DNA from: Pyrus communis
Taxonomy: Eukaryota; Streptophyta; Magnoliopsida; Rosales; Rosaceae
Direction of reading: 5' to 3'
DNA: 64,000 nt
NCBI RefSeq assembly: GCF_963583255.1
Contig: NC_084811.1
Span: forward strand, 12,108,088 to 12,172,087
The notes below the pieces were generated by a model. That model worked only from the letters and a program-made list of their open reading frames with translations, was not told where the DNA came from and did not search any database. Below are positions 1 through 64,000 of the stretch, in pieces. Made by a program: the position numbers and the translations under genes. Each line of letters begins with the position of its first letter. Positions within the stretch are counted from its first letter, which is position 1.

Positions 1-292
1 TGGGATTCTCTCATCACTTGCGTGATTGTTTAATTAGCTAATGCGGACTTTGCGTGTCTTTGGCTCAGTTTCATGTACAAACCCTGCAACAAACAAGCAA
101 ACTGTTAGGAGACCTTATGTACTACTGATGTTATATGTACTAACATATAGATCTTCTTATATAACTGAGTCTCGCATCGAGCTCATTCATTTGAGAGAAG
201 TGATCAATAATGCGGTCTGTAAATATTACACAACTTAGTTTTATTGATCTTGGATATATATGCCACATGGATCCCAATCTAAATTTCTTATA

Positions 293-1075
293 TCAAGATT
301 TGGATGTTAGGCAATCTGTGTAAAATTGTAGCATGTGAGTTGAAGAGCATATGTTTGTAGTGTGAATTGTTCCAGTTGTCATGCTGATGTTCTGATCCGG
401 AACCAGCTCAAAGTTCAGGTTCTGAATAAAGATTGCTAGAGCAACAACCGCATCCAGCAGAGCAAACTGATCACCAACACACTTCTGTGGCCCTCCGCTG
501 AATGGAATGAACCTACAGTAGATAATTTTGTTTAACTATTGGTAAACGAGCTATGTAAATGCAAAGAAAGAAGCCACTGGGGCTCTAGGTTGATTGCTTA
601 CAATCATGCGTTCTTAAAAAGAATGCCAAGGAGGACAAGTCCAGAGATTATGTAGCCGCTGCAACATCCCGAAACGGGCAACAATTGTAAGTACCAATCC
701 GTGTTTGTTTCACTAGGTACAGAGCCTTCCAGATCAAATCTTTCAGGTCCAAACTCTTCTGCTCTCTCCCACACCTTGTAAGGAAAAAAACACCCCGAAT
801 ACGTTTTTAATTTCCATGATTAGAAGGGAAACATATTCTCAAAAATGATTTGAGGGGAAACAAATTCATATTACAGTTTCTGTATTCTTCAGTACTTTAT
901 ATTCATTATTCCATACATTTTTAATTAACATGTATAGTGCACTGGGTTCAAATTTAACGTAAGATGGTACCTCTGAAGAACGATGGCTATTGTATACTGA
1001 TATCCTGATATCTTGACCATTGACTTTGTAATTTCCAGGGAGCACGTCAGCAACTTGAGCTCTTCTTATCAAAAT
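293..1075 (-). pseudogene. CYP97C1-like: 3' exons of the CYP97C1-like pseudogene (heme-binding end)
   Basis: Three exons, 1075-971, 774-695 and 512-293, keep reading frame and usable GT/AG junctions. They encode [15 protein letters not shown], the [14 protein letters not shown] stretch, and the heme loop [10 protein letters not shown] with its cysteine ligand, followed by [15 protein letters not shown]. One codon is missing at the second junction (TDW-FIP) and another in the TTG-TIHTTN motif. The last codons before the TGA at 293-295 no longer match the family ending. This part is better preserved than the exons at 17-18 kb. The next exon upstream lies more than 10 kb away at 11693. Confidence 0.88.
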
Positions 1076-2118
1076 CTAAATAAATTAGTGTAAGATGTGA
1101 GTGTCAAGAAGAATGAGTTCTTGTTCTCGACAAACTAATAGCTCAGTGTATGAGTTATCATGTTGAGGAAATTCCTATCCTATTTGGCTAAGATTAAGAG
1201 TCCTAATAACATGCAATTATATTCAAGAAACCTTATCAAGACTTGACAAGAGTTCAATATCAGTTTGGAATATTCAAGGTATCAGTTAATAGGCCTGATA
1301 TCAAGGGAGTATGGATATATATAGGGAGGTCTCTATGATGAGTCCATATTATACTATATATTTTACCCTAGTCTTAGTAATAATTTATTGGTTATTATGT
1401 GTGAATTTTGATACTTTGAATTATATTTTTAATGTAGGACATTCGACTTCCTCTACAGAAAAAAGTGATTAAACAGATGAATTTTGGAGTAATTCCAATT
1501 GGAGGATGTTCGTGAGTCTTTCAAGATGATTGTATTAAAGTTTCAGATTTTTCTACTTAGCCGTTTGACCTTGGTGATGAAATAAAGGCCCACAGCTTTT
1601 CCAGATTGACGTTTCTGGACTTTTTGGGTATTTTGGAGGTCAAGAGGCATATTTTGAGGAATTTTCCTTCTGATGATTTGTAGGGAACGACTTCAGCTTT
1701 CAAAAGAGACCTTTTGGAACCAAATTAGAGTTTATTTGGTCAGTCAAAAGTCTGATTTTCTGAGAAATCCAAATTTTAGTTCAAATAGGAAACCTTTTTA
1801 TTTTCTGCTTTATTATTTTAATTATGTTTCCTAGTTTTACTCTAAGACCTTTTAGGGTTTTATTTTCTAGTAGTATAAATAAGGTTTTTTAGCCTTTAGG
1901 TTTTTTTGGTAGGAGAAGACAGGGGAGGGGAGAAAACGCACGCAAACTTTAGAGAGCTTTTGGATTCAAGTTTATTTTCAAGGTGTTTTCTATCCTTGTT
2001 TTAAATAATATTTTGTTGTATGATTGCTAGTAACTAACTTCCATTTGCGAGGGTGAGGCCACGAGCCTTAGCAAGAATATGTACTTTCTTTTTAACTTGC
2101 TTATGATATTATGCATGC

Positions 2119-2192
2119 AAGTTTGAATTATTAATCATCGGTTTATACTGTCTAATTTGAATTATTAATCACCGGTTTATACTGTCCAATTG
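2119..2192 (+). repeat. 36-bp direct duplication inside element B
   Basis: Two adjacent copies of a unit containing TTTGAATTATTAATCA and CGGTTTATACTGTC differ at a few bases. It is a small private duplication within element B, just left of the gag-only retrotransposon insertion. Confidence 0.7.
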
Positions 2193-2233
2193 TCTTAATG
2201 CTTAGCTACCATTAGGATCTTTAGGAAAGTAAT

Positions 2234-3200
2234 TGTAGACATTGAAATTTCGGTGAAATGAATGTTGACCAATAATTAAAATTTCAACGCTCACGTGTCA
2301 CATAAATTTTACATGTAGCGTGTGACTCAACAAAAAATCGAAATAAATCGGAAAAGTCATCACATAGGACCGTGTCAATACCTGGCATAAATGATTTATT
2401 TCATCTGATTATTTAAATCCAAAAATTAAGTTTTGGAATTCTATAAATAGGAAGCCAAGGCATTCATGAATGGGAGGAATTGGTATCACACCAAAACCTT
2501 GAAGCTTTGAAACTCTAAAGTTCTCACGCAAATCCCGAAGGATTAAGAAAGCTTTCTTTGTTCTTCGTCAAATCCTCCTTCAAGATCAAGCCCTGACGGC
2601 CCTTGAAGAATTTCCACCAACTCAAGATTAAGCCCCAACTACCCTTGAAGAAAGTGTTCATTGTTCATCATCCATTCATCCCAAGATCAAACCCCAACGA
2701 CCTTTTGAATCAACAACATCAACAAATCCACACATCCAACCGTTCTTCAAGATCAAGCCCAAAAGCCCTTGAAGATCCGCTTATCCATCAACCTTCAAGA
2801 TCAAGCCCGACGGCCCTTAAAGAAATCCGCACAACCATTATTCAAAGATCAAGCCCCGACGGCCCTTGAAGAAGCTCCCACCTGGTAATCCTAAGATCAA
2901 TCCCCAACGGCCCTTTGGATCAACAACTTCAAGATCAAGCCCAAAAGCCCTCGACGATCTGTTCATCCCTGTTCTTCAAGATCAAGCCCCGACTGCCCTT
3001 GAAGAAACTTCCAACTGTTCATCCAAGATCAAGCTTCGACATCATTTGGATTAACAACACGTCAACAAACCAACATCTTACAGAGATTGAATAAGAGGAC
3101 CAAATTACAAAAAGATTGTAACCCCAAAATCATTAAACACAAATATTACTTTGTACATGTGTTCTTGTCTCGTTCGTCGTCAGGAATTTTCGTGTTTACA
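2234..3200 (+). repeat. 5' LTR of the gag-only element
   Basis: 967 bp, TG...CA bounded. A TATA-like TCTATAAATAGG occurs near 2441-2452. From about 2580 to 3050 the LTR is built of degenerate tandem copies of a motif with the core AAGATCAAGCC..GACGGCCCTTGAAGAA, about ten copies. The open frames at 2603-3054 are by-products of this repeat. Confidence 0.9.
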
Positions 3201-3222
3201 AATTTGGCACGCCTAGTAGGAT
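3201..3222 (+). other. Primer-binding site of the gag-only element
   Basis: Immediately after the 5' LTR is AATTTGGCACGCCTAGTAGG, with the TGG that pairs with a tRNA 3' CCA. The same core TTTGGCACGCC follows the 5' LTR of the element at 33790-38371. I cannot assign the primer tRNA by eye. Confidence 0.65.
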
Positions 3223-3272
3223 AATCTCTACCTCTCATCTCTGTCTCCATTTAAGATATTCAAGCACACTCC

Positions 3273-4716
3273 ATGGCTTTAAACAAAGAACAAGTCATGA
3301 CCATCGGCGCTATCTCTGTTGAAGAATAACTGGCTCAAATGAGTGAAGCAATTGCAAGGCTCACAAGGACTGTGGAGGAAAAAGACTTGCAAATCACTGC
3401 ACTCATCAACCGACTGGAGATGCAGGATGATGAGAAACCCGACCTAAAGGTTAATCCACTAAAGAGATGAGCTAATGAAGAAGAGGAGCCTCTAGTGGAA
3501 AAAGTCAAAGAAGAGCAGAAGCCAGACCAAGTGGCAACACTCATGGGATATCTTTCTATCCATCAGCTACAGGAGATGATCACCGACACCATCAAGGCAC
3601 AATACGAAGGGAGCTCACACACCTCCATGTTGTACTCGAAACCCTACTTCAAGAAGATTGACGCTTTGAAGATGCCGATGGGTTATCAACCGCCAAAATT
3701 CATGCAGTTCGATGGGAAGGGAAACCCAAAGCAACATGTCGCCCATTTCATTGAAACTTGCAATAATGTTGGGACGGAGGGAGACTACCTTGTCAAACAG
3801 TTCATGCACTCGCTGAAAAGTAATGCCTTTGACTGGTACACCAACCTCGAGCCCAAGTTTTGAACAGTTGGGATCAGCTAGAAAAGGAATTTCTCAATCG
3901 CTTTTACAGTATTCGTCGCACTGTAAGCATGTTGGAGCTAACCAATACGAAACAGTGGAAGGATGAACTTGTCGTCGACTACATCAATAGATGGCATTCA
4001 TTAAGCCTGGATTGCAAAGATCGGCTTTTTGAAACCTCCGCCATTGAGATGTGCATTCAAGGCATGCAATGGGGATTACACTACATCCTTCAAGGCATTA
4101 AACCACGAACCTTTGAGGAGTTAGCCACCCGCACCCATGATATGGAGTTAAGCACCCATCATGGGAAGAAATAACCGATCGCCGATTACCAGAACGACAA
4201 AGGTTTGGGGCCAAAGATGGATAAGGTTGTGTGGAAATCCACTAAGGAAGCAATGACGGTTAACACAAATCCAGTCAAAATCTTACACGAGGCATGACGA
4301 TTCAAATTGAAGCTTTTCATGATCAAGAGATGCGTAGACGCACTTTGAAGGAGCTTGAGGAGAAGACTTATCCATTCCCCGACTTTGATGTGGTTGCCAT
4401 GTTGAAAGACTTGCTTGACAAGAAGGTGATCGACCTACCTGACTGTAGACGGCTGGAAGAGATTAATCGTACTGACAGTCCAAGGTACTGTAAATTCCAC
4501 CGCTTCATCAGTCATCCGATGGAAAAGTGCTTCGTGCTAAAAGATCTCATCATGACGTTGGCTCAGAAAGGAATCATCGAGCTAGATCTTGACGATGTGG
4601 TGAAGTCAAACTATACCACCGTTACTTTCGGCTATTTCGAATCAAAATCTTCACCTCAATCGCTGGGGGTATGCTCCAAAACCATGTCAGTCAAGTCACG
4701 TGAAGTTGAAGGATGA
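3273..4716 (+). pseudogene. Decayed Ty3-gypsy-type gag
   Basis: The ATG at 3273 (MALNKEQVMTIGAISVEE) follows the primer-binding site by about 70 bp. The frame has stops at 3327 (TAA) and 3468 (TGA), then is open to 3863. It is shifted by one base at about 3860 and continues to 4174, and a third block is open at 4294-4716. Recognisable Retrotrans_gag features are the IETCNNVGTEGDYLVKQF block, [30 protein letters not shown], and a C-terminal CKFH-x-H-x-C cysteine/histidine cluster (CKFHRFISHPMEKCFV). Weak similarity to the same protein continues to about 5000. At least two stops and two frameshifts make it non-functional. No protease or pol follows. Confidence 0.85.
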
Positions 4717-5289
4717 ACTCATGTCACTCCAAATAAAATGCACAAGAAGCATACGTCTCATCCACAAGTTCACCAATCAGAAAGGGGGTAAAACAGCTTT
4801 CGTCAACCTCCAAAGCTACATGAAAGTATTGAGGATGATGAAATTGTGACACGAATATCGTCCGTTGCCATTACAATGCGCGATTTCTTCCCTAAAGACT
4901 TTTTCAATCACTCAGTCAAGACTATTTGCTACGAAGATTGCAAGGAATGCCTCTCCAAGATCATTTGACAAATTCACAAAGCTCCTCGTTCGCACGAGCC
5001 TAAAAGGCGACAACAAACGCTCCTGGCCCGCAAAAGCATAAACTGTGTACGGCAAAATCATCATCAAAACCATCACTCATTTAAACTACGTCATGACTTG
5101 ATCCCTCCTTAACCAAGGGTACGTAGGCAACTTGAAACTTCAAAACTTCAAGTTCAGTCACATCAATAACAAAAACACAAACACTTTGAAGAATAAAGAG
5201 CAAATTCAAAATATGAATACTTTAGTCTTTAAAGGAAGGATTTGGTTACAAAGCCTTATTACAAAAAAAAAAAAAAAAAAAACAAAATG
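4717..5289 (+). other. Internal non-coding segment downstream of gag
   Basis: Fragments to about 5000 look like the eroded tail of the gag frame (for example EYRPLPLQCAIS and TICYEDCKECL in shifting frames). The rest is AT-rich with an A tract at 5263-5282. I see no pol domains. Confidence 0.5.
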
Positions 5290-6480
5290 AACAGCATGAC
5301 GACGGTCAGTGCAATGGTGTGCAACGATTAGTGCAGCGACGACGATGCAGCAAGCAGCGGCAAGAGGCACGACGTCGTCACCACCGAGGAAGTTGTGACC
5401 AAAAGGCACTACATAGCAAAATCCCGCTGCAGTATTTTGCACAACACCACACGGCAGCACACCACCGAGGGAAAACTGTGACCAAAATGCACTACACAGC
5501 ATAAACTCGCTGCAGTCTTTTGCACAACCCCACACGGTAAAAGTGACGCATTGGAACAAGCTCCACGCAGCAACGGCAAAGAGCCCACGGCAAGCAACAA
5601 GGTCAATGTGCACGACAACGTCACCATCGAAGAAAGTTGTGACCAAAAGGCACTACACAACATAAACTCGCTGCAGTCTTTTGCACAACCCCATATGGTA
5701 AAAGTGACGCACTGGAACAAGCTCCAAGCAACAACGGCAAAGAGCCCAAGGCAAGCAGCAAGGTCAATGTGCACGACAACGTCACCACCGAGGAAAGTTG
5801 TGACCAAAAGGCACTACATAGCATAAACTCGCTGCAGTCTTTTGCACAACCCTACACGGTAAAAGTGACGCACTGGAACAAGCTCTAAGCAGCAAGGTCA
5901 ATGTGCACGGCAATGTCACCACCGAGGAAAGTTGTGACCAAAAGGCACTACACATCATAAACTTGCTGCAATCTTTTGCATAACCCCAAAAGTGAGATAT
6001 TGAAACAAGCTCTAAGCGGCAGTGGCAAAGAGCCCACGACAAGCAGCAAGGTCAATGTGAGCGGCAACGTCACCACCGAGGAATGTTGTGACCAAAAGGC
6101 ACTACACAGCATAAACTTGCTGCAGTCTTTTGCACAAGCTCACACGATAAAAGTGACGTACTGGAACAACCTTCAAGAAGCAGCAGCAAAGAGCCTACGG
6201 CAAGCGGCAAGAGGCACGGCAACGTCACCACCGAGGAAAGTTATGACCAAAAGCCACTACAAAGCATAGACTCGCTGCAGTCTTTTGCACAACCCCACAC
6301 AATAAAAGTGACGCACTGCAACAAGCTCCAAGCAGCGGCAAGAGGCACGGCAACGTCACCACCGAGGAAAGTTATGACCAAAAGGCACTACACAACATAA
6401 ACTCGCTGTAGTCTTTTGCACAACCCTACACGGTAAAAGTGACGCAATGTAACAAGCTCCAAGCACCAAGAGTCACGGCG
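5290..6480 (+). repeat. Tandem array of a 130-163 bp unit, about 8 copies
   Basis: The landmark GCTGCAGTCTTTTGCACAAC (or close variants) recurs near 5428, 5508, 5671, 5834, 5967, 6121, 6277 and 6408. Each unit also has AAAGTGACGCACTGGAAC, a CAACGGCAAAGAGCC block with variable deletions, and CACCACCGAGGAAAGTTGTG. The overlapping open frames on both strands here are copies of one repeat and I do not call them genes. The array is GC-richer than its surroundings. Confidence 0.9.
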
Positions 6481-6589
6481 GCGGCAACAATGACAATGTG
6501 CATGACAAGAGAAAGATATATGTAGAAGATGTACAATTCCTCATACATTTGGTCTTTCTTATATAGGAAAATGAAGATGTAAAACGACA

Positions 6590-6895
6590 AATCAAAAACC
6601 TCTACTGACTTCACCTACAACCTCCACTCATTTCACCTACAACATCCACTTACTTCACCTACAATCTCCACTCATTTCACCTACATCATCTACTTACTTC
6701 ACCTACAACCTCCACTCATTTCACCTACAACATCCATTTACTTTACCTACAATCTCCAATCATTTCACCCATAACATCCACTTACTTCACTTACAATCTC
6801 CACTCATTTCACCCATAGCATCCACTTACTTCACCTATAATCCACACTCATTTCACCTACATCATCCACTTACTTCACCTACAACATCCACTACA
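6590..6895 (+). repeat. Minisatellite of about 21-bp units
   Basis: About 14 units alternate between CATCCACTTACTTCACCTACA and TCTCCACTCATTTCACCTACA variants. It sits between the 130-163 bp array and the antisense ORF. Confidence 0.88.
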
Positions 6896-7129
6896 TAGTG
6901 GGCATTCATTTACCATCCATTCACCATCCATTTTCACAACAAATCTAGAATTTACATAACCAAAAAAAATAAAATAAATAAATAATAAATAAATAAAAAT
7001 AAATAAATAAATGTACACTGAGTCAAATAAAAGCTCATTTACTGATATCTCTGAAAAAAATTACAGAAATGTGGATGTACATGAGTTAAAAAAAAAATAA
7101 AAAAAAAATAAAAAAAAAGAAAAGAGCCT
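6896..7129. other. AT/A-rich spacer
   Basis: This contains AAATAAAT-type tracts (6964-7012) and an A-rich run (7087-7120) just downstream of the antisense ORF stop, plausibly serving as its 3' untranslated region. There is no other feature. Confidence 0.4.
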
Positions 7130-7741
7130 TCATTGATCAGGTGGAGCCTCATCACTTGGTGGAACTCCAGGAAAAAGAGGTGCCAGAGGTTGATTGTTTG
7201 GAGCCTCAACATTTGGTAAGACTCTAGAGGTTGAAGGCAATAGGTGTCTCTGGAGTAAAGCCATAAACATCTGATTGTCACTCTGAATCCAATTTTCAAA
7301 CTCCTAAAGCTGGTCAAGCTTTCTCTTCATGCTCATTGAGTAACTATTGGCAAGCATGTGCAACTCTCTATTCTCGTGTCGGAGCCCTCTAATCTCTTGC
7401 TTAAGGCTGGTCACCTCAGCCATCAAGGATTCAACCTGGCAAGTTCGAGCAAGAAGGCGTTGGCCCATGTTCAATACAGAGCTCGCACACTGAACATTGA
7501 AAGCCAAAAAGTCTTGAACAACCAGCTCATCAGACCGCTTAGAAAGGATCTTGTTATCTTTTGGGGTGAGAAGATTTCTAGCAACCACCGTGGCAGTTAT
7601 GACGTTCTTCATCACAGAGTCCCCAACTGTTAGAGGACCGTTAGGGGATAAGAAGGATGGGTGCCATATGCTGTCTTGAGAAGACGTGTCAGCGTCTTCC
7701 TCAACATTCAAATCAAGACAACGGTCAAATGGGCAAGCCAT
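7130..7741 (-). CDS. Antisense coiled-coil ORF of the gag-only element, one internal stop
   Basis: On the strand opposite to gag, the ATG at 7741 opens a frame of 204 codons ending at TGA 7130-7132, interrupted once by TAG at 7306-7304 (KLDQL-stop-EFENWIQSD). The N-terminus is MACPFDRCLDLNVEEDAD. The centre, about residues 95-145, has heptad-like spacing (VESLMAEVTSLKQEIRGL and RHENRELHMLANSY), predicting a coiled coil. The C-terminus is proline-rich (LPSTSRVL, PGVPPSDEAPPDQ). I do not know a function. I believe similar antisense frames occur in other plant LTR elements, but that is from memory. A TATA box lies 120 bp upstream. The single TAG may be recent inactivation. Confidence 0.7.
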
Positions 7742-7860
7742 TTGCAGGAATGATGAAGGAAGAAGAGGTCGTGTAAATCGGGTTCTTAGAAATACAAAAT
7801 GAGGGAAATTCCTACAGGCAACAACTTTTTAAGTGTGTTTTTGGAACATGATTAATGCCT

Positions 7861-8045
7861 CTATAAAAAAAGAAGAGGCAATAGGGCCTGTTCAGAAATC
7901 GAGGAGGCAGCATGGTCATTCGGAAATCAAAGAGGCACCTCTCCAAAAGCTGGGCCGTTTGTTCAGAAATCGAAGAGGCAATAAGGCCACTTGTTCATAA
8001 ATCGAAGAGGCAACAAGGCCATTTGTTCAGAGATTTCAAAAGACC
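7861..8045 (-). promoter_or_regulatory. Candidate antisense promoter with upstream tandem elements
   Basis: Read on the minus strand, TTTTTTTATAGAGGC (7873-7859) is a good plant TATA context, about 120 bp upstream of the antisense ATG at 7741. Directly upstream, at 7890-8035, are five degenerate copies of TTGCCTCTTCGATTTCTGAA spaced about 26-43 bp, arranged like enhancer repeats. A second TATA-like CATATATAGG is at 8226-8217. Inference only. Confidence 0.5.
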
Positions 8046-8384
8046 GGCTTTTCCGGATTTGTCATCACCTTCCACACACCTTAGCTTTGCAGAAATCGCG
8101 GGTAACTTTGCCAAAGATTTCTAACAAAGTTGAAAACGCGTGAATCTTACTATTTCAATTACCCAACGGTTGCCGACAAGAGTAAAGGAATAGCGCCACT
8201 ACTGGCTGTTGGAAAATTCCTATATATGTCGACCTCCATCCTCTAGAGTAAGGCAGACCTGCAAAAAAAAAAATGCCCAACCATTCCGCACCTCTGAGAG
8301 TACACTCCCAGCAGAGCCTCTCGAAATGCTCAATTTTCTTCCTTTCTGGGAATACCCTTGCAAACAAATGACATCAAAGCAAAA

Positions 8385-9065
8385 GTATCACATATCATTA
8401 AGGTTGAAAGCAAAAGTATCTCATATCATGCTTTTTCCCTGTCTTTTCCTTTGCCCTTGCTCTTACCTGCAGGACAAGGGGAAAGAGAGTAATCAGTCGA
8501 AATCTGAAATCAAACTTTCAACCTGGAACTGATTGCCTGGAACCTTTGCCTGGTTGCTTACCTTGCATTGCTCTCGAGTACTCATCGTCGCTGAGAAGTA
8601 ATGTTCTGAAACACCATTTAAATGCAAAGGTTGTATTCAACTCCTGCATCAGGAAGAAATACGGCAAGAGATTGAAACATAAGGATCAATGATGAGCTAG
8701 AACAGATCACTATAGCACGGCGTCCTTCCCTGCAGAATGGTATAATCCAAATGAAGGAGTTTAAGTCAAAACCAAGCTCGGCATCGTTGCTCTAATCAAA
8801 GAGATTGAAAAGCTTCAACAACCTTTCGCTGACACCATCGCTGAAGAGTAAAGCCTCGTTGTGCAATGCTGTCAAATCACCACCACTTCTTTGAAAGCAA
8901 GAGTATCTCATATCGTTCTTTTTCCCTGTCCTTTTCTTTGTCCTTGTTCTTACCTGCAGGATAAAGTGAAAGAGAGCAACCATTCAGAACTTGAAGTCAA
9001 ACTCCCAATCAGGAACCAATTGCCTGGAACCTTTCCCTAATTGCTTACCTTGCATCGCTCTGCTG
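8385..9065 (+). repeat. Direct duplication, two copies about 490 bp apart
   Basis: A block of about 170 bp at 8403-8575 (AAGCAAAAGTATCTCATATC ... CTTACCTGCAGGA ... TTGCCTGGAACCTTTGCCTG ... CTTACCTTGCAT) recurs at 8893-9058. The intervening sequence includes smaller repeats (CATCG.TCGCTGA.GAGTAA). No gene is visible. Confidence 0.8.
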
Positions 9066-9289
9066 GAGAAATAAACAAGGCAGCAGAAGATACCACATCT
9101 GCCTAGAGAATAAATGAGGCAAGCGAAAATGATACATTGAAGCATGTAGAGACAAGCACAACAAAACACATGCCGATTCATCTCCTAACCCTCTTAAATA
9201 TGAATTGGAAAGATTGAACAAAGAAACAGGCCATCACCTCCACCTCGCGCTTGCCTGCCATGTGTCCAAATCGTGAGACCGCTCGTGGT

Positions 9290-9745
9290 CCAATTCCATT
9301 CAAGAACAAGCCTTGATGGCCCTTGAAGAAATCACAAGTCCTGTTCAAGATCAAATGTCCATCACCCTTGAATCAAGTTCAGCTCCAGATAAAAAGAGTA
9401 AATTCAGACATTTGGTGCAACTCTAACAAAAGAAACCCCTAGCCCAGTTCAAGAATGAGCTTGTGGAAAGTCAATGATTAGGGGAAACCAGAAAATCCTC
9501 CGACCCTATTCAAGATCAAAGTTGTGGAAAGTCAACAAGTGCAAAGATCTACCACGTGAAACTCTTTATGGTCCAATTTCATTCAAGATCAAGCCTCGAT
9601 AGCCCTTGAAGAAATTTCAAACAAAGTTCAAGAACAAGCCTCAACGGCCCTTGAAGAAAACTTTCAGCCCAATTCAAGATCAAGCTTCAAAAGCCCTTGA
9701 AGAAATTTTCAGTCCATTTCAAGATCAAGCCTTGACGGCTCTTGG
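9290..9745 (+). repeat. LTR-type AAGATCAAGCC/GACGGCCCTTGAAGAA motifs inside the element
   Basis: The motif that builds the LTRs also occurs as five to six degenerate copies here, upstream of the 3' LTR (for example 9300-9330, 9590-9615, 9630-9660, 9695-9715, 9718-9740). LTR-like sequence has therefore expanded or been duplicated into the interior. Confidence 0.75.
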
Positions 9746-9831
9746 ATCGACATCTACATTAAAGGACTTTAAAACGCATCTCCTACACGTGACAAGCACA
9801 TGTATGCGACGCGCCTTGAAGTGGGGGCATT

Positions 9832-10739
9832 TGTAGACATTGAAATTTTGGTGAAATGAATGTTGACCAATAATTAAAATTTCAACGCTCATGTGTCATA
9901 TAAATTTTACATGTAGTGTGTGACTCAACGAAAAATCGAGATAAATCAGAAAAGTCATCACATAAGACACGTGTCAATACCTGGCGAAAATGATTTATTT
10001 CATCTGATTATTTAAATCCAAAAATCAAGTTTTGGAATTCTATAATAGGAAGCCAAGGCATTCATGAATGGGAGGAATTGATATCACACCAAAACCTTGA
10101 AGCTTTGAAACTCTAAAGCCCTCAAGCAAATCCCGAATGATCAAGAAAGCTCTCTTCGTTCTTCGTCAAATCCCCTTTTAAGATCAAGCCTCGACGGCCC
10201 TTGAAGAACTTCCACCAACTCAAGATCAAGCCCCAACGGCCCTTTGGATCAACAACATCAACAAATCCACACATCCAACCGTTCTTCAGGATGAAGCCCA
10301 AAAGCCCTTGAAGATCCGCTTATCCATCAACTTTCAAGATCAAGCCCGACGACCCTTGAAGAAATCCGCACAACCATTATTCAAAGATCAAGCACCAACA
10401 GCCTTTGAAGAAACTCCCACCTGTTCATCCTAAGATCAAGCCCCAATTGCCTTTTGGATCAACAACTTCAAGATCAAGCCCAAAAGCCCTTGACGATCTG
10501 TTCATCCTTGTTCTTCAAGATCAAGCCCCGACGGCCCTTGAAAAAACTTCCAATTGTTTATCCAAGATTAAGCCTCGACAACCTTTAGATCAACAACACG
10601 TCAACAAACCAACATCTTACGAAGATTGAATCAGAGGACCAAATTACAAAGAGATTGTAACCCCAAAATCATTAAACACAAATATTACTTTGTACACGTG
10701 TTTTTGTCTCGTTCATCGTTAGGAATTTTCATGTTTACA
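9832..10739 (+). repeat. 3' LTR of the gag-only element
   Basis: 908 bp and collinear with 2234-3200, with the same AAGATCAAGCC/GACGGCCCTTGAAGAA tandem motif between about 10170 and 10570. It differs by substitutions and small indels. The right flank GTAAT matches the left flank of the element. Confidence 0.9.
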
Positions 10740-11343
10740 GTAATTCGATGCAATTTTGGTCGGAGGTTGGTACCTGAAATTGACGAAGGCTTCTTGTGAT
10801 TAATATGTGCAAGTTCACTTAGGATGAATACCACGTCTTAAGGGTTGTATGGTTTTTCAAAAGGTTTCACAAAGCTTAATGAGTTAGGCATGTTTAGATT
10901 TGATCCGAATACCACAAACGGGTTGCATGTTTGATATATGCTCTATGTTGGGGGTCCAAGTAGGCATATTTTAGGGAAACCTAACCTTCAAAATATGCAT
11001 GTGTAATTCATAAGTAATTGAAAGAACTACATATGATTGTTAAGGTAACGGCGGAACCCTAGACTTTTACAATTTAATTTTCAGAAACCGTTTCTTTTAG
11101 TTTATTTTATTTTGTCACTTTATTTAATTATTTTCTATTATTTGAAATCACAAAATCACCTTTTTCCAAAACTTTGTTTTAAGTCATTAATTAAGATTTG
11201 ATTTGATACAAATTAATCATTCTATTCTTAAGGAGAACGACCTTACTAGAGTCGATTATACTGCAATTACCTTGTACTCTTGCAAGTATTTATAGTGTTT
11301 TTATCCCTACTTTTGCAGGTGGTAAAATCCTTATCACCTTGCA

Positions 11344-11692
11344 CTCACAATATTATCCTATCTCATGCTAAAACCCTATTTGATAGCAAGGACTCTCAAC
11401 TACTTGAGTGTAGAAGACTCCTTATGAAACCCTAGCAGTCATGGCTTCTTCTTCTTCCTCCACTTCGGAAGATAAGTTTATTTCACTTTAACTGTTTGAT
11501 TGGTTTATTGTAATTATTTTGGTTTTATCTGTGATCCTAGTAACTTGTTGATTTTCAAATTACTTCTTACAATTAGAGCAATGGAACCACCAAGAATAAA
11601 CATGAGTTGATATGAACTTATACCATCCACTGTTTTTTCAATTTTTCTTGATTGCATTACAGTTCACATAAACGGAAGGGAACTTAACAGAC
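11344..11692. other. Residual P450 intron sequence
   Basis: This is AT-rich sequence between the end of element B and the P450 exon donor. The splice-like and ORF-like signals at 11580-11692 are not supported as an exon of another gene. Confidence 0.5.
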
Positions 11693-11790
11693 AGGAGGAT
11701 GTGGGAAGAGACGCAATGATTCCATTATGCAGCACGTCAGGTACTTCAGGCTCTTTATGTTATCATAGGACGGGCGCTATCCTTGTAAAA
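11693..11790 (-). pseudogene. CYP97C1-like: Second half of the split P450 exon (K-helix region)
   Basis: On the minus strand this reads a linker followed by [19 protein letters not shown], the P450 K-helix (ExxR) segment, and ends at a GT donor after the last proline codon. The first five bases, TTTTA, duplicate those at 17120-17124, where the first half of the exon (KAQEEVDRVL) stops. The two halves were therefore one exon before LTR element A inserted. The sequence ACAAGGATAGCGCC next to the duplication also looks damaged relative to the expected linker. Confidence 0.85.
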
Positions 11791-12479
11791 TGCAAGGTTG
11801 TTGTCCCAAAGATTGTTTGGCTAATTTGTAATTAAATTAACTCTTAATTAATTATTAAAAAAAATTTATCAAAGATTTGAGATTTTTGAATTTTTAAAGA
11901 TTAAATTAACAATAAAAGAAATCTAAAAATTTGGAAAATAATGGCAGCAAAGAAGAAAACGATTTTAAATTAAAATAATTATGAGAAAGACTAGGGTTTA
12001 ACCATCATCGTTAGTCTTGGCAAACGGGTCGTGCTTGTCATGTTCGTGTCATTTTCGTGTAACACATGTTATCTTAACGGGTCATGTCGTGTCACACCCG
12101 TTATCTTAATGGATCCTTAACAGGTTGGGTCAATTTACCCAACGGGTAAAGTGACTCGACCCGCTATGACCCGTTAAGAAAAATGTATTTTTTTTCTTAA
12201 ATTTGCACGTACCACACATTGCCACATAAATATTACTTCAAAACACATTTGTCGTTTAAGTACTATATCTACATTTGAAAATAAGAGCCTAATAAACAAA
12301 CATCCATACAATACTAGCCTATTACAAAATATTAAATGTGCAAGGATATGCAAAATGAAAGTGATTTTTTTTTCAAGGTTGTGAAGCCTTTCTCAAAAGT
12401 TTAAACCTTGCCAATGGAACTCAAAGCTTGCATGTTATTCCTTTTACAAAATCCTCAATTTTCATCGATCATCATGACA

Positions 12480-15475
12480 TAAGATTTTGTGGTATCCACT
12501 AGTGTAAATATTTTAAATTGAAGATCAAATTCATTCACTGTATTCATATAGGGTCAATGAATATAGCTGTAAAAAAATCATCAAAATCAGAGTTAAAATA
12601 ACCGTTAAAGTGTGATTTTTCGTTGATAACCGTTGAAAAGTTTTTTTCCTGTTACTTGACCTCTGAATGTTTGTTTTTTGCAATTTTTAGCGTATGCGAT
12701 CTTGAAGCATATACAAACAAGCTTGAAGGTTGGATCGTTGAAATTATTTTCGTAGAATACGTATCCCATCAAAATGATAGATTCACCAACACTTTTATTT
12801 ATACTTTCATTAAGTATAACATAAGATTTTGTGGTATCCACTAGGGTAAATATTTTAAATTGAAGGTCGAATTCATTCATTCTATTCATATAGGGTCACG
12901 GAGTGTAGCTGTAAAAAATGATCAAAATTAGAGTTAAAATAACCGTTAAATCGTGACTTTTCGTTGATAACCGTCAAAAAGTTTTGTTCCATTATTTGAT
13001 CTCTAAATGTTTGTTTTTTGCAATTTTTGGCATATGCGATCTCGAAGTATATACAAACATGTTTGACGATTGGATCGTTGAAACTATTTTCGTAGAATGC
13101 GTATCCCATCAAAACAATAGATTCACTAACACTTAAGAGTTTATTCATACTTTCATTAAGTATAACATAAGATTTTGTGGTATCTACTAGTGTAAATATA
13201 AATTCAAGATCAAGTTCATTCATTGTATTCATATAGGGTCAAGGAGTGTAGCTGTAAAAAAATCATCAAAATCGGAGTTAAAATAACCGTTAAATCGTGC
13301 TTTTTCATTGATAACCGTCGAAAAGTTTTGTCCCTTTACTTGATCTCTGAATGTTTTTTTTTTTGCAATTTTTAGCGTATGTGATCTCGTAGCATATACA
13401 AACAAGTTTGATGGTTGGATCGTTGAAATTAATTTCGTAGAATGCGTATCCCATCAAAACGATAGATTCACTAACACTTAAGAGTTTATTATTCATACTT
13501 TCATTAAGTATAACATAAGATTTTGTAGTATCCATTAGTGTAAATAATTTAAATTACAGATCGAGTTCATTCATTGTATTCATATAGGGTCAAAGAGTGT
13601 AGCTATAAAAAATCAACAAAATCGGTGTTAAAATAACCGTTAAATCGTGATTTTTTGTTGATAACCATCAAAAAGTTTTGTCTTGTTACTTGATCTCTGA
13701 ATGTTTAATTCTTGCAATTTTTGGCGTATACGATCTTGAAGTATATACAAACATGTTTAACGGTTGCATCGTTGAAACTAGTTTCGCAGAATGCGTATCA
13801 AAACAATAGATTCACTAACACTTAAGAGTTTATTCTTACTTTCATTATGTATAACATAAGATTTTGTGGTATCCACTAGTGTAAATATTTTAAATTGAAG
13901 ATCGAGTTAATTCAATATATTCGTATAGGGTCAAGGAATGTAGCTGTAAAAAATCATCAAAATTAGAGTTAAAATAACTGTTAAATCATAATTTTTTATT
14001 GATAACCGTCGAAAAGTTTTCTCCCGTTACTTGATCTTTGAATGTTTGTTTTTTGCAATTTTTGGCATATGCGATCTCGAAGTATAAACAAACATGTTTG
14101 ACGATTGGATCGTTGAAACTAGTTTCGTAGAATGCGTATCTCATCAAAACAATAGATTCACTAACACTTACGAGTTTGTTTATACTTTCATTAAGTATAA
14201 CATAAGATTTTGTGGTATCCACTAGTGTAAATATTTTAAATTGAAGATCAAGTTCATTCATTGTATTCATATAGGGTCAAGGAGTGTAGCTGTAAAAAAT
14301 CATCAAAATCGATGTTAAAATAATCGTTAAATCGTGATTTTTCGTTGATAACTGTCGAAAAGTTTTGTCCCATTACTTGATCTTTGAATGTTTGTTTTTT
14401 TTGATTTTTAGCTTGCGATCTCAAAGCATATACAAGCAAATTTGACGGTTTGATCGTTGAAATTAGTTTTGTAGAATGCGTATCCCATCAAAATGATAAA
14501 TTCACTAACGCTTAAGAGTTTGTTCATACTTTCATTAAGTATAACATAAGATTTTGTGGTATCCACTAGTGTAAATATTTTAAATTGAAGATCGAGTTCA
14601 TTTATTATATTCATATAGGGTCAAGGAGTGTAGCTTTAAAAAATCATCAAAATCGGAGTTAAAATAACCGTTAAATTGTGATTTTTGGCGTATGCGATCT
14701 CGAAGCATATACAAACATGTTTGATGGTTGGATCGTTGATTTTGTAGAATGCATATCCCATCAAAACAATAGATTAACTAACACTTCAAAGTTTATTCAT
14801 ACTTTCATTAAGTATAACATAAGATTTTGTGGTATCCACTAGTGTAAATATTTTAAATTGAAGATAGAGTTCATTCATTATATTCGTATAGGGTCAAGGA
14901 GTGTAGCTGTAAAAAATCATCAAAATCAGAGTTAAAATAATCGTTAAATCGTGATTTTTTGTTAATAACCGTCGAAAAGTTTTGTCCCGTTACTTGATAT
15001 CTGAATGTGTTTTTTTTTTTTTTGTTGCAATTTTGGGCGTATGCAATCTCGAAGTATATACAAACAAGTTTGACGGTTGGATCGTTGAAACTAGTTTCGT
15101 AGAATGCGTATCCCATCAAAATAATAGATTCACTAACACTTAAGAGTTTATTCATACTTCCATTAAGTATAACATAAGATTTTGTGGTATCCACTAGTGT
15201 AAATATTTTAAATTGAAGATAGAGTTCATTCATTATATTCGTATAGGCTCAAGGAGTGTAGCTGTAAAAAAATCATCAAAATCGGAGTTAAAATAACCGT
15301 TAAATCGTGATTTTTCGTTGATAACCGTTGAAAAGTTTTGTCCCATTACTTGATCTCTGAAAGTTTGTTTTTTTGTGATTTTTTGCTGATGCGATCTCGA
15401 TGCATATACAAGCAAGTTTGACGGTTGGATCGTTCAAATTAGTTTCGTAGAATTTGTATCCCATCAAGTTCAATG
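12480..15475 (+). repeat. Tandem array of ~345-bp monomers, about 9 copies
   Basis: The landmark GTGGTATCCACTAGTG recurs near 12491, 12833, 13178, 13527, 13868, 14212, 14559, 14831 and 15187. Spacings are 341-356, with one short unit of about 272. Other fixed blocks are CATATAGGGTCAAGGAGTG, AAAATAACCGTTAAATCGTG and GGTTGGATCGTTGAAA. Copies here share GTTGATAACCGTCGAAAAG and CACTAGTG, whereas the arrays at 48.7 and 53 kb have GTTTATAACCG and CACTTGTG. Minus-strand frames of up to 120 codons occur once per unit; I do not regard them as proven genes. Confidence 0.93.
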
Positions 15476-15489
15476 GTATGTGTATATAT

Positions 15490-15760
15490 ATATTGACACA
15501 CCCTGACAGAAATCAGAGCGTGACGGCCAGCACGCCCTGATTCCTGGTGTCGGAGCCAGCACAGTTCGATTCGGATTCCTAGTGGACTTTCCGGGTCAGG
15601 GTGTGTCATATATATATTTATTAAGTAGATTTAAATTTATTTATTTTGTATGTATAACATTTAAGAAATTGAATGGTATGTATATGTAAGCCGATGCAGT
15701 GGTCACCAATATTTAATATTTAATTTAATATATATATATATATATATATAATTATTATGA
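15490..15760. repeat. Insertion-like GC-richer block and AT microsatellite in the hAT tail
   Basis: Between two near-identical TGTATATATATAT / CATATATATATTTATTAAG stretches is a GC-richer block at 15498-15607. It begins GACACACCCTGACAG and ends CAGGGTGTGTC, which are inverted repeats of each other. This small block is absent from the tails of the other two copies, so it may be a short foldback insertion. An (AT)n tract follows at 15730-15750. Confidence 0.6.
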
Positions 15761-17119
15761 TTTTTAGGGGTATAAAATTGTTAAATTAATATATATATAA
15801 TTATTATAATATTTTTTTAGGGCTATAAATTATAAAATTAATATTTTGCTTATCTTAACAGCTGGTTATCGGGTTACCCGATAACGACCCGATTTGTTAT
15901 CGTGTCGACCCGAACACCTGTTAATTTCATGTCGTGTTGGTTATCGGGTCGTGTCAAGAATTGCCAAGCCTAGTCATCGTTAACAATCCTATGCAATTCT
16001 ACCAATTACTTATGAATTTTCATACATGTTTTGAAGGTTAGGTTTTCCTAATGCATATTTTCCTCGTGATGTTCAAGAGAAAACGTATATCTAACATGTA
16101 ATCCGTTTGTGATGTTCAGATCAAATATAAACATGCAAGACTCATTAAATTTTGTAAAAACCCTTTGCAAAACTATGCAACCTTTAAGAGCGTGATGGTC
16201 GCCTTAAGTGAATTTACAATTACTAATCACAAGAAGCGCTCCTCAATTTCAAGGTGACGCTCCAACAGAAATTGCATCAAATTACTTGTTTAATTACTCT
16301 AATGGTGGCCAATCAATAAGTCAATTAGATAGTTTATACCAATCATTAATAATTCAAAGCAAACATGCATCCATCCATAAGCAAATTAATAAAATCACAT
16401 ATTCATGCTAAGGCTTTTGGCCTAACCCTAGCAATAGAAATTAGTTATGCATACTCATAATAAATACTAGAGAAAATATTAAGAGAAAAAAAAATCGAAA
16501 ACACCTTAAAGTAAAAGTCTGAAATTCTTCAAGAACCCTTCTTTTCACCCACAAGAGCATAAAGGAACAAACCCCTTATTTATATTACATATGCATTTCA
16601 ATTATCCCTAGTAAAAGTCTTAGGTTTTGACTAGAAAACCAAATAATAATAAAATAAACTAGAAATAAAAGTCCAATTAGGCTAGGAGAATCTGCACTGC
16701 AACTGTTCAGCCAGGTTTTAGCCCTAGAACTCCTCCAAATCAGGTCCATGATAGCTTGTTTTAACGATTAGAGCAATCTGAACACATCTCCGCAAGGAGT
16801 CGAACCCAAAATAGGTCATCTTGGGCTCCAAAACTTGCAATCAAGCCCAAAACGTCACTTTTCCACCACCGCGCATTGCTCTTTTATTCCATCGTCAGAA
16901 AATAACCGCTTAATGGAAAAATCTGATATTTTGAACGATCAAGCTCAACAACTCATGAACGTCCTCCAATTGGAATTACTCCAAAATTTATCCATTTGAT
17001 CACGTTTAGCCCCAGAGAAAGTCGAAAGTTCTATATTGAAAATACACTTCAAAGTATCAAAATTCTTCTAAAATAATAACCAAAATAAATAAGATTATGG
17101 TAAAGTATGTAACTCATCA

Positions 17120-18403
17120 TAAAACTCTATCAACTTCTTCTTGTGCCTTCACCAGTGTGTGGGGATTCTACATTAACGAAAATAATCAAATACATGAATA
17201 ATTGAGTACACACTGGTACCTCACAAACCTATGGGAATGAGAGAAACAGAAGGAATGGATACCCTAGAAGATATATCGTCCAAGTCACGACTGAACCAGT
17301 CGTCTCATGTCCAGCAACCAACATAGATAAAAGATCATCTCGCAATTCCTCACTTGATACCTGAAAAGTATTGCATCCTCAGTCCTCAGGATCACTTTAG
17401 AACTAAAAAGTATAGCGATCTCAGTCTTTACTTTATAGCTAAAACTAATGACAGAAGAAGACTTGGATTACTCTTGAGCTCATCAACAGTCTTAATCATT
17501 CTTCGAAAATGAATAAGTTAATGAAAATATCTTTAGTTTTTTCAAACAAACAATTATATGCATAAAGTCTAGTACAACTCAAATCAGGCATATTAGAAAA
17601 AGAGGAAGGCAATGAGCATTTTCGACATATGCATATGCAGATAATACACTCTCATCTTTCATAGCACTGCTACTATGTAAGAAGATCAATGCTCTTTTTT
17701 TTAAAAAGATAAAAAGTGTTCCCTTTTTCGACATGAACCTTAATTCTGTCAAAGGGTAAATGTTTATTGAAACTATGGATGCTAAAAATATACAAGCAGT
17801 TATCATCACGAACGCTAGTACATGCTGACCTCTTCCCTACTTGCAAGCAAAAAAATGAAGGATGCTTAGATCAGTGTTATTTATATATTCTTCCTCATCG
17901 ATTCTTTCACCCTCAGCTTCCACAATTTCTTTGCACTTAGCAATAAGTTCTTCAACAGAACTCCTGATCCCTGAAACCGCTTTCAGCTTTTATTTGTCTT
18001 GGGATTATCTTTTGCAAACATCAACCTACAACAACTGAAAAAAGAAAAGACGTAATTGTGGTCACAGTTCACAAATGGAAGGGAAAACAAAATACAGCAG
18101 CAAAGATTAGGAAACTTAAGAGAGTGCTTGCCTTCTAATAGGGCAATATATCAGTAGAGTGAAGCTCAGCCTCTTTCAATGCAATGTAAACAGAATCAAT
18201 AACCGGGCTATAAGCATTTAGAACCAAAATTGTAGTTAAACAAAGACAGGCTTATAACATCAAGAGTTTACTGAGAAAATTTGTCCTCCTTGTTTATAGC
18301 AGTTCCATTAAGCGCATTGGGTTGTAGCTTCTCCACTAATCTCTCAGCACATTTAAAATACTCGATCAACTATCACAGACTAGTACTTCTTGTAAAGAGA
18401 TGC
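17120..18403 (-). pseudogene. CYP97C1-like: Middle exons of the CYP97C1-like pseudogene
   Basis: Exon 18403-18132 encodes the YKKY..SVIVDRVF, KCAERLVEKLQP and SLSLFNYNF blocks and the segment ending ELHSTDILPY. It contains several in-frame stops, including TAG where the family has Trp in LPYW, and its donor is GC rather than GT (18131-18130). Exon 18025-17830 encodes RQIKAE, then [20 protein letters not shown] after a two-base deletion, and shifts again in a run of T at the HFLLASREE motif. Exon 17360-17263 encodes [22 protein letters not shown], the I-helix oxygen-activation motif, in frame. Exon 17167-17120 encodes NPHTLVKAQEEVDRVL and is cut by element A. Confidence 0.87.
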
Positions 18404-20519
18404 CTGAGAAGACTCCAGATGTGCACTTGTTGGGATTCAACGTCATGGTGTATGCTTGCAGAAGTTGAAATGTCTCTGCGAGGTTCTTAATGTGATCTAT
18501 ATGTATTTAACCTTTCAGCATGATGTTGTTTGCATAGATTCCCGTGGTTTGGCCATGTAAGCCTTCAAAGATTTTATTCACTAATCCAGAATACCATCAC
18601 TTCTTAGAAGGAACGAAAAGGTGAAGATAATCTACGCCAAGGTGGCATGTAAAGACGTTAAGGAGTTATGATGTCAAGGTGGCCCATAAGGATGTTATGA
18701 CATCATAAAGTGGCACCATTACTCTGAAAGAAACTTCTATAAGGCAAAACATGCAAATGAAGTCGACTAGGTGGTGATCACATCCAACACATAGTGATCA
18801 ATGACCTAAAAAGTAATCTAGTCCAAAACCAGCTTGGCTAAAGATGTGATCTTGGCCGGAGCCACATGCTTAAAGTTTGGATCTATTTGTAAATTATGCT
18901 AGATAATATCTGGATCGATCTCTGACATAACTTAAGGGGACCATGCGAACACGTCTTTGTTTTGCTGAAGAAAGGCAGAGCTCATCTTTCTCTTGTTCGC
19001 TAAGCCTGGAGCCTATCTGCACCTTCCTTTCGGGGTGACATGGGTCAAGCATGACAAGTATGACACCTTTTTATGGCTTCCATCCTTCTTCTTCTGTCGA
19101 TGAGTCAAGTTTGGACCCATCTTCTTGATCCTAGTTAGAGTCATCTAGAGTTTTCCTGTTGTCCATTGCTACGCTTACTGGGATGAACTTCATCTTCTTT
19201 GCCTCCTTGGGTCATTAGACTGTGCACTTTTTGGCCATAGTTTGATTTATCCTTGTCTTACCTACTCCATTTTCAGGGATGGGAAATCGTATCTTCTGGT
19301 ACTTGCTTTAAGTTGGGCATCAATCTAGCATCAAAGGCCTATCAAGATGCGGTTGTGGGGCAATGGTTCATCAATGATCACAAACTTCCAGGAGCTAACG
19401 ATAGAAGGTGAGTAGACGTCGAGCTCAATGATGCCAACAGTGGTAGAGGTGGTGTCATTAAAACTAGATAGCAGAATGGACTTATTTGTTAGGCTTCTCT
19501 ATGCCAAGTTTCTTGGTGACAGAGAGTTGAAAGATATTGGCGGCACTTCATTCATCTGTATGAACGCAGTTTACTTTTGTGTGATCAATCTAGGTGCTGA
19601 TAAGTGTGTCATAGTGGGATTACATATATTTTAAGTATAAATAAACGCTTATTTATATGAAATATAGTAGACTTACTTAAATCTGCCTAGTTCGCCTAGG
19701 AACCTGCCTAGGCTCCGACAAGCCGCTAGGTCCCAGCCCGCTGCCTGACTAGCGCCTAACTTCTTTTAGAACCTTGACTAGAACACTGTCATAGCTTGGT
19801 GGATCTTCTTTGTCTTCCCTTTGGATGTGAAGCCAAGGTGCTTGGACTCTGCGAGGATCAAATTGACCAAGATGACCTTCATCATTGTAGCCTTTGGTGT
19901 GTTTGCATCCCTCGTCTGCTACTTTGCCTTGTTCGTGAAGAGTTCTGTACATCTTCCTTACTTCCAGCTTGTAGATAGTCTTTCTTGGAAAAATCATCAT
20001 TTGCTACAAGGCATCACTTTCTTGGAGAGTTCTACTTCTTGGTCGAATCTAGTAACTTATTTGCCTGTTTCTCATCGTCCCAAAGTGTGTGACGCTTTGG
20101 TAAGTCAAAAGCCTCAACCAAGGTCTGATTTGAGGTCATGGTAATGTCTCCACGGAGAGGATGGTCTACTGGCAGTCATCTCTTGAAAGTTGTCCAAGTG
20201 ATTGTTTAGTAATAACCTTAGCCTTCTCAGTCTTAAAGCGCTAAATGTACTCCCCAATAGACTCGCCAGGCTTCTTGACCACACTGAAGAGGTGATCAAA
20301 TAGCTTCTTGATAACTCAGTAGAACAAATACTCCTTTGGGAAGACGAAAGCAAGTTCCTTGAAATTGTCGATAGACTATGGGGCTAAAGTGTGGAACCAA
20401 TTCTATGACGCTCCCTACAAATTCATGGCAAAGAAATTTCACATCAAGAATTCGTCTTGCTTATGAATCGACATAACACTTTGTAGTGCTTTAGGTGCCA
20501 GTCTAGGTACATCTCCCTT

Positions 20520-21287
20520 CAATGGCGAAGCTAGAATTTTTCGATAGGAAGGGCGAACTTTCGAAGGGTAAATGGTTTTAAGAAAATGTAGACAACCAAA
20601 TCCTTTTAGATAGTAAACAATATTAATGTTGTTCTTAAGTAACAATTGTTAACGGCGAGGCTTCATGTCATGAATCGCATTGAAATTTTGACGTGAGAAA
20701 AGGCGTTGGTTGAAGATACTTGGTAAGTGTTATTATCTAAAAATTAGGATGTTATAAAAAGGAAAAAAAAAAAAAAAAAAAAGGGATGTTATCTGTAAGT
20801 GTAATACTTGGTCGTAATATGCAAAAGTTTTTTTTTTTTTTTTTTATTTATTTTTATTTTTAATAACAAGATATTATTTCAAAATTAAAAAAAAAATGTT
20901 ATCAAATGACCAAATAATAAAAACAGGATGTTATCAAAGGATTACGCACGTTTCCCTTAATTTTTTTTTTTTTTTTGAAAAATGACATTGCATGTGATCA
21001 AACCAAATCAGGTCAGATGAGGCCATCTTCTTCCAGTTTCTGCGAATTTCTTAGCATCTTTGCAATGGCCGTCTTGCCTGCAAGCTTGCAAAGCTAATGC
21101 TTTTCCAACCAATTACCTATGCAAAATTGCAAAGCTAATAGGCCATTGTAGCCTCGCAACAGAGCAGCATCAGTAAGCAGAGGGGCGGAATCTCGCTTCT
21201 AAGCTTGAATTCCATTGCTGGTAGGCTTTATTTCATAAGAAGTGAGGGGCGGCTACCCCTCTCTGTCCATCTATAGCTTCGACTGTG
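20520..21287 (+). mobile_element. 768-bp hAT-like element
   Basis: Its ends are CAATGGCGAAGCTAG and CTATAGCTTCGACTGTG (reverse complement CACAGTCGAAGCTATAG), giving imperfect inverted repeats. The perfect 8-bp duplication TCTCCCTT is at 20512-20519 and 21288-21295. The interior is non-coding with poly-A (20762-20782) and poly-T tracts. It is unrelated to the TAGGCCTGGCAA family in this window. It interrupts the gypsy gag. Confidence 0.82.
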
Positions 21288-21304
21288 TCTCCCTTAAACA
21301 ATGT

Positions 21305-21560
21305 GAATGATGATGTGGAGAACCTATAAGGAGGTCGCATGCTCATTCTCGTCTATGAATGATGAAACATTCACGGTGGTCACCTACTTATGAAGTGGCT
21401 CAACACTATATAATATTTCAAGTGTCGGTCTAGGTCTGAATCTCCTCCTTAAACATCATAGAGGATGATGTGGAGAACCTCAAGGGAGGTCGCACCTGCT
21501 CGATCTCGTCTGTGAATAGAGAAACATTCATGGTGGGCACCTATCTGTGTAGTGTGTCCT
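21305..21560 (+). repeat. Tandem duplication of ~160 bp in the gypsy remnant
   Basis: GATGATGTGGAGAACCT.....GGAGGTCGCA....CTCGTCT.TGAAT..... GAAACATTCA.GGTGG occurs at 21308-21395 and again at 21466-21545. It is a degenerate direct repeat within the gag region. Confidence 0.7.
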
Positions 21561-22841
21561 TCAAATTTTCTTTTAGCCTGAAGTCTATGTGTCACTTGTC
21601 GAGCAACCATTGTATGTCCTTGAGTTATATGGGTTGTCCTCCTGCTTGCGGCTCCACTGGTCTGCGATTTTTTGGTGGTCTACACTCGACTTCTTGCAAC
21701 TGCTAGACAAGAGAATTAGTGGAGTTTGCTTCCAATGAATAGTATGCTAACCTGATTCCTTAGGCACAACCTTAGAATCAAGGAGGGAGTGAATGCTTTG
21801 CCGTGAGCCTTGTCAATTACGAGAAACTTCCTTAGGAATCGAGTTGAGTAAATATACTAGCCCTCGACCCTAAGTAGGAAGAAACATCGGAATGAAGGCC
21901 CAACTTGGAATGAACACCCTTGGATACTTCACTCCTTGATTCGCAAGCTCTTTCCCTGTCTGCTAGATGGTTTTCAAGCACTTGGCGATGCTGCTAACAG
22001 ATGGGAATTGTAACATTTACGACTTCTTGTCTTAGCTATCTACAAAATTACGATCCCTACTCCATTTGATTTGGCAAGCCAAGATCAAGGTCTAGAACTA
22101 GATTAGGATGAGGAAATAGTTGATTGAGGATCTTTGTTTATTGACTAAGCGCTGTCCTTAGGTTTGCAATTGGTAAAGAAAGAGCATTCGGGTAGGTAAT
22201 CCCCAGTGGGTTGCTCTGGCTCAGGCTTGCTAACAAACCCATTCTGCACTAAGGGCAGAGCAATTTGAAGCTAAAATGATAGGCCAAAGGCCATTGAAAT
22301 TAGGGCTTTTAAATCAACGGGCTATGGTCGTAGAATTTATTCAATTAGATCATTCGCGGGGAAGGGGGTAGTGTCACTCGGTAAGTTGTGGCTGAACAAG
22401 CGGCATCACTTTAACAGGTGGCTGTCAAGTTGGAGGTGATTGTTTGAAGAGGGTGGTTGAATGTGGTGGGGCCGTGCCGTTGTTTACTATTTTTGTTGTG
22501 GCATCGCGATTAAGGTCGTGGCACGTGATGGTGGCACGACGACAATTTAGGCCTCGACAAAGTCGCGATAATCCTAATTTCATTCGAAAATGGCTCTAAC
22601 CACAGATAAAAGGTGCGCCCAGGGATGTGATCGATGAAAGTTTTGAATTCAAATTTTGGGGCCTCAGAGAACCCATGACAATCCCAGATGTAAGGATTGA
22701 CTGTTGGTGTTATTGCTTTTCGTTCTTCTCGTATCTGCCATGGTTGTTCAATATGAATAAAGATGATAAATGATGAATAAAGGAATTTGAAGAAAGATTT
22801 TGGGTTTTACTTTCTTTGCTCAGATCCAATTCGGCCAATCC

Positions 22842-23790
22842 GCAACACTATCACCCTGTCCCGAAAATTTACTTTTTCGGGAAATAATTTCGATGGTAGG
22901 CCAAAAATAAATACTAGATTATCAAACCACATCTACCATCGGTTAGATAAATACTAACATGATAATCACAATCGTTGGTAACCCATATACCATCATTGGC
23001 TATACGCAGCCATTACCACAATTTTCTTCCAAATTTCTAGCCAAAATCATTGGCGATACCAAACATCAGAAAGTTTTTGCCATACTTAATACTGGCATAA
23101 AGAAATATCATAAATTCCAGACATAACTATCTTAGGCCAAATAGATATCAGAATTTCAAGCCATAATCATCAATGGCTAAGTACATATCCACAATTAAAC
23201 TAAATTACCCACAATAAATTTAAAAGCCTTTTAAATCTTTCTTTCAATTGTTCCACTTTTAAAATTGCTTCATCAGTTTGGTTTACAATATCAAATCCAA
23301 CAATGCTAACTCATGACTATGGCAACCAAACCAATCAAATTTGTAATTACAACTTTGCCCATCAATTCTTTTCATCAAATGTAAAAACACAACTAGGAAG
23401 TTGTTTAAATTAAACGAACTCAAAATCTAATCCCATCATTTTATTCAGGACCACCAAAATTCAATAAATGAAGAATCTCCATGGTCCTCCCACCATTTCA
23501 ATTATAATGGATAATCATAACCTCGGTTTATGATTTCATTTCCATTCGATAAATCGTCATGACTTTCATTAATATTAGAATTTCCATCCATCTCTATTAT
23601 TGGCCATGCAATTATAAAGAATTTCTAGGCATAATCATCATTGGCCAAACAAAGATTTTACCATGATTTTCTTTTTATCTCAGTCAGTGACTAGTAGACT
23701 GGAAAAGATTGTAATACACCTAGCCAATACACATCACACATATTTTTTTTTCACTTCAATCATTTATTCTCACAGCCTACACATGGAGCT
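22842..23790. other. LTR-like non-coding sequence
   Basis: The left edge (CCTGTCCCGAAAATTTACTTTTTCGGG) resembles the LTR end at 24904-24960 (CCGCCCCCGAAATATTTATTTTTGG). The rest is AT-rich with scattered CCATCATTGGC-type motifs. No coding features. It is probably a degraded LTR or internal sequence. Confidence 0.4.
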
Positions 23791-23923
23791 TTTTCCTGGA
23801 AACATTGGGTCTTTGTGCCCATTCAACCATTCCTTCAAATTTCATGGGTCATTTCGCCCACTCATCGTTCACGGGACCATTTTGCCCAATCACACATCCT
23901 TGGGCATTTTTGTCCAAATCACA

Positions 23924-24215
23924 TGTCACATCCCGGCCCAGGTCCCTACCACATCCCGGGCTTGAATCCACCGTAGCACGATATTGTTCACTTTGGGCCC
24001 CGACCATGCCCTCATGGTTTTGTTTCTGGGAACTCACACGAGAACTTCCCAGTGGGTTACCCATCCTGGGATTGCTCTCGTGCAAACTCGCTTAACTTCG
24101 GAGTTCCAAAGGAACCCGAAGCCAGTGAGCTCCCAAAAGGCCTCGTGCTAGGTAGAGATGAGAATATACATATAAGGCTTACAGGATCCACTCCCCTGTG
24201 CGATGTGGGATTACA
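23924..24215 (-). mobile_element. Cassandra TRIM solo LTR with 5S-rRNA-like core
   Basis: 292 bp, bounded TGTAATCCCACATCG...CCGGGATGTGACA on the minus strand, with the perfect 5-bp duplication TCACA at 23919-23923 and 24216-24220. The central 75-80 bp (about 24112-24036) match the 3' two-thirds of plant 5S rRNA, including AACTCCGAAGTTAAGCGAG (box A) and AGGATGGGTAACC (box C). Cassandra elements are known to carry a 5S-derived RNA polymerase III promoter in their LTRs. This copy is a single LTR, so it is a recombination product. Confidence 0.95.
24036..24112 (-). promoter_or_regulatory. 5S-type RNA polymerase III internal promoter in Cassandra
   Basis: The box A core AGTTAAGCG and the box C core AGGATGGGTAACC are both present with near-5S spacing. 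The segment differs from a genuine 5S gene in its 5' third and in the AGCAATCCC stretch, so it is an element promoter and not an rRNA gene. Activity is unknown. Confidence 0.7.
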
Positions 24216-24507
24216 TCACACATCCTCGTGCCTTTTTGCGCAAATCAATATCCACAGGTTCTTTTTGCCTAACTAAACATTTCTCCCATTCCACAGGCTA
24301 TCATGCCCAAATTCGACATTCACGGGCCTTTTTTGCCCAATTCAACATCCACGGGCCTTTTTCCACCCAAATCAACATTTCTCAAATTGCACAGGTATAT
24401 TACGACTTTTCCATCTACTTGTCGCCATTTCACAATCACTTTAACATTCAAATTTCCATAATGCATAACATATTACCAATCCAATTCACTTGCTTTCATG
24501 ATGATTC

Positions 24508-24509
<2 letters not shown>

Positions 24510-24562
<53 letters not shown>
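24510..24562. repeat. (AT)n microsatellite
   Basis: About 26 AT dinucleotides without interruption. Confidence 0.97.
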
Positions 24563-24564
<2 letters not shown>

Positions 24565-24696
24565 CACATAACTTCCTCATTATTCAAGGTACTTAAGGAA
24601 TAATGCAATATCAATGCATATCATAATTCCCACTAATTGAATTCCATAATCACCATAGAAATTGCACCACAAACACAATGCAAATCATATATGTAT

Positions 24697-24698
<2 letters not shown>

Positions 24699-24776
<78 letters not shown>
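24699..24776. repeat. Compound (CA)n(TA)n microsatellite
   Basis: About 24 CA units are followed directly by about 15 TA units. Open frames reading HTHTHT/IYIYIY across it are artefacts of the repeat. Confidence 0.97.
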
Positions 24777-24778
<2 letters not shown>

Positions 24779-24889
24779 ATGAATGCTACTTTATTCACAA
24801 AAATTTTGAAATCATGCAACCACAATGCATATCATAATTCACACCAACAAGAACTTGAAAATATTCCATATTGTAGAGTAGGATCATTT

Positions 24890-24901
24890 GCTCTGATACC
24901 A
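24890..24901 (-). other. Primer-binding site complementary to initiator Met tRNA
   Basis: On the minus strand TGGTATCAGAGC follows the end of the LTR at 24904 by two bases. This is the standard plant tRNA-iMet primer-binding sequence. It fixes the LTR as a 5' LTR with the interior toward lower coordinates. Confidence 0.85.
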
Positions 24902-24903
24902 TT

Positions 24904-26798
24904 TGTAACACCCCGCCCCCGAAATATTTATTTTTGGAAAAAAGTTCTGATGATAGGCGCAATTAAACTGTTGTTTAATTTACTACTAATAATCACTATT
25001 CTTTACCTAAATGCCTTAATCCCTGAACACTTCTCTAACCATATTTTAGTTACCAAAATATATGATTAAATTCTCAATTTAATGCCCAATTCCTTCTCTT
25101 ATATCAACTTCCCAACATAAGATAAATCTCAAATATTTAAGGCTGCATCTAACCCCTGTTAGACTGCCTACGTACCCTCAATAGGGATCAAGCCTTTCGT
25201 AGTTCATAATTCATTCTTTTATTTATTTTCTAGATCACAATTAGTAAACATGGATCGATATCGAGGATAGGGTCCACAACCCTAGAAGTCTAAACAGGAA
25301 GATCCGCCTATTAGATTTATGATCCGTAACTTCTTAACATCCACATTATGCTTCTAAAACAACATACTAAAATTTTATTACGATCCAACGGCTGGATCTC
25401 CGCCACTTGCAAATTCAAGTGGCAATCAACGTTTGATTTTACAAACTTAGAAATTTAATTTGGGAAGATCCATGCTTCTGATTCCCAATCCGTAAGTTTC
25501 TATGGTCCCCAAATATTACGTACTATTACGTATTAAAGTTTGGTGACGATCCAACGGTTGGATCGTCGATTCATATATTGACCAAGGAACGTATTGTAGT
25601 GAATTGAGGTTCAAACGATCAACCTACGCCATACGAATATCAAAACTGAATACAAGACATCTAATTTAGTCTAAAAATAGCATCGACAGCCCTCTGGACA
25701 CGCACCGCCGCACATGCCGCCCTGGGTGGCGGTCGACCGCTTCGACTCGCTGGAAAATTTCAACATTTTCTAAAAATTCTCAAAAATTACAGAAATGAAT
25801 ATCTCAATGAGTAGAGCAAGTTTTATACCTGTGGCCAAGTCCAATTTAACCTGGAAAAGCTCTAATTTCCCTCGAACCCGTCGGAAACCCTAGAAAAGGG
25901 TGGCTTTAATCCATCACCTCTGGTGCTCCACCGCCCTTATAGTTGCTTGGGCTTTGTTCCAAGCCTCAAGGGGAGTCGAATGGTGGTAGTAATTGGATGA
26001 AATCATTTCAAAATTGGTGAATCTCATGCAAGAACCGCCGCACCCACTGGTGTGGTTTTCCCAAATTCAAAGCCAAATCTCTTGATTTTTGGGGTGTAAT
26101 AGGAAGAGGGAAGGTCAAGAAGTGTTTTCCATGTGGTAGTTTGATGTGATTCACTAGAAAAATTGATGAAAACTCGTCGGAGAAGGAAAAGAAAGCCAAT
26201 CAGGTCGGCGGTTCGAAACCGGATCAAATGATCTGGTGCTCCTCTCTTTCTCCTTTCCCTTCCTTTCTTTATTTTCTCTCCTTCACATTGGTCCCTTTCT
26301 CTTTTCTCTCCTCTTGATTGGGCATCCCCCCTTCCTTCTTCCTTCCACCCTTTTCTTTTTCTTTGCCCTTTCTTTTTTTTCCCGTAGCCTATTTCCATCC
26401 AGAACAAAATCTGGAACCTTCCCAAAATCATGGCAAAATGACTATTTTGCCCCTACTTTCGTTCATTTCCATTTCATTCGTTATAACTCCTATTGGCGAA
26501 CGATTTTTGCATACACGCTCGTAGAATCGTTCTCTATTCAAACATGTCAAGAAAACGATAAAATATATGAGGATAAAAATACATCATCGTATAATTACAT
26601 TAATCAACTAGGGGCATTTTCGTTATTTTTCACTTAATGAAAAATTATATGACATAAATATTAATAAAATCTGCAAGTAGGATTTCACATTTTATTCGTT
26701 CGAAATTCATAACAATAAATTGATTTATTTTCGATTTTCTACACATATTCATAATTATGAATATCAAATTCATATATTTAAATTTTCAGGGTATTACA
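24904..26798 (-). repeat. 1.9-kb LTR
   Basis: On the minus strand it begins TGTAATACCCTGAAAATT and ends GGGGTGTTACA, directly followed by the tRNA-iMet primer-binding site. It includes motifs such as GATCCAACGG.TGGATC (25384-25398 and 25550-25566). No partner LTR with the same start was found to the left, so the element is truncated or rearranged. It has no coding content; the purine-rich frames at 26024-26431 come from a CT-rich tract. Confidence 0.75.
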
Positions 26799-28358
26799 GA
26801 AAATACCAAGAGAAACTGCCACTAACTCCCAATCCAAAGGCAAAGATTGCTTGCTAAGGTTTTTTCCTATCATTTGATGTCTAGCGCTTGTCAGGGTTTT
26901 TATTTTTTACACTCACTCCCATTGTGTTTGTTCCAACTTTGGTACTATATGGACTCGATTTTGCATGCACTCAACTCATATTCTTTAAGCTATTGGATAA
27001 GATAAATATTAAGGATCAAGATTGGTTTCTAGATAAAGGAGGAGTCAATTACATAATTAATCTAAATTCAAAGTCCTAGTCGAAGACCGTGAGACTTGGC
27101 AGCTATAGAGTTTCTGTCGAGAATAATTCAGAGTATATTTACAGAATATGCCAAAGAATTGGAAATTATTAATATAAAACCATCAGCAGACTTGGCCATC
27201 ATGTAATTCATACCTGTAAATAGAAAAGGTTCTACAACATGGAAATGAGCTTCAACTCAATGCACAAACACCCTGCGCAAAATCTCGCTCTATACGAAAC
27301 TTTCTCATACTTTTGGAATTACTAAATACCCTAACTTCTTTGTCAACATCACCTCCAATTTGAAGTAAAAGCATTGTATTAACAACTAGCGACATCTTTA
27401 GTTTGGATTAAAAACACTAGAGCCATAGAATCAGGTGATCGAGAAGTATCTTCAGTTTGGATTAACATCATTACTTCAAGTTCGATTGGTTATCTATCAA
27501 AGTCTATGCTAGCAAGGAGTCTTTGATTTTTTAGATGAAAGAGATCACTTTATTAGCCTTCTCAGTGGAGTGAAGTGTTACTCAGGTTACTTAAGTGTTT
27601 GGCACATTGAAAGCCGAACCTTTATTTGAACTTCATTGTGAACTAGGAACCTTATCTTCAAGTTCCAGAACTCAAGGCGGAGACGCGTTCCTTCCTCGGC
27701 CATGATCTCTCGGATTAAGTCAGAAGCGCATTTGACACCACCATATTTATCTAACTCATTGATCGAGGTCGGTTGTGAGTTGACACGCTTGCATTCACTA
27801 GGACATAGTTAGTTCTTAGTTACTGGGCATGCGAGCCACGTATACTTGGTAGTTTTTAGGGTCAACAAGTACTAACACAAAACACTTATTTTGGGAAACT
27901 TTCTTGGGTGTTTTGGGGTATCGCGTACTTTGAGTTTTTAACCGTTAGATCCTCATTTAAAATATAAAAATTAAGATCTAACTGTTAAAACATCTAGAGT
28001 ACCAGATACTCTAGAACACCTAAATTTTTTTCATGTTTTTGGGTTGAAAACGGAATTCATTTATTTTTTATCTTATTTGATTATTATTTTTTTAGTACAT
28101 CGGTATTTTTACATTAGGGAGAGGAGGAGTTCCGCTAAGTCACACAATAGGCAAACCTAATTTGGTATCAACGGAATTCATTTATTAGAAAATGATTTGT
28201 ACATCAGCATGGTAGGATATGAGACGGCCATAAATAATGGTTTTTCTTCCATATGGTTGAGCCATATAACTTCTACATCAGCTTGGTAGTATATGAGAGA
28301 TCGCTATATATCAAAGAAAAGGTAGCCAGTTATTAGGTTATATTATTACTGCGACTAG
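26799..28358. other. Intergenic sequence, nothing supported
   Basis: AT-rich. Short frames (for example 26888-27079) show no recognisable domain. The segment 27560-27900 has composition like an old LTR but I could not define ends. Confidence 0.4.
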
Positions 28359-28661
28359 GAGCATATTAAAAAGAAGAAGCTGGGAGATCATCATAACCTA
28401 ATATTGTTACTCGGTTGCTTGGTTTTGATTGTTACATTTCCAACCAACGACAACCTTGTGGATAGAGACCAAGGAAATCCCATTTTTAGCCCAAGTCAAG
28501 AATATGTCGGTCTAGAAACATTGGTCCAAGCCATCTATACGCTGAAATTCAACCACACAGAATTTGACCCAGGCTGCTTCAATTTTGTTGAGAGTTTGTC
28601 TTGTTCAGAAGATAATCAATTTCTGTTGAATGATGGACCCAAAAATAAATCAGCTGAATGA
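28359..28661 (+). CDS. Unrecognised ORF fragment with a possible membrane anchor
   Basis: The frame is open from the stop at 28356-28358 to TGA 28659-28661, about 100 codons, without an ATG near its 5' end. It reads a lysine-rich stretch (KKKKLGDHHN), a hydrophobic segment LILLLGCLVLIVTF, then a polar acidic region with SPSQEYVGLETLVQAIY and four cysteines. The layout resembles the N-terminus of a type II membrane protein such as a Golgi glycosyltransferase, but I do not recognise the family. It could be the first exon of a decayed gene or chance. Confidence 0.3.
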   Translation, partial: EHIKKKKLGDHHNLILLLGCLVLIVTFPTNDNLVDRDQGNPIFSPSQEYVGLETLVQAIYTLKFNHTEFDPGCFNFVESLSCSEDNQFLLNDGPKNKSAE

Positions 28662-30585
28662 GTAAAATCAAACCTTGATTCATATATTGAAAACATTACC
28701 CCAAATAAGTTAAATATCACAAGGGAAACAAAATTACACAAATTTAAGATGTGCAAAACTACTTGAGAGTGTCAATTTGATTATTCGACTTATTAGCTAG
28801 ACGAGATCCGTCCTAAACAAAAGCACTTCAGGTCATAACAACTAAGGTGATTAGCAATATGATTCCCCGGCTCATTGCTTTAATCACCTATATATTATTA
28901 GAAAAATGTTAGGGAGATCATATATTTATTTGTATATTATCTTATGTGATAAGTGATGTGTACATGCCACATCAATTAATAAATTTATTTCATTAGATGT
29001 CGATTGTATATATAACTTGTTATATGTGATGATATAACAATGTGGTATAAATATGTGTCCTTCCCTTCATTTTTCATTATTAAGTACATATTTCATAAAT
29101 CTAAGAGGAGCAATATGTTAAAATTGATCGGAATGCTCAATCAAAAACAGGTTTGATAAAGATGATGCGTCAACAAAAGAGCCAAGTGGAATTCGACTGG
29201 CCTTAAACAAAAATTTACACTCATCGTGTCTTGTAATATATTTGAACAAAAATAGAGGTTCCATTTCTTCAATATTTATATTCTCAGCAACTTCAAATTG
29301 TCCTTTGTTTGATTTGCATGTAGTTATCCAATAATATTAAGAAGGTCGCTACCTTATTAAGTGTTTTAAAAAAGATGCTAACCAGACATTCATTTAAAAA
29401 CTTTTGGTCAACGTATAATATAACTTGACTTTGCCAATGCATACGCAAGAATATAATTGTTGGAACATTAAATATTTCAACTTATTAGAGCACGCCATGT
29501 ATAATATTAGCGTAACATGACTGTTTTACCTTTGACGGATCAATTAAGCGAACTGATAATATATCAGAGTCATCTACTTTAAGGCCGTTTGCAGACAAGG
29601 TACCATTGCTCCAAGGTTCAACGTACATGGATGCTAGAGTTTACTCCTTGTTTTCCTATAACTAGCCAAGCTTCCGTCTTTTTTCTTTTTCAGGTTAATT
29701 TCTTTCTAGCCACACTTATACAAACCTAGAATTATATCTTGAATTAGGCATCAGTGGCCCCTTTGGCAAACACAACATCGGTGTTAGTCATAACTCCATT
29801 TGTCTCTTGGATTTGTCGTGCAAGGTTTCTCTGTCAATTCAACCTCAGCGGAAATTTGTACAAACAAAAATAATGATGTATGTTCACCGTTGATTGTAAC
29901 TTCAAGAGAAAAAAGTCTATACCAATGCCTTGCTTTTTTGGGTGGATTCTTGCTTTGCCAAGCGAAGGAACATAAGAGAGAGCTTTTTTGTGATTACAAA
30001 AGCACTTCAAGTCTTCCCGTACTTCTTGAAGAAGCAATTACGTGATGGTGACGCAATTGATCGATCGAGTTTTAACGGTAATTCTTGTTTCTGTTCTTAC
30101 AAAACTCCTATAGTAGAAAAACACTCTTACACATGCCAACTAAATACGGTGTTATTTATCACGTAACTAAGTAGCTTTTATTTTCATTATGAATGAGTAA
30201 AAATTTGGTCGTGAAATCTCGAATGTATGCACCGAAATTTTTTTAATAACAGAAAGAAAAAAAACCAACCGCTAACAACATCATGTAACAACGAGAACTA
30301 AAGAATTGTATAATTCGTAGAAACTTCATATATCATCATATATCCATCAATACAATTGATAAACTCATTTGTGAAAGTTGTCATGCACTAAACTACGTAG
30401 TGCTCACTAGGGTTGGATTTTAATCAGCCTTTGCTGGACCCCACCCAAAAACAAAAGAAAAAAAAAGAGAAAAATTAACTTCCAACGAAACATTGCTACA
30501 TAATTATAACTGAAACTGCAAAAGGTCAACGAACAGATTTTCCCAGTCATTGGAAGTTCCATGCATAACATGCATGCCTTTTCAA
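28662..30585. other. Intergenic sequence, nothing supported
   Basis: AT-rich. Frames at 29800-30166 overlap on both strands and lack homology I can recognise. The dioxygenase gene ends at 30586, and I found no clear AATAAA signal immediately downstream of it. Confidence 0.4.
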
Positions 30586-32955
30586 TTAGGTTAATAACTT
30601 CCTAGACTCGAGGAAATTCTTCCATTTAGGCTCACGAGATGAAATATACTCCAGAAAGCTGGCAAAATTAGTGTCCTTGTACCGCCTTGGATTTGATTCG
30701 TTGATAAGTTTTGGCGACGGTCCAACCGAGCGCGTGAAAGGTAGAGTATGCAAAGAGGCCACAGAAATCCGACCTTTTAAAGAATTCACCAACACTCTAT
30801 GTAGAGCACTCTTGTATTTTCCATTGCTAAATATCTAACACAAGAAAAACCAAGTCAATGACATGGTATATTAGCATATAATTCAACACAAAATTTAATA
30901 ATTTAGTGCTACATGTTTATGGATAACATTACATCTCTCACGAAATAAGTTTACCTTGCATATAAAAGTTTTATGTGGATTCAGTTCTTAAGTGAGAAAG
31001 ATAAAATTTTTGGATTATATCTATTGATCACATTATTGAGCATATTTCTTACATAAAAAGGACATATAATCATTTACATAAACGTGTGCTGTCTTTGTTG
31101 AATATATGATTAGCAACGTGATTCATGCATGTAGTAAAAAACTTTTAAGTGGCTACTTAATTATAAGTAATAAAACTCACCTCAAGGTGATCACCAACGT
31201 TGACCACAAAAGAATTGGGGATTGGTTCGACGGTGATCCATTTATCTTGTTTTTTAATTTGAAGGCCTTCAACTTCATCTTGGAGAAGAATTGTAAGAAA
31301 CCCATAATCCGAGTGGGGAGGCATCCCTAGGGTTAGATCAGGTTGGGGGCATGGCGGGTAGCAATTGACAACCATTAGCTGGCTCCCATCTTTGAAGTCC
31401 TTTAACATTTCATCTTCTTCTGTCGTGTTCTCTGTGGTTCCCACAATTCGTAAGCTCTCAAAGATGGCATCCATTAGCATTAGGAATAAGTATTTGTTTT
31501 CCTCTGCGTAGGTAGCCGTCAGTTTCCTATTGTGTAAACCCAATTAGTATTTAATTAATCTTAATACAAAAAGACATGTATGCATATGTGAGTAGAACAA
31601 GAAAATGATTCCTACTTGTCATTTTAAAATCTTAATTATTAAGTATTAAACTAATTATTGCTCGAATAGGATAACGAGTTAGCTACTATGTGTGGTCTCA
31701 CGAGGAAGTACTGCTCCTGATTCTAGGTGTTATAATATATCTGACCAAATACTTTAGAGTAATGCTAGGGAGATCTAATTTAGAGACTATATTTTGAAAA
31801 CTAAAGGATATGAAAGTTGATGATTGGTTTGTTACTTAATACTTTATGTCCACACTTACCCACATAGGAAGAGAGAAGAGTTAAAAGCAACCAATAAAAC
31901 TATTTGTAGCTTAATTGACCAATCTCCGGCATACGTGTTTTGCACGAGGACTCACACATGCAAATGGAATGCAAGTCTAGACTTTTTTTAAGAGATGCGA
32001 TCAAGAATATGTAATTAGTAAATGAAATACACCATAATCGAAACTTATGAGTGTCTCGAAGGCTAAAAATATATATGATTGATCACGTTAATTACTTCCG
32101 CCATATCCCTATGGAGAACAAACACACTGAGCTTGAGCTCTCACCTCATGTCCACCGGTGACGAAGGCCAGTGAGAAAGGACATCTGGTAAAGGATGGCA
32201 CATTAGCTTCAAGAAATCCCTCCAATAAAACACCTTATCTTTGTTCTGGTTAAAGCTAGTCCCATATCGGACTGGCGCACGCATATCTGAGGACATGTAC
32301 TTGGCTCTCTCCTCGAAAGGGAGCTCAAAAAACCTAGTGCTCACGTCGGTCATACTGCTTGTAATATCACTTGGAATGCCATGGTTTACCAACTGCATCA
32401 AACCACAATTACCCATTACTTTGAAGCTTTAAACACGCTTAACATTTTTTTGCACCATGATAAGATAATTACACTATATTCATCTAAACTTCGGGAAGGA
32501 AACTTTGAACTTGGGTACATGCAGAGAATGGAGCATACTGTCCTACCCAACTTGGCTAAACTCATGGTGTGCTAGATATGCTTAATGTTATAACTCATTT
32601 TGGAATTAGCTGAAAGTAATCGTTTCTCAATTAACCCAAGTACCTAAATAAGAATTAGTACTATAATACCCACCTGAAAGAAGCCATATTGTTCACAGGC
32701 ATTAGCCAGAGATTTAATGACTTGGGGTCTATTGGGACCTTGCAGTTCCTTGAAATCGATGATGGGCAGCTTCAGATTTTGGTTGGATACGTTTGGTTCC
32801 TGGTCATCACTCCGGTTAGGTCGTTCTAAAGTGGGCAGTATGTACTTGTTTGGAAGTTTGTTTATACCAATCTCATTCAAGCGCTTCACGCCATTTTGGT
32901 ACTGATCACTTTCCCCATTCTCGGTAGTTGTCAACACTGTCATCGTTGGAGACAT
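30586..32955 (-). CDS. 2-oxoglutarate/Fe(II)-dependent dioxygenase (DMR6-like/2-ODD), four exons
   Basis: Exons 32955-32674, 32392-32145, 31526-31181 and 30834-30586 join in frame through GT...AG introns to 374 aa plus stop. The N-terminal DIOX_N domain includes LPIIDFKELQGPNR and ANACEQYGFFQ-LVNHGI. The catalytic 2OG-FeII domain has the HxD of MPPHSDYGFLT, the distal His of SALHRVLVN and the RxS of RISVASL, so all Fe(II) and 2-oxoglutarate ligands are present. Length and exon count fit the plant DOXC class (flavonoid, hormone and salicylate hydroxylases). The closest resemblance, from memory, is DMR6-like or 2-ODD19-like proteins; substrate unknown. The protein should be cytosolic. An in-frame ATG at 33012 would add 19 residues, but MSPTMTVL at 32955 fits family N-termini better and an intron acceptor-like AG lies between. 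This is the only gene here without visible damage. Confidence 0.92.
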
Positions 32956-33244
32956 GAGATATATTCCAAAACCTAACCTGGAAATTAAAGAAGCACCATT
33001 AAGGAAAATCATGTTAAACGCCTGTACTGCGTATTTGGAAGCAGGTGATTGTGAGAGGAAGACGTATACACTCTAGAATTTGAGATGCGTGTTAGTAAAA
33101 TGGAAAATGGAAAAGAAAAGAGTTGCGTTATTGATATAACTACCTCTACCTTTTTCCAAAAAGGAGAATGATAATAAACAAGGAAATATAGTGGGAAGAA
33201 ACAACAAGAAATGAAGATGGAAATAATGAGAAGGTTTTCGAGGG

Positions 33245-33253
33245 ATATATAGT
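33245..33253 (-). promoter_or_regulatory. TATA box of the dioxygenase gene
   Basis: On the minus strand CACTATATATCCC lies about 290 bp upstream of the chosen ATG. The intervening leader contains a TTTCCAG acceptor-like site at about 32980, so a 5' UTR intron is possible. Confidence 0.5.
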
Positions 33254-33591
33254 GGAAAAAAATGGTAGGACTAAACATGTACAGTAGCAAGTTTTGAGAA
33301 ACCGGTTTCGGTTTTTTTAAATCTGGAGGACTGGTTCCATGGATGTAAGGAAACCGTTGACAAAAACAATTGGGTCAGAGCACACGGGGTTGTAGGGACA
33401 AAATTTTAATGTCAGCTTAGTCCTCTTTCCTAGAACCTTCCAAACTGTTCATCATCTCTCTTTCCTTCAAAGGTATTAAAAATGGTAGGATACCATGGCT
33501 GACTTTTGCATGCAGCTCATCCAACATGAATTAATTGTTAAGCTGCTAGCTAGGGTCCCTTTCTATATGATATCTTGGCCATAAAGGTTTT
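33254..33591. other. Upstream region of the dioxygenase gene
   Basis: AT-rich sequence of about 340 bp between the TATA box and the end of the copia LTR. I see no other feature. Confidence 0.4.
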
Positions 33592-33789
33592 TGTTATAAA
33601 TAGGTAAAAGTTAGAGAGATAACCTTTATTAATGACAAAAGCGAAACAGGTGTAAAATATCACATTGTAACTATAACACAAGAGGATGACAAATAAAAGA
33701 GGGACGGATAGATACTGATGTTATTTATCTTTCATTTTCTCTGTATTTTGATAGTACACGAAGCGTTCTATTTATAGAGCAACGCCAGC
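33592..33789 (-). repeat. Copia 3' LTR, distal piece with promoter
   Basis: This is the downstream part of the LTR, separated from 38377-38501 by a nested element. It contains CTCTATAAATAGAACGC (TATA box) and CATTAATAAAGG (polyadenylation-type signal). The LTR totals about 325 bp when uninterrupted. The end TATTTATAACA at 33592 is inferred. Confidence 0.65.
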
Positions 33790-35176
33790 TGTTGACCCTA
33801 AAAATTACAAAGCTACGTGGCGCGCAGGCTGAGTAATTAATAAGCTAACTAAGTCATTCGGTTGAACGCGGGGCGTGCCAACTCGTCAGCCGAGCTCGGC
33901 CGAGGAGTAAAATTTGTTGATGTTGCATTAAGCACGTTGCTGACTTCTTTATCTGGCGACTGCGGCCGAGGAAGGAACAAATCTCGGCCTTCGGATTCTC
34001 GAGCTAAAAATAAGGCTGCTGGTTTTGCGAAGTTCACAAATCGTCGGTGCCAAATTCGGTCACAGTGATTATATTCGTGAGAGTATAAGCACGTCGAATC
34101 GATACTAGATTGTACAGACACAAGTATTCAAAGGCGATGTATGTCTTGATGATGAATGTGGTTCGGCCGTGAAAATGCCGAACTCTGAAACTCACTTGTG
34201 AGTATTTAATCATAAAATCACTCGGCGTTCAGTGCGCCGAATGTCGTAACTCGTAACACCTTACTTCGCCGAGAAGGCTAATAAGATGACCTCTGCCAAT
34301 AAGGATTCAGAAACCATTCTCGACCGAGACTTGGATAGGTAACCAGTCGACCTCGACGCAGTGCTGTTTATCCAAACTGAAGGTGTTCCTCGGTCGGCTG
34401 ATTCTACAGCAACAGTGCTGTTTATCCAAACTGAAGGTGTTCGTCGATTGCATTCACAGTGTTGTTTATCCAAACTGAAGATGTGTCAGCGGGAAAAAAG
34501 AAAATAAAAAATTTCAAGATGTTTGAGAGGTTTTGCGTAGGGCAGTTGTGTATTGACTTGGAGGTCCCTTTTATCGTTGCCACTGCCTCTATTTATAGAT
34601 TTTGTAATGCTTAACCACTGAAATAAAGTATTCCAGTTCCATTCTAACTCTCAGCGTCTATATATTATGATAAAGAACCTTTTTGATAATATCCCTCAAA
34701 GTCAAGATTCCTCGGGTCAATGTCGTGTGCTCTTTTCATCTTTGTAGAACACCAATCTAATCCAAAGATTGGTTATAATATTTAAATGTCGTGGATCTCT
34801 ATCATCCAAATTCCATGTACCAATGACATTCCAATTTGCATCATTATCTTGACTTCAACTTTATCCTAAAACCATGCATCTTGACTATTCAAACCTCATT
34901 TTAATGCACCATCATCATGCTACTGCTCAATCTGATAATAGGAGTCCCAAGTCCATTTGAATTGTACTACTTGCTCGGAAACTTACTTTGCATCTTATTA
35001 TCCTGTATAAGAAAATATCAAGATAATTTGTTAAACGATAATTATTATGATAAAAATCATAATATTATCTGTCAATAATAATAAAATTATCTTCACTTTT
35101 CATCCGACGGTTGAGAGCTATGCTCACTCAATGGCCTTGATTGCACGGGCCGATGGTGTAAATTTGGGTCTAAACA
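33790..35176 (-). repeat. 3' LTR of the CCAGC-flanked element
   Basis: 1387 bp, aligned throughout with 36976-38371, with scattered substitutions and small indels. It includes three copies of the GTGCTGTTTATCCAAACTGA motif at 34359-34480. Confidence 0.92.
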
Positions 35177-35933
35177 TTGCCCTGCAATTTCCTTGAACTT
35201 CGGCTTTTAGGCCGAATGGTTAAGGATTAGTACAGTCGAAGAACTCTCGTATCGCCGATAATGAAACTTTTTACTCGGCAACAACATCTCTGTACTGCCA
35301 ACGCTATGGTCTTCCTTGGCTGCCACAATTCTATACAAGGCTCGACCACTTTAATAAATAACCTCTTCGAGCATCTCGACAAAATTTGGACCGAGGAAAA
35401 CCGAACATCATCGAGGGCCGAGATATATAGGTAACCTGATTACCTAATATAATTTGTCGGTCATGCCTATATATATATATATATATACACACACATAAAG
35501 AACCTGTACCGAGCACTAGTTTGCCGACCTTGGCATGTATGATATAGGTCAAGAAGAGTTGGGGGTGAAGGGCTGAAGGAAAAATCTTCCTTGATAGCTC
35601 GTTCCTCGGCTATGCATATACATACACACACACACACACACACAACCCATTGTTAGCAATCATGACTAAATAGGTAGCCTGATTGATGTGATGCTACTAT
35701 ATATCCAATGTCAGCAATGCATATGATTTTTGTTCTTGTGGCCAAAAGCATTCTTTCGGTCACTTTGGTCAAAAGCATTTCTTCTGAGCCGACTAAATAG
35801 GTTAATATCCTCGGCCTCTTTTGCGTTTTTTTTTTTTTTTTGACACCTTCTGCCAACAGTCGAATGACATTTTTATACTCCTTCAGCCCTTCCATTCCTT
35901 CGGTCAAAAGTTTCTCCCCTTTTTATCTTTTTT

Positions 35934-35981
<48 letters not shown>

Positions 35982-36033
35982 TTGTAAAGTGGGCCGAGGC
36001 TGAGAACGAGAAGAATTGGGTGTTGAGAATATA

Positions 36034-36073
<40 letters not shown>

Positions 36074-36317
36074 AGCAAATGAACATAAAAGTGACCGAAC
36101 CATAAAGTGGAGGAGGCCAACGATGTTTTATTCCGAGTCGAGATCTTTTTACATCAAAATTCTCAAATTGATTTCGCTCTAGGCCGAGAAAAGATTTTTC
36201 TCCAAATATTTTTGACTTGGCGGAATATTTTTCATTTTCGGCCGCTGAATGTGTTGAACAATTATTATGCTCCCTAGGCATAATAATTTCGCCAATTTCG
36301 GCTTTTAACCCGAACAA
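35177..36317 (-). other. Interior of the CCAGC-flanked element, non-coding part with microsatellites
   Basis: This contains (TA)n at about 35465-35488, (CA)n at 35622-35644, (TA)n at 35938-35979 and (AT)n at 36030-36070. Frames reading IYIYIY are artefacts. A purine-rich stretch ending TTGCAGGGCAA (minus strand) abuts the 3' LTR as its polypurine tract. Confidence 0.7.
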
Positions 36318-36929
36318 CTAAGCCGAATAGGATTGCTCCATATCGGCTTTATCACCAATAATCATATCGATTGGCGTGGTTTGTTCAACTAAAACCATGA
36401 ATTGGTCTTGTTCATCATTGGAACATTTTTCTGACGGATTATTTTCTAAGTCAATTTTTGGCTTAGAAACTTGAACATTTTCTTCTAGGCCTACCACACT
36501 TTCAGCCTCAACTGAAAAAATAGGTGGCCTAGTCTCGACTGAAAAAATAGGTGGCCTTTGTTCTTCGGCCAAATTAACAATTTTTTTAGGCTGATGTCTA
36601 ATTACGGCCGAAGCGGAAAATTGCCCCCCGATCTTTCCAACCAACCATTCCTCAAATGGAATCGATTTGTAGTCGAAAACGTAAGGAAAATATTCTCCAT
36701 CTAGCCAGGCATTAAATCGAGCCCTGTCTTCATTTACCCATTGCTATTGCAGGGTAACAGGAGCTTTTATTCTCAACATGTAAGCAAATGACTTTTGCAT
36801 CTTTGTATGGCCACGAAGAATATTTTCCACTTCCAAAGATTTTTTTCGTTCCTCATTGTGTTTTTTCAATTCCTCTAGGAGCTCGTACAATTGGCTACGT
36901 GGAGCCGAATTGGAATCTTGATATATCAT
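36318..36929 (-). CDS. Unrecognised ORF of the non-autonomous LTR element, one internal stop
   Basis: ATG 36929 (MIYQDSNSAPRSQLYELLEE) begins 25 bp after the primer-binding region. The frame runs to a stop at 36318-36320 and is broken once by TAG at 36746-36744 after APVTLQ. It starts with a charged probable coiled coil (LLEELKKHNEERKKSLEVEN). A central block NEDRARFNAWLDGEYFPYVFDYKSIP-type sequence spans the TAG. The tail is acidic with a tandem RPPIFSVET/RPPIFSVEA repeat. It has no zinc knuckle, protease or RT. It sits where gag would be. Function unknown; one stop in 204 codons suggests it was coding until recently. Confidence 0.55.
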
Positions 36930-36956
36930 ATGAACTTCGTAGTTTTAACACTGGGT

Positions 36957-36975
36957 CCCACTGGGCGTGCCAAAA
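36957..36975 (-). other. Primer-binding site of the CCAGC-flanked element
   Basis: TTTTGGCACGCCCAGTGGG directly follows the 5' LTR. It shares its core with the primer-binding site at 3201-3222 of an otherwise different element. Confidence 0.7.
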
Positions 36976-38371
36976 TGTTGACCCTAAAAATTGCAAAACA
37001 CAAAGCCTACGTGGCGTGCAGGCAGAATAATTAATTAGCTAACTACTTCATTCGGCTGAATGCAGGGCATGCCAACTCGTCGGCTGAGCTCGACCGAGGA
37101 GTAAATTTTTTTGATGTTGCGTTAAGCACGTTGCTGACTTCTTTATCTTGCGACTGCGGCCGAGGAAGGAACAAATCTCGGCCTTTGGATTCTCGAGCCT
37201 GAAGACAAGGCTACTAGTTCTACGAAGTTCACAAATCGTCGGCGCCGAATTCGGTCACAGTGATTATATTCATGAGAGCATAAGCACGTTTAATCGACAC
37301 CAAATTGTACGGACACAAGTATTCAAAGGTAATGTATGTCTTGATGGTGAATGTGGTTTGGCCGTCAGAATGCCGAACTTTGAAACTCACTTGTGAGTAT
37401 CCAATCATAAAATCACTCGGCATTCAATGCGCCGAATGTCGTAACTCGTAACACCTTACTTCGTCGAGAAGGCTAATAAGATGACCTCTGCCAATAAGGA
37501 TTCGGAAACCCTTCTTGACCGAGATTTGGATAGGTAACCAGTTGGCCTCGACGCAGTGCTGTTTATCCAAACTGAAGGTACTCCTCGGTCGGCTGATTCT
37601 ACAATAACAATGTTGTTTATCCAAATTGAGGGTGTTCACCAGTTGTCTTCACAGTGCTGTTTATCCAAACTGAAGATGTGTCGGCGGGGAAAAAGAAAAT
37701 AAAAAATCTCAAGATGTTTGAGTGGTTTTGCATAGGGCAGTTATGTGTTGACTTGGATGTCCTTTTTGTCGTTGCCACTGCCTTTATTTATAGATTTTGT
37801 AATGCTCAGCCATTGAAATAAATTATTCCAATTCCATTCTAACTCTCAGTGTCCATATATTGTGATAAAGAACCTTTTTGATAATATCCCTCAAAGTCAA
37901 GATTTCTTGGGTCAATGTCATGTGCTCCTTTCATCTTTGCAGAACACCAATCTAATCCAAAGATTGGTTATAATATTTAAATGTCGTGGATCTCTGTCAT
38001 CCAAATTCCATGTACCAATGACATTTCAATTTGCATCATTATCTTGACTTCAACATTATCCCAAAACCATGCATCTTGACTATTCAAACCTCATCTTAAT
38101 ACACCATCACCATGCTGCTGCTCAATCTAATAATAGGAGTCCTAAGTCCATTTGAATTGTACTGCTTGCTCGGAAACTTACTTTGCATCTTATTATCCCG
38201 TATAAGAAAATATCAATATAATTTGTTAAACGATAATTATTATGATAAAAATCATAATATTATCTTTCAATAATAATAAAATTATCTTCATTTTTCATCT
38301 GACGGTTAAGAGCTATGCTCACTCAATGGTCTTGATTGCATGGGTCGATGGTGTAAATTTGGGTCCAAACA
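36976..38371 (-). repeat. 5' LTR of the CCAGC-flanked element
   Basis: 1396 bp. On the minus strand it ends AGGGTCAACA and is followed by the primer-binding site. It is the partner of 33790-35176. Confidence 0.92.
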
Positions 38372-38501
38372 CCAGCACATACCTTTTGAAAAATACGATC
38401 TCCTTCATTTCCAAAGTCCACATTACTGTGTGGGTGTTGAAAATCTGTGTGGGCATTCATTAATCTGCCAAATATTTTCAACACTACTAATGTTTTCAAC
38501 A
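38372..38501 (-). repeat. Copia 3' LTR, proximal piece
   Basis: It begins TGTTGAAAACATTAG after the polypurine tract AAGGGGGAG and runs into the CCAGC duplication of the nested element. It includes repeated TGTTGAAAA motifs. Confidence 0.75.
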
Positions 38502-38534
38502 CTCCCCCTTGGATGCTTACATATCAACATTAGT

Positions 38535-38720
38535 TGCCTCGTTAAAACCTTGCTTGGAAAAAAACCTAGTGGGAAAAAAACCATAGCAAAGGAAAAAGAG
38601 TACAACTTTATCTGGATTGTTGATACAGTGTTAAGTATGCTTATGTTGCCTCATTAAAACCTTGATAGGAAAAACCAGTGGGAAAAATCCTAATTGAAGG
38701 AAAAAGAGTACAACATACAT
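38535..38720 (-). repeat. Duplicated block between pol and the copia 3' LTR
   Basis: GTTGCCTC.TTAAAACCTTG and AAGGAAAAAGAGTACAAC (plus-strand reading) each occur twice, in the same order, about 110 bp apart. Confidence 0.8.
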
Positions 38721-38734
38721 GTATCATGGATGCT

Positions 38735-41700
38735 CCTTCTGATATGTATCTCCTCCTGATTCCACATTTTTCAAATTTATCTGATTGGTAAGTCGACGTA
38801 ATCCGATACTTTGCAGTAACTTCTGAAACGTGCACTTTGGTAGAGACTTGGTGAACAGGTCTGCCAGATTTTCATTGTAACGGATTTGTCTGAGTTCAAA
38901 ACTTTAAAGTTCATGTGCACTGAAAAACTTTGGAGATATGTGTTTGGTCTCATCGCCATTGATGAATCATTCTTTCATTTGGGCAACATAGGCTGCATTA
39001 TCTTCATGGATTTTCTGTCTTCAGAGTTAGACCACATGAATTCTGGATATGATGGATCATTGATCTTAACCAAGAACACTCACGACTTACTTCTCGTAAA
39101 GCAAGGATTTCTGTGTGATTTGAAGATGTAGCAACTAATGTTTGCTTCGTTGAGTGCCATGAGACTGTTGTATCTCTATTCTTGAACACATATCCAGTTT
39201 GTGAGTGGGCTTTATGCGAATCAGAAAGAAAACCAGCATCTGCATATCCAACAAGGACCTAGTCATTTGTGGATTTCTTTAAGTAAAAAGTCCCATGTCT
39301 GTTGTCCCACGAAGGTATCGCAATATATCTTTGATTCCCTTCCAATGACAAATTGTTGAAGCAGAGCTATACCTTACTAACAAGTTGACTGAAAAAGCTA
39401 TATCTGGTCTAGTACATTGTGCTAAATACAATAAAGCACCTATTGCACTCATATATGGTACTTCTGGACCAAGAACCACTTCATCATCTTCTTTTGGCCG
39501 GAATGGATCTTTCTTAATGTCCAAACAACAAACGACCATTGGCATGCTGAGTGGATAAGCCTTGTCCATGCCAAATCGCTTCAGGATTTTTTCAATGTAA
39601 GCTGATTGATAGACCAAATTCCACTAGCACAATGCTCGATCTGTAGGCCGAGACAATATTTTGTTTTTCCAAGGTCTTTCATTTCAAATTCACTTTTCAG
39701 ATATTTAGCAGTTTTATTGAGCTCTTCAGGAGTTCCAACTAGGTTCATATCGTCGACATATACTGTCACTATAACGAATCCAGAGTTGAATTTCTTAATG
39801 AACACAAACAGGCAAATTGATAGGAGCATATTTAGGTGACGTAGCTAGCTTATTCTTGTGCATTTGTGCTATTATTTCTTAGTTAATCGTATTTCAACTC
39901 ATTTTCGTGTGTTTGTAGGTCCAAAGGGTTAAAGTACCAAGAAAGTGCATTTTGGTGCATTTTGGAGCAGTTTTGGGCACTAAATGGATAGCTTGTATAT
40001 GGGCCAACATGGATGGACGAATTTGGAGTTCAAAAGGCTAGAAATCTGATAAGAAGATGAAGAATTTAAACTCAAGACAAAGTGGATAAGGAAGCTCAAA
40101 AGAGGAAACCATATCCAAAACCTTATCTAACATTATCCAAAACCTAATCTTGTCTTATCCTATCCTAACCTTATCATGCCTTAATCCTAGTAGCAAGGGG
40201 ACCTAAATAGATATTTCTTGAACCTATTTCTAGAAGCATTCTCTTCTAGAAGTCCCAAATCAGCCACAAAGCACATTAGTCCTAGAAACCCTACAAAGGT
40301 GGCGCCTATTCCCTTCTAGAAGGCCTTGCCTTACCTTGCAAGCCATTCCCTCCTTCCCTCCAATATGTGCCACACCCTCTAGGCCCTATCCCTGATTGAA
40401 TTTGATTTTTAGGGCCTCATTCCTTATGGATTTGGGTTACACAAATCATTTTATGAAACTAAGTGGGCCAAACCCCCTCCTAGGTGGATTTAATCACTTA
40501 TTGCCGAACCCTAGGGCCCTTTTCCAATAAATATACTAAGTGTAACCCTAATCTAATTAACCCTAGGACTATATGAACATATTTTCAACCACAAATTCGC
40601 ATGAACCCCTTATGCCATTCAGAAAATCCTTGCCGCAAGCCCTAGCCTCCATTCTCCTTCATTCATTCACTCCGTACACTTCCATATACAACATGCCGCA
40701 CTCTACCATCATAATCAGCCATCATTCATCATCCCAAGCAAGAATACATCATTCATAACCCCCAAAACCACCACCCACATCTTCTGCCGCAGCAAGGAAG
40801 AAGGAGGAAAGCCCTAGACGTGCATGTCATTCGACTTGGAGTTGCTGGAACGTTTTAGGTGTAATCTTTATTGTGTTTTTCAATGTTTAATTTCAAGAAT
40901 CTTTGCTTTGCGAGTATGAGGAACTAATCCCCTTTTGGCTAGGGGGAATTTCGAAACCATGGCTATATTTGCATTATGATTTGATTACTTCCAGTTGTGA
41001 TTTCATGAATTGTGAATTCAATTTACTTATCTATTTGAATTAAAACTTGTTTATGTATATGGATTGAGAGTGCACACTTAATTTGCATGCATAAATCTGA
41101 TGCTAGGATATAAAGAAACTTCACCTAATCGTTGGGAACTTATATTCATAAGTAGTAAAGGTTGTTAGTCACAATCATGTTAAGTAAATTCTTGGCATAA
41201 GTATCATGCGCTTTCATAGTTACGAATGCCTCCTCAACACTTATGATTTTCATAGAATTTAATGATCTTTGATTGTTTCCCTATTATGCGCTTTCATGTA
41301 GAGAACTTTTGAGGAATAATTTGATTGCAATGCGCTAATTCCATTCAATTCAATGACTTAAAGGAAATCTGAGGGTTAATTTAAGCGTACCTAATTAACT
41401 TGGGGTGTTGAGGTTCATGGTTCATTGAATAAGCAACTGGAGATTGTTTTATATGCAAGTATGTCATGTGTGGAGAAAGACCTCCTAACTAGCCCATCAT
41501 CCATCTAATTTCACCAAATTCGTGCAAATCTACATAGTTTAAAGTCTTGTTTTTGTTTACTTTATTTTCGTCCAAAACCAAATCCCCCTTTATGTTAGAG
41601 TGTCTAACTAGTTAAAATCTGTTTTAGATTGTGTTTTCAAGTGTTTTGAGTCAAGTTAGAACCAAAATTCGTCCAAAATTGTGTTTAGAGTCAAATCTGC

Positions 41701-44700
41701 CCAGTTTGTGTTTTTAGGCAGTTTTGAGTGTTTTTAGCTTATTTTGAGTCTTGTGAACTTGTTTTGAGTCTTTTAAGTTGAGTTAAGTGTTTTAAAGTTT
41801 AGTTTTATTTATTTGAGTCAGTTTAAAGTGTTTAGCAATCCTTCCTAATCCCCGGTTTAAGAACGATCCCTACTTACATATATACTACAATTGTCAAAAG
41901 AGGGTTAATTTGTGTGTTAAGTTAATTTTCGCATCACAGATGACATTGCTGATATACCCTTCTTTGATCAAATACTCACTGAGATGATTATACCACATTC
42001 GTCCAGATTGTTTCAGCTCATACAATGATCGCCTTAATTTGATTGAGAGCATACTTCGTGGTTTGTTAGTTATTTCAGGCAACTCAAGTCCTTATGGAAC
42101 TTTCATATATATGTCAGTATCTAATTATCCATATAAATACGCGGTGATGACATCCATAAGTCGCTTGTCAAGTTTTTCTGAAACCACTAAACTTATTAAG
42201 TAACAGAACGTAATTGTGTCCATTACAGGAGAATATGTCTCCTCATAATCAATTCTAGGTCTTTGAGAAAAGCCTTGTGCAACGAGTCGTGCTTTATATC
42301 TTGCAATCTCGTTTTTCTCATTTTGCTTTCTCATGAATACCCATTTCTAACCCACAGGGTTTATATCAGGCGGGGTTTGAACTACTGGTCCAAAAACATT
42401 TCGCTTCTTTGCTTTCATGTACATCTGTTTCTTTAGGTACATATGTCTCATCAAGGACATTTTCTTTTTCTGAAAGTACAGAATCATGAATTATGGATTT
42501 GTCATTCATTTTTTCTTCTTGAATGATTTCATTTGGATTTAGTTGTGCCCTCATCTTTCTCTTTCGAGGGGCTGAATCTTTTGAAGCTGGAGGTCTACCA
42601 CGCTTCAAGCGTGCACCAGATGAATCATTCAGCGCCACATTATTTTGTCCAACAGGGATATCAATTCTTGCAGGTGCATTTGCAGCTGGTATATATGATT
42701 TTGTCACTTTCATAGCATCATTAAATGCATCTGGCATTTGATTGACAATACCTTGAAGATAAACGATCATTTTCACTTCATTTTCACATTAAGTGCTACG
42801 TGGATCGAAATGAGATAAGGCGGGAACACCTCACGTTAGCTCTTGCCGTTTTTCTAGAACAATTTTTTCTCCCCCTAACAACGGGAAGCTTGTCTCATCA
42901 AAGTGACAATCAGCAAAACGAGCTGTAAACATATCACCTGTCAATGGTTCTAAATATCTAATGATAGATGGTGAATCAAAACCCACATAAATTCCCAGTC
43001 TGCATTGAGGTCCCATTTTAGTGCATTGTGGTGGTGCAATAGGTACATAAACAGCACAACCAAAAACTCATAAATGTGAAATGTTTAGCTGATGCCCAAA
43101 CACGAGTTGTACTAAGGAGTATTGGTGGTGGGCTATAAGTCTCAATCAAACCAATGATGCAGCATGTAAGATGGCATGTCCCCATGCAGAAACTAGCAAT
43201 TTTGTTTAAGATGTAAATTCACCAACGTTATCAAGTCGGATTGACTTAATGGGGTAATCTGGGAAATGTGCTCGCAACTTAATTATCTGAGCAAGAAGTT
43301 TCGCGAAAGCTACACTTTGAGTAGACAAGAGACAAACATGTGACCATCGGCTAAATGCATCAACCAAAACCATAAAATATCGAAATGGTCCACAGGATGG
43401 TTGAATAAGACCACAAATATCCCCTTGAATTCTTTGTAGAAATGATGGGGATTCAGCATCAACATTTAGTTGTGATGGTCTAATTACCAACTTCCCCTGA
43501 GAACAAGCCTTGCAAGGGTTATCATTTAAGATAGCAATGTGTCTACTCAATAATGGATGTCCTTTAGAGTTGGTAATGATCATACGCATCATGGTAGATC
43601 CTAGGTGACCGAGACAGTCATGCCAAAGCATGTAAGCTTTTGAATCAATGAACTTCTGGTTCATGATAGTATGTGATTCAATTGTCTTTATGTATGTATA
43701 ATACAATCCACTCGTCAAACCACGCAACTTCTCTAATATACGCTTCTGGGTATCATTGGAGGTAATGCATAGATACTCCACATTTTTCTGCACTTTTTGT
43801 TTCAATGTGGTATCCATTTAAACGTATGTCTTTGAAACTCAACAAATTTCGAGTAGATCGAGTAGCGTACAATGCATTCTGTATGGACAATATTGTTCCA
43901 TTTGGTAACACAATCTGGGCTTTCCCTGAGCCTTCAATTACATCTGATTGGCTTGATATTGTTGTTACCCTTACTTTTGTAAGGATCAATCTTGAGAAAT
44001 ACTTTCGATGTCGAAGTATTGTATGCGTGGTTGCGTTGTCTGCAAGACAAATATCTCCGCCATTGTTCTTGTTTTAAGAATGACCATAGTGCTTATCCAT
44101 GTTTTTTGAGTAAAGGGATCCCGGTTAAAAGCAATTCATAATAGGAAATTTAAATGCCACTTTTATTGAATTTGAAATGCTACTTTCAAACTAAAAGTTC
44201 GGTACATCAAACATAAATGATTCAGTCGGACCAGTATACTTCATTCCCCCTTTCCACAATGAAGTTCGAGACATCTAGATGGGTTGTGTTCAACTGCCCT
44301 AATAAGTCGCACACTGGATCAGGTATATCCATTGGTTTAACCTGGTTAAGAAAATTGGTCTTGACACCCTTCTCCTTAATGGAGGCTTGATATAGATCCA
44401 CTAAATGTTTTGGGGTACAACAAGTACTCGCCTAGGGCCTATTGCCACCACACCTATGGCAGGCTCCTTCAAAGTTTCTGGGAGCATTGTTAATATAAGC
44501 TTTGCCTTTGTGGTGATTCACATTTTTGAAGCACGAGCCTGAATTATGCCTTAGAACCTGGTTGTGAAACTAGACACCATGATTCTTGCCTTTCCCGTTC
44601 CACCATCCTCGTATGTGTCTACATCCTCGTTTATAATTATTGCCACCAGAGGATGTGGTGTTCACTTCGAGGGAAGTAGCATTCACGTCTGGGAATGATG

Positions 44701-45280
44701 CAAATCCAGTAGGTCGGGACTGATGATTTTTCATCAATAGCTCATTGTTTTGTTTAGCTACCAGGAACACAGATATTAGCTGGTTGCATTCAGTGAAACC
44801 TCACTCTCTATACTGTTGCTGCAGGAGCACGTTTGAGGCATAAAAGTTGCTAAAAGTCTTTTCCAGCATATCTTCCTCGGTGATGGTTTCCCCACAGAGT
44901 TTCATCTGGGAGCTAATTCTGAACATCGTAAAATTGTATTCAGCCACTGCCTTGAAATCCTGGATCCTTTGGTGAGTCCACTCATAACAAACTCTTGGAA
45001 GAATCGCCGTTTTCTGGTGATTGTATTTGTTTCTCAATGCCTTCCAAAGAGTTAACGAATCTTCAACCGTTAGGTACTCGCTTTTTAGTCCTTCATCAAG
45101 GTGGCGACGGGTAAAGATCATGGCCTTCGCCCTATCTTGAGAAGTTACACTGTTCTCCTCCTTGATTGTTTCTCCAAGATTCATTACCTCCAAATGGATC
45201 TTGGTATCCACTACCTAGGTAAGGTAGTTTTTCCCAGTAATGTCCAGGGCAACAAAATCAAGCTTTGCCAGGTTCGCCAT
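38735..45280 (-). pseudogene. Copia gag-pol, multiply disrupted
   Basis: Gag starts at ATG 45280 (MANLAKLDFVALDITGKNYLT) with an early TAG in place of a conserved Trp, then the UBN2-type gag block 45211-44801 (AKAMIFTRRHLDEGLKSEYL). A basic glycine-rich tail lies at 44690-44570. Pre-integrase and integrase are at 43817-43206 (LWHDCLGHLG, H..H..CKAC zinc finger, VLVDAFSRWSHV). RT begins at 42334 (ARLVAQGFSQRPRIDYEETYSPV), continues to 41942, is split by a solo LTR, and resumes at 39817 with YVDD at 39760-39749. RNase H-type sequence follows (39189-38735, VSWHSTKQTLVATSSNHTEI) with frameshifts. It resembles RE/Tnt1-like polyproteins. It is non-functional. Confidence 0.9.
39818..41936 (-). mobile_element. 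2.1-kb solo LTR inserted in copia RT
   Basis: On the minus strand it begins TGATGCGAAAATTAAC and ends GCTCCTATCA. Flanks are ATCTG and ATTTG, a 5-bp duplication with one mismatch. The flanking copia codons EGYISNVIC and LFVFIKKFNSG become contiguous without it. There is no coding content; it includes multiple degenerate GTTTTGAGTC-type repeats at 41640-41830. Confidence 0.82.
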
Positions 45281-45439
45281 TTTCTTTTCTGAAAGAAAAC
45301 TGAGATGTGTAAGAACTTGCAACAATATGTATTTTGGAGTACGTACTATTAGAACTTCTGTTTCTTACAAATTTTTCATTTTGATCTTCAGGCCAAAATG
45401 ATAAGCACTCAAAACTTCAGGCTCGAGATTTTCAAGATG

Positions 45440-45766
45440 AATGAGGAGGGCGATTGTACCACACCATTCTCATTGAAATAACATATCATAGGATGAGCGA
45501 TTATTCCGCACCACTCAAGTAACAGGAAAATTTAAATACGCAGAGTAAGGTGGGCGATTATACCGCACCACCTAAAATTGCAATGAAATTAAACAACATG
45601 CAAATTTAAATATGCAAGGTAGGGTGGGTGATTATACCGCTCCACCTAAAATTTGCAGTAAAATCAGATCTGCAGTCCAAGATAGGTGATGATACCGCAC
45701 CATCTTGGATTGCAGTAAGATTAAATTTGTAGCTCAAGATGGGCGATCGTACCACACCATCTTGGA
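45440..45766 (-). repeat. Six tandem hairpin units in the copia leader
   Basis: A conserved core, GGCGATTATACCGCACC in plus reading, recurs at about 45449, 45496, 45553, 45627, 45686 and 45742, spaced 47-74 bp. Each core is bracketed by complementary arms that differ between units: AATGAGGAGGG/CCATTCTCATT, TGAG/CTCA, AGGTGG/CCACCT, GGTGG/CCACC, TCCAAGAT(A)GG/CCATCTTGGA and CAAGATGG/CCATCTTG. The array lies 160-490 nt upstream of gag, in what would be the genomic RNA leader. Confidence 0.85.
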
Positions 45767-45990
45767 TTGTAGTAAAATCAACATAAATAAGCACTGGGTT
45801 AGTAATCAAGATCTACACCAAACAAGAAATCAAAGATATATGTAACTGTTAGGTTGAGAACTAGAAGCAAGCATGGTGCAAATAGTTCTTCACGAGGGTA
45901 TATCCAGCAGTTGAGGCAGAGGAAGAAGATGAACAGTAAAATCACTTAACAAGCCATATAATTTGACTGCTCACACTAAAATATAATTGG

Positions 45991-46754
45991 TTATCACAAT
46001 CTCCATGGATGAACCTTTGTTTTCAATTAGGATGACCTAGTCTGTGATGCCCTTATTTTTATGATGATTTCCAAGTATTACGATTGTATGTCATATGGAT
46101 GCGTATAAATTAACCACGGTAATGATCTACTATAGGTGAGAAACTCGTCATCGTGAATGAAAGAGAAAACCAAAATTTGAATACTTGTAACTGTTTTATC
46201 AAAATTGATTTCGAAATTTGGTAACCCACAAAAATAACTTTCAAATTTGAAGTTTCAGTTTTTATCCTTACTAAACAAGTTTTTAGCATACAGTTAGAAT
46301 TAAAAACTAATGCGGAATGATTATCAAACATGTATGGTATATATGCTAGGATTTTGTATGTATTTGATCTGGTAGTAAGAGCTAGAAAGCAGGTGAACAT
46401 TAGCCATGAACATTTGCCATACTTCGAAGAATCCAAAGGAAAAACGACGATTTCTGCAGAAGCAATGGTTGCAAGCTTTTTCTATTTTGTCAGTATTTTC
46501 GATGAGTCCACACAAAATTGTTGTTATTAGGATAGCACTATCCGACGTCTCATGAACGTTAGATAACTTTGTGCTTGTAGCCATATATGTCTGACCAACC
46601 GATCGAATATATATCAAGTTCCATTTATTCTTGGAAAAAAAAGAGAACAAAAAAAAAAAAACCCTCCTTGATTAATATTATGTTGATCATGTCCAAAATT
46701 AATATGATGTTGTTGATAAGTAACACATAAATAATATTATCCAATGCACATTAG
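45991..46754. other. Flank between copia and CACTA, nothing supported
   Basis: AT-rich. Minus-strand frames at 46110-46650 overlap one another and have no recognisable domain. I looked for the copia 5' LTR start here and did not find it. Confidence 0.4.
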
Positions 46755-46775
46755 AATCACTAGTACAAAAAATTA

Positions 46776-46823
46776 TTTGCGCGACCGAACTTTGTGCGAC
46801 AAAGACAAACTCGTCGCACAAGG
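46776..46823. repeat. CACTA left subterminal repeats
   Basis: Three TTGCGCGAC / TTGTGCGAC / CGTCGCACAA motifs in 48 bp. They continue at 48060-48290 beyond a nested element (CGTGCAAAG, GCACGAC, GCGCGACCAAATATTTC twice). Confidence 0.75.
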
Positions 46824-47999
46824 TAGACCTGGCAATATCTCACACGACCCGTTAACACGATACAAAAATAATAGGTTTCGGGCCCTTAACAAGTTTATGC
46901 GAGATGCATGTAACCCCGTTTTGACATATTAAGAAAAAAGTTATTTTGATGTTTCTAATTTTTTAAACTAATAAAAAAAAACTTTGTATTAATGTACTAA
47001 ATGTATATATTGTATATCATAATATGTATATAAACCCTATTGTATATAAACTTTGCATAGTCTATATGTATATATTGTATATCATAATATGTATTAATAT
47101 ACTATTATTCTATATAAATTTAAAAATATAGTATACAATAGGCAAAAGTGAGATTAAAAAATTGTAAAACACATTAAAAAAAAAAACAAAAAAACTTACA
47201 AGTGCGAAAAATGTTAAAAAATATGCAAATACTCGTGATCGCATCCTTTACGCTTTGAGGATGGTTACATCGTCGTTTGAATGATTAAAACCATACAAAG
47301 CCTCATGAATAGTATTTTTCATGAATAGTATTTTAAGGGAGTTCAAAATAAACCAATATCATTTCCCTTGGTGATTGATGAACATTGAAGGTTTTTATTG
47401 TAAAAAACATGCAAGGTTTCCGCAACCTTGAAACACAACTCCTTTCATTTTGCATATCCTTGAACATTTGGTCTTTTGTAGTAATGTACTAATTTTTTTT
47501 CATTAGACTCTTATTCTGGGGTATGTAATGTTGTTTTTATGTTATCATTTTGCATATCCTTGAACATTTGGTCTTTTTTTTATTTTATTTTATTTTTTAG
47601 GTGAACTTTGGTCTTTTGTAGTAACATACTAATATTTTTCATTAAACTCTTATTCTGGGGTATGTAATACTTAAAAGATAAATGTTGTTTTTTATGTTTT
47701 GAAGTAATATTTATGTTACAATGTGATATACATCTACAAATTTAGTATTATGTTTTCAATTTTTTGGGGCTCAAATTATGTTTTTCATTTTCATTATTTA
47801 CTGATTTAAAATATATTTTCCTTAACGGGTAGCTGGTCGGGTCATATTACTTGATAATATTAACATGTCAATTTCGGGTCAGGTCGGGTCATATTACTTG
47901 TTTATTTTGACGGGGGTTACACAACATGATCCGTTAAGATATCGGGTATGTCGTGAAAATGAAACGAACACGGAAAACAAGACACGAATGTCATGTGTA
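46824..47999 (-). mobile_element. Diverged relative of the TAGGCCTGGCAA hAT family, no satellite
   Basis: The left end TAGACCTGGCAATATCTC and following CACGACCCG match the right terminus of the family in reverse. The right end, read on the minus strand, has TTCGTGTC..GTTCGTTTCATTTTC..ATCTTAACGG, matching the family's left terminus. Flanks GCACAAGG and GTGCAAGG agree at 6 of 8. It is about 1.18 kb, AT-rich inside, with a 100-bp direct duplication near 47440-47660 (CATATCCTTGAACATTTGGTCTTTT, shortened here to its ends CATATCCTTG and TGGTC). There is no monomer array. Confidence 0.6.
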
Positions 48000-48059
48000 G
48001 TGCAAGGGTGTTTAGAGAGATGAAATCAAAACACCGTTGCTCAATTTCGCCGCACTGTA

Positions 48060-48290
48060 ACTGAAGTACCAAAAAACTGTCTTGACGGACAGTGATGTCG
48101 TGCAAAGAGTCATTGCACGACAAAGAAAGGACCCCGTCGTGCAAAGTTTGGCAAAAAAACGCAGGTAAGACAATATTTGGCCCCAAACAAATGCGCGACC
48201 AAATATTTCCTGCAAAAATCCAGCGCGACCAAATATTTCTTGCAAAAATCTTGAGCGACAATGCTTCGTTGCACAAGGGTAAACATTTAT
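48060..48290. repeat. CACTA subterminal repeats, continued
   Basis: Multiple GTCGTGCAAAG, TGCACGAC, GCGCGACCAAATATTTC and TGAGCGACAATGC motifs alternate in orientation. Confidence 0.75.
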
Positions 48291-48689
48291 GATAGGCGGT
48301 CAACCTTTTAGTGAAAGAATATTTACTCTAGGCCTGGCAAACGGGTTGTGTCTGTCGTGTTCGTGTCGTTTTCGTGTAACACCTGTTATCTTAACGGGTC
48401 GTGTCGTGTCACACCCGTTATCTTAACGGGTCCTTAACAGGTCGTGTCACTTTACCCAACGGGTAAAGTGACCCGACCCGTTATGACCCGTTAAGAAAAA
48501 AATATATTTTTTTACAATTTGCACATACCACACATTGCGACATAAATATTACTTGAAAACATTAAAACATTTCTCGTTCAAGTACTATATCTACACTCGA
48601 AAATGAAAGCCTAATAAAAAAAATAATACATACACTACTAATCTATTACAAATATTAAATGTATATAATTATTAATATTATAGTTGATT

Positions 48690-50345
48690 CATACTTTTAT
48701 TAAGTATATAAATTCTACTAGTGTAAATATTTTAAATTGAAGATCAAATTCATTCTTTGTATTCATATAGGGTCAAGGAGTGTAGCTGTTAAAATTCATC
48801 AAAATCAGAGTTAAAATAACCGTTAAATCTTGATTTTTCGTTTATAACCGTCGAAAAGCTTTGTCCCGTTACTTGATCTCTGAATGTTTTTTTTTTTGTG
48901 ATTTTTTGCTGATGTGATCTCCAAGTATATACAAACAATTTTGACGGTTTGGATCGTTGAAATTAGTTTTGGAGAATTCGTAAAACGATAGATTGACTAA
49001 CACTTAGAGTTTATTTATACTTTCATTAAGTATAACATAAGATTTTGTGGTATCCACTTGTGTAAATATTTTAAATTGAAGATCGAATTCATTCATTGTA
49101 TTCATATAGGGTCAAGGAGTGTAGTTATAAAAAATCATCAAAATCGGAGTTAAAATAACCGTTAAATCGTGATTTTTCGTTTATAACCGTTGAAAAGCTT
49201 TGTCCCGTTACTTGATCTCTGAATGTTTTTTTTTTTGTGATTTTTTGCTGATGTGATCTCCAAGCATATACAAACAATTTTGACGGTTTGGATCGTTGAA
49301 ATTAGTTTTGGAGAATTCGTAAAACGATAGATTGACTAACACTTAGAGTTTATTTATACTTTCATTAAGTATAACATAAGATTTTGTGGTATCCACTTGT
49401 GTAAATATTTTAAATTGAAGATCGAATTCATTCATTATATTCATATAGGGTCAAGGAGTGTAGTTATAAAAAATCATCAAAATCGGAGTTAAAATAACCG
49501 TTAAATCGTGATTTTTCGTTTATAACCGTTGAAAAGCTTTGTCCCGTTACTTGATCTTTGAATGTTTTTTTTTTGTGATTTTTTGCTGATGTGATCTCCA
49601 AGCATATACAAACAATTTTGACGGTTTGGATCGTTGAAATTAGTTTTGGAGAATTCGTAAAACGATAGATTGACTAACACTTAGAGTTTATTTATACTTT
49701 TATTAAGTATAACATAAGATTTTGTGGTATCCACTTGTGTAAATATTTTAAATTGAAGATCGAATTCATTCATTATATTCATATAGGGTCAAGGAGTGTA
49801 GTTATAAAAAAATCATCAAAATCGGAGTTAAAATAACTATTAAATCGTGATTTTTCGTTTATAACCGTTGAAAAGCTTTGTCCCGTTACTTGATCTCTGA
49901 ATGTTTTTTTTTTGTGATGTTTAGCTGATGTGATCTCCAAGCATATACAAACAATTTTGACGGTTTGGATCGTTGAAATTAGTTTTGGAGAATTCGTAAA
50001 ACGATAGATTGACTAACACTTAGAGTTTATTTATACTTTCATTAAGTATAACAAAAGATTTTGTGGTATCCACTTGTGTAAATATTTTAAATTGAAGATC
50101 GAATTCATTCATTGTATTCATATAGGGTCAAGGAGTGTAGTTATATAAAATCATCAAAATCAGAGTTAAAATAACCGTTAAATCGTGATTTTTCGTTTAT
50201 AACCATTGAAAAGCTTTGTCCGGTTACTTGATCTCTGAATGTTTATTTTTTTATGATTTTTTGTTGATGTGATCTCAAAGCATATACAAACACGTTTGAC
50301 GGTTGGGATCGTTGAAATTAGTTTTGGAGAATTCGTATGCAATCA
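48690..50345 (+). repeat. Tandem array of ~339-bp monomers, about 5 copies
   Basis: Landmarks GTGGTATCCACTTGTG are at about 49049, 49389, 49726 and 50065, plus a degenerate first unit near 48718. Full units share a private deletion: GAATTCGTAAAACGATAG where the array at 53-57 kb has a TATCCCAACA-type insert. Units are nearly identical to each other, more so than to either other array. Confidence 0.93.
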
Positions 50346-51207
50346 ATCAAGTTCCGTGTGTGTGTGTGTATATATATATATTTATTAAGTAGATTTAAAT
50401 CTATTTATTTTGTACGTATAAATTATAATTGACTGGTACACGGAATAGTACATACATCACGTGTCACGTGTGTCATTATAAAAATAGTGAGATATGTCAT
50501 GACAGTCATGTGTGTGATAAAAAGTTAATAACTTAAAAAAAAAAAAAAAAAAATTTCTCACCACTTCTATTAATTTTCATTTTTCCCTCTTTTTTTTGTT
50601 TCCTTTTCAACTTTTTCTTATCATTTTCACTTTTCCCTCCAACATCTTTCCCTAATTCCCTCACTTTGTTGTTTTATTTTCAACTTTTCTTAACATTTTC
50701 ATTTTCCCTCCATTGTTTTTTCAAAAAGGGCGGCAAGTTGGCAAATGCATGATCATGATTCATGCATATTAAATTATTAATTAATATGCATTATAGTTTT
50801 TATAAAATTTAATATATATATATATATATAATTAGTATAGATAGACTTAATATTTTGGGGGTATAATTATTATAGTATATATAATAATTATAATTATTAT
50901 AAATTTTATAGTTAATTTAATATATATATATATATATTTATTATATTTTTTAGGGGTATAAAATTGTAAAATTAATGTATATAATTATTACAGTATTTTT
51001 TTAGGGTTATAAAATTATAAAAATAATATTCTGCTTATCGTGTATCGTGTTTACCCACGTGTATACCCGACCCAACCCGTTATCTTAACAAGTGCTTATC
51101 GGGTTACCCGATAAGACCCGATTCGTTATCGTGTCGACCCAAACACCTGTTAATTTCGTGTCGTGTCGTGTCGGGTTATCGGGTCGTGTCAGAAATTGCC
51201 ATACCTA
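50346..51207. other. AT-rich tail of hAT copy 2
   Basis: A (GT)n(AT)n microsatellite near 50355-50382, an A tract at 50535-50553, CT-rich (CTTTTCAACTTTT-like) repeats at 50560-50710, then AT stretches. It is collinear with 57440-58360. Confidence 0.75.
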
Positions 51208-53089
51208 ATTTACTCTAGGGTTATGCGGGACGAAGATGTCGTCGCAAGATCCCTAAACTTGCTATATAATTGCAGTTTCGCTGTCCCTATTCTTCACCAT
51301 TCGTTTCGAAAATGATTGACTTGATTCAGATTATTATTTCAATTGTTGTTTGAATTTAAGTACGATGATCGAATCTAGTGCTCGTTCGTCAAAGAGAAGC
51401 GAGGGTGAAGGTTCCGGAAAAGGTAACACGCACTAAATTTTACGTGTTGTATAAATTAAATATTTAGCTAGATTATTTAAATTATATTTTGTTCGTAGAC
51501 AAGAAAAAGAAGAGAGCTGCGCCATGAGTCCAATGCATTTTTAGTGGAAGCCACTTCCGAATCACTACTGAAGAATTAAATGGAGTGGAGAAGTTAGATA
51601 TGCGCACTAGGCTTAGGTGCGACGTTGAGGCATTAGTGCGTAACAAATATGGTGTTGATTGGGAATCTTGGAGAGCTGTCCCCGAGAAGATAAAGACACA
51701 CTTGATCGATGAGTTAGAAGTACGTGCTAATTAATTAGTTAAATAATAATTATATTCGTTAAATATAATATATTAGATTCATTTATCATTTATTAATTTT
51801 TGCATAACAGTCTGACTGGGACATTAACAAAAGTGACCTAAATTTGATGAAGTGTATCGACAACATATTCAAGTTCTATTTCCGGGAGTGGAAGTTTGAT
51901 GCTGAACATGAGGCTGAACTGCAGCGAAAACCTGAACGACCACCGGTAGAGTAGAATAGTTTTTTCTTTTATTTTAGGGTAAATTACATTTTACCACCTC
52001 AGGTTTGGGGTCAATTGCAATCTCATACAACATCTTTAAATCATTTCAATCTCATACATTAATTATTATTTTATTTCAATTTCATACATCCGTTAGACAA
52101 TCTGTTAAGTTTGCCATTAAATAATGACACGACAAATAAATCCATATTTGTGCTGACGTGGCTATCAACTTTGCACTATGTGGTCAAAAACAAATAAAAA
52201 AACTATTAATTAATAACAAAAATAAAACAAGAATTAAAAAAAGTACATCTTCTTCGTCCTATTTTCCGATGACAAAATGGAAGCAATCGAAGTCAATCCC
52301 TAGAAAATCAACGGAAGAGCCTTGAAATCTCTCTAGTAAAAAACAATCAACATCTTCTCGATAATATAAAAACTTAAATCCAGTTGTTACTATTTTTTTG
52401 GGATCGCGAAAGAGAAGAGTTAGTTTAGGGTTTGCTGTAATTGCAAATCTTCCAAGTCCCCAACCAATTCGAGCCGTACCTCGAGAGAACACGATGGAGG
52501 TGGCTAGGCCTGGCAAACGGGTCGTGTCGTGTCACACCCGTTATCTTAACGGGTCCTTAACAGGTCGGGTCACTTTACCCAACGGGTAAAGTGACCCGAC
52601 CCATTCTGACCCGTTAAGAAAAAAATATATATTTTTTTAAATTTGCACATATCACACATTGCCACATAAATATTACTTCAAAACATTAAAACATTTGTCG
52701 TTTAAGTACTATATCTACATTCGAAAATAAGAGCCTAATAAAAAAATAATACATTCACTACTAATCTATTACAAATATTAAATATGCAAGGATATGCAAA
52801 ATGAAAGAGTTTTTGTTTTCAAGATTGTAAGTCTTTCTCAAAAGTTTACACCTCTATCTACAAAATCTTCAATTTACATCGATCATCATGAAATTGTATT
52901 GAAACTTTGGCTTCATCTATTGCCTTGAAGAGTTATGTTGAAGATGTTTTCAGTAAGGTTTTCCACGTCAGAACTCTCTTCCGCATAAACTAAGTATAGA
53001 AAAACCAAACATTAAAAATCATTCAAATTATGAGAAGTTTAGTTTACCAAAATAATTATGAAAAGAAATAAAACAATAATACTATACCA

Positions 53090-56000
53090 TATAAAAATAT
53101 ATTAAAATAACCGTTAAATCGTGATTTTTCGTATATAACCGTCGAAAAGCTTTGTTCCATTCCTTGATCTCTGAATGTTTGTTTTTTGTGATTTTTTGTT
53201 GATGTGATCTCTAAGCATATACAAACAAGTTTGATGGTTTGGATCGTTGAAATTAGTTTTGGAGAATTCGTATCCCAACAAAACGATAGATTGACTAACA
53301 CTTAGAGTTTATTTATACTTTCATTAAGTACAACATAAGATTTTGTGGTATCCACTTGTGTAAATATTTTAAATTGAAGATCGAATTCATTCATTGTATT
53401 CATATAGGGTCAAGGATTGTACCTGTAAAAAATCATCAAAATCAGAGTTAAAATAACCGTTAGATCGTGATTTTTCGTTTATAACCGTCGAAAAGTTTTG
53501 TCCCGTTACTTGATCTCTGAATGTTTGTTTTTTGTAAATTTTTGTTAATGTGATCTCCAAGCATATACAAACAAGTTTGACGGTTTGGATCGTTGAAATT
53601 AGTTTTGGAGAATTCGTATCCCAACAAAACGATAGATTAACTAATACTTAGAGTTTATTTATACTTTCATTAAGTACAACATAAGATTTTGTGGTATCCA
53701 CTTGTGTAAATATTTTAAATTGAAGATCGAATTCATTCATTGTATTCATATAGGGTCAAGGAGTGTACCTGTAAAAAAATCATCAAAATCGGAGTTAAAA
53801 TAACCGTTAAATCGTGATTTTTCGTTTATAACCGTCGAAAAGGTTTGTCCCGTTACTTGATCTCTGAATGTTTTTTTTTTGTGATTTTTTGTTGATGTGA
53901 TCTCCAAGCATATACAAACAAGTTTGACGGTTTGGATCGTTGAAATTAGTTTTGGAGAATTCGTATCCCATCAAAACAATAGATTGACTAACACTTAAGA
54001 GTTTATTTACACTTTCATCAAGTATAACATAAGATTTTGTGGTATCCACTTGTGTAAATATTTTAAATTGAATATCGAATTCATTCATTGTATTCATATA
54101 GGGTCAAGGAGTGTACTTGTAAAAAATCATCAAAATCAGAGTTAAAATAACCGTTAAATCACGATTTTTTGTTTATAACCGTCGAAAAGCTTTATCCTGT
54201 TACTTGATCTCTGAATGTTTGTTTTTTGTGATTTTTTACTGATGTGATCTCCAAGCATATACAAACAAGTTTGATGGTTTGGATCGTTGAAATTAGTTTT
54301 GGAGAATTCGTATCCCATCAAAACGATAGATTGACTAACACTTAGAGTTTATTTATACTTTCATTAGGTATAACATAAGATTTTGTGGTATCCACTTGTG
54401 TAAATATTTTAAATTGAAGATCGAATTCATTCATTGTATTCATATAGGGTCAAGGAATGTACCTGTAAAAAATCATCAAAATCGGAGTTAAAATAACCGT
54501 TAAATCATGATTTTTCGTTTATAACTGTCGAAAAGCTTTTTCCCGTTACTTGATCTCTGAATGTTTGTTTTTTCTGATTTTTTTTTTGATGTGATCTCCA
54601 AGCATATACAAACAAGTTTGACGGTTTGGATCGTTGAAATTAGTTTTGGAGAATTCGTATCCCAACAAAACAATAGATTGACTAACACTTAGAGTTTATT
54701 TATACTTTCATTAAGTAGAACATAAGATTTTGTGGTATCCACTTGTGTAAATATTTTAAATTGAAGATCGAATTCATTCATTGTATTCATATAGGGTCAA
54801 GGAATGTACTTGTAAAGAATCATCAAAATCGGAGTTAAAATAACCGTTAAATCGTGATTTTTTGTTTATAACCGTCGAAAAGTTTTGTCCCGTTACTTGA
54901 TCTCTGAATGTTTATTTTTTGTGATTTTTTACTGATGTGATCTCCAAGCATATACAAACAAGTTTGATGGTTTGGATCGTTGAAATTAGTTTTGGAGAAT
55001 TCGTATCCCATCAAAACGATAGATTGACTAACACTTAGAGTTTATTTATACTTTCATTAGGTATAACATAAGATTTTGTGGTATCCACTTGTGTAAATAT
55101 TTTAAATTGAAGATCGAATTCATTCATTGTATTCATATAGGGTCAAGGAATGTACCTGTAAAAAATCATCAAAATCGGAGTTAAAATAACCGTTAAATCA
55201 TGATTTTTCATTTATAATCGTCGAAAAGGTTTGTCCCGTTACTTGATCTCTGAATGCTTATTTTTTGTGATTTTTTGTTAATGTGATCTTCAAGCATATA
55301 CAAACAAGTTTGACTGTTTGGATCGTTGAAATTAGTTTTAGAGAATTCGTATCCCATCAAAACGATAGATTGACTAACACTTAGAGTTTATTTATACTTT
55401 CATTAAGTATAACATAAGATTTTGTGGTATCCACTTGTGTAAATATTTTAAATTGAAGATCGAATTCATTCATTGTATTCATATAGGGTCAAGGAATGTA
55501 CTTGTAAAGAATCATCAAAATCGGAGTTAAAATAACCGTTAAATCGTGATTTTTTGTTTATAACCGTCGAAAAGTTTTGTCCCGTTACTTGATCTCTGAA
55601 TGTTTGTTTTTTGTGATTTTTTGTTGATGTGATCTCCAAGCATATACAAACAAGTTTGACGGTTTGGATCGTTGAAATTAGTTTTGGAGAATTCGTATCC
55701 CAACAAAACGATAGATTAACTAACACTTAGAGTTTATTTATACTTTAATTAAGTAGAACAATAGATTTTGTGGTATTCACTTGTGTAAATATTTTAAATT
55801 GAAGATTGAATTCATTCATTGTATTCATATAGGGTCAAGGAATGTACCTGTAAAAAATCATCAAAATCGAAGTTAAAATAACCGTTAAATCGTAATTTTT
55901 TGTTTATAACCGTCGAAATGCTTTGTCCCGTTACTTGATCTCTGAATGTTTGTTTTTTGTGTTTTTTGTTAATGTGATCTCCAAGCATATACAAACAAGT

Positions 56001-57440
56001 TTGACGGTTTGGATCGTTGAAATTAGTTTTGGAGAATTCGTATCCCAACAAAACGATAGATTGATTAACACTTAACAGTTTATTTATACTTTCATTAAGT
56101 ATAACATAAGATTTTGTGGTATCCACTTGTGTAAATATTTTAAATTGAAGATCGAATTCATTCATTGTATTCATATAGGGTCAAGAAATGTACCTGTAAA
56201 AAATCATCAAAATCGGAGTTAAAATAACCGTTAAATCGTGATTTTTCGTTTATAACCGTCGAAAAGCTTTTTCCCGTTACTTGATCTCTGAATGTTTGTT
56301 TTTTCTGATTTTTTTTTTTTGATCTGATCTCCAAGCATATACAAACAAGTTTGACGGTTTGGATCATTGAAATTAGTTTTGGAGAATTCGTATCCCAACA
56401 AAACGATAGATTGACTAACACTTAGAGTTTATTTATACTTTCATTAAGTAGAACATAAGATTTTGTGGTATCCACTTGTGTAAATATTTTAAATTGAATA
56501 TCGTATTCATTCATTGTATTCATATAGGGTCAAGGAGTGTACCTGTAAAAAATCATCAAAATCAGAGTTAAAATAACCGTTAGATCGTGATTTTTTGTTT
56601 ATAACCGTCGAAAAGGTTTGTCCCGTTACTTGATCTCTGAAAGCTTGTTTTTTGTGATTTTTTGTTAATGTGATCTTCAAGCATATAAAAACAAGTTTGA
56701 CTGTTTGGATCGTTGAAATTAGTTTTGGAGAATTCGTATCCCATCAAAACGATAGATTGACTAACACTTAGAGTTTATTTATACTTTCATTAAGTATAAC
56801 ATAAGATTTTGTGGTATCCACTTGTGTAAATATTTTAAATTGAAGATCGAATTCATTCATTGTATTCATATAGGGTCAAGGAGTGTACCTGTCAAAAATC
56901 ATCAAAATTGGAGTTAAAATAACCGTTAGATCGTGATTTTTCGTTTATAACCGTCGAAAAGGTTTGTCCTGTTACTTGATCTTTGAATGTTTGTTTTTTG
57001 TGATTTTTTGCTGATGTGATCTGAAAGCATATACAAACAAGTTTGATGGTTGGGATCGTTGAAATTAGTTTAAGAGAATTCGTATCCCATAAAAACAATA
57101 GATTAACTAACGCTTAGAGTTTATTTATACTTTCATCAAGTATAACATAAGATTTTGTAGTATCCACTTGTGTAAATATTTTAAATTGAAGATCAAATTC
57201 ATTCATTGTATTCATATAGGATCAAGGAGAGTAGCTATAAAAAATCATCAAAATTGAAGTTAAAATAACCGTTAAATCGTGATTTTTCGTTTATAAGCGT
57301 CGAAAAGTTTTGTCACGTTACTTGATCTCTGAATGTTTGTTTTTTGCGATTTTTTGCTGATGTGATCTCAAAGCATATACAAACAAGTTTGATTGTTGGG
57401 ATCGTTCAAATTAGTTTTGAAGAATTCGTATCCCATCAAG
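53090..57440 (+). repeat. Tandem array of ~346-bp monomers, about 12 copies
   Basis: Landmarks GTGGTATCCACTTGTG are near 53347, 53690, 54041, 54387, 54733, 55080, 55426, 55771, 56119, 56467, 56812 and 57159. Spacing is 343-351 bp, remarkably regular. Units share GAATTCGTATCCCA.CAAAACGATAG. Some sub-variants repeat at alternate positions (for example GGAATGTACCTG against GGAATGTACTTG, and CATTAGGTATAAC), hinting at multi-unit duplication. Confidence 0.95.
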
Positions 57441-57457
57441 TTCCAATGGTGTGTGTG

Positions 57458-57492
<35 letters not shown>

Positions 57493-58360
57493 TTATTAAG
57501 TAGATTTAAATCTATTTATTTTGTACGTATAATTGACTGGTACACGGAGTAGTATATCACATGTATCATTATAAAAATTGTGAGATATGTCATATGTGTG
57601 ATAAAAAGTTAATAACTTAAAAAAATAAATAAATAAATTTCTCACCACTTCTATTAATTTTCATTTTTCCCTCTTTTTTTTTTTTTTTCCTTTTCAACTT
57701 TTCTTATAATTTTCACTTTTTCCTAATTGCCTTACTTTTTTGTTTCATTTTCAACTTTTCTTATAATTTTCACTTTTCCCTAATTGCCTCACTTTTTTGT
57801 TTCATTTTCAACTTTTCTTATCATTTTCATTTTCCCTCTATTTTTCTTCAAAAAAGGCGGCAGGAATGGAATGGAATCAAATCAATGGATGCATCATGCA
57901 TATTAATTAATAATTATTATAGTTTTTATAAAATTTAATTCAAAATTAAATATATATATATATATATATAATTATATAATTATTATAGATAGTTAATATT
58001 TTGGGGGTATAATTATTATAGTATATATAATTATTATAATTATTATAGACTTTATAGTTAATTTAATATATATATATATATATATATATTTATTATAGTT
58101 TTTAGGGGTATAAAATTGTTAAATTAATGTATATAATTATTACAGCATTTTTTTTGGGGTTATAAAATTATAAAAATAATATTCTGCTTATCGTGTATCA
58201 TGTTACCCATGTGTATACCCGAATCAAACCGTTATCTTAACAGGTGCTTATCGGGTTACCCGATAACGACCTGATTCGTTATCGTGTCGACCTGAGCACC
58301 TATTAATTTCGTGTCGTATCGTGTCGGGTTATCGGATCGTGTCAGGAATTGCCAGGGCTA
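57441..58360. other. AT-rich tail of hAT copy 3
   Basis: (TG)n(TA)n at 57445-57491, then three direct copies of TTTCAACTTTTCTTAT..TTTTCA-type CT-rich repeat (57690-57835), then AT tracts. It is collinear with the tail of copy 2. Confidence 0.75.
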
Positions 58361-58368
58361 GAGGTGGC

Positions 58369-58960
58369 AAGAGATGTGAGTTCTGGGTTCATTTGAGACG
58401 CGGTGGGAATGGAAATGGTAGAGAGGCGAGAATCCTAAGGCCTCTGCTCTCTCTCGTTTGCTCAGCTCACCCAACTCTCTGTGTAAATCAGAGCGGCGGT
58501 GCTTTGTGCAGTGGTGGTTTCGTCAGATCGCGAGAAGGGCAGGGTGGTGCGGGCAGCAGTAGGTGATGGTGATGTAGGTCTGGATAGAACTGAAGGTGCA
58601 GTTATTTTCACACGACGATTGTTGTGGTTCGTGGTGGTGGTTCTGGCAGAGTGCAGCAGAGGTCGATGAAGAATCTGGTGGCGGCGGTTTAAGCAAAGAG
58701 CAGAACATAGGTGAACACCCAAACTTCGTCCGACGAATCTGGTGGTGGTTCATGCAGAGAGCGCAACAGAGGTGAACTCACAATTTGAAATGTGAATTCA
58801 GTGAATTTGGGGTTTGGGTTGGATTCGGTAAATCTGGGGGTTGGATTCATCCAAATCGAAGAGGACTGGGCTGGCGTCGCCGTCGAAGAGAGGGTTAGCA
58901 GGGCGAGGCATTGGAGCTGCATCGAAATCCAATCATGGATTCTGATACGTTTCAGAGTTA
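58369..58960. other. GC-richer segment inside the Mutator-like element
   Basis: This is markedly richer in G+C than the flanking sequence, with GGTGGTGGTT and CAGAG.GCAACAGAGGTGAA near-repeats (58640-58780). Open frames exist on both strands but none shows a domain I recognise. The left part of the same captured segment is 52240-52504. It could derive from a 5' gene region. Confidence 0.4.
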
Positions 58961-59204
58961 TTTTCTTGTTTTTTTTGTTTTAAAATATAATTATCTTTAC
59001 TACACTTTTTTTTAATGAAATTTTTTGAAATTTTATCTACGTGACACTTGTATTGTGGGACCCATGACATTCATGTTCGCAAATAACAAAAAAATTAATA
59101 GATTTTTTAACGGATGTAAGAAATTAAAATGTTTTAAAAATGTTGTATGAGGTTAAATTACACTCATACCTGAGGGGATAGAATGTAGTTTACGCTTTAT
59201 TTTA

Positions 59205-59953
59205 TGGTAAAATAAAGAATGACATTGGAGTTTTAAGTTTTTATTTATGAACCGTAATTTTAAATATGTTGTTAACTGTTTTTTGTTGTATGCAATGGCA
59301 CTATAATAAATATTTATATTAATTAAATATGCATGAATGTTTTTGTCATGAAAAAAAGTATGCATAAAAGCTTTAATTAAATAAATGATATATAAAATGA
59401 TAAATTATTTTTATTATTTAAGTAGGAATGAAAGTTTTAATAAATTAATTTATTGATTTATTTGGGTGTGATTTATTACAATTTTTATTAAATTTTTACG
59501 TGATTAACAATAAATAAAAGAATGAATGAAAAATAAATAGTTCTTAATAAAAAATAAAAAACAAATGAATGCGCGACGAAAACTGCAGTTGTTGTACAAG
59601 AATTTGTAAAACGACAGTTTTTCAATCTTGCACGAAGATACGTCTTCGCGCAAAAAGGCTATGAAAAGGGTAGTTGAACATATATGGCAATATCATTACT
59701 GCAATTTTGCACGACGAATTTTATATTGCTCTATGCCTAAAAATGGCAAATTGAACATTTCTGGGAAGGCATTTACTACGGACTTTGTGTGACAAAAAGG
59801 TTCCCTGGTTTTATATATTGACAGATTCTCTCCCTCTTTTTTCTCACATCGTTTTCCCCAAATTACTCTATTTCCCCTCATTTTGTTTTGCCCCAAACCC
59901 CTCATCCCTATTAATACTATATTTTAACTTGTTTACGAACTTTGTAACATCAC
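59205..59953. other. CACTA intron sequence with subterminal-type motifs
   Basis: AT-rich. At 59570-59720 there are GCGCGACGAA, TTGCACGA and TTCGCGCAAA motifs like those at the element ends, unusual so far from a terminus. Confidence 0.5.
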
Positions 59954-61092
59954 TATGATCTTCAAGACCTCAATGACGACCAGACCAAATACATCCACGA
60001 GTTATTCTCTGGTCGGTTCACTCAGTGGAAAAGCAACTTCCATAAACATTACGAGAAATATGAGGATCCGGAGGTCGCTCTAGCGGTTGGGTGCCCGAAG
60101 GAGCTAGTGAACCATCCTGAAGATTAGGCGTGGCTATGCATGCATTTTCAAGACAAAAAATACCTAGTAAATAAAATATTTCTTGTTTTACTTTAATTAG
60201 TATTATTTTAATATAATTTAATTTGGTTTCAAATTTTTTTTATTAATGAACGCACTAATATTTTTTTGTTGAATAGAAAAGAGTGAAGGCCAACGCAATA
60301 AATAGGTTGAAGAAGAAAATTCTCCACCACTCTAGCTCGCGATGCTTCTACTATAGGATGGAGGAGCAACGCCAGGTAAATGTATTTTATTTTTATTTTT
60401 TTTATACATTTTAATCTTTAAAACTCAAAAAATTACATATTAACATTTTTTAATTGAAGCGGGGTCGAAGTTTCCGGAGATTGACATGTTCAAGGAGGTG
60501 TATGTGCAGCCTGGCGATGAGCTACGGAGCAAATCCATGTAAGTATTTACAATTCTCGCGTTTTTAATTACTATTATTGTTGTTCATATATTATAAAATT
60601 ATTAATCATATTCTATATAAAATATTAATTACTTTATTTTTATTGTTACAGTTACAAGCCTTTATTGTGGAGAAGAGCCAGGCCGTTCTCTAGGTGGCAG
60701 CTTCACAGCTTCCCCTGGACACCCCAATAGAGGCCGTCGTTCCTGACCCAGATCTAAGTCTTTGGATCATGAGGAACACCCTCAATCAAACCCTTGGTCC
60801 TAGGCTAGGGAAGGTGTACCAGGGTATGGAGAATGCCTGCCATCGTGAGACGGTTACCTCTTCCTCCAGCATAAGCACGGGACAGGTCACTTTGCTGAAG
60901 GCCTAGGTTACAAGCCTGAAGTAGCAGTTAATGGCCCAGAACAGCCGGATGAAGCAGCTCATTAAGGTTCTTTGGTTGTTCGATTTCTAGTCCCCGTCAC
61001 CAGCTGCACCTCCTCCACATGAACCTTCAACCTCCCAGTAGCCCCTTGACCCAGCACCCCCCGATGTTGACCTCAACGACTTTGTTTTATAG

Positions 61093-61839
61093 TTTTTTTT
61101 TTATTATTATTGTATTCGAATTTGTTTTCTTTTTCAATTGATATAAATTTATTTTCTTTCAATTACTTTTTTTAATAATTAAATTAGTTTAATTTAAATA
61201 TTAACTATTTCTAAAATTAAGTTAATATATATATAAACCTTTGCGCGACGAAATCCCTTTGTCGCTCTAAACAAATAGAAAGGAAAAGAATTCATCGAAT
61301 GACGAAAAATTACTTAAAATTTAATATTTTTAACTTTACGAAAATTAAAAATTGTTCCTTGTGTATAAGTTTGCACAGTAAAATAGTTCGTCGCGCAAAA
61401 TGAAAAGTGACGATATTCTTTATGCTTAGAAATATTGCAAACCTTGCAAAATGAAAAGTGACGATGTTCTTCGTGCTTGGAAATATTGCGAACCTTGCAA
61501 TACGAGTTTGTGCGACGAATGCTCTTTTGTGGTGTTTAAGATTGCGCCACGAGAACCTTCGTCTTGTCGTTATACTTCGTGCAACAAGTATTTGTTTGTC
61601 GTGATTAGCATCACAATGTGCTTCGTCCCATAAAAGTTTGTGCGGCAAACTTCATTTTAGTCGTGCAAAGGTAATTGCGTGACGAACTTAGAATCTTCGT
61701 CGTGCAAAACCTAACTTCACGAGCTTTGCCCAAAGAGTGTGTCGCGACAAAGGTTTCGTTGTCCAGTGTTTTGGCCGACAAATTTCCTCTTTGCATGATG
61801 ACTTTTCTTTCATCGCAATACCTATTAAATGTAGTAGTG
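61093..61839. repeat. CACTA right subterminal region
   Basis: From 61235 dense motifs GCGCGACGAA, GTCGCTC, TTCGTCGCGCAAAATG, TTCGTCGTGCAAAA and CGTGCAACAAG occur on both strands. A 43-bp block (GCAAAATGAAAAGTGACGAT...AAATATTGC) is directly duplicated at 61396-61438 and 61446-61488. Confidence 0.8.
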
Positions 61840-62160
61840 AATTGTTAAGAATATTGCCAAGTCGGGCTAGCAACCCACTGCTAATCACACTAGTATTTTC
61901 TTAATTAAACCACATGCACTACTTGACAAGTGTTGGATTTTATCACAAAAGACTTTAGTGCAATTCAGAGTGTTTATTATGTGAAGTTTTCAATGTAAGA
62001 CTCTACTCTCTAATAAAAAATCGAGCATACAACCAAAATCAATTAATAGAGACTACAAATGTTCAAAATGATTTAAAAATCTTATGCAAAAATTTTCGTC
62101 TGTCATAATTCAATAAAAAAGGGATTTCTTGGACTCTTTGGCCAAGAACATAATAGTATA
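61840..62160. other. Flank of CACTA, nothing supported
   Basis: AT-rich sequence between the CACTA end and the copia LTR. No feature seen. Confidence 0.35.
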
Positions 62161-62950
62161 TCTTTTTTGCACTTCAATCCTTCGGCTGCTATAAGAGTAG
62201 TTAGATAACAATTCAGAAATACATAAAAATAACAGAAATAACATAACTTGAAATTCTAATACCTTATTGACCAAAATATACTTGCTATACAAAATGAAAT
62301 ATAGAAATAAGTACAAGAATTAAAATGGTATTAACTTGATTACAACAAGTAGAGGCTAGCGCAAAAGCTATGTCATTCGAACAGTATTTCCGTCTCGCTC
62401 TTGTGCTTGTGGTTCTACAACGTTTGCTCAACCAGGGTACAACTACCTAATTCTACAACCCGTACTAGATTACAGAATTCTAGCGAATTGCTTTGTGTGT
62501 TTACTCTTTGGAAAGTTTGTACGGAAGAGAAGGAGGAAGAAAAGATGATCCTATTTGGAAACTGTGATTGCAAATATATAGGTTGTTTTACACCTTTTCA
62601 AATACCTGTTTAGCATACTTGAAAATACATAACTCTTTCTAAGAGCTGTGTCTCTTATTCAAAATGTTTTTTAATTAATAACTTAATTAAAAACATAATT
62701 CGAATTTAAAATTAATGAATCTGATTAATTTTAAATTCCAAGGCCCCAAGGCCCTTGTCTTGATTAATTAATATTAATTGCATTAGGCTACATTTTACAA
62801 ACCTAATCCACACAACCATAAGGCCCAAACCTTCAATCCCTTTCCAAATGGTTCAAATCCTAACTACTATTGTAAAAGACAAAACATAAATAAAGGTCCT
62901 TAGGAATCCTATGTTCCCCGATGTGGGACAAGAGTCTCAAAACTCCGACA
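62160..62950 (-). repeat. 3' LTR of a second copia element
   Basis: On the minus strand it starts TGTCGGAGTTTTGAGACTC at 62950, directly after the purine tract CTCAAAATGTGGGGTAT. A TATA-like CCTATATATTTGC is near 62572. The downstream end is not defined; 62160 is approximate. Confidence 0.6.
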
Positions 62951-63499
62951 ATACCCCACATTTTGAGATGACTATTTGGTCCTTGAAAAACTAAGATATG
63001 AGAGTAAACAATAGATATGACGTACATCAGGAGAGGTGTCTTTTGGACTTGAACCTACCTTCGTATATACTTATCAGATTTACTAGATGACGTAGTGAAT
63101 ATAAAATCTTGAACTGTTCATCTCCGTAGTAAACCAAGATAATAAGCTAAACATATGCCACACCAACACATCGTAAATTCATACATTTGTGTTCTTTTTG
63201 GTCTTGAACAAATTTTGGATTCATGAGAGCTTTATAGAATGTAGCCATGTAATTCTCATAAATGTGACCCCACATTTACTCTCATATAGGTGATATTGAT
63301 TAAGAATAGGCTGCTACTATTCCACTTGATTTACAAGTATCAATATCATTAAACTAATGTATTGTACACCCATTAGCAGTCACCACACTTCTTCCATCAT
63401 AAGAATGGGTATGTAAGTGTGTTTCTTCTTTGAATCTAGCCAAACTAGACCATGGGATCTCCAATCAACTAGGTTAGGTTTCCGTTTGGTAGTTTCATT
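62951..63499 (-). other. Untranslated region between pol and the 3' LTR of the second copia element
   Basis: No coding potential. It ends with the polypurine-type tract at 62951-62970. Confidence 0.55.
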
Positions 63500-64000
63500 T
63501 TACTCTATTGGCTTTAAACCCATTCCCCTCGATGTATTCTTAACTTGCTCTCTAGACAAACCTTTAGTAAGCGGATCAGTAATATTATCTTTTGACTTAA
63601 CATAGTCAATAAAAATTACACCACTAGAGAGCCATTGATTTATTATATTATGCCTTCATCTAATTTGTCTAGACTTCCCATTGTATACACTATTTTTAGC
63701 TCGATATTGTGCAACTAAAGTATCAAAGTGTATACATATTGCCGTTACAGGTTTAGGCCATATGGGAACATCTTCCAAAAAATCTCTTAGCCATTTAGCT
63801 TCTTCTCCAGCCTTATCGAGAGCTATAAATTCTGATTCTATCGTTGATCGGGCTATGCACGTTTGTTTGGAAGATTTCCAAGATATTGATGCTTCTCCCA
63901 AAGTAAATACATATTCACTTGTGGATTTCGTATCAGTACTATCAGATATCCAATTCGCATCAGTAAATCCTTCAAGCACAGGAGGATAGCTCGTATAATG
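63500..64000 (-). pseudogene. Copia pol 3' end (RNase H), runs off the window
   Basis: The minus-strand frame enters from beyond 64000, reads [44 protein letters not shown] and [10 protein letters not shown], and continues through a TGA at 63656-63658 (after KSRQIR) to FIDYVKSKDNITDPLTKGLS, ending at TAA 63500-63502. This is the RNase H and C-terminal tail of a Ty1-copia polyprotein, of a different family from the element at 33592-45990. One internal stop is visible in the part seen. Confidence 0.88.

Follow-up and report, generated by a model that had tools for sequence, protein, structure and literature searches.

The window analysed, a 64,000-nucleotide stretch of Pyrus communis DNA, includes three elements (E1, E2 and E3) that are bounded by ends of the TAGNNNTGGCAA type and carry head-to-tail arrays of one monomer of ~346 bp (Table 1). 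The coordinates and 8 bp target duplications given in a first-pass annotation were exact, the duplications (left/right) being ATCATCGT/GTCATCGT for E1, ATTTACTC/ATTTACTC for E2 and GAGGTGGC/GAGGTGGC for E3. In window-wide counts, which include the element itself, an equally good duplication at the same spacing was found at 52 of 60023 positions for E1, 11 of 61105 for E2 and 1 of 58128 for E3. The ends pair as short inverted ends at 11/12 (E1), 10/12 (E2) and 11/12 (E3) bases, and the right arms of E1 and E2 and of E1 and E3 are 82–83 % alike, compared with 88–89 % for the monomers. A related empty site for E1 was found at 10739–11244 (minus strand), where the joined E1 flanks align across the insertion point (72 % over 531 bases). 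Two features absent from the first-pass annotation are E4 and the 115 bp element inside E1; the duplication of E4 is matched or bettered at 544 of 62808 window positions. A CACTAGTACAAAAAA end lies at 46758, within the region containing E4 and E2.

Table 1. Elements, arrays and related features in the window
Feature	Position	Strand	Description
E1	12012..15972	+	3961 bp hAT element with array; left-junction class A; target duplication 7/8
E1 array	12474..15467	+	8.7 copies, monomers 90 % alike
Element nested in E1 right arm	15494..15608	.	115 bp, perfect 14 bp inverted ends
E4	46824..47999	-	Diverged array-less relative, 1176 bp, 6/8 target duplication
E2	48329..51207	+	2879 bp hAT element with array; class B; target duplication 8/8
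E2 array	48678..50346	+	4.8 copies, monomers 98 % alike
E3	52505..58360	+	5856 bp hAT element with array; class C; target duplication 8/8
E3 left-arm piece adjoining array	52859..53101	+	
E3 array	53102..57439	+	12.5 copies, monomers 95 % alike

The window supplied 23 full monomers together with partial edge copies, and elsewhere in it the monomer consensus matched only stretches of 13–23 bases (E up to 1). A coding signal in the monomer ORF was not supported (mean minor-allele frequencies by phase of 0.053, 0.047 and 0.062). The protein database contains 279 relatives of the ORF product and, among the 120 of these listed, one is named by organism (Malus domestica) and 22 cover more than one monomer. 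For another ORF of the window, every relative that carries an organism name comes from Malus. Examination of the monomer for AA/TT periodicity and inverted repeats revealed nothing notable. An exact 34-base piece of the monomer was absent from the viral and bacterial/archaeal collections, the monomer had no match among plasmids, the left-end pattern was absent from the viral collection, and Rfam returned nothing in 46500–58600 at the gathering threshold.

When the 487 Mb genome was searched, 196 exact copies of the left-end 18-mer were found (control, 0), and allowing up to three mismatches there were 486 left and 485 right ends (controls, 0). All 20 exact left 18-mer sites on one contig, C1, were inspected and an array was present at 19 of them. 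Of the 20 loci, 17 are complete elements flanked by 8 bp duplications (13 perfect and four at 7/8), and such agreement occurred in only 1 of 756 pairs when duplications were compared between different elements. In a monomer-anchored sample (9 of 39 best-hit clusters, taken from the matches listed), eight of the nine clusters lay inside complete elements. Among the 32 arrays in the retrieved stretches, which were mostly picked via ends or best hits, 24 sit between element ends flanked by target duplications and eight lie outside complete elements. Array size across the elements ranges from 1.1 to 17.3 copies.

The superfamily assignment made in the first-pass annotation was settled by one array-bearing member, L011, which has the same exact left end and belongs to the family with 8 bp duplications, because it holds a hAT transposase gene (PF14372, 4.8e-26; PF05699 in two frames, 3.2e-17 and 1.6e-5). 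The left arm of E3 (positions 12–586) and the left part of L011 are 90 % alike, and the monomer array in L011 is separate from the transposase ORFs. A member with a hAT transposase gene does exist, but its reading frame is broken. Pfam searches of ten frames (six of E4 and four of the E3 left arm) and of ten window ORFs detected no hAT domain. In the hAT end consensus the second base is A and the fifth is G, a tendency rather than a defining feature. Base 2 is A in all the ends compared, but base 5 is C at 28/28 left ends, either C or T at 28/28 right ends, and G in 0/8 of the ends of E1–E4. The absence of G at base 5 might point to another superfamily with 8 bp duplications (P, Merlin or Mutator-like), though this is highly improbable given that the hAT domains are in an element with the same left end and array, unless that piece is a nested insertion.

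In 26 of 27 elements the right arm joins the array at position 217 of the monomer, and the left junctions fall into classes at 266/270 (seven elements), 238 (seven) and 38/242 (eleven), with two others. Distances between arms correlate with distances between monomers for both the left arm (r 0.53, reached by 3/5000 shuffles) and the right arm (r 0.52, 7/5000) in 26 elements, but the correlation between left-arm and right-arm distances is only 0.27, a value that 355/5000 shuffles reach. In one pair, L010 and L023, eight internal monomers are collinear, with similarities of 0.94–0.96 on the diagonal versus 0.84–0.93 off it (z 4.8, 0/300 shuffles), and 400-base flanks of the two elements do not match. 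Because eight monomers are shared in order at unrelated sites, the array can transpose as a block, and the proposal that the array travels as part of the element is upheld by this pair as well as by the complete C1 loci. The collinearity test used an order-preserving alignment from which edge monomers were excluded; an earlier position-by-position comparison that included them gave small differences (0.003–0.0125, 0/500 shuffles). Collinearity beyond that of shuffles (≤3/300) was seen in only 2/15, 0/6 and 9/45 same-class pairs and, therefore, many arrays have been reworked. We regard it as established that the elements are bounded insertions with a fixed right junction and inherited left-junction classes, and that arrays were copied as blocks in some pairs.

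If the element had brought only one or two monomers, with each array growing locally, then arrays would not be inherited. The window monomers do group by element (0/2000 label shuffles as strong), all four full E2 monomers carry an 8 bp deletion that the other 19 lack (in a single E1 monomer, 5 bp are deleted at the same site), and copy number varies widely within a single class (3.0 to 17.3 in class 238), all of which would fit local growth. However, eight distinct monomers occur in the same order in L010 and L023 at unrelated sites, and monomer divergence in class A is equal within elements (9–11 %) and between them (10.4 %); we regard local growth as an unlikely explanation overall. Assembled array lengths may be wrong, as is sometimes the case, and an assembly artefact or local segmental duplication might be invoked, but this is barely credible for 28 elements that are spread over ten contigs and have differing duplications. 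Comparison of their 56 flanks of 400 bases gave five matches, one being between the left and right flanks of L011 and none between L010 and L023.

The case for the converse, that most arrays genome-wide lie between such ends, is weaker. Strict matching, which undercounts, placed an element end at 13 of the 31 monomer clusters on C1, leaving 18 without one, and some arrays do lack ends. L028 has both ends but its duplication does not match, and L041, the only one retrieved of five systematic draws, has no ends. L015+ and L039- hold diverged arrays (78–83 %) without arms of the hAT family, and a single such monomer lies at the end of the L027+ stretch. The left flanks of L027+ and L039- are alike and, going by this sequence similarity, may represent a second carrier. 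A generic end search around L015+, L037 and L041 returned only weak or low-complexity candidates; one of these, at L041, has an 8/8 duplication.

The diverged arrays without family arms, the shared flank and the 18 clusters without an end are also consistent with the monomer being an independent satellite captured by the hAT family and by other elements, the element copies being only one of its locations. We consider this possible but doubtful, as the right junction is identical in 26/27 elements and no long free array was seen in the 31 C1 clusters or the retrieved stretches. Since the junction is identical, capture into the hAT family was probably a single event. Arrays of tens of kb were likewise not seen in these clusters and stretches, the largest array having 17.3 monomers and the largest of the 31 listed clusters 12 exact cores across 3.7 kb. 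No array in the sequences examined exceeds about 6 kb and, therefore, growth into large or centromeric satellites, also raised in the first-pass annotation, is unsupported here.

The account that we consider very probable is of a large P. communis hAT family, with TAGNNNTGGCAA ends and 8 bp duplications, in which the array is inherited, moved as a block and later resized. Points against it are the many same-class pairs without collinearity beyond that of shuffles, the low correlation between left-arm and right-arm distances, the arrays outside complete elements, the lower likeness of the right arms than of the monomers in the window, and the C or T at base 5 of the ends. Most of the examined members are array-bearing elements with arms seemingly too short for a transposase gene, laid out as a left arm, a head-to-tail array of the ~346 bp monomer and the fixed right junction. 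The array would have been in place before the copies spread, making it an inherited part of the element. A transposase presumably acts in trans on the ends, and the whole array may be carried as a block during transposition. Afterwards the array would gain or lose monomers, perhaps through unequal exchange or because the template slips during repair of the gap left by excision, and decayed element copies may leave arrays without ends. Extending this account, the satellite might have spread mainly as a hAT passenger with at least two unrelated carriers, orphan arrays arising as carriers decay, a suggestion that we put forward only tentatively.

Ends of the TAG..TGGC.AAACGGG type occur in nDart/Dart of rice, which the present family can be likened to by end type rather than by sequence comparison, and we know of no tandem array in nDart/Dart. 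These rice elements also belong to the hAT superfamily (PMC4585910). Tnat1 and Tnat2 of Arabidopsis (Noma and Ohtsubo 2000; PMC10794571) are, as described, likewise mobile elements of a plant with tandem repeats at their centre, but their monomers are 60 or 240 bp rather than ~346 bp. Tetris of Drosophila virilis (PMC4079207) is a non-autonomous DNA element with 8–10 bp duplications, internal tandem repeats of ~220 bp and an array-less relative with the same ends (DAIBAM), the counterpart here being E4. However, Tetris is a foldback element with the repeats inside its long inverted ends, and kb-size satellite-like arrays outside the element have been demonstrated for Tetris but not in the present analysis. 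The Cg_HINE Helentrons of the Pacific oyster (PMC7492417), non-autonomous elements found genome-wide, similarly have dispersed satellite-like arrays at their centre, but as Helentrons do not use cut-and-paste transposition with 8 bp duplications. Short arrays within dispersed elements are also known from Lathyrus sativus (PMC7004042), though there the carriers are LTR-retrotransposons and expansion to long arrays at the primary constrictions was demonstrated. In Chenopodium, the plant DNA transposon Jozin (CACTA) is tied to tandem monomers derived from transposase sequence (PMC7320549), whereas the monomer of the hAT family has no clear codon-position bias and is located away from the transposase ORFs.

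A literature search on hAT elements and satellite arrays recognised no hAT carrier, which is no proof of absence. In two candidate reports (PMC9659126 and PMC4736629) the mentions of hAT were reference titles and a transposase tree. Tandem arrays inside mobile elements of other groups are known, and to this set the present family adds a hAT carrier whose arrays can be copied as blocks. The finding addresses the old question of how related satellite arrays come to occupy scattered sites. With distinguishable monomers and target duplications, array blocks can be traced between insertion sites, and transfer, growth and loss become separable and testable for each copy, the genome having several hundred element ends. 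If the satellite did spread mainly as a hAT passenger, dispersed satellite DNA would arise as a by-product when elements transpose by cut and paste, and arrays would change in length meanwhile.

The three array-bearing elements E1, E2 and E3 proposed in the first-pass annotation were recovered in the window, which spans C9:12108088-12172087 in an assembly of 29 contigs and 487 Mb, with the boundaries and 8-bp target duplications it had reported. Between 10 and 11 of 12 bases pair in their inverted ends, and the motif CGGGT occurs 37 times in 1800 bp of termini (six pieces of 300 bp) versus once in the 10896 bp of the middles. CGTGTC is distributed similarly (19 versus 1), and AACGGG is also present away from the ends, with 15 copies in the middles. 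An inverted relative nearby matches the joined flanks of E1 across the insertion point, so E1 is an insertion; for the joined flanks of E2 and E3, no relative of the empty site was found within the window.

Features in the window, with observations on each
Feature	Position	Strand	Observation
E1	12012-15972	+	left-junction class A
E2	48329-51207	+	left-junction class B
E3	52505-58360	+	left-junction class C
E4	46824-47999	-	alignable arms, no monomer; target duplication 6/8, which by itself would not be convincing
Inverted relative of E1 flanks	10739-11244		aligns across the E1 insertion point
115-bp element in E1 right arm	15494-15608		perfect 14-bp inverted ends TGACACACCCTGAC; sits in a TA tract
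E3 target	58359-58371		TAGAGGTGGCAAG across the insertion edge; resembles the element's own end by coincidence
CACTA-like end	46758		CACTAGTACAAAAAATTATTTGCGCGACC, in the region of E4 and E2
Tandem arrays	5350-6508 and 6597-6892		about 155-160 bp; 22/44 bp
Direct 1.4-kb repeats	33790-35176 and 36976-38371		91 % alike, flanking the ORF below; with it, perhaps a non-autonomous LTR element
ORF	36321-36743	-	21 protein-database relatives; the 7 with a named organism are all Malus

The exact left-end 18-mer has 196 copies in the genome, and at up to three mismatches there are 486 left and 485 right ends; all controls gave 0. Among the 100 listed of the 196 exact left ends, 20 lie on contig C1, and 10 kb was fetched at each. 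This search, of the kind suggested in the first-pass annotation, yielded a complete element with a duplication at 17 of these 20 loci (13 perfect, 4 at 7/8). As the rule for calling an element complete allows at most one duplication mismatch, agreement inside called elements is by construction; equally good agreement between different elements was found in 1 of 756 pairs. Monomers were present at 19 of the 20 loci. L024 is a complete member of 1022 bp with no array, and L018, L026 and L028 carry a left arm and array and are not complete under the rule; L028 also has a right end, but its duplication does not match. On C1-C7, 40 of the 86 listed exact left ends have a correctly oriented right end at 0.7-9 kb, when paired with the 100 listed of 485 right ends (no more than one mismatch; reaching C7 24.7 Mb), and shifted controls gave 1, 0, 0 and 0.

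The assignment to the hAT superfamily is borne out by an array-bearing element of 6205 bp at locus L011, which has an exact left end, a 7/8 duplication and 3.0 monomers. Two open frames, 219 and 296 aa long, adjoin each other in it; the first matched no Pfam family and the second matched PF14372 (4.8e-26). PF05699 is matched by the region beyond these frames, in two different frames (3.2e-17 and 1.6e-5), so this member's hAT transposase gene is broken. In this element the transposase frames start on the side that faces the right arm, and the array sits between that arm and the transposase region. The E3 left arm (positions 12-586) is 90 % alike to the left part of this element and, on this sequence likeness, E3 is therefore best read as an internal-deletion relative.

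A 24-base core of the monomer has 2534 genome copies (control 0), and 100 listed places form 31 clusters on C1 (4.2-23.5 Mb), the largest of 12 cores spanning 3.7 kb. At 13 of the 31, at least one end from the strict lists was found (a left end at 11, a right end at 7 and both at 5), and shifted controls gave 0. This is an undercount, because strict matching misses ends that carry mutations, as E1's do, and it is no demonstration that the majority of arrays are bounded. The listed best matches to the monomer form 39 clusters beyond the window, 11 of them on C1-C7 (7 with a strict-list end, 4 with both); C4:15336695, one of the four lacking a strict-list end, nevertheless proved to be a complete element once fetched. 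Of the 39, nine were fetched, and eight of these are complete elements, seven with perfect duplications and one at 7/8. No ends are present at the ninth, L037, whose array is flanked on both sides by inverted inner right-arm pieces; this arrangement, about 8 monomers between inverted copies (89 %) of the piece, is foldback-like. Among the C1 clusters that have no exact left end, five were designated as a systematic draw, and the one fetched, L041, lacks ends; its right arm is reduced to about 100 bp and its monomers stand at 86-89 %. In the fetched stretches taken together, most of them chosen through ends or best hits, 24 of the 32 arrays sit in complete elements.

Diverged monomers (81-83 %) occur at L027 (plus) and L039 (minus), both truncated by the end of the fetched stretch, with left flanks that resemble each other (L027:9510-9756 and the matching L039 flank) and differ from the hAT arms. 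L015 (plus) has a five-piece array at 78 % and no known arm. These three places could reflect old free arrays, captured pieces or another family of carriers.

Among 28 complete elements (3 window, 17 C1 and 8 monomer-anchored), 27 contain arrays, with a median of 7.8 copies and a range from 1.1 to 17.3. In 26 of these 27, monomer position 217 marks the right junction; the exception is the element C13a, whose final match is only a short piece. Most left junctions belong to three classes, at positions 266/270 (7), 238 (7) and 38/242 (11), and the others are at 191 and 88. Across 26 elements, monomer distances correlate with those of the left arm (r 0.53, reached by 3 of 5000 shuffles) and of the right arm (r 0.52, reached by 7 of 5000). 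Left-arm and right-arm distances correlate more weakly with each other (r 0.27; 355 of 5000). An element's closest counterpart by arm is frequently not its closest by monomer. In the window, left-arm identities are 0.887 (E1/E2), 0.901 (E1/E3) and 0.946 (E2/E3), and right-arm identities are lower (0.827, 0.821 and 0.900). For the 23 full monomers cut from the window arrays (E1 8, E2 4, E3 11), identity is 0.902, 0.976 and 0.947 inside E1, E2 and E3, and 0.889 (E1/E2), 0.881 (E1/E3) and 0.945 (E2/E3) between them. As class A monomers differ by 9-11 % inside one element and by 10.4 % between elements, their diversity probably predates the insertions.

Eight internal monomers of L010 and L023 align in the same order (diagonal 0.94-0.96, elsewhere 0.84-0.93), which directly demonstrates block copying, and the flanks of the two elements do not match; the array does travel inside the transposon to unrelated sites, as had been proposed. 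Same-class pairs reached no more than 3 of 300 shuffles in 2/15 (A), 0/6 (B, with L027 counted here) and 9/45 (C) cases; among different-class pairs, 0/124 reached no more than 1 of 100 (mean z 0.11). All four full E2 monomers carry an 8-bp deletion that none of the other 19 monomers cut from the window has; a single one of those 19 lacks 5 bp at that site. Together with the block copying, the deletion common to E2 monomers indicates that blocks travel and that arrays are afterwards reworked. The left arm of L012 holds another tandem repeat (2.8 copies of 355 bp, with 98 % matches) within the first 1.85 kb of the element, and ORFs resembling this repeat also occur in L013 and L025.

Earlier papers document arrays inside or linked to Helentrons (PMC7492417), a foldback element (PMC4079207), LTR retrotransposons (PMC7004042), a Xenopus MITE (PMC9659126) and Arabidopsis Tnat elements (PMC10794571), and a link to arrays for CACTA (PMC7320549). 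No hAT carrier of satellite arrays was recognised in the literature searched, and the passages with hAT terms in PMC9659126 and PMC4736629 describe none.

The further step from carried arrays to large or centromeric satellites, envisaged in the first-pass annotation, gained no support in this analysis. The elements inserted with target duplication, blocks were copied in some pairs, array length later changed, and one member carries a hAT transposase. A transposase may act in trans on the element ends, array length would change through unequal exchange or slippage in gap repair, and decay of the ends would leave orphan arrays.
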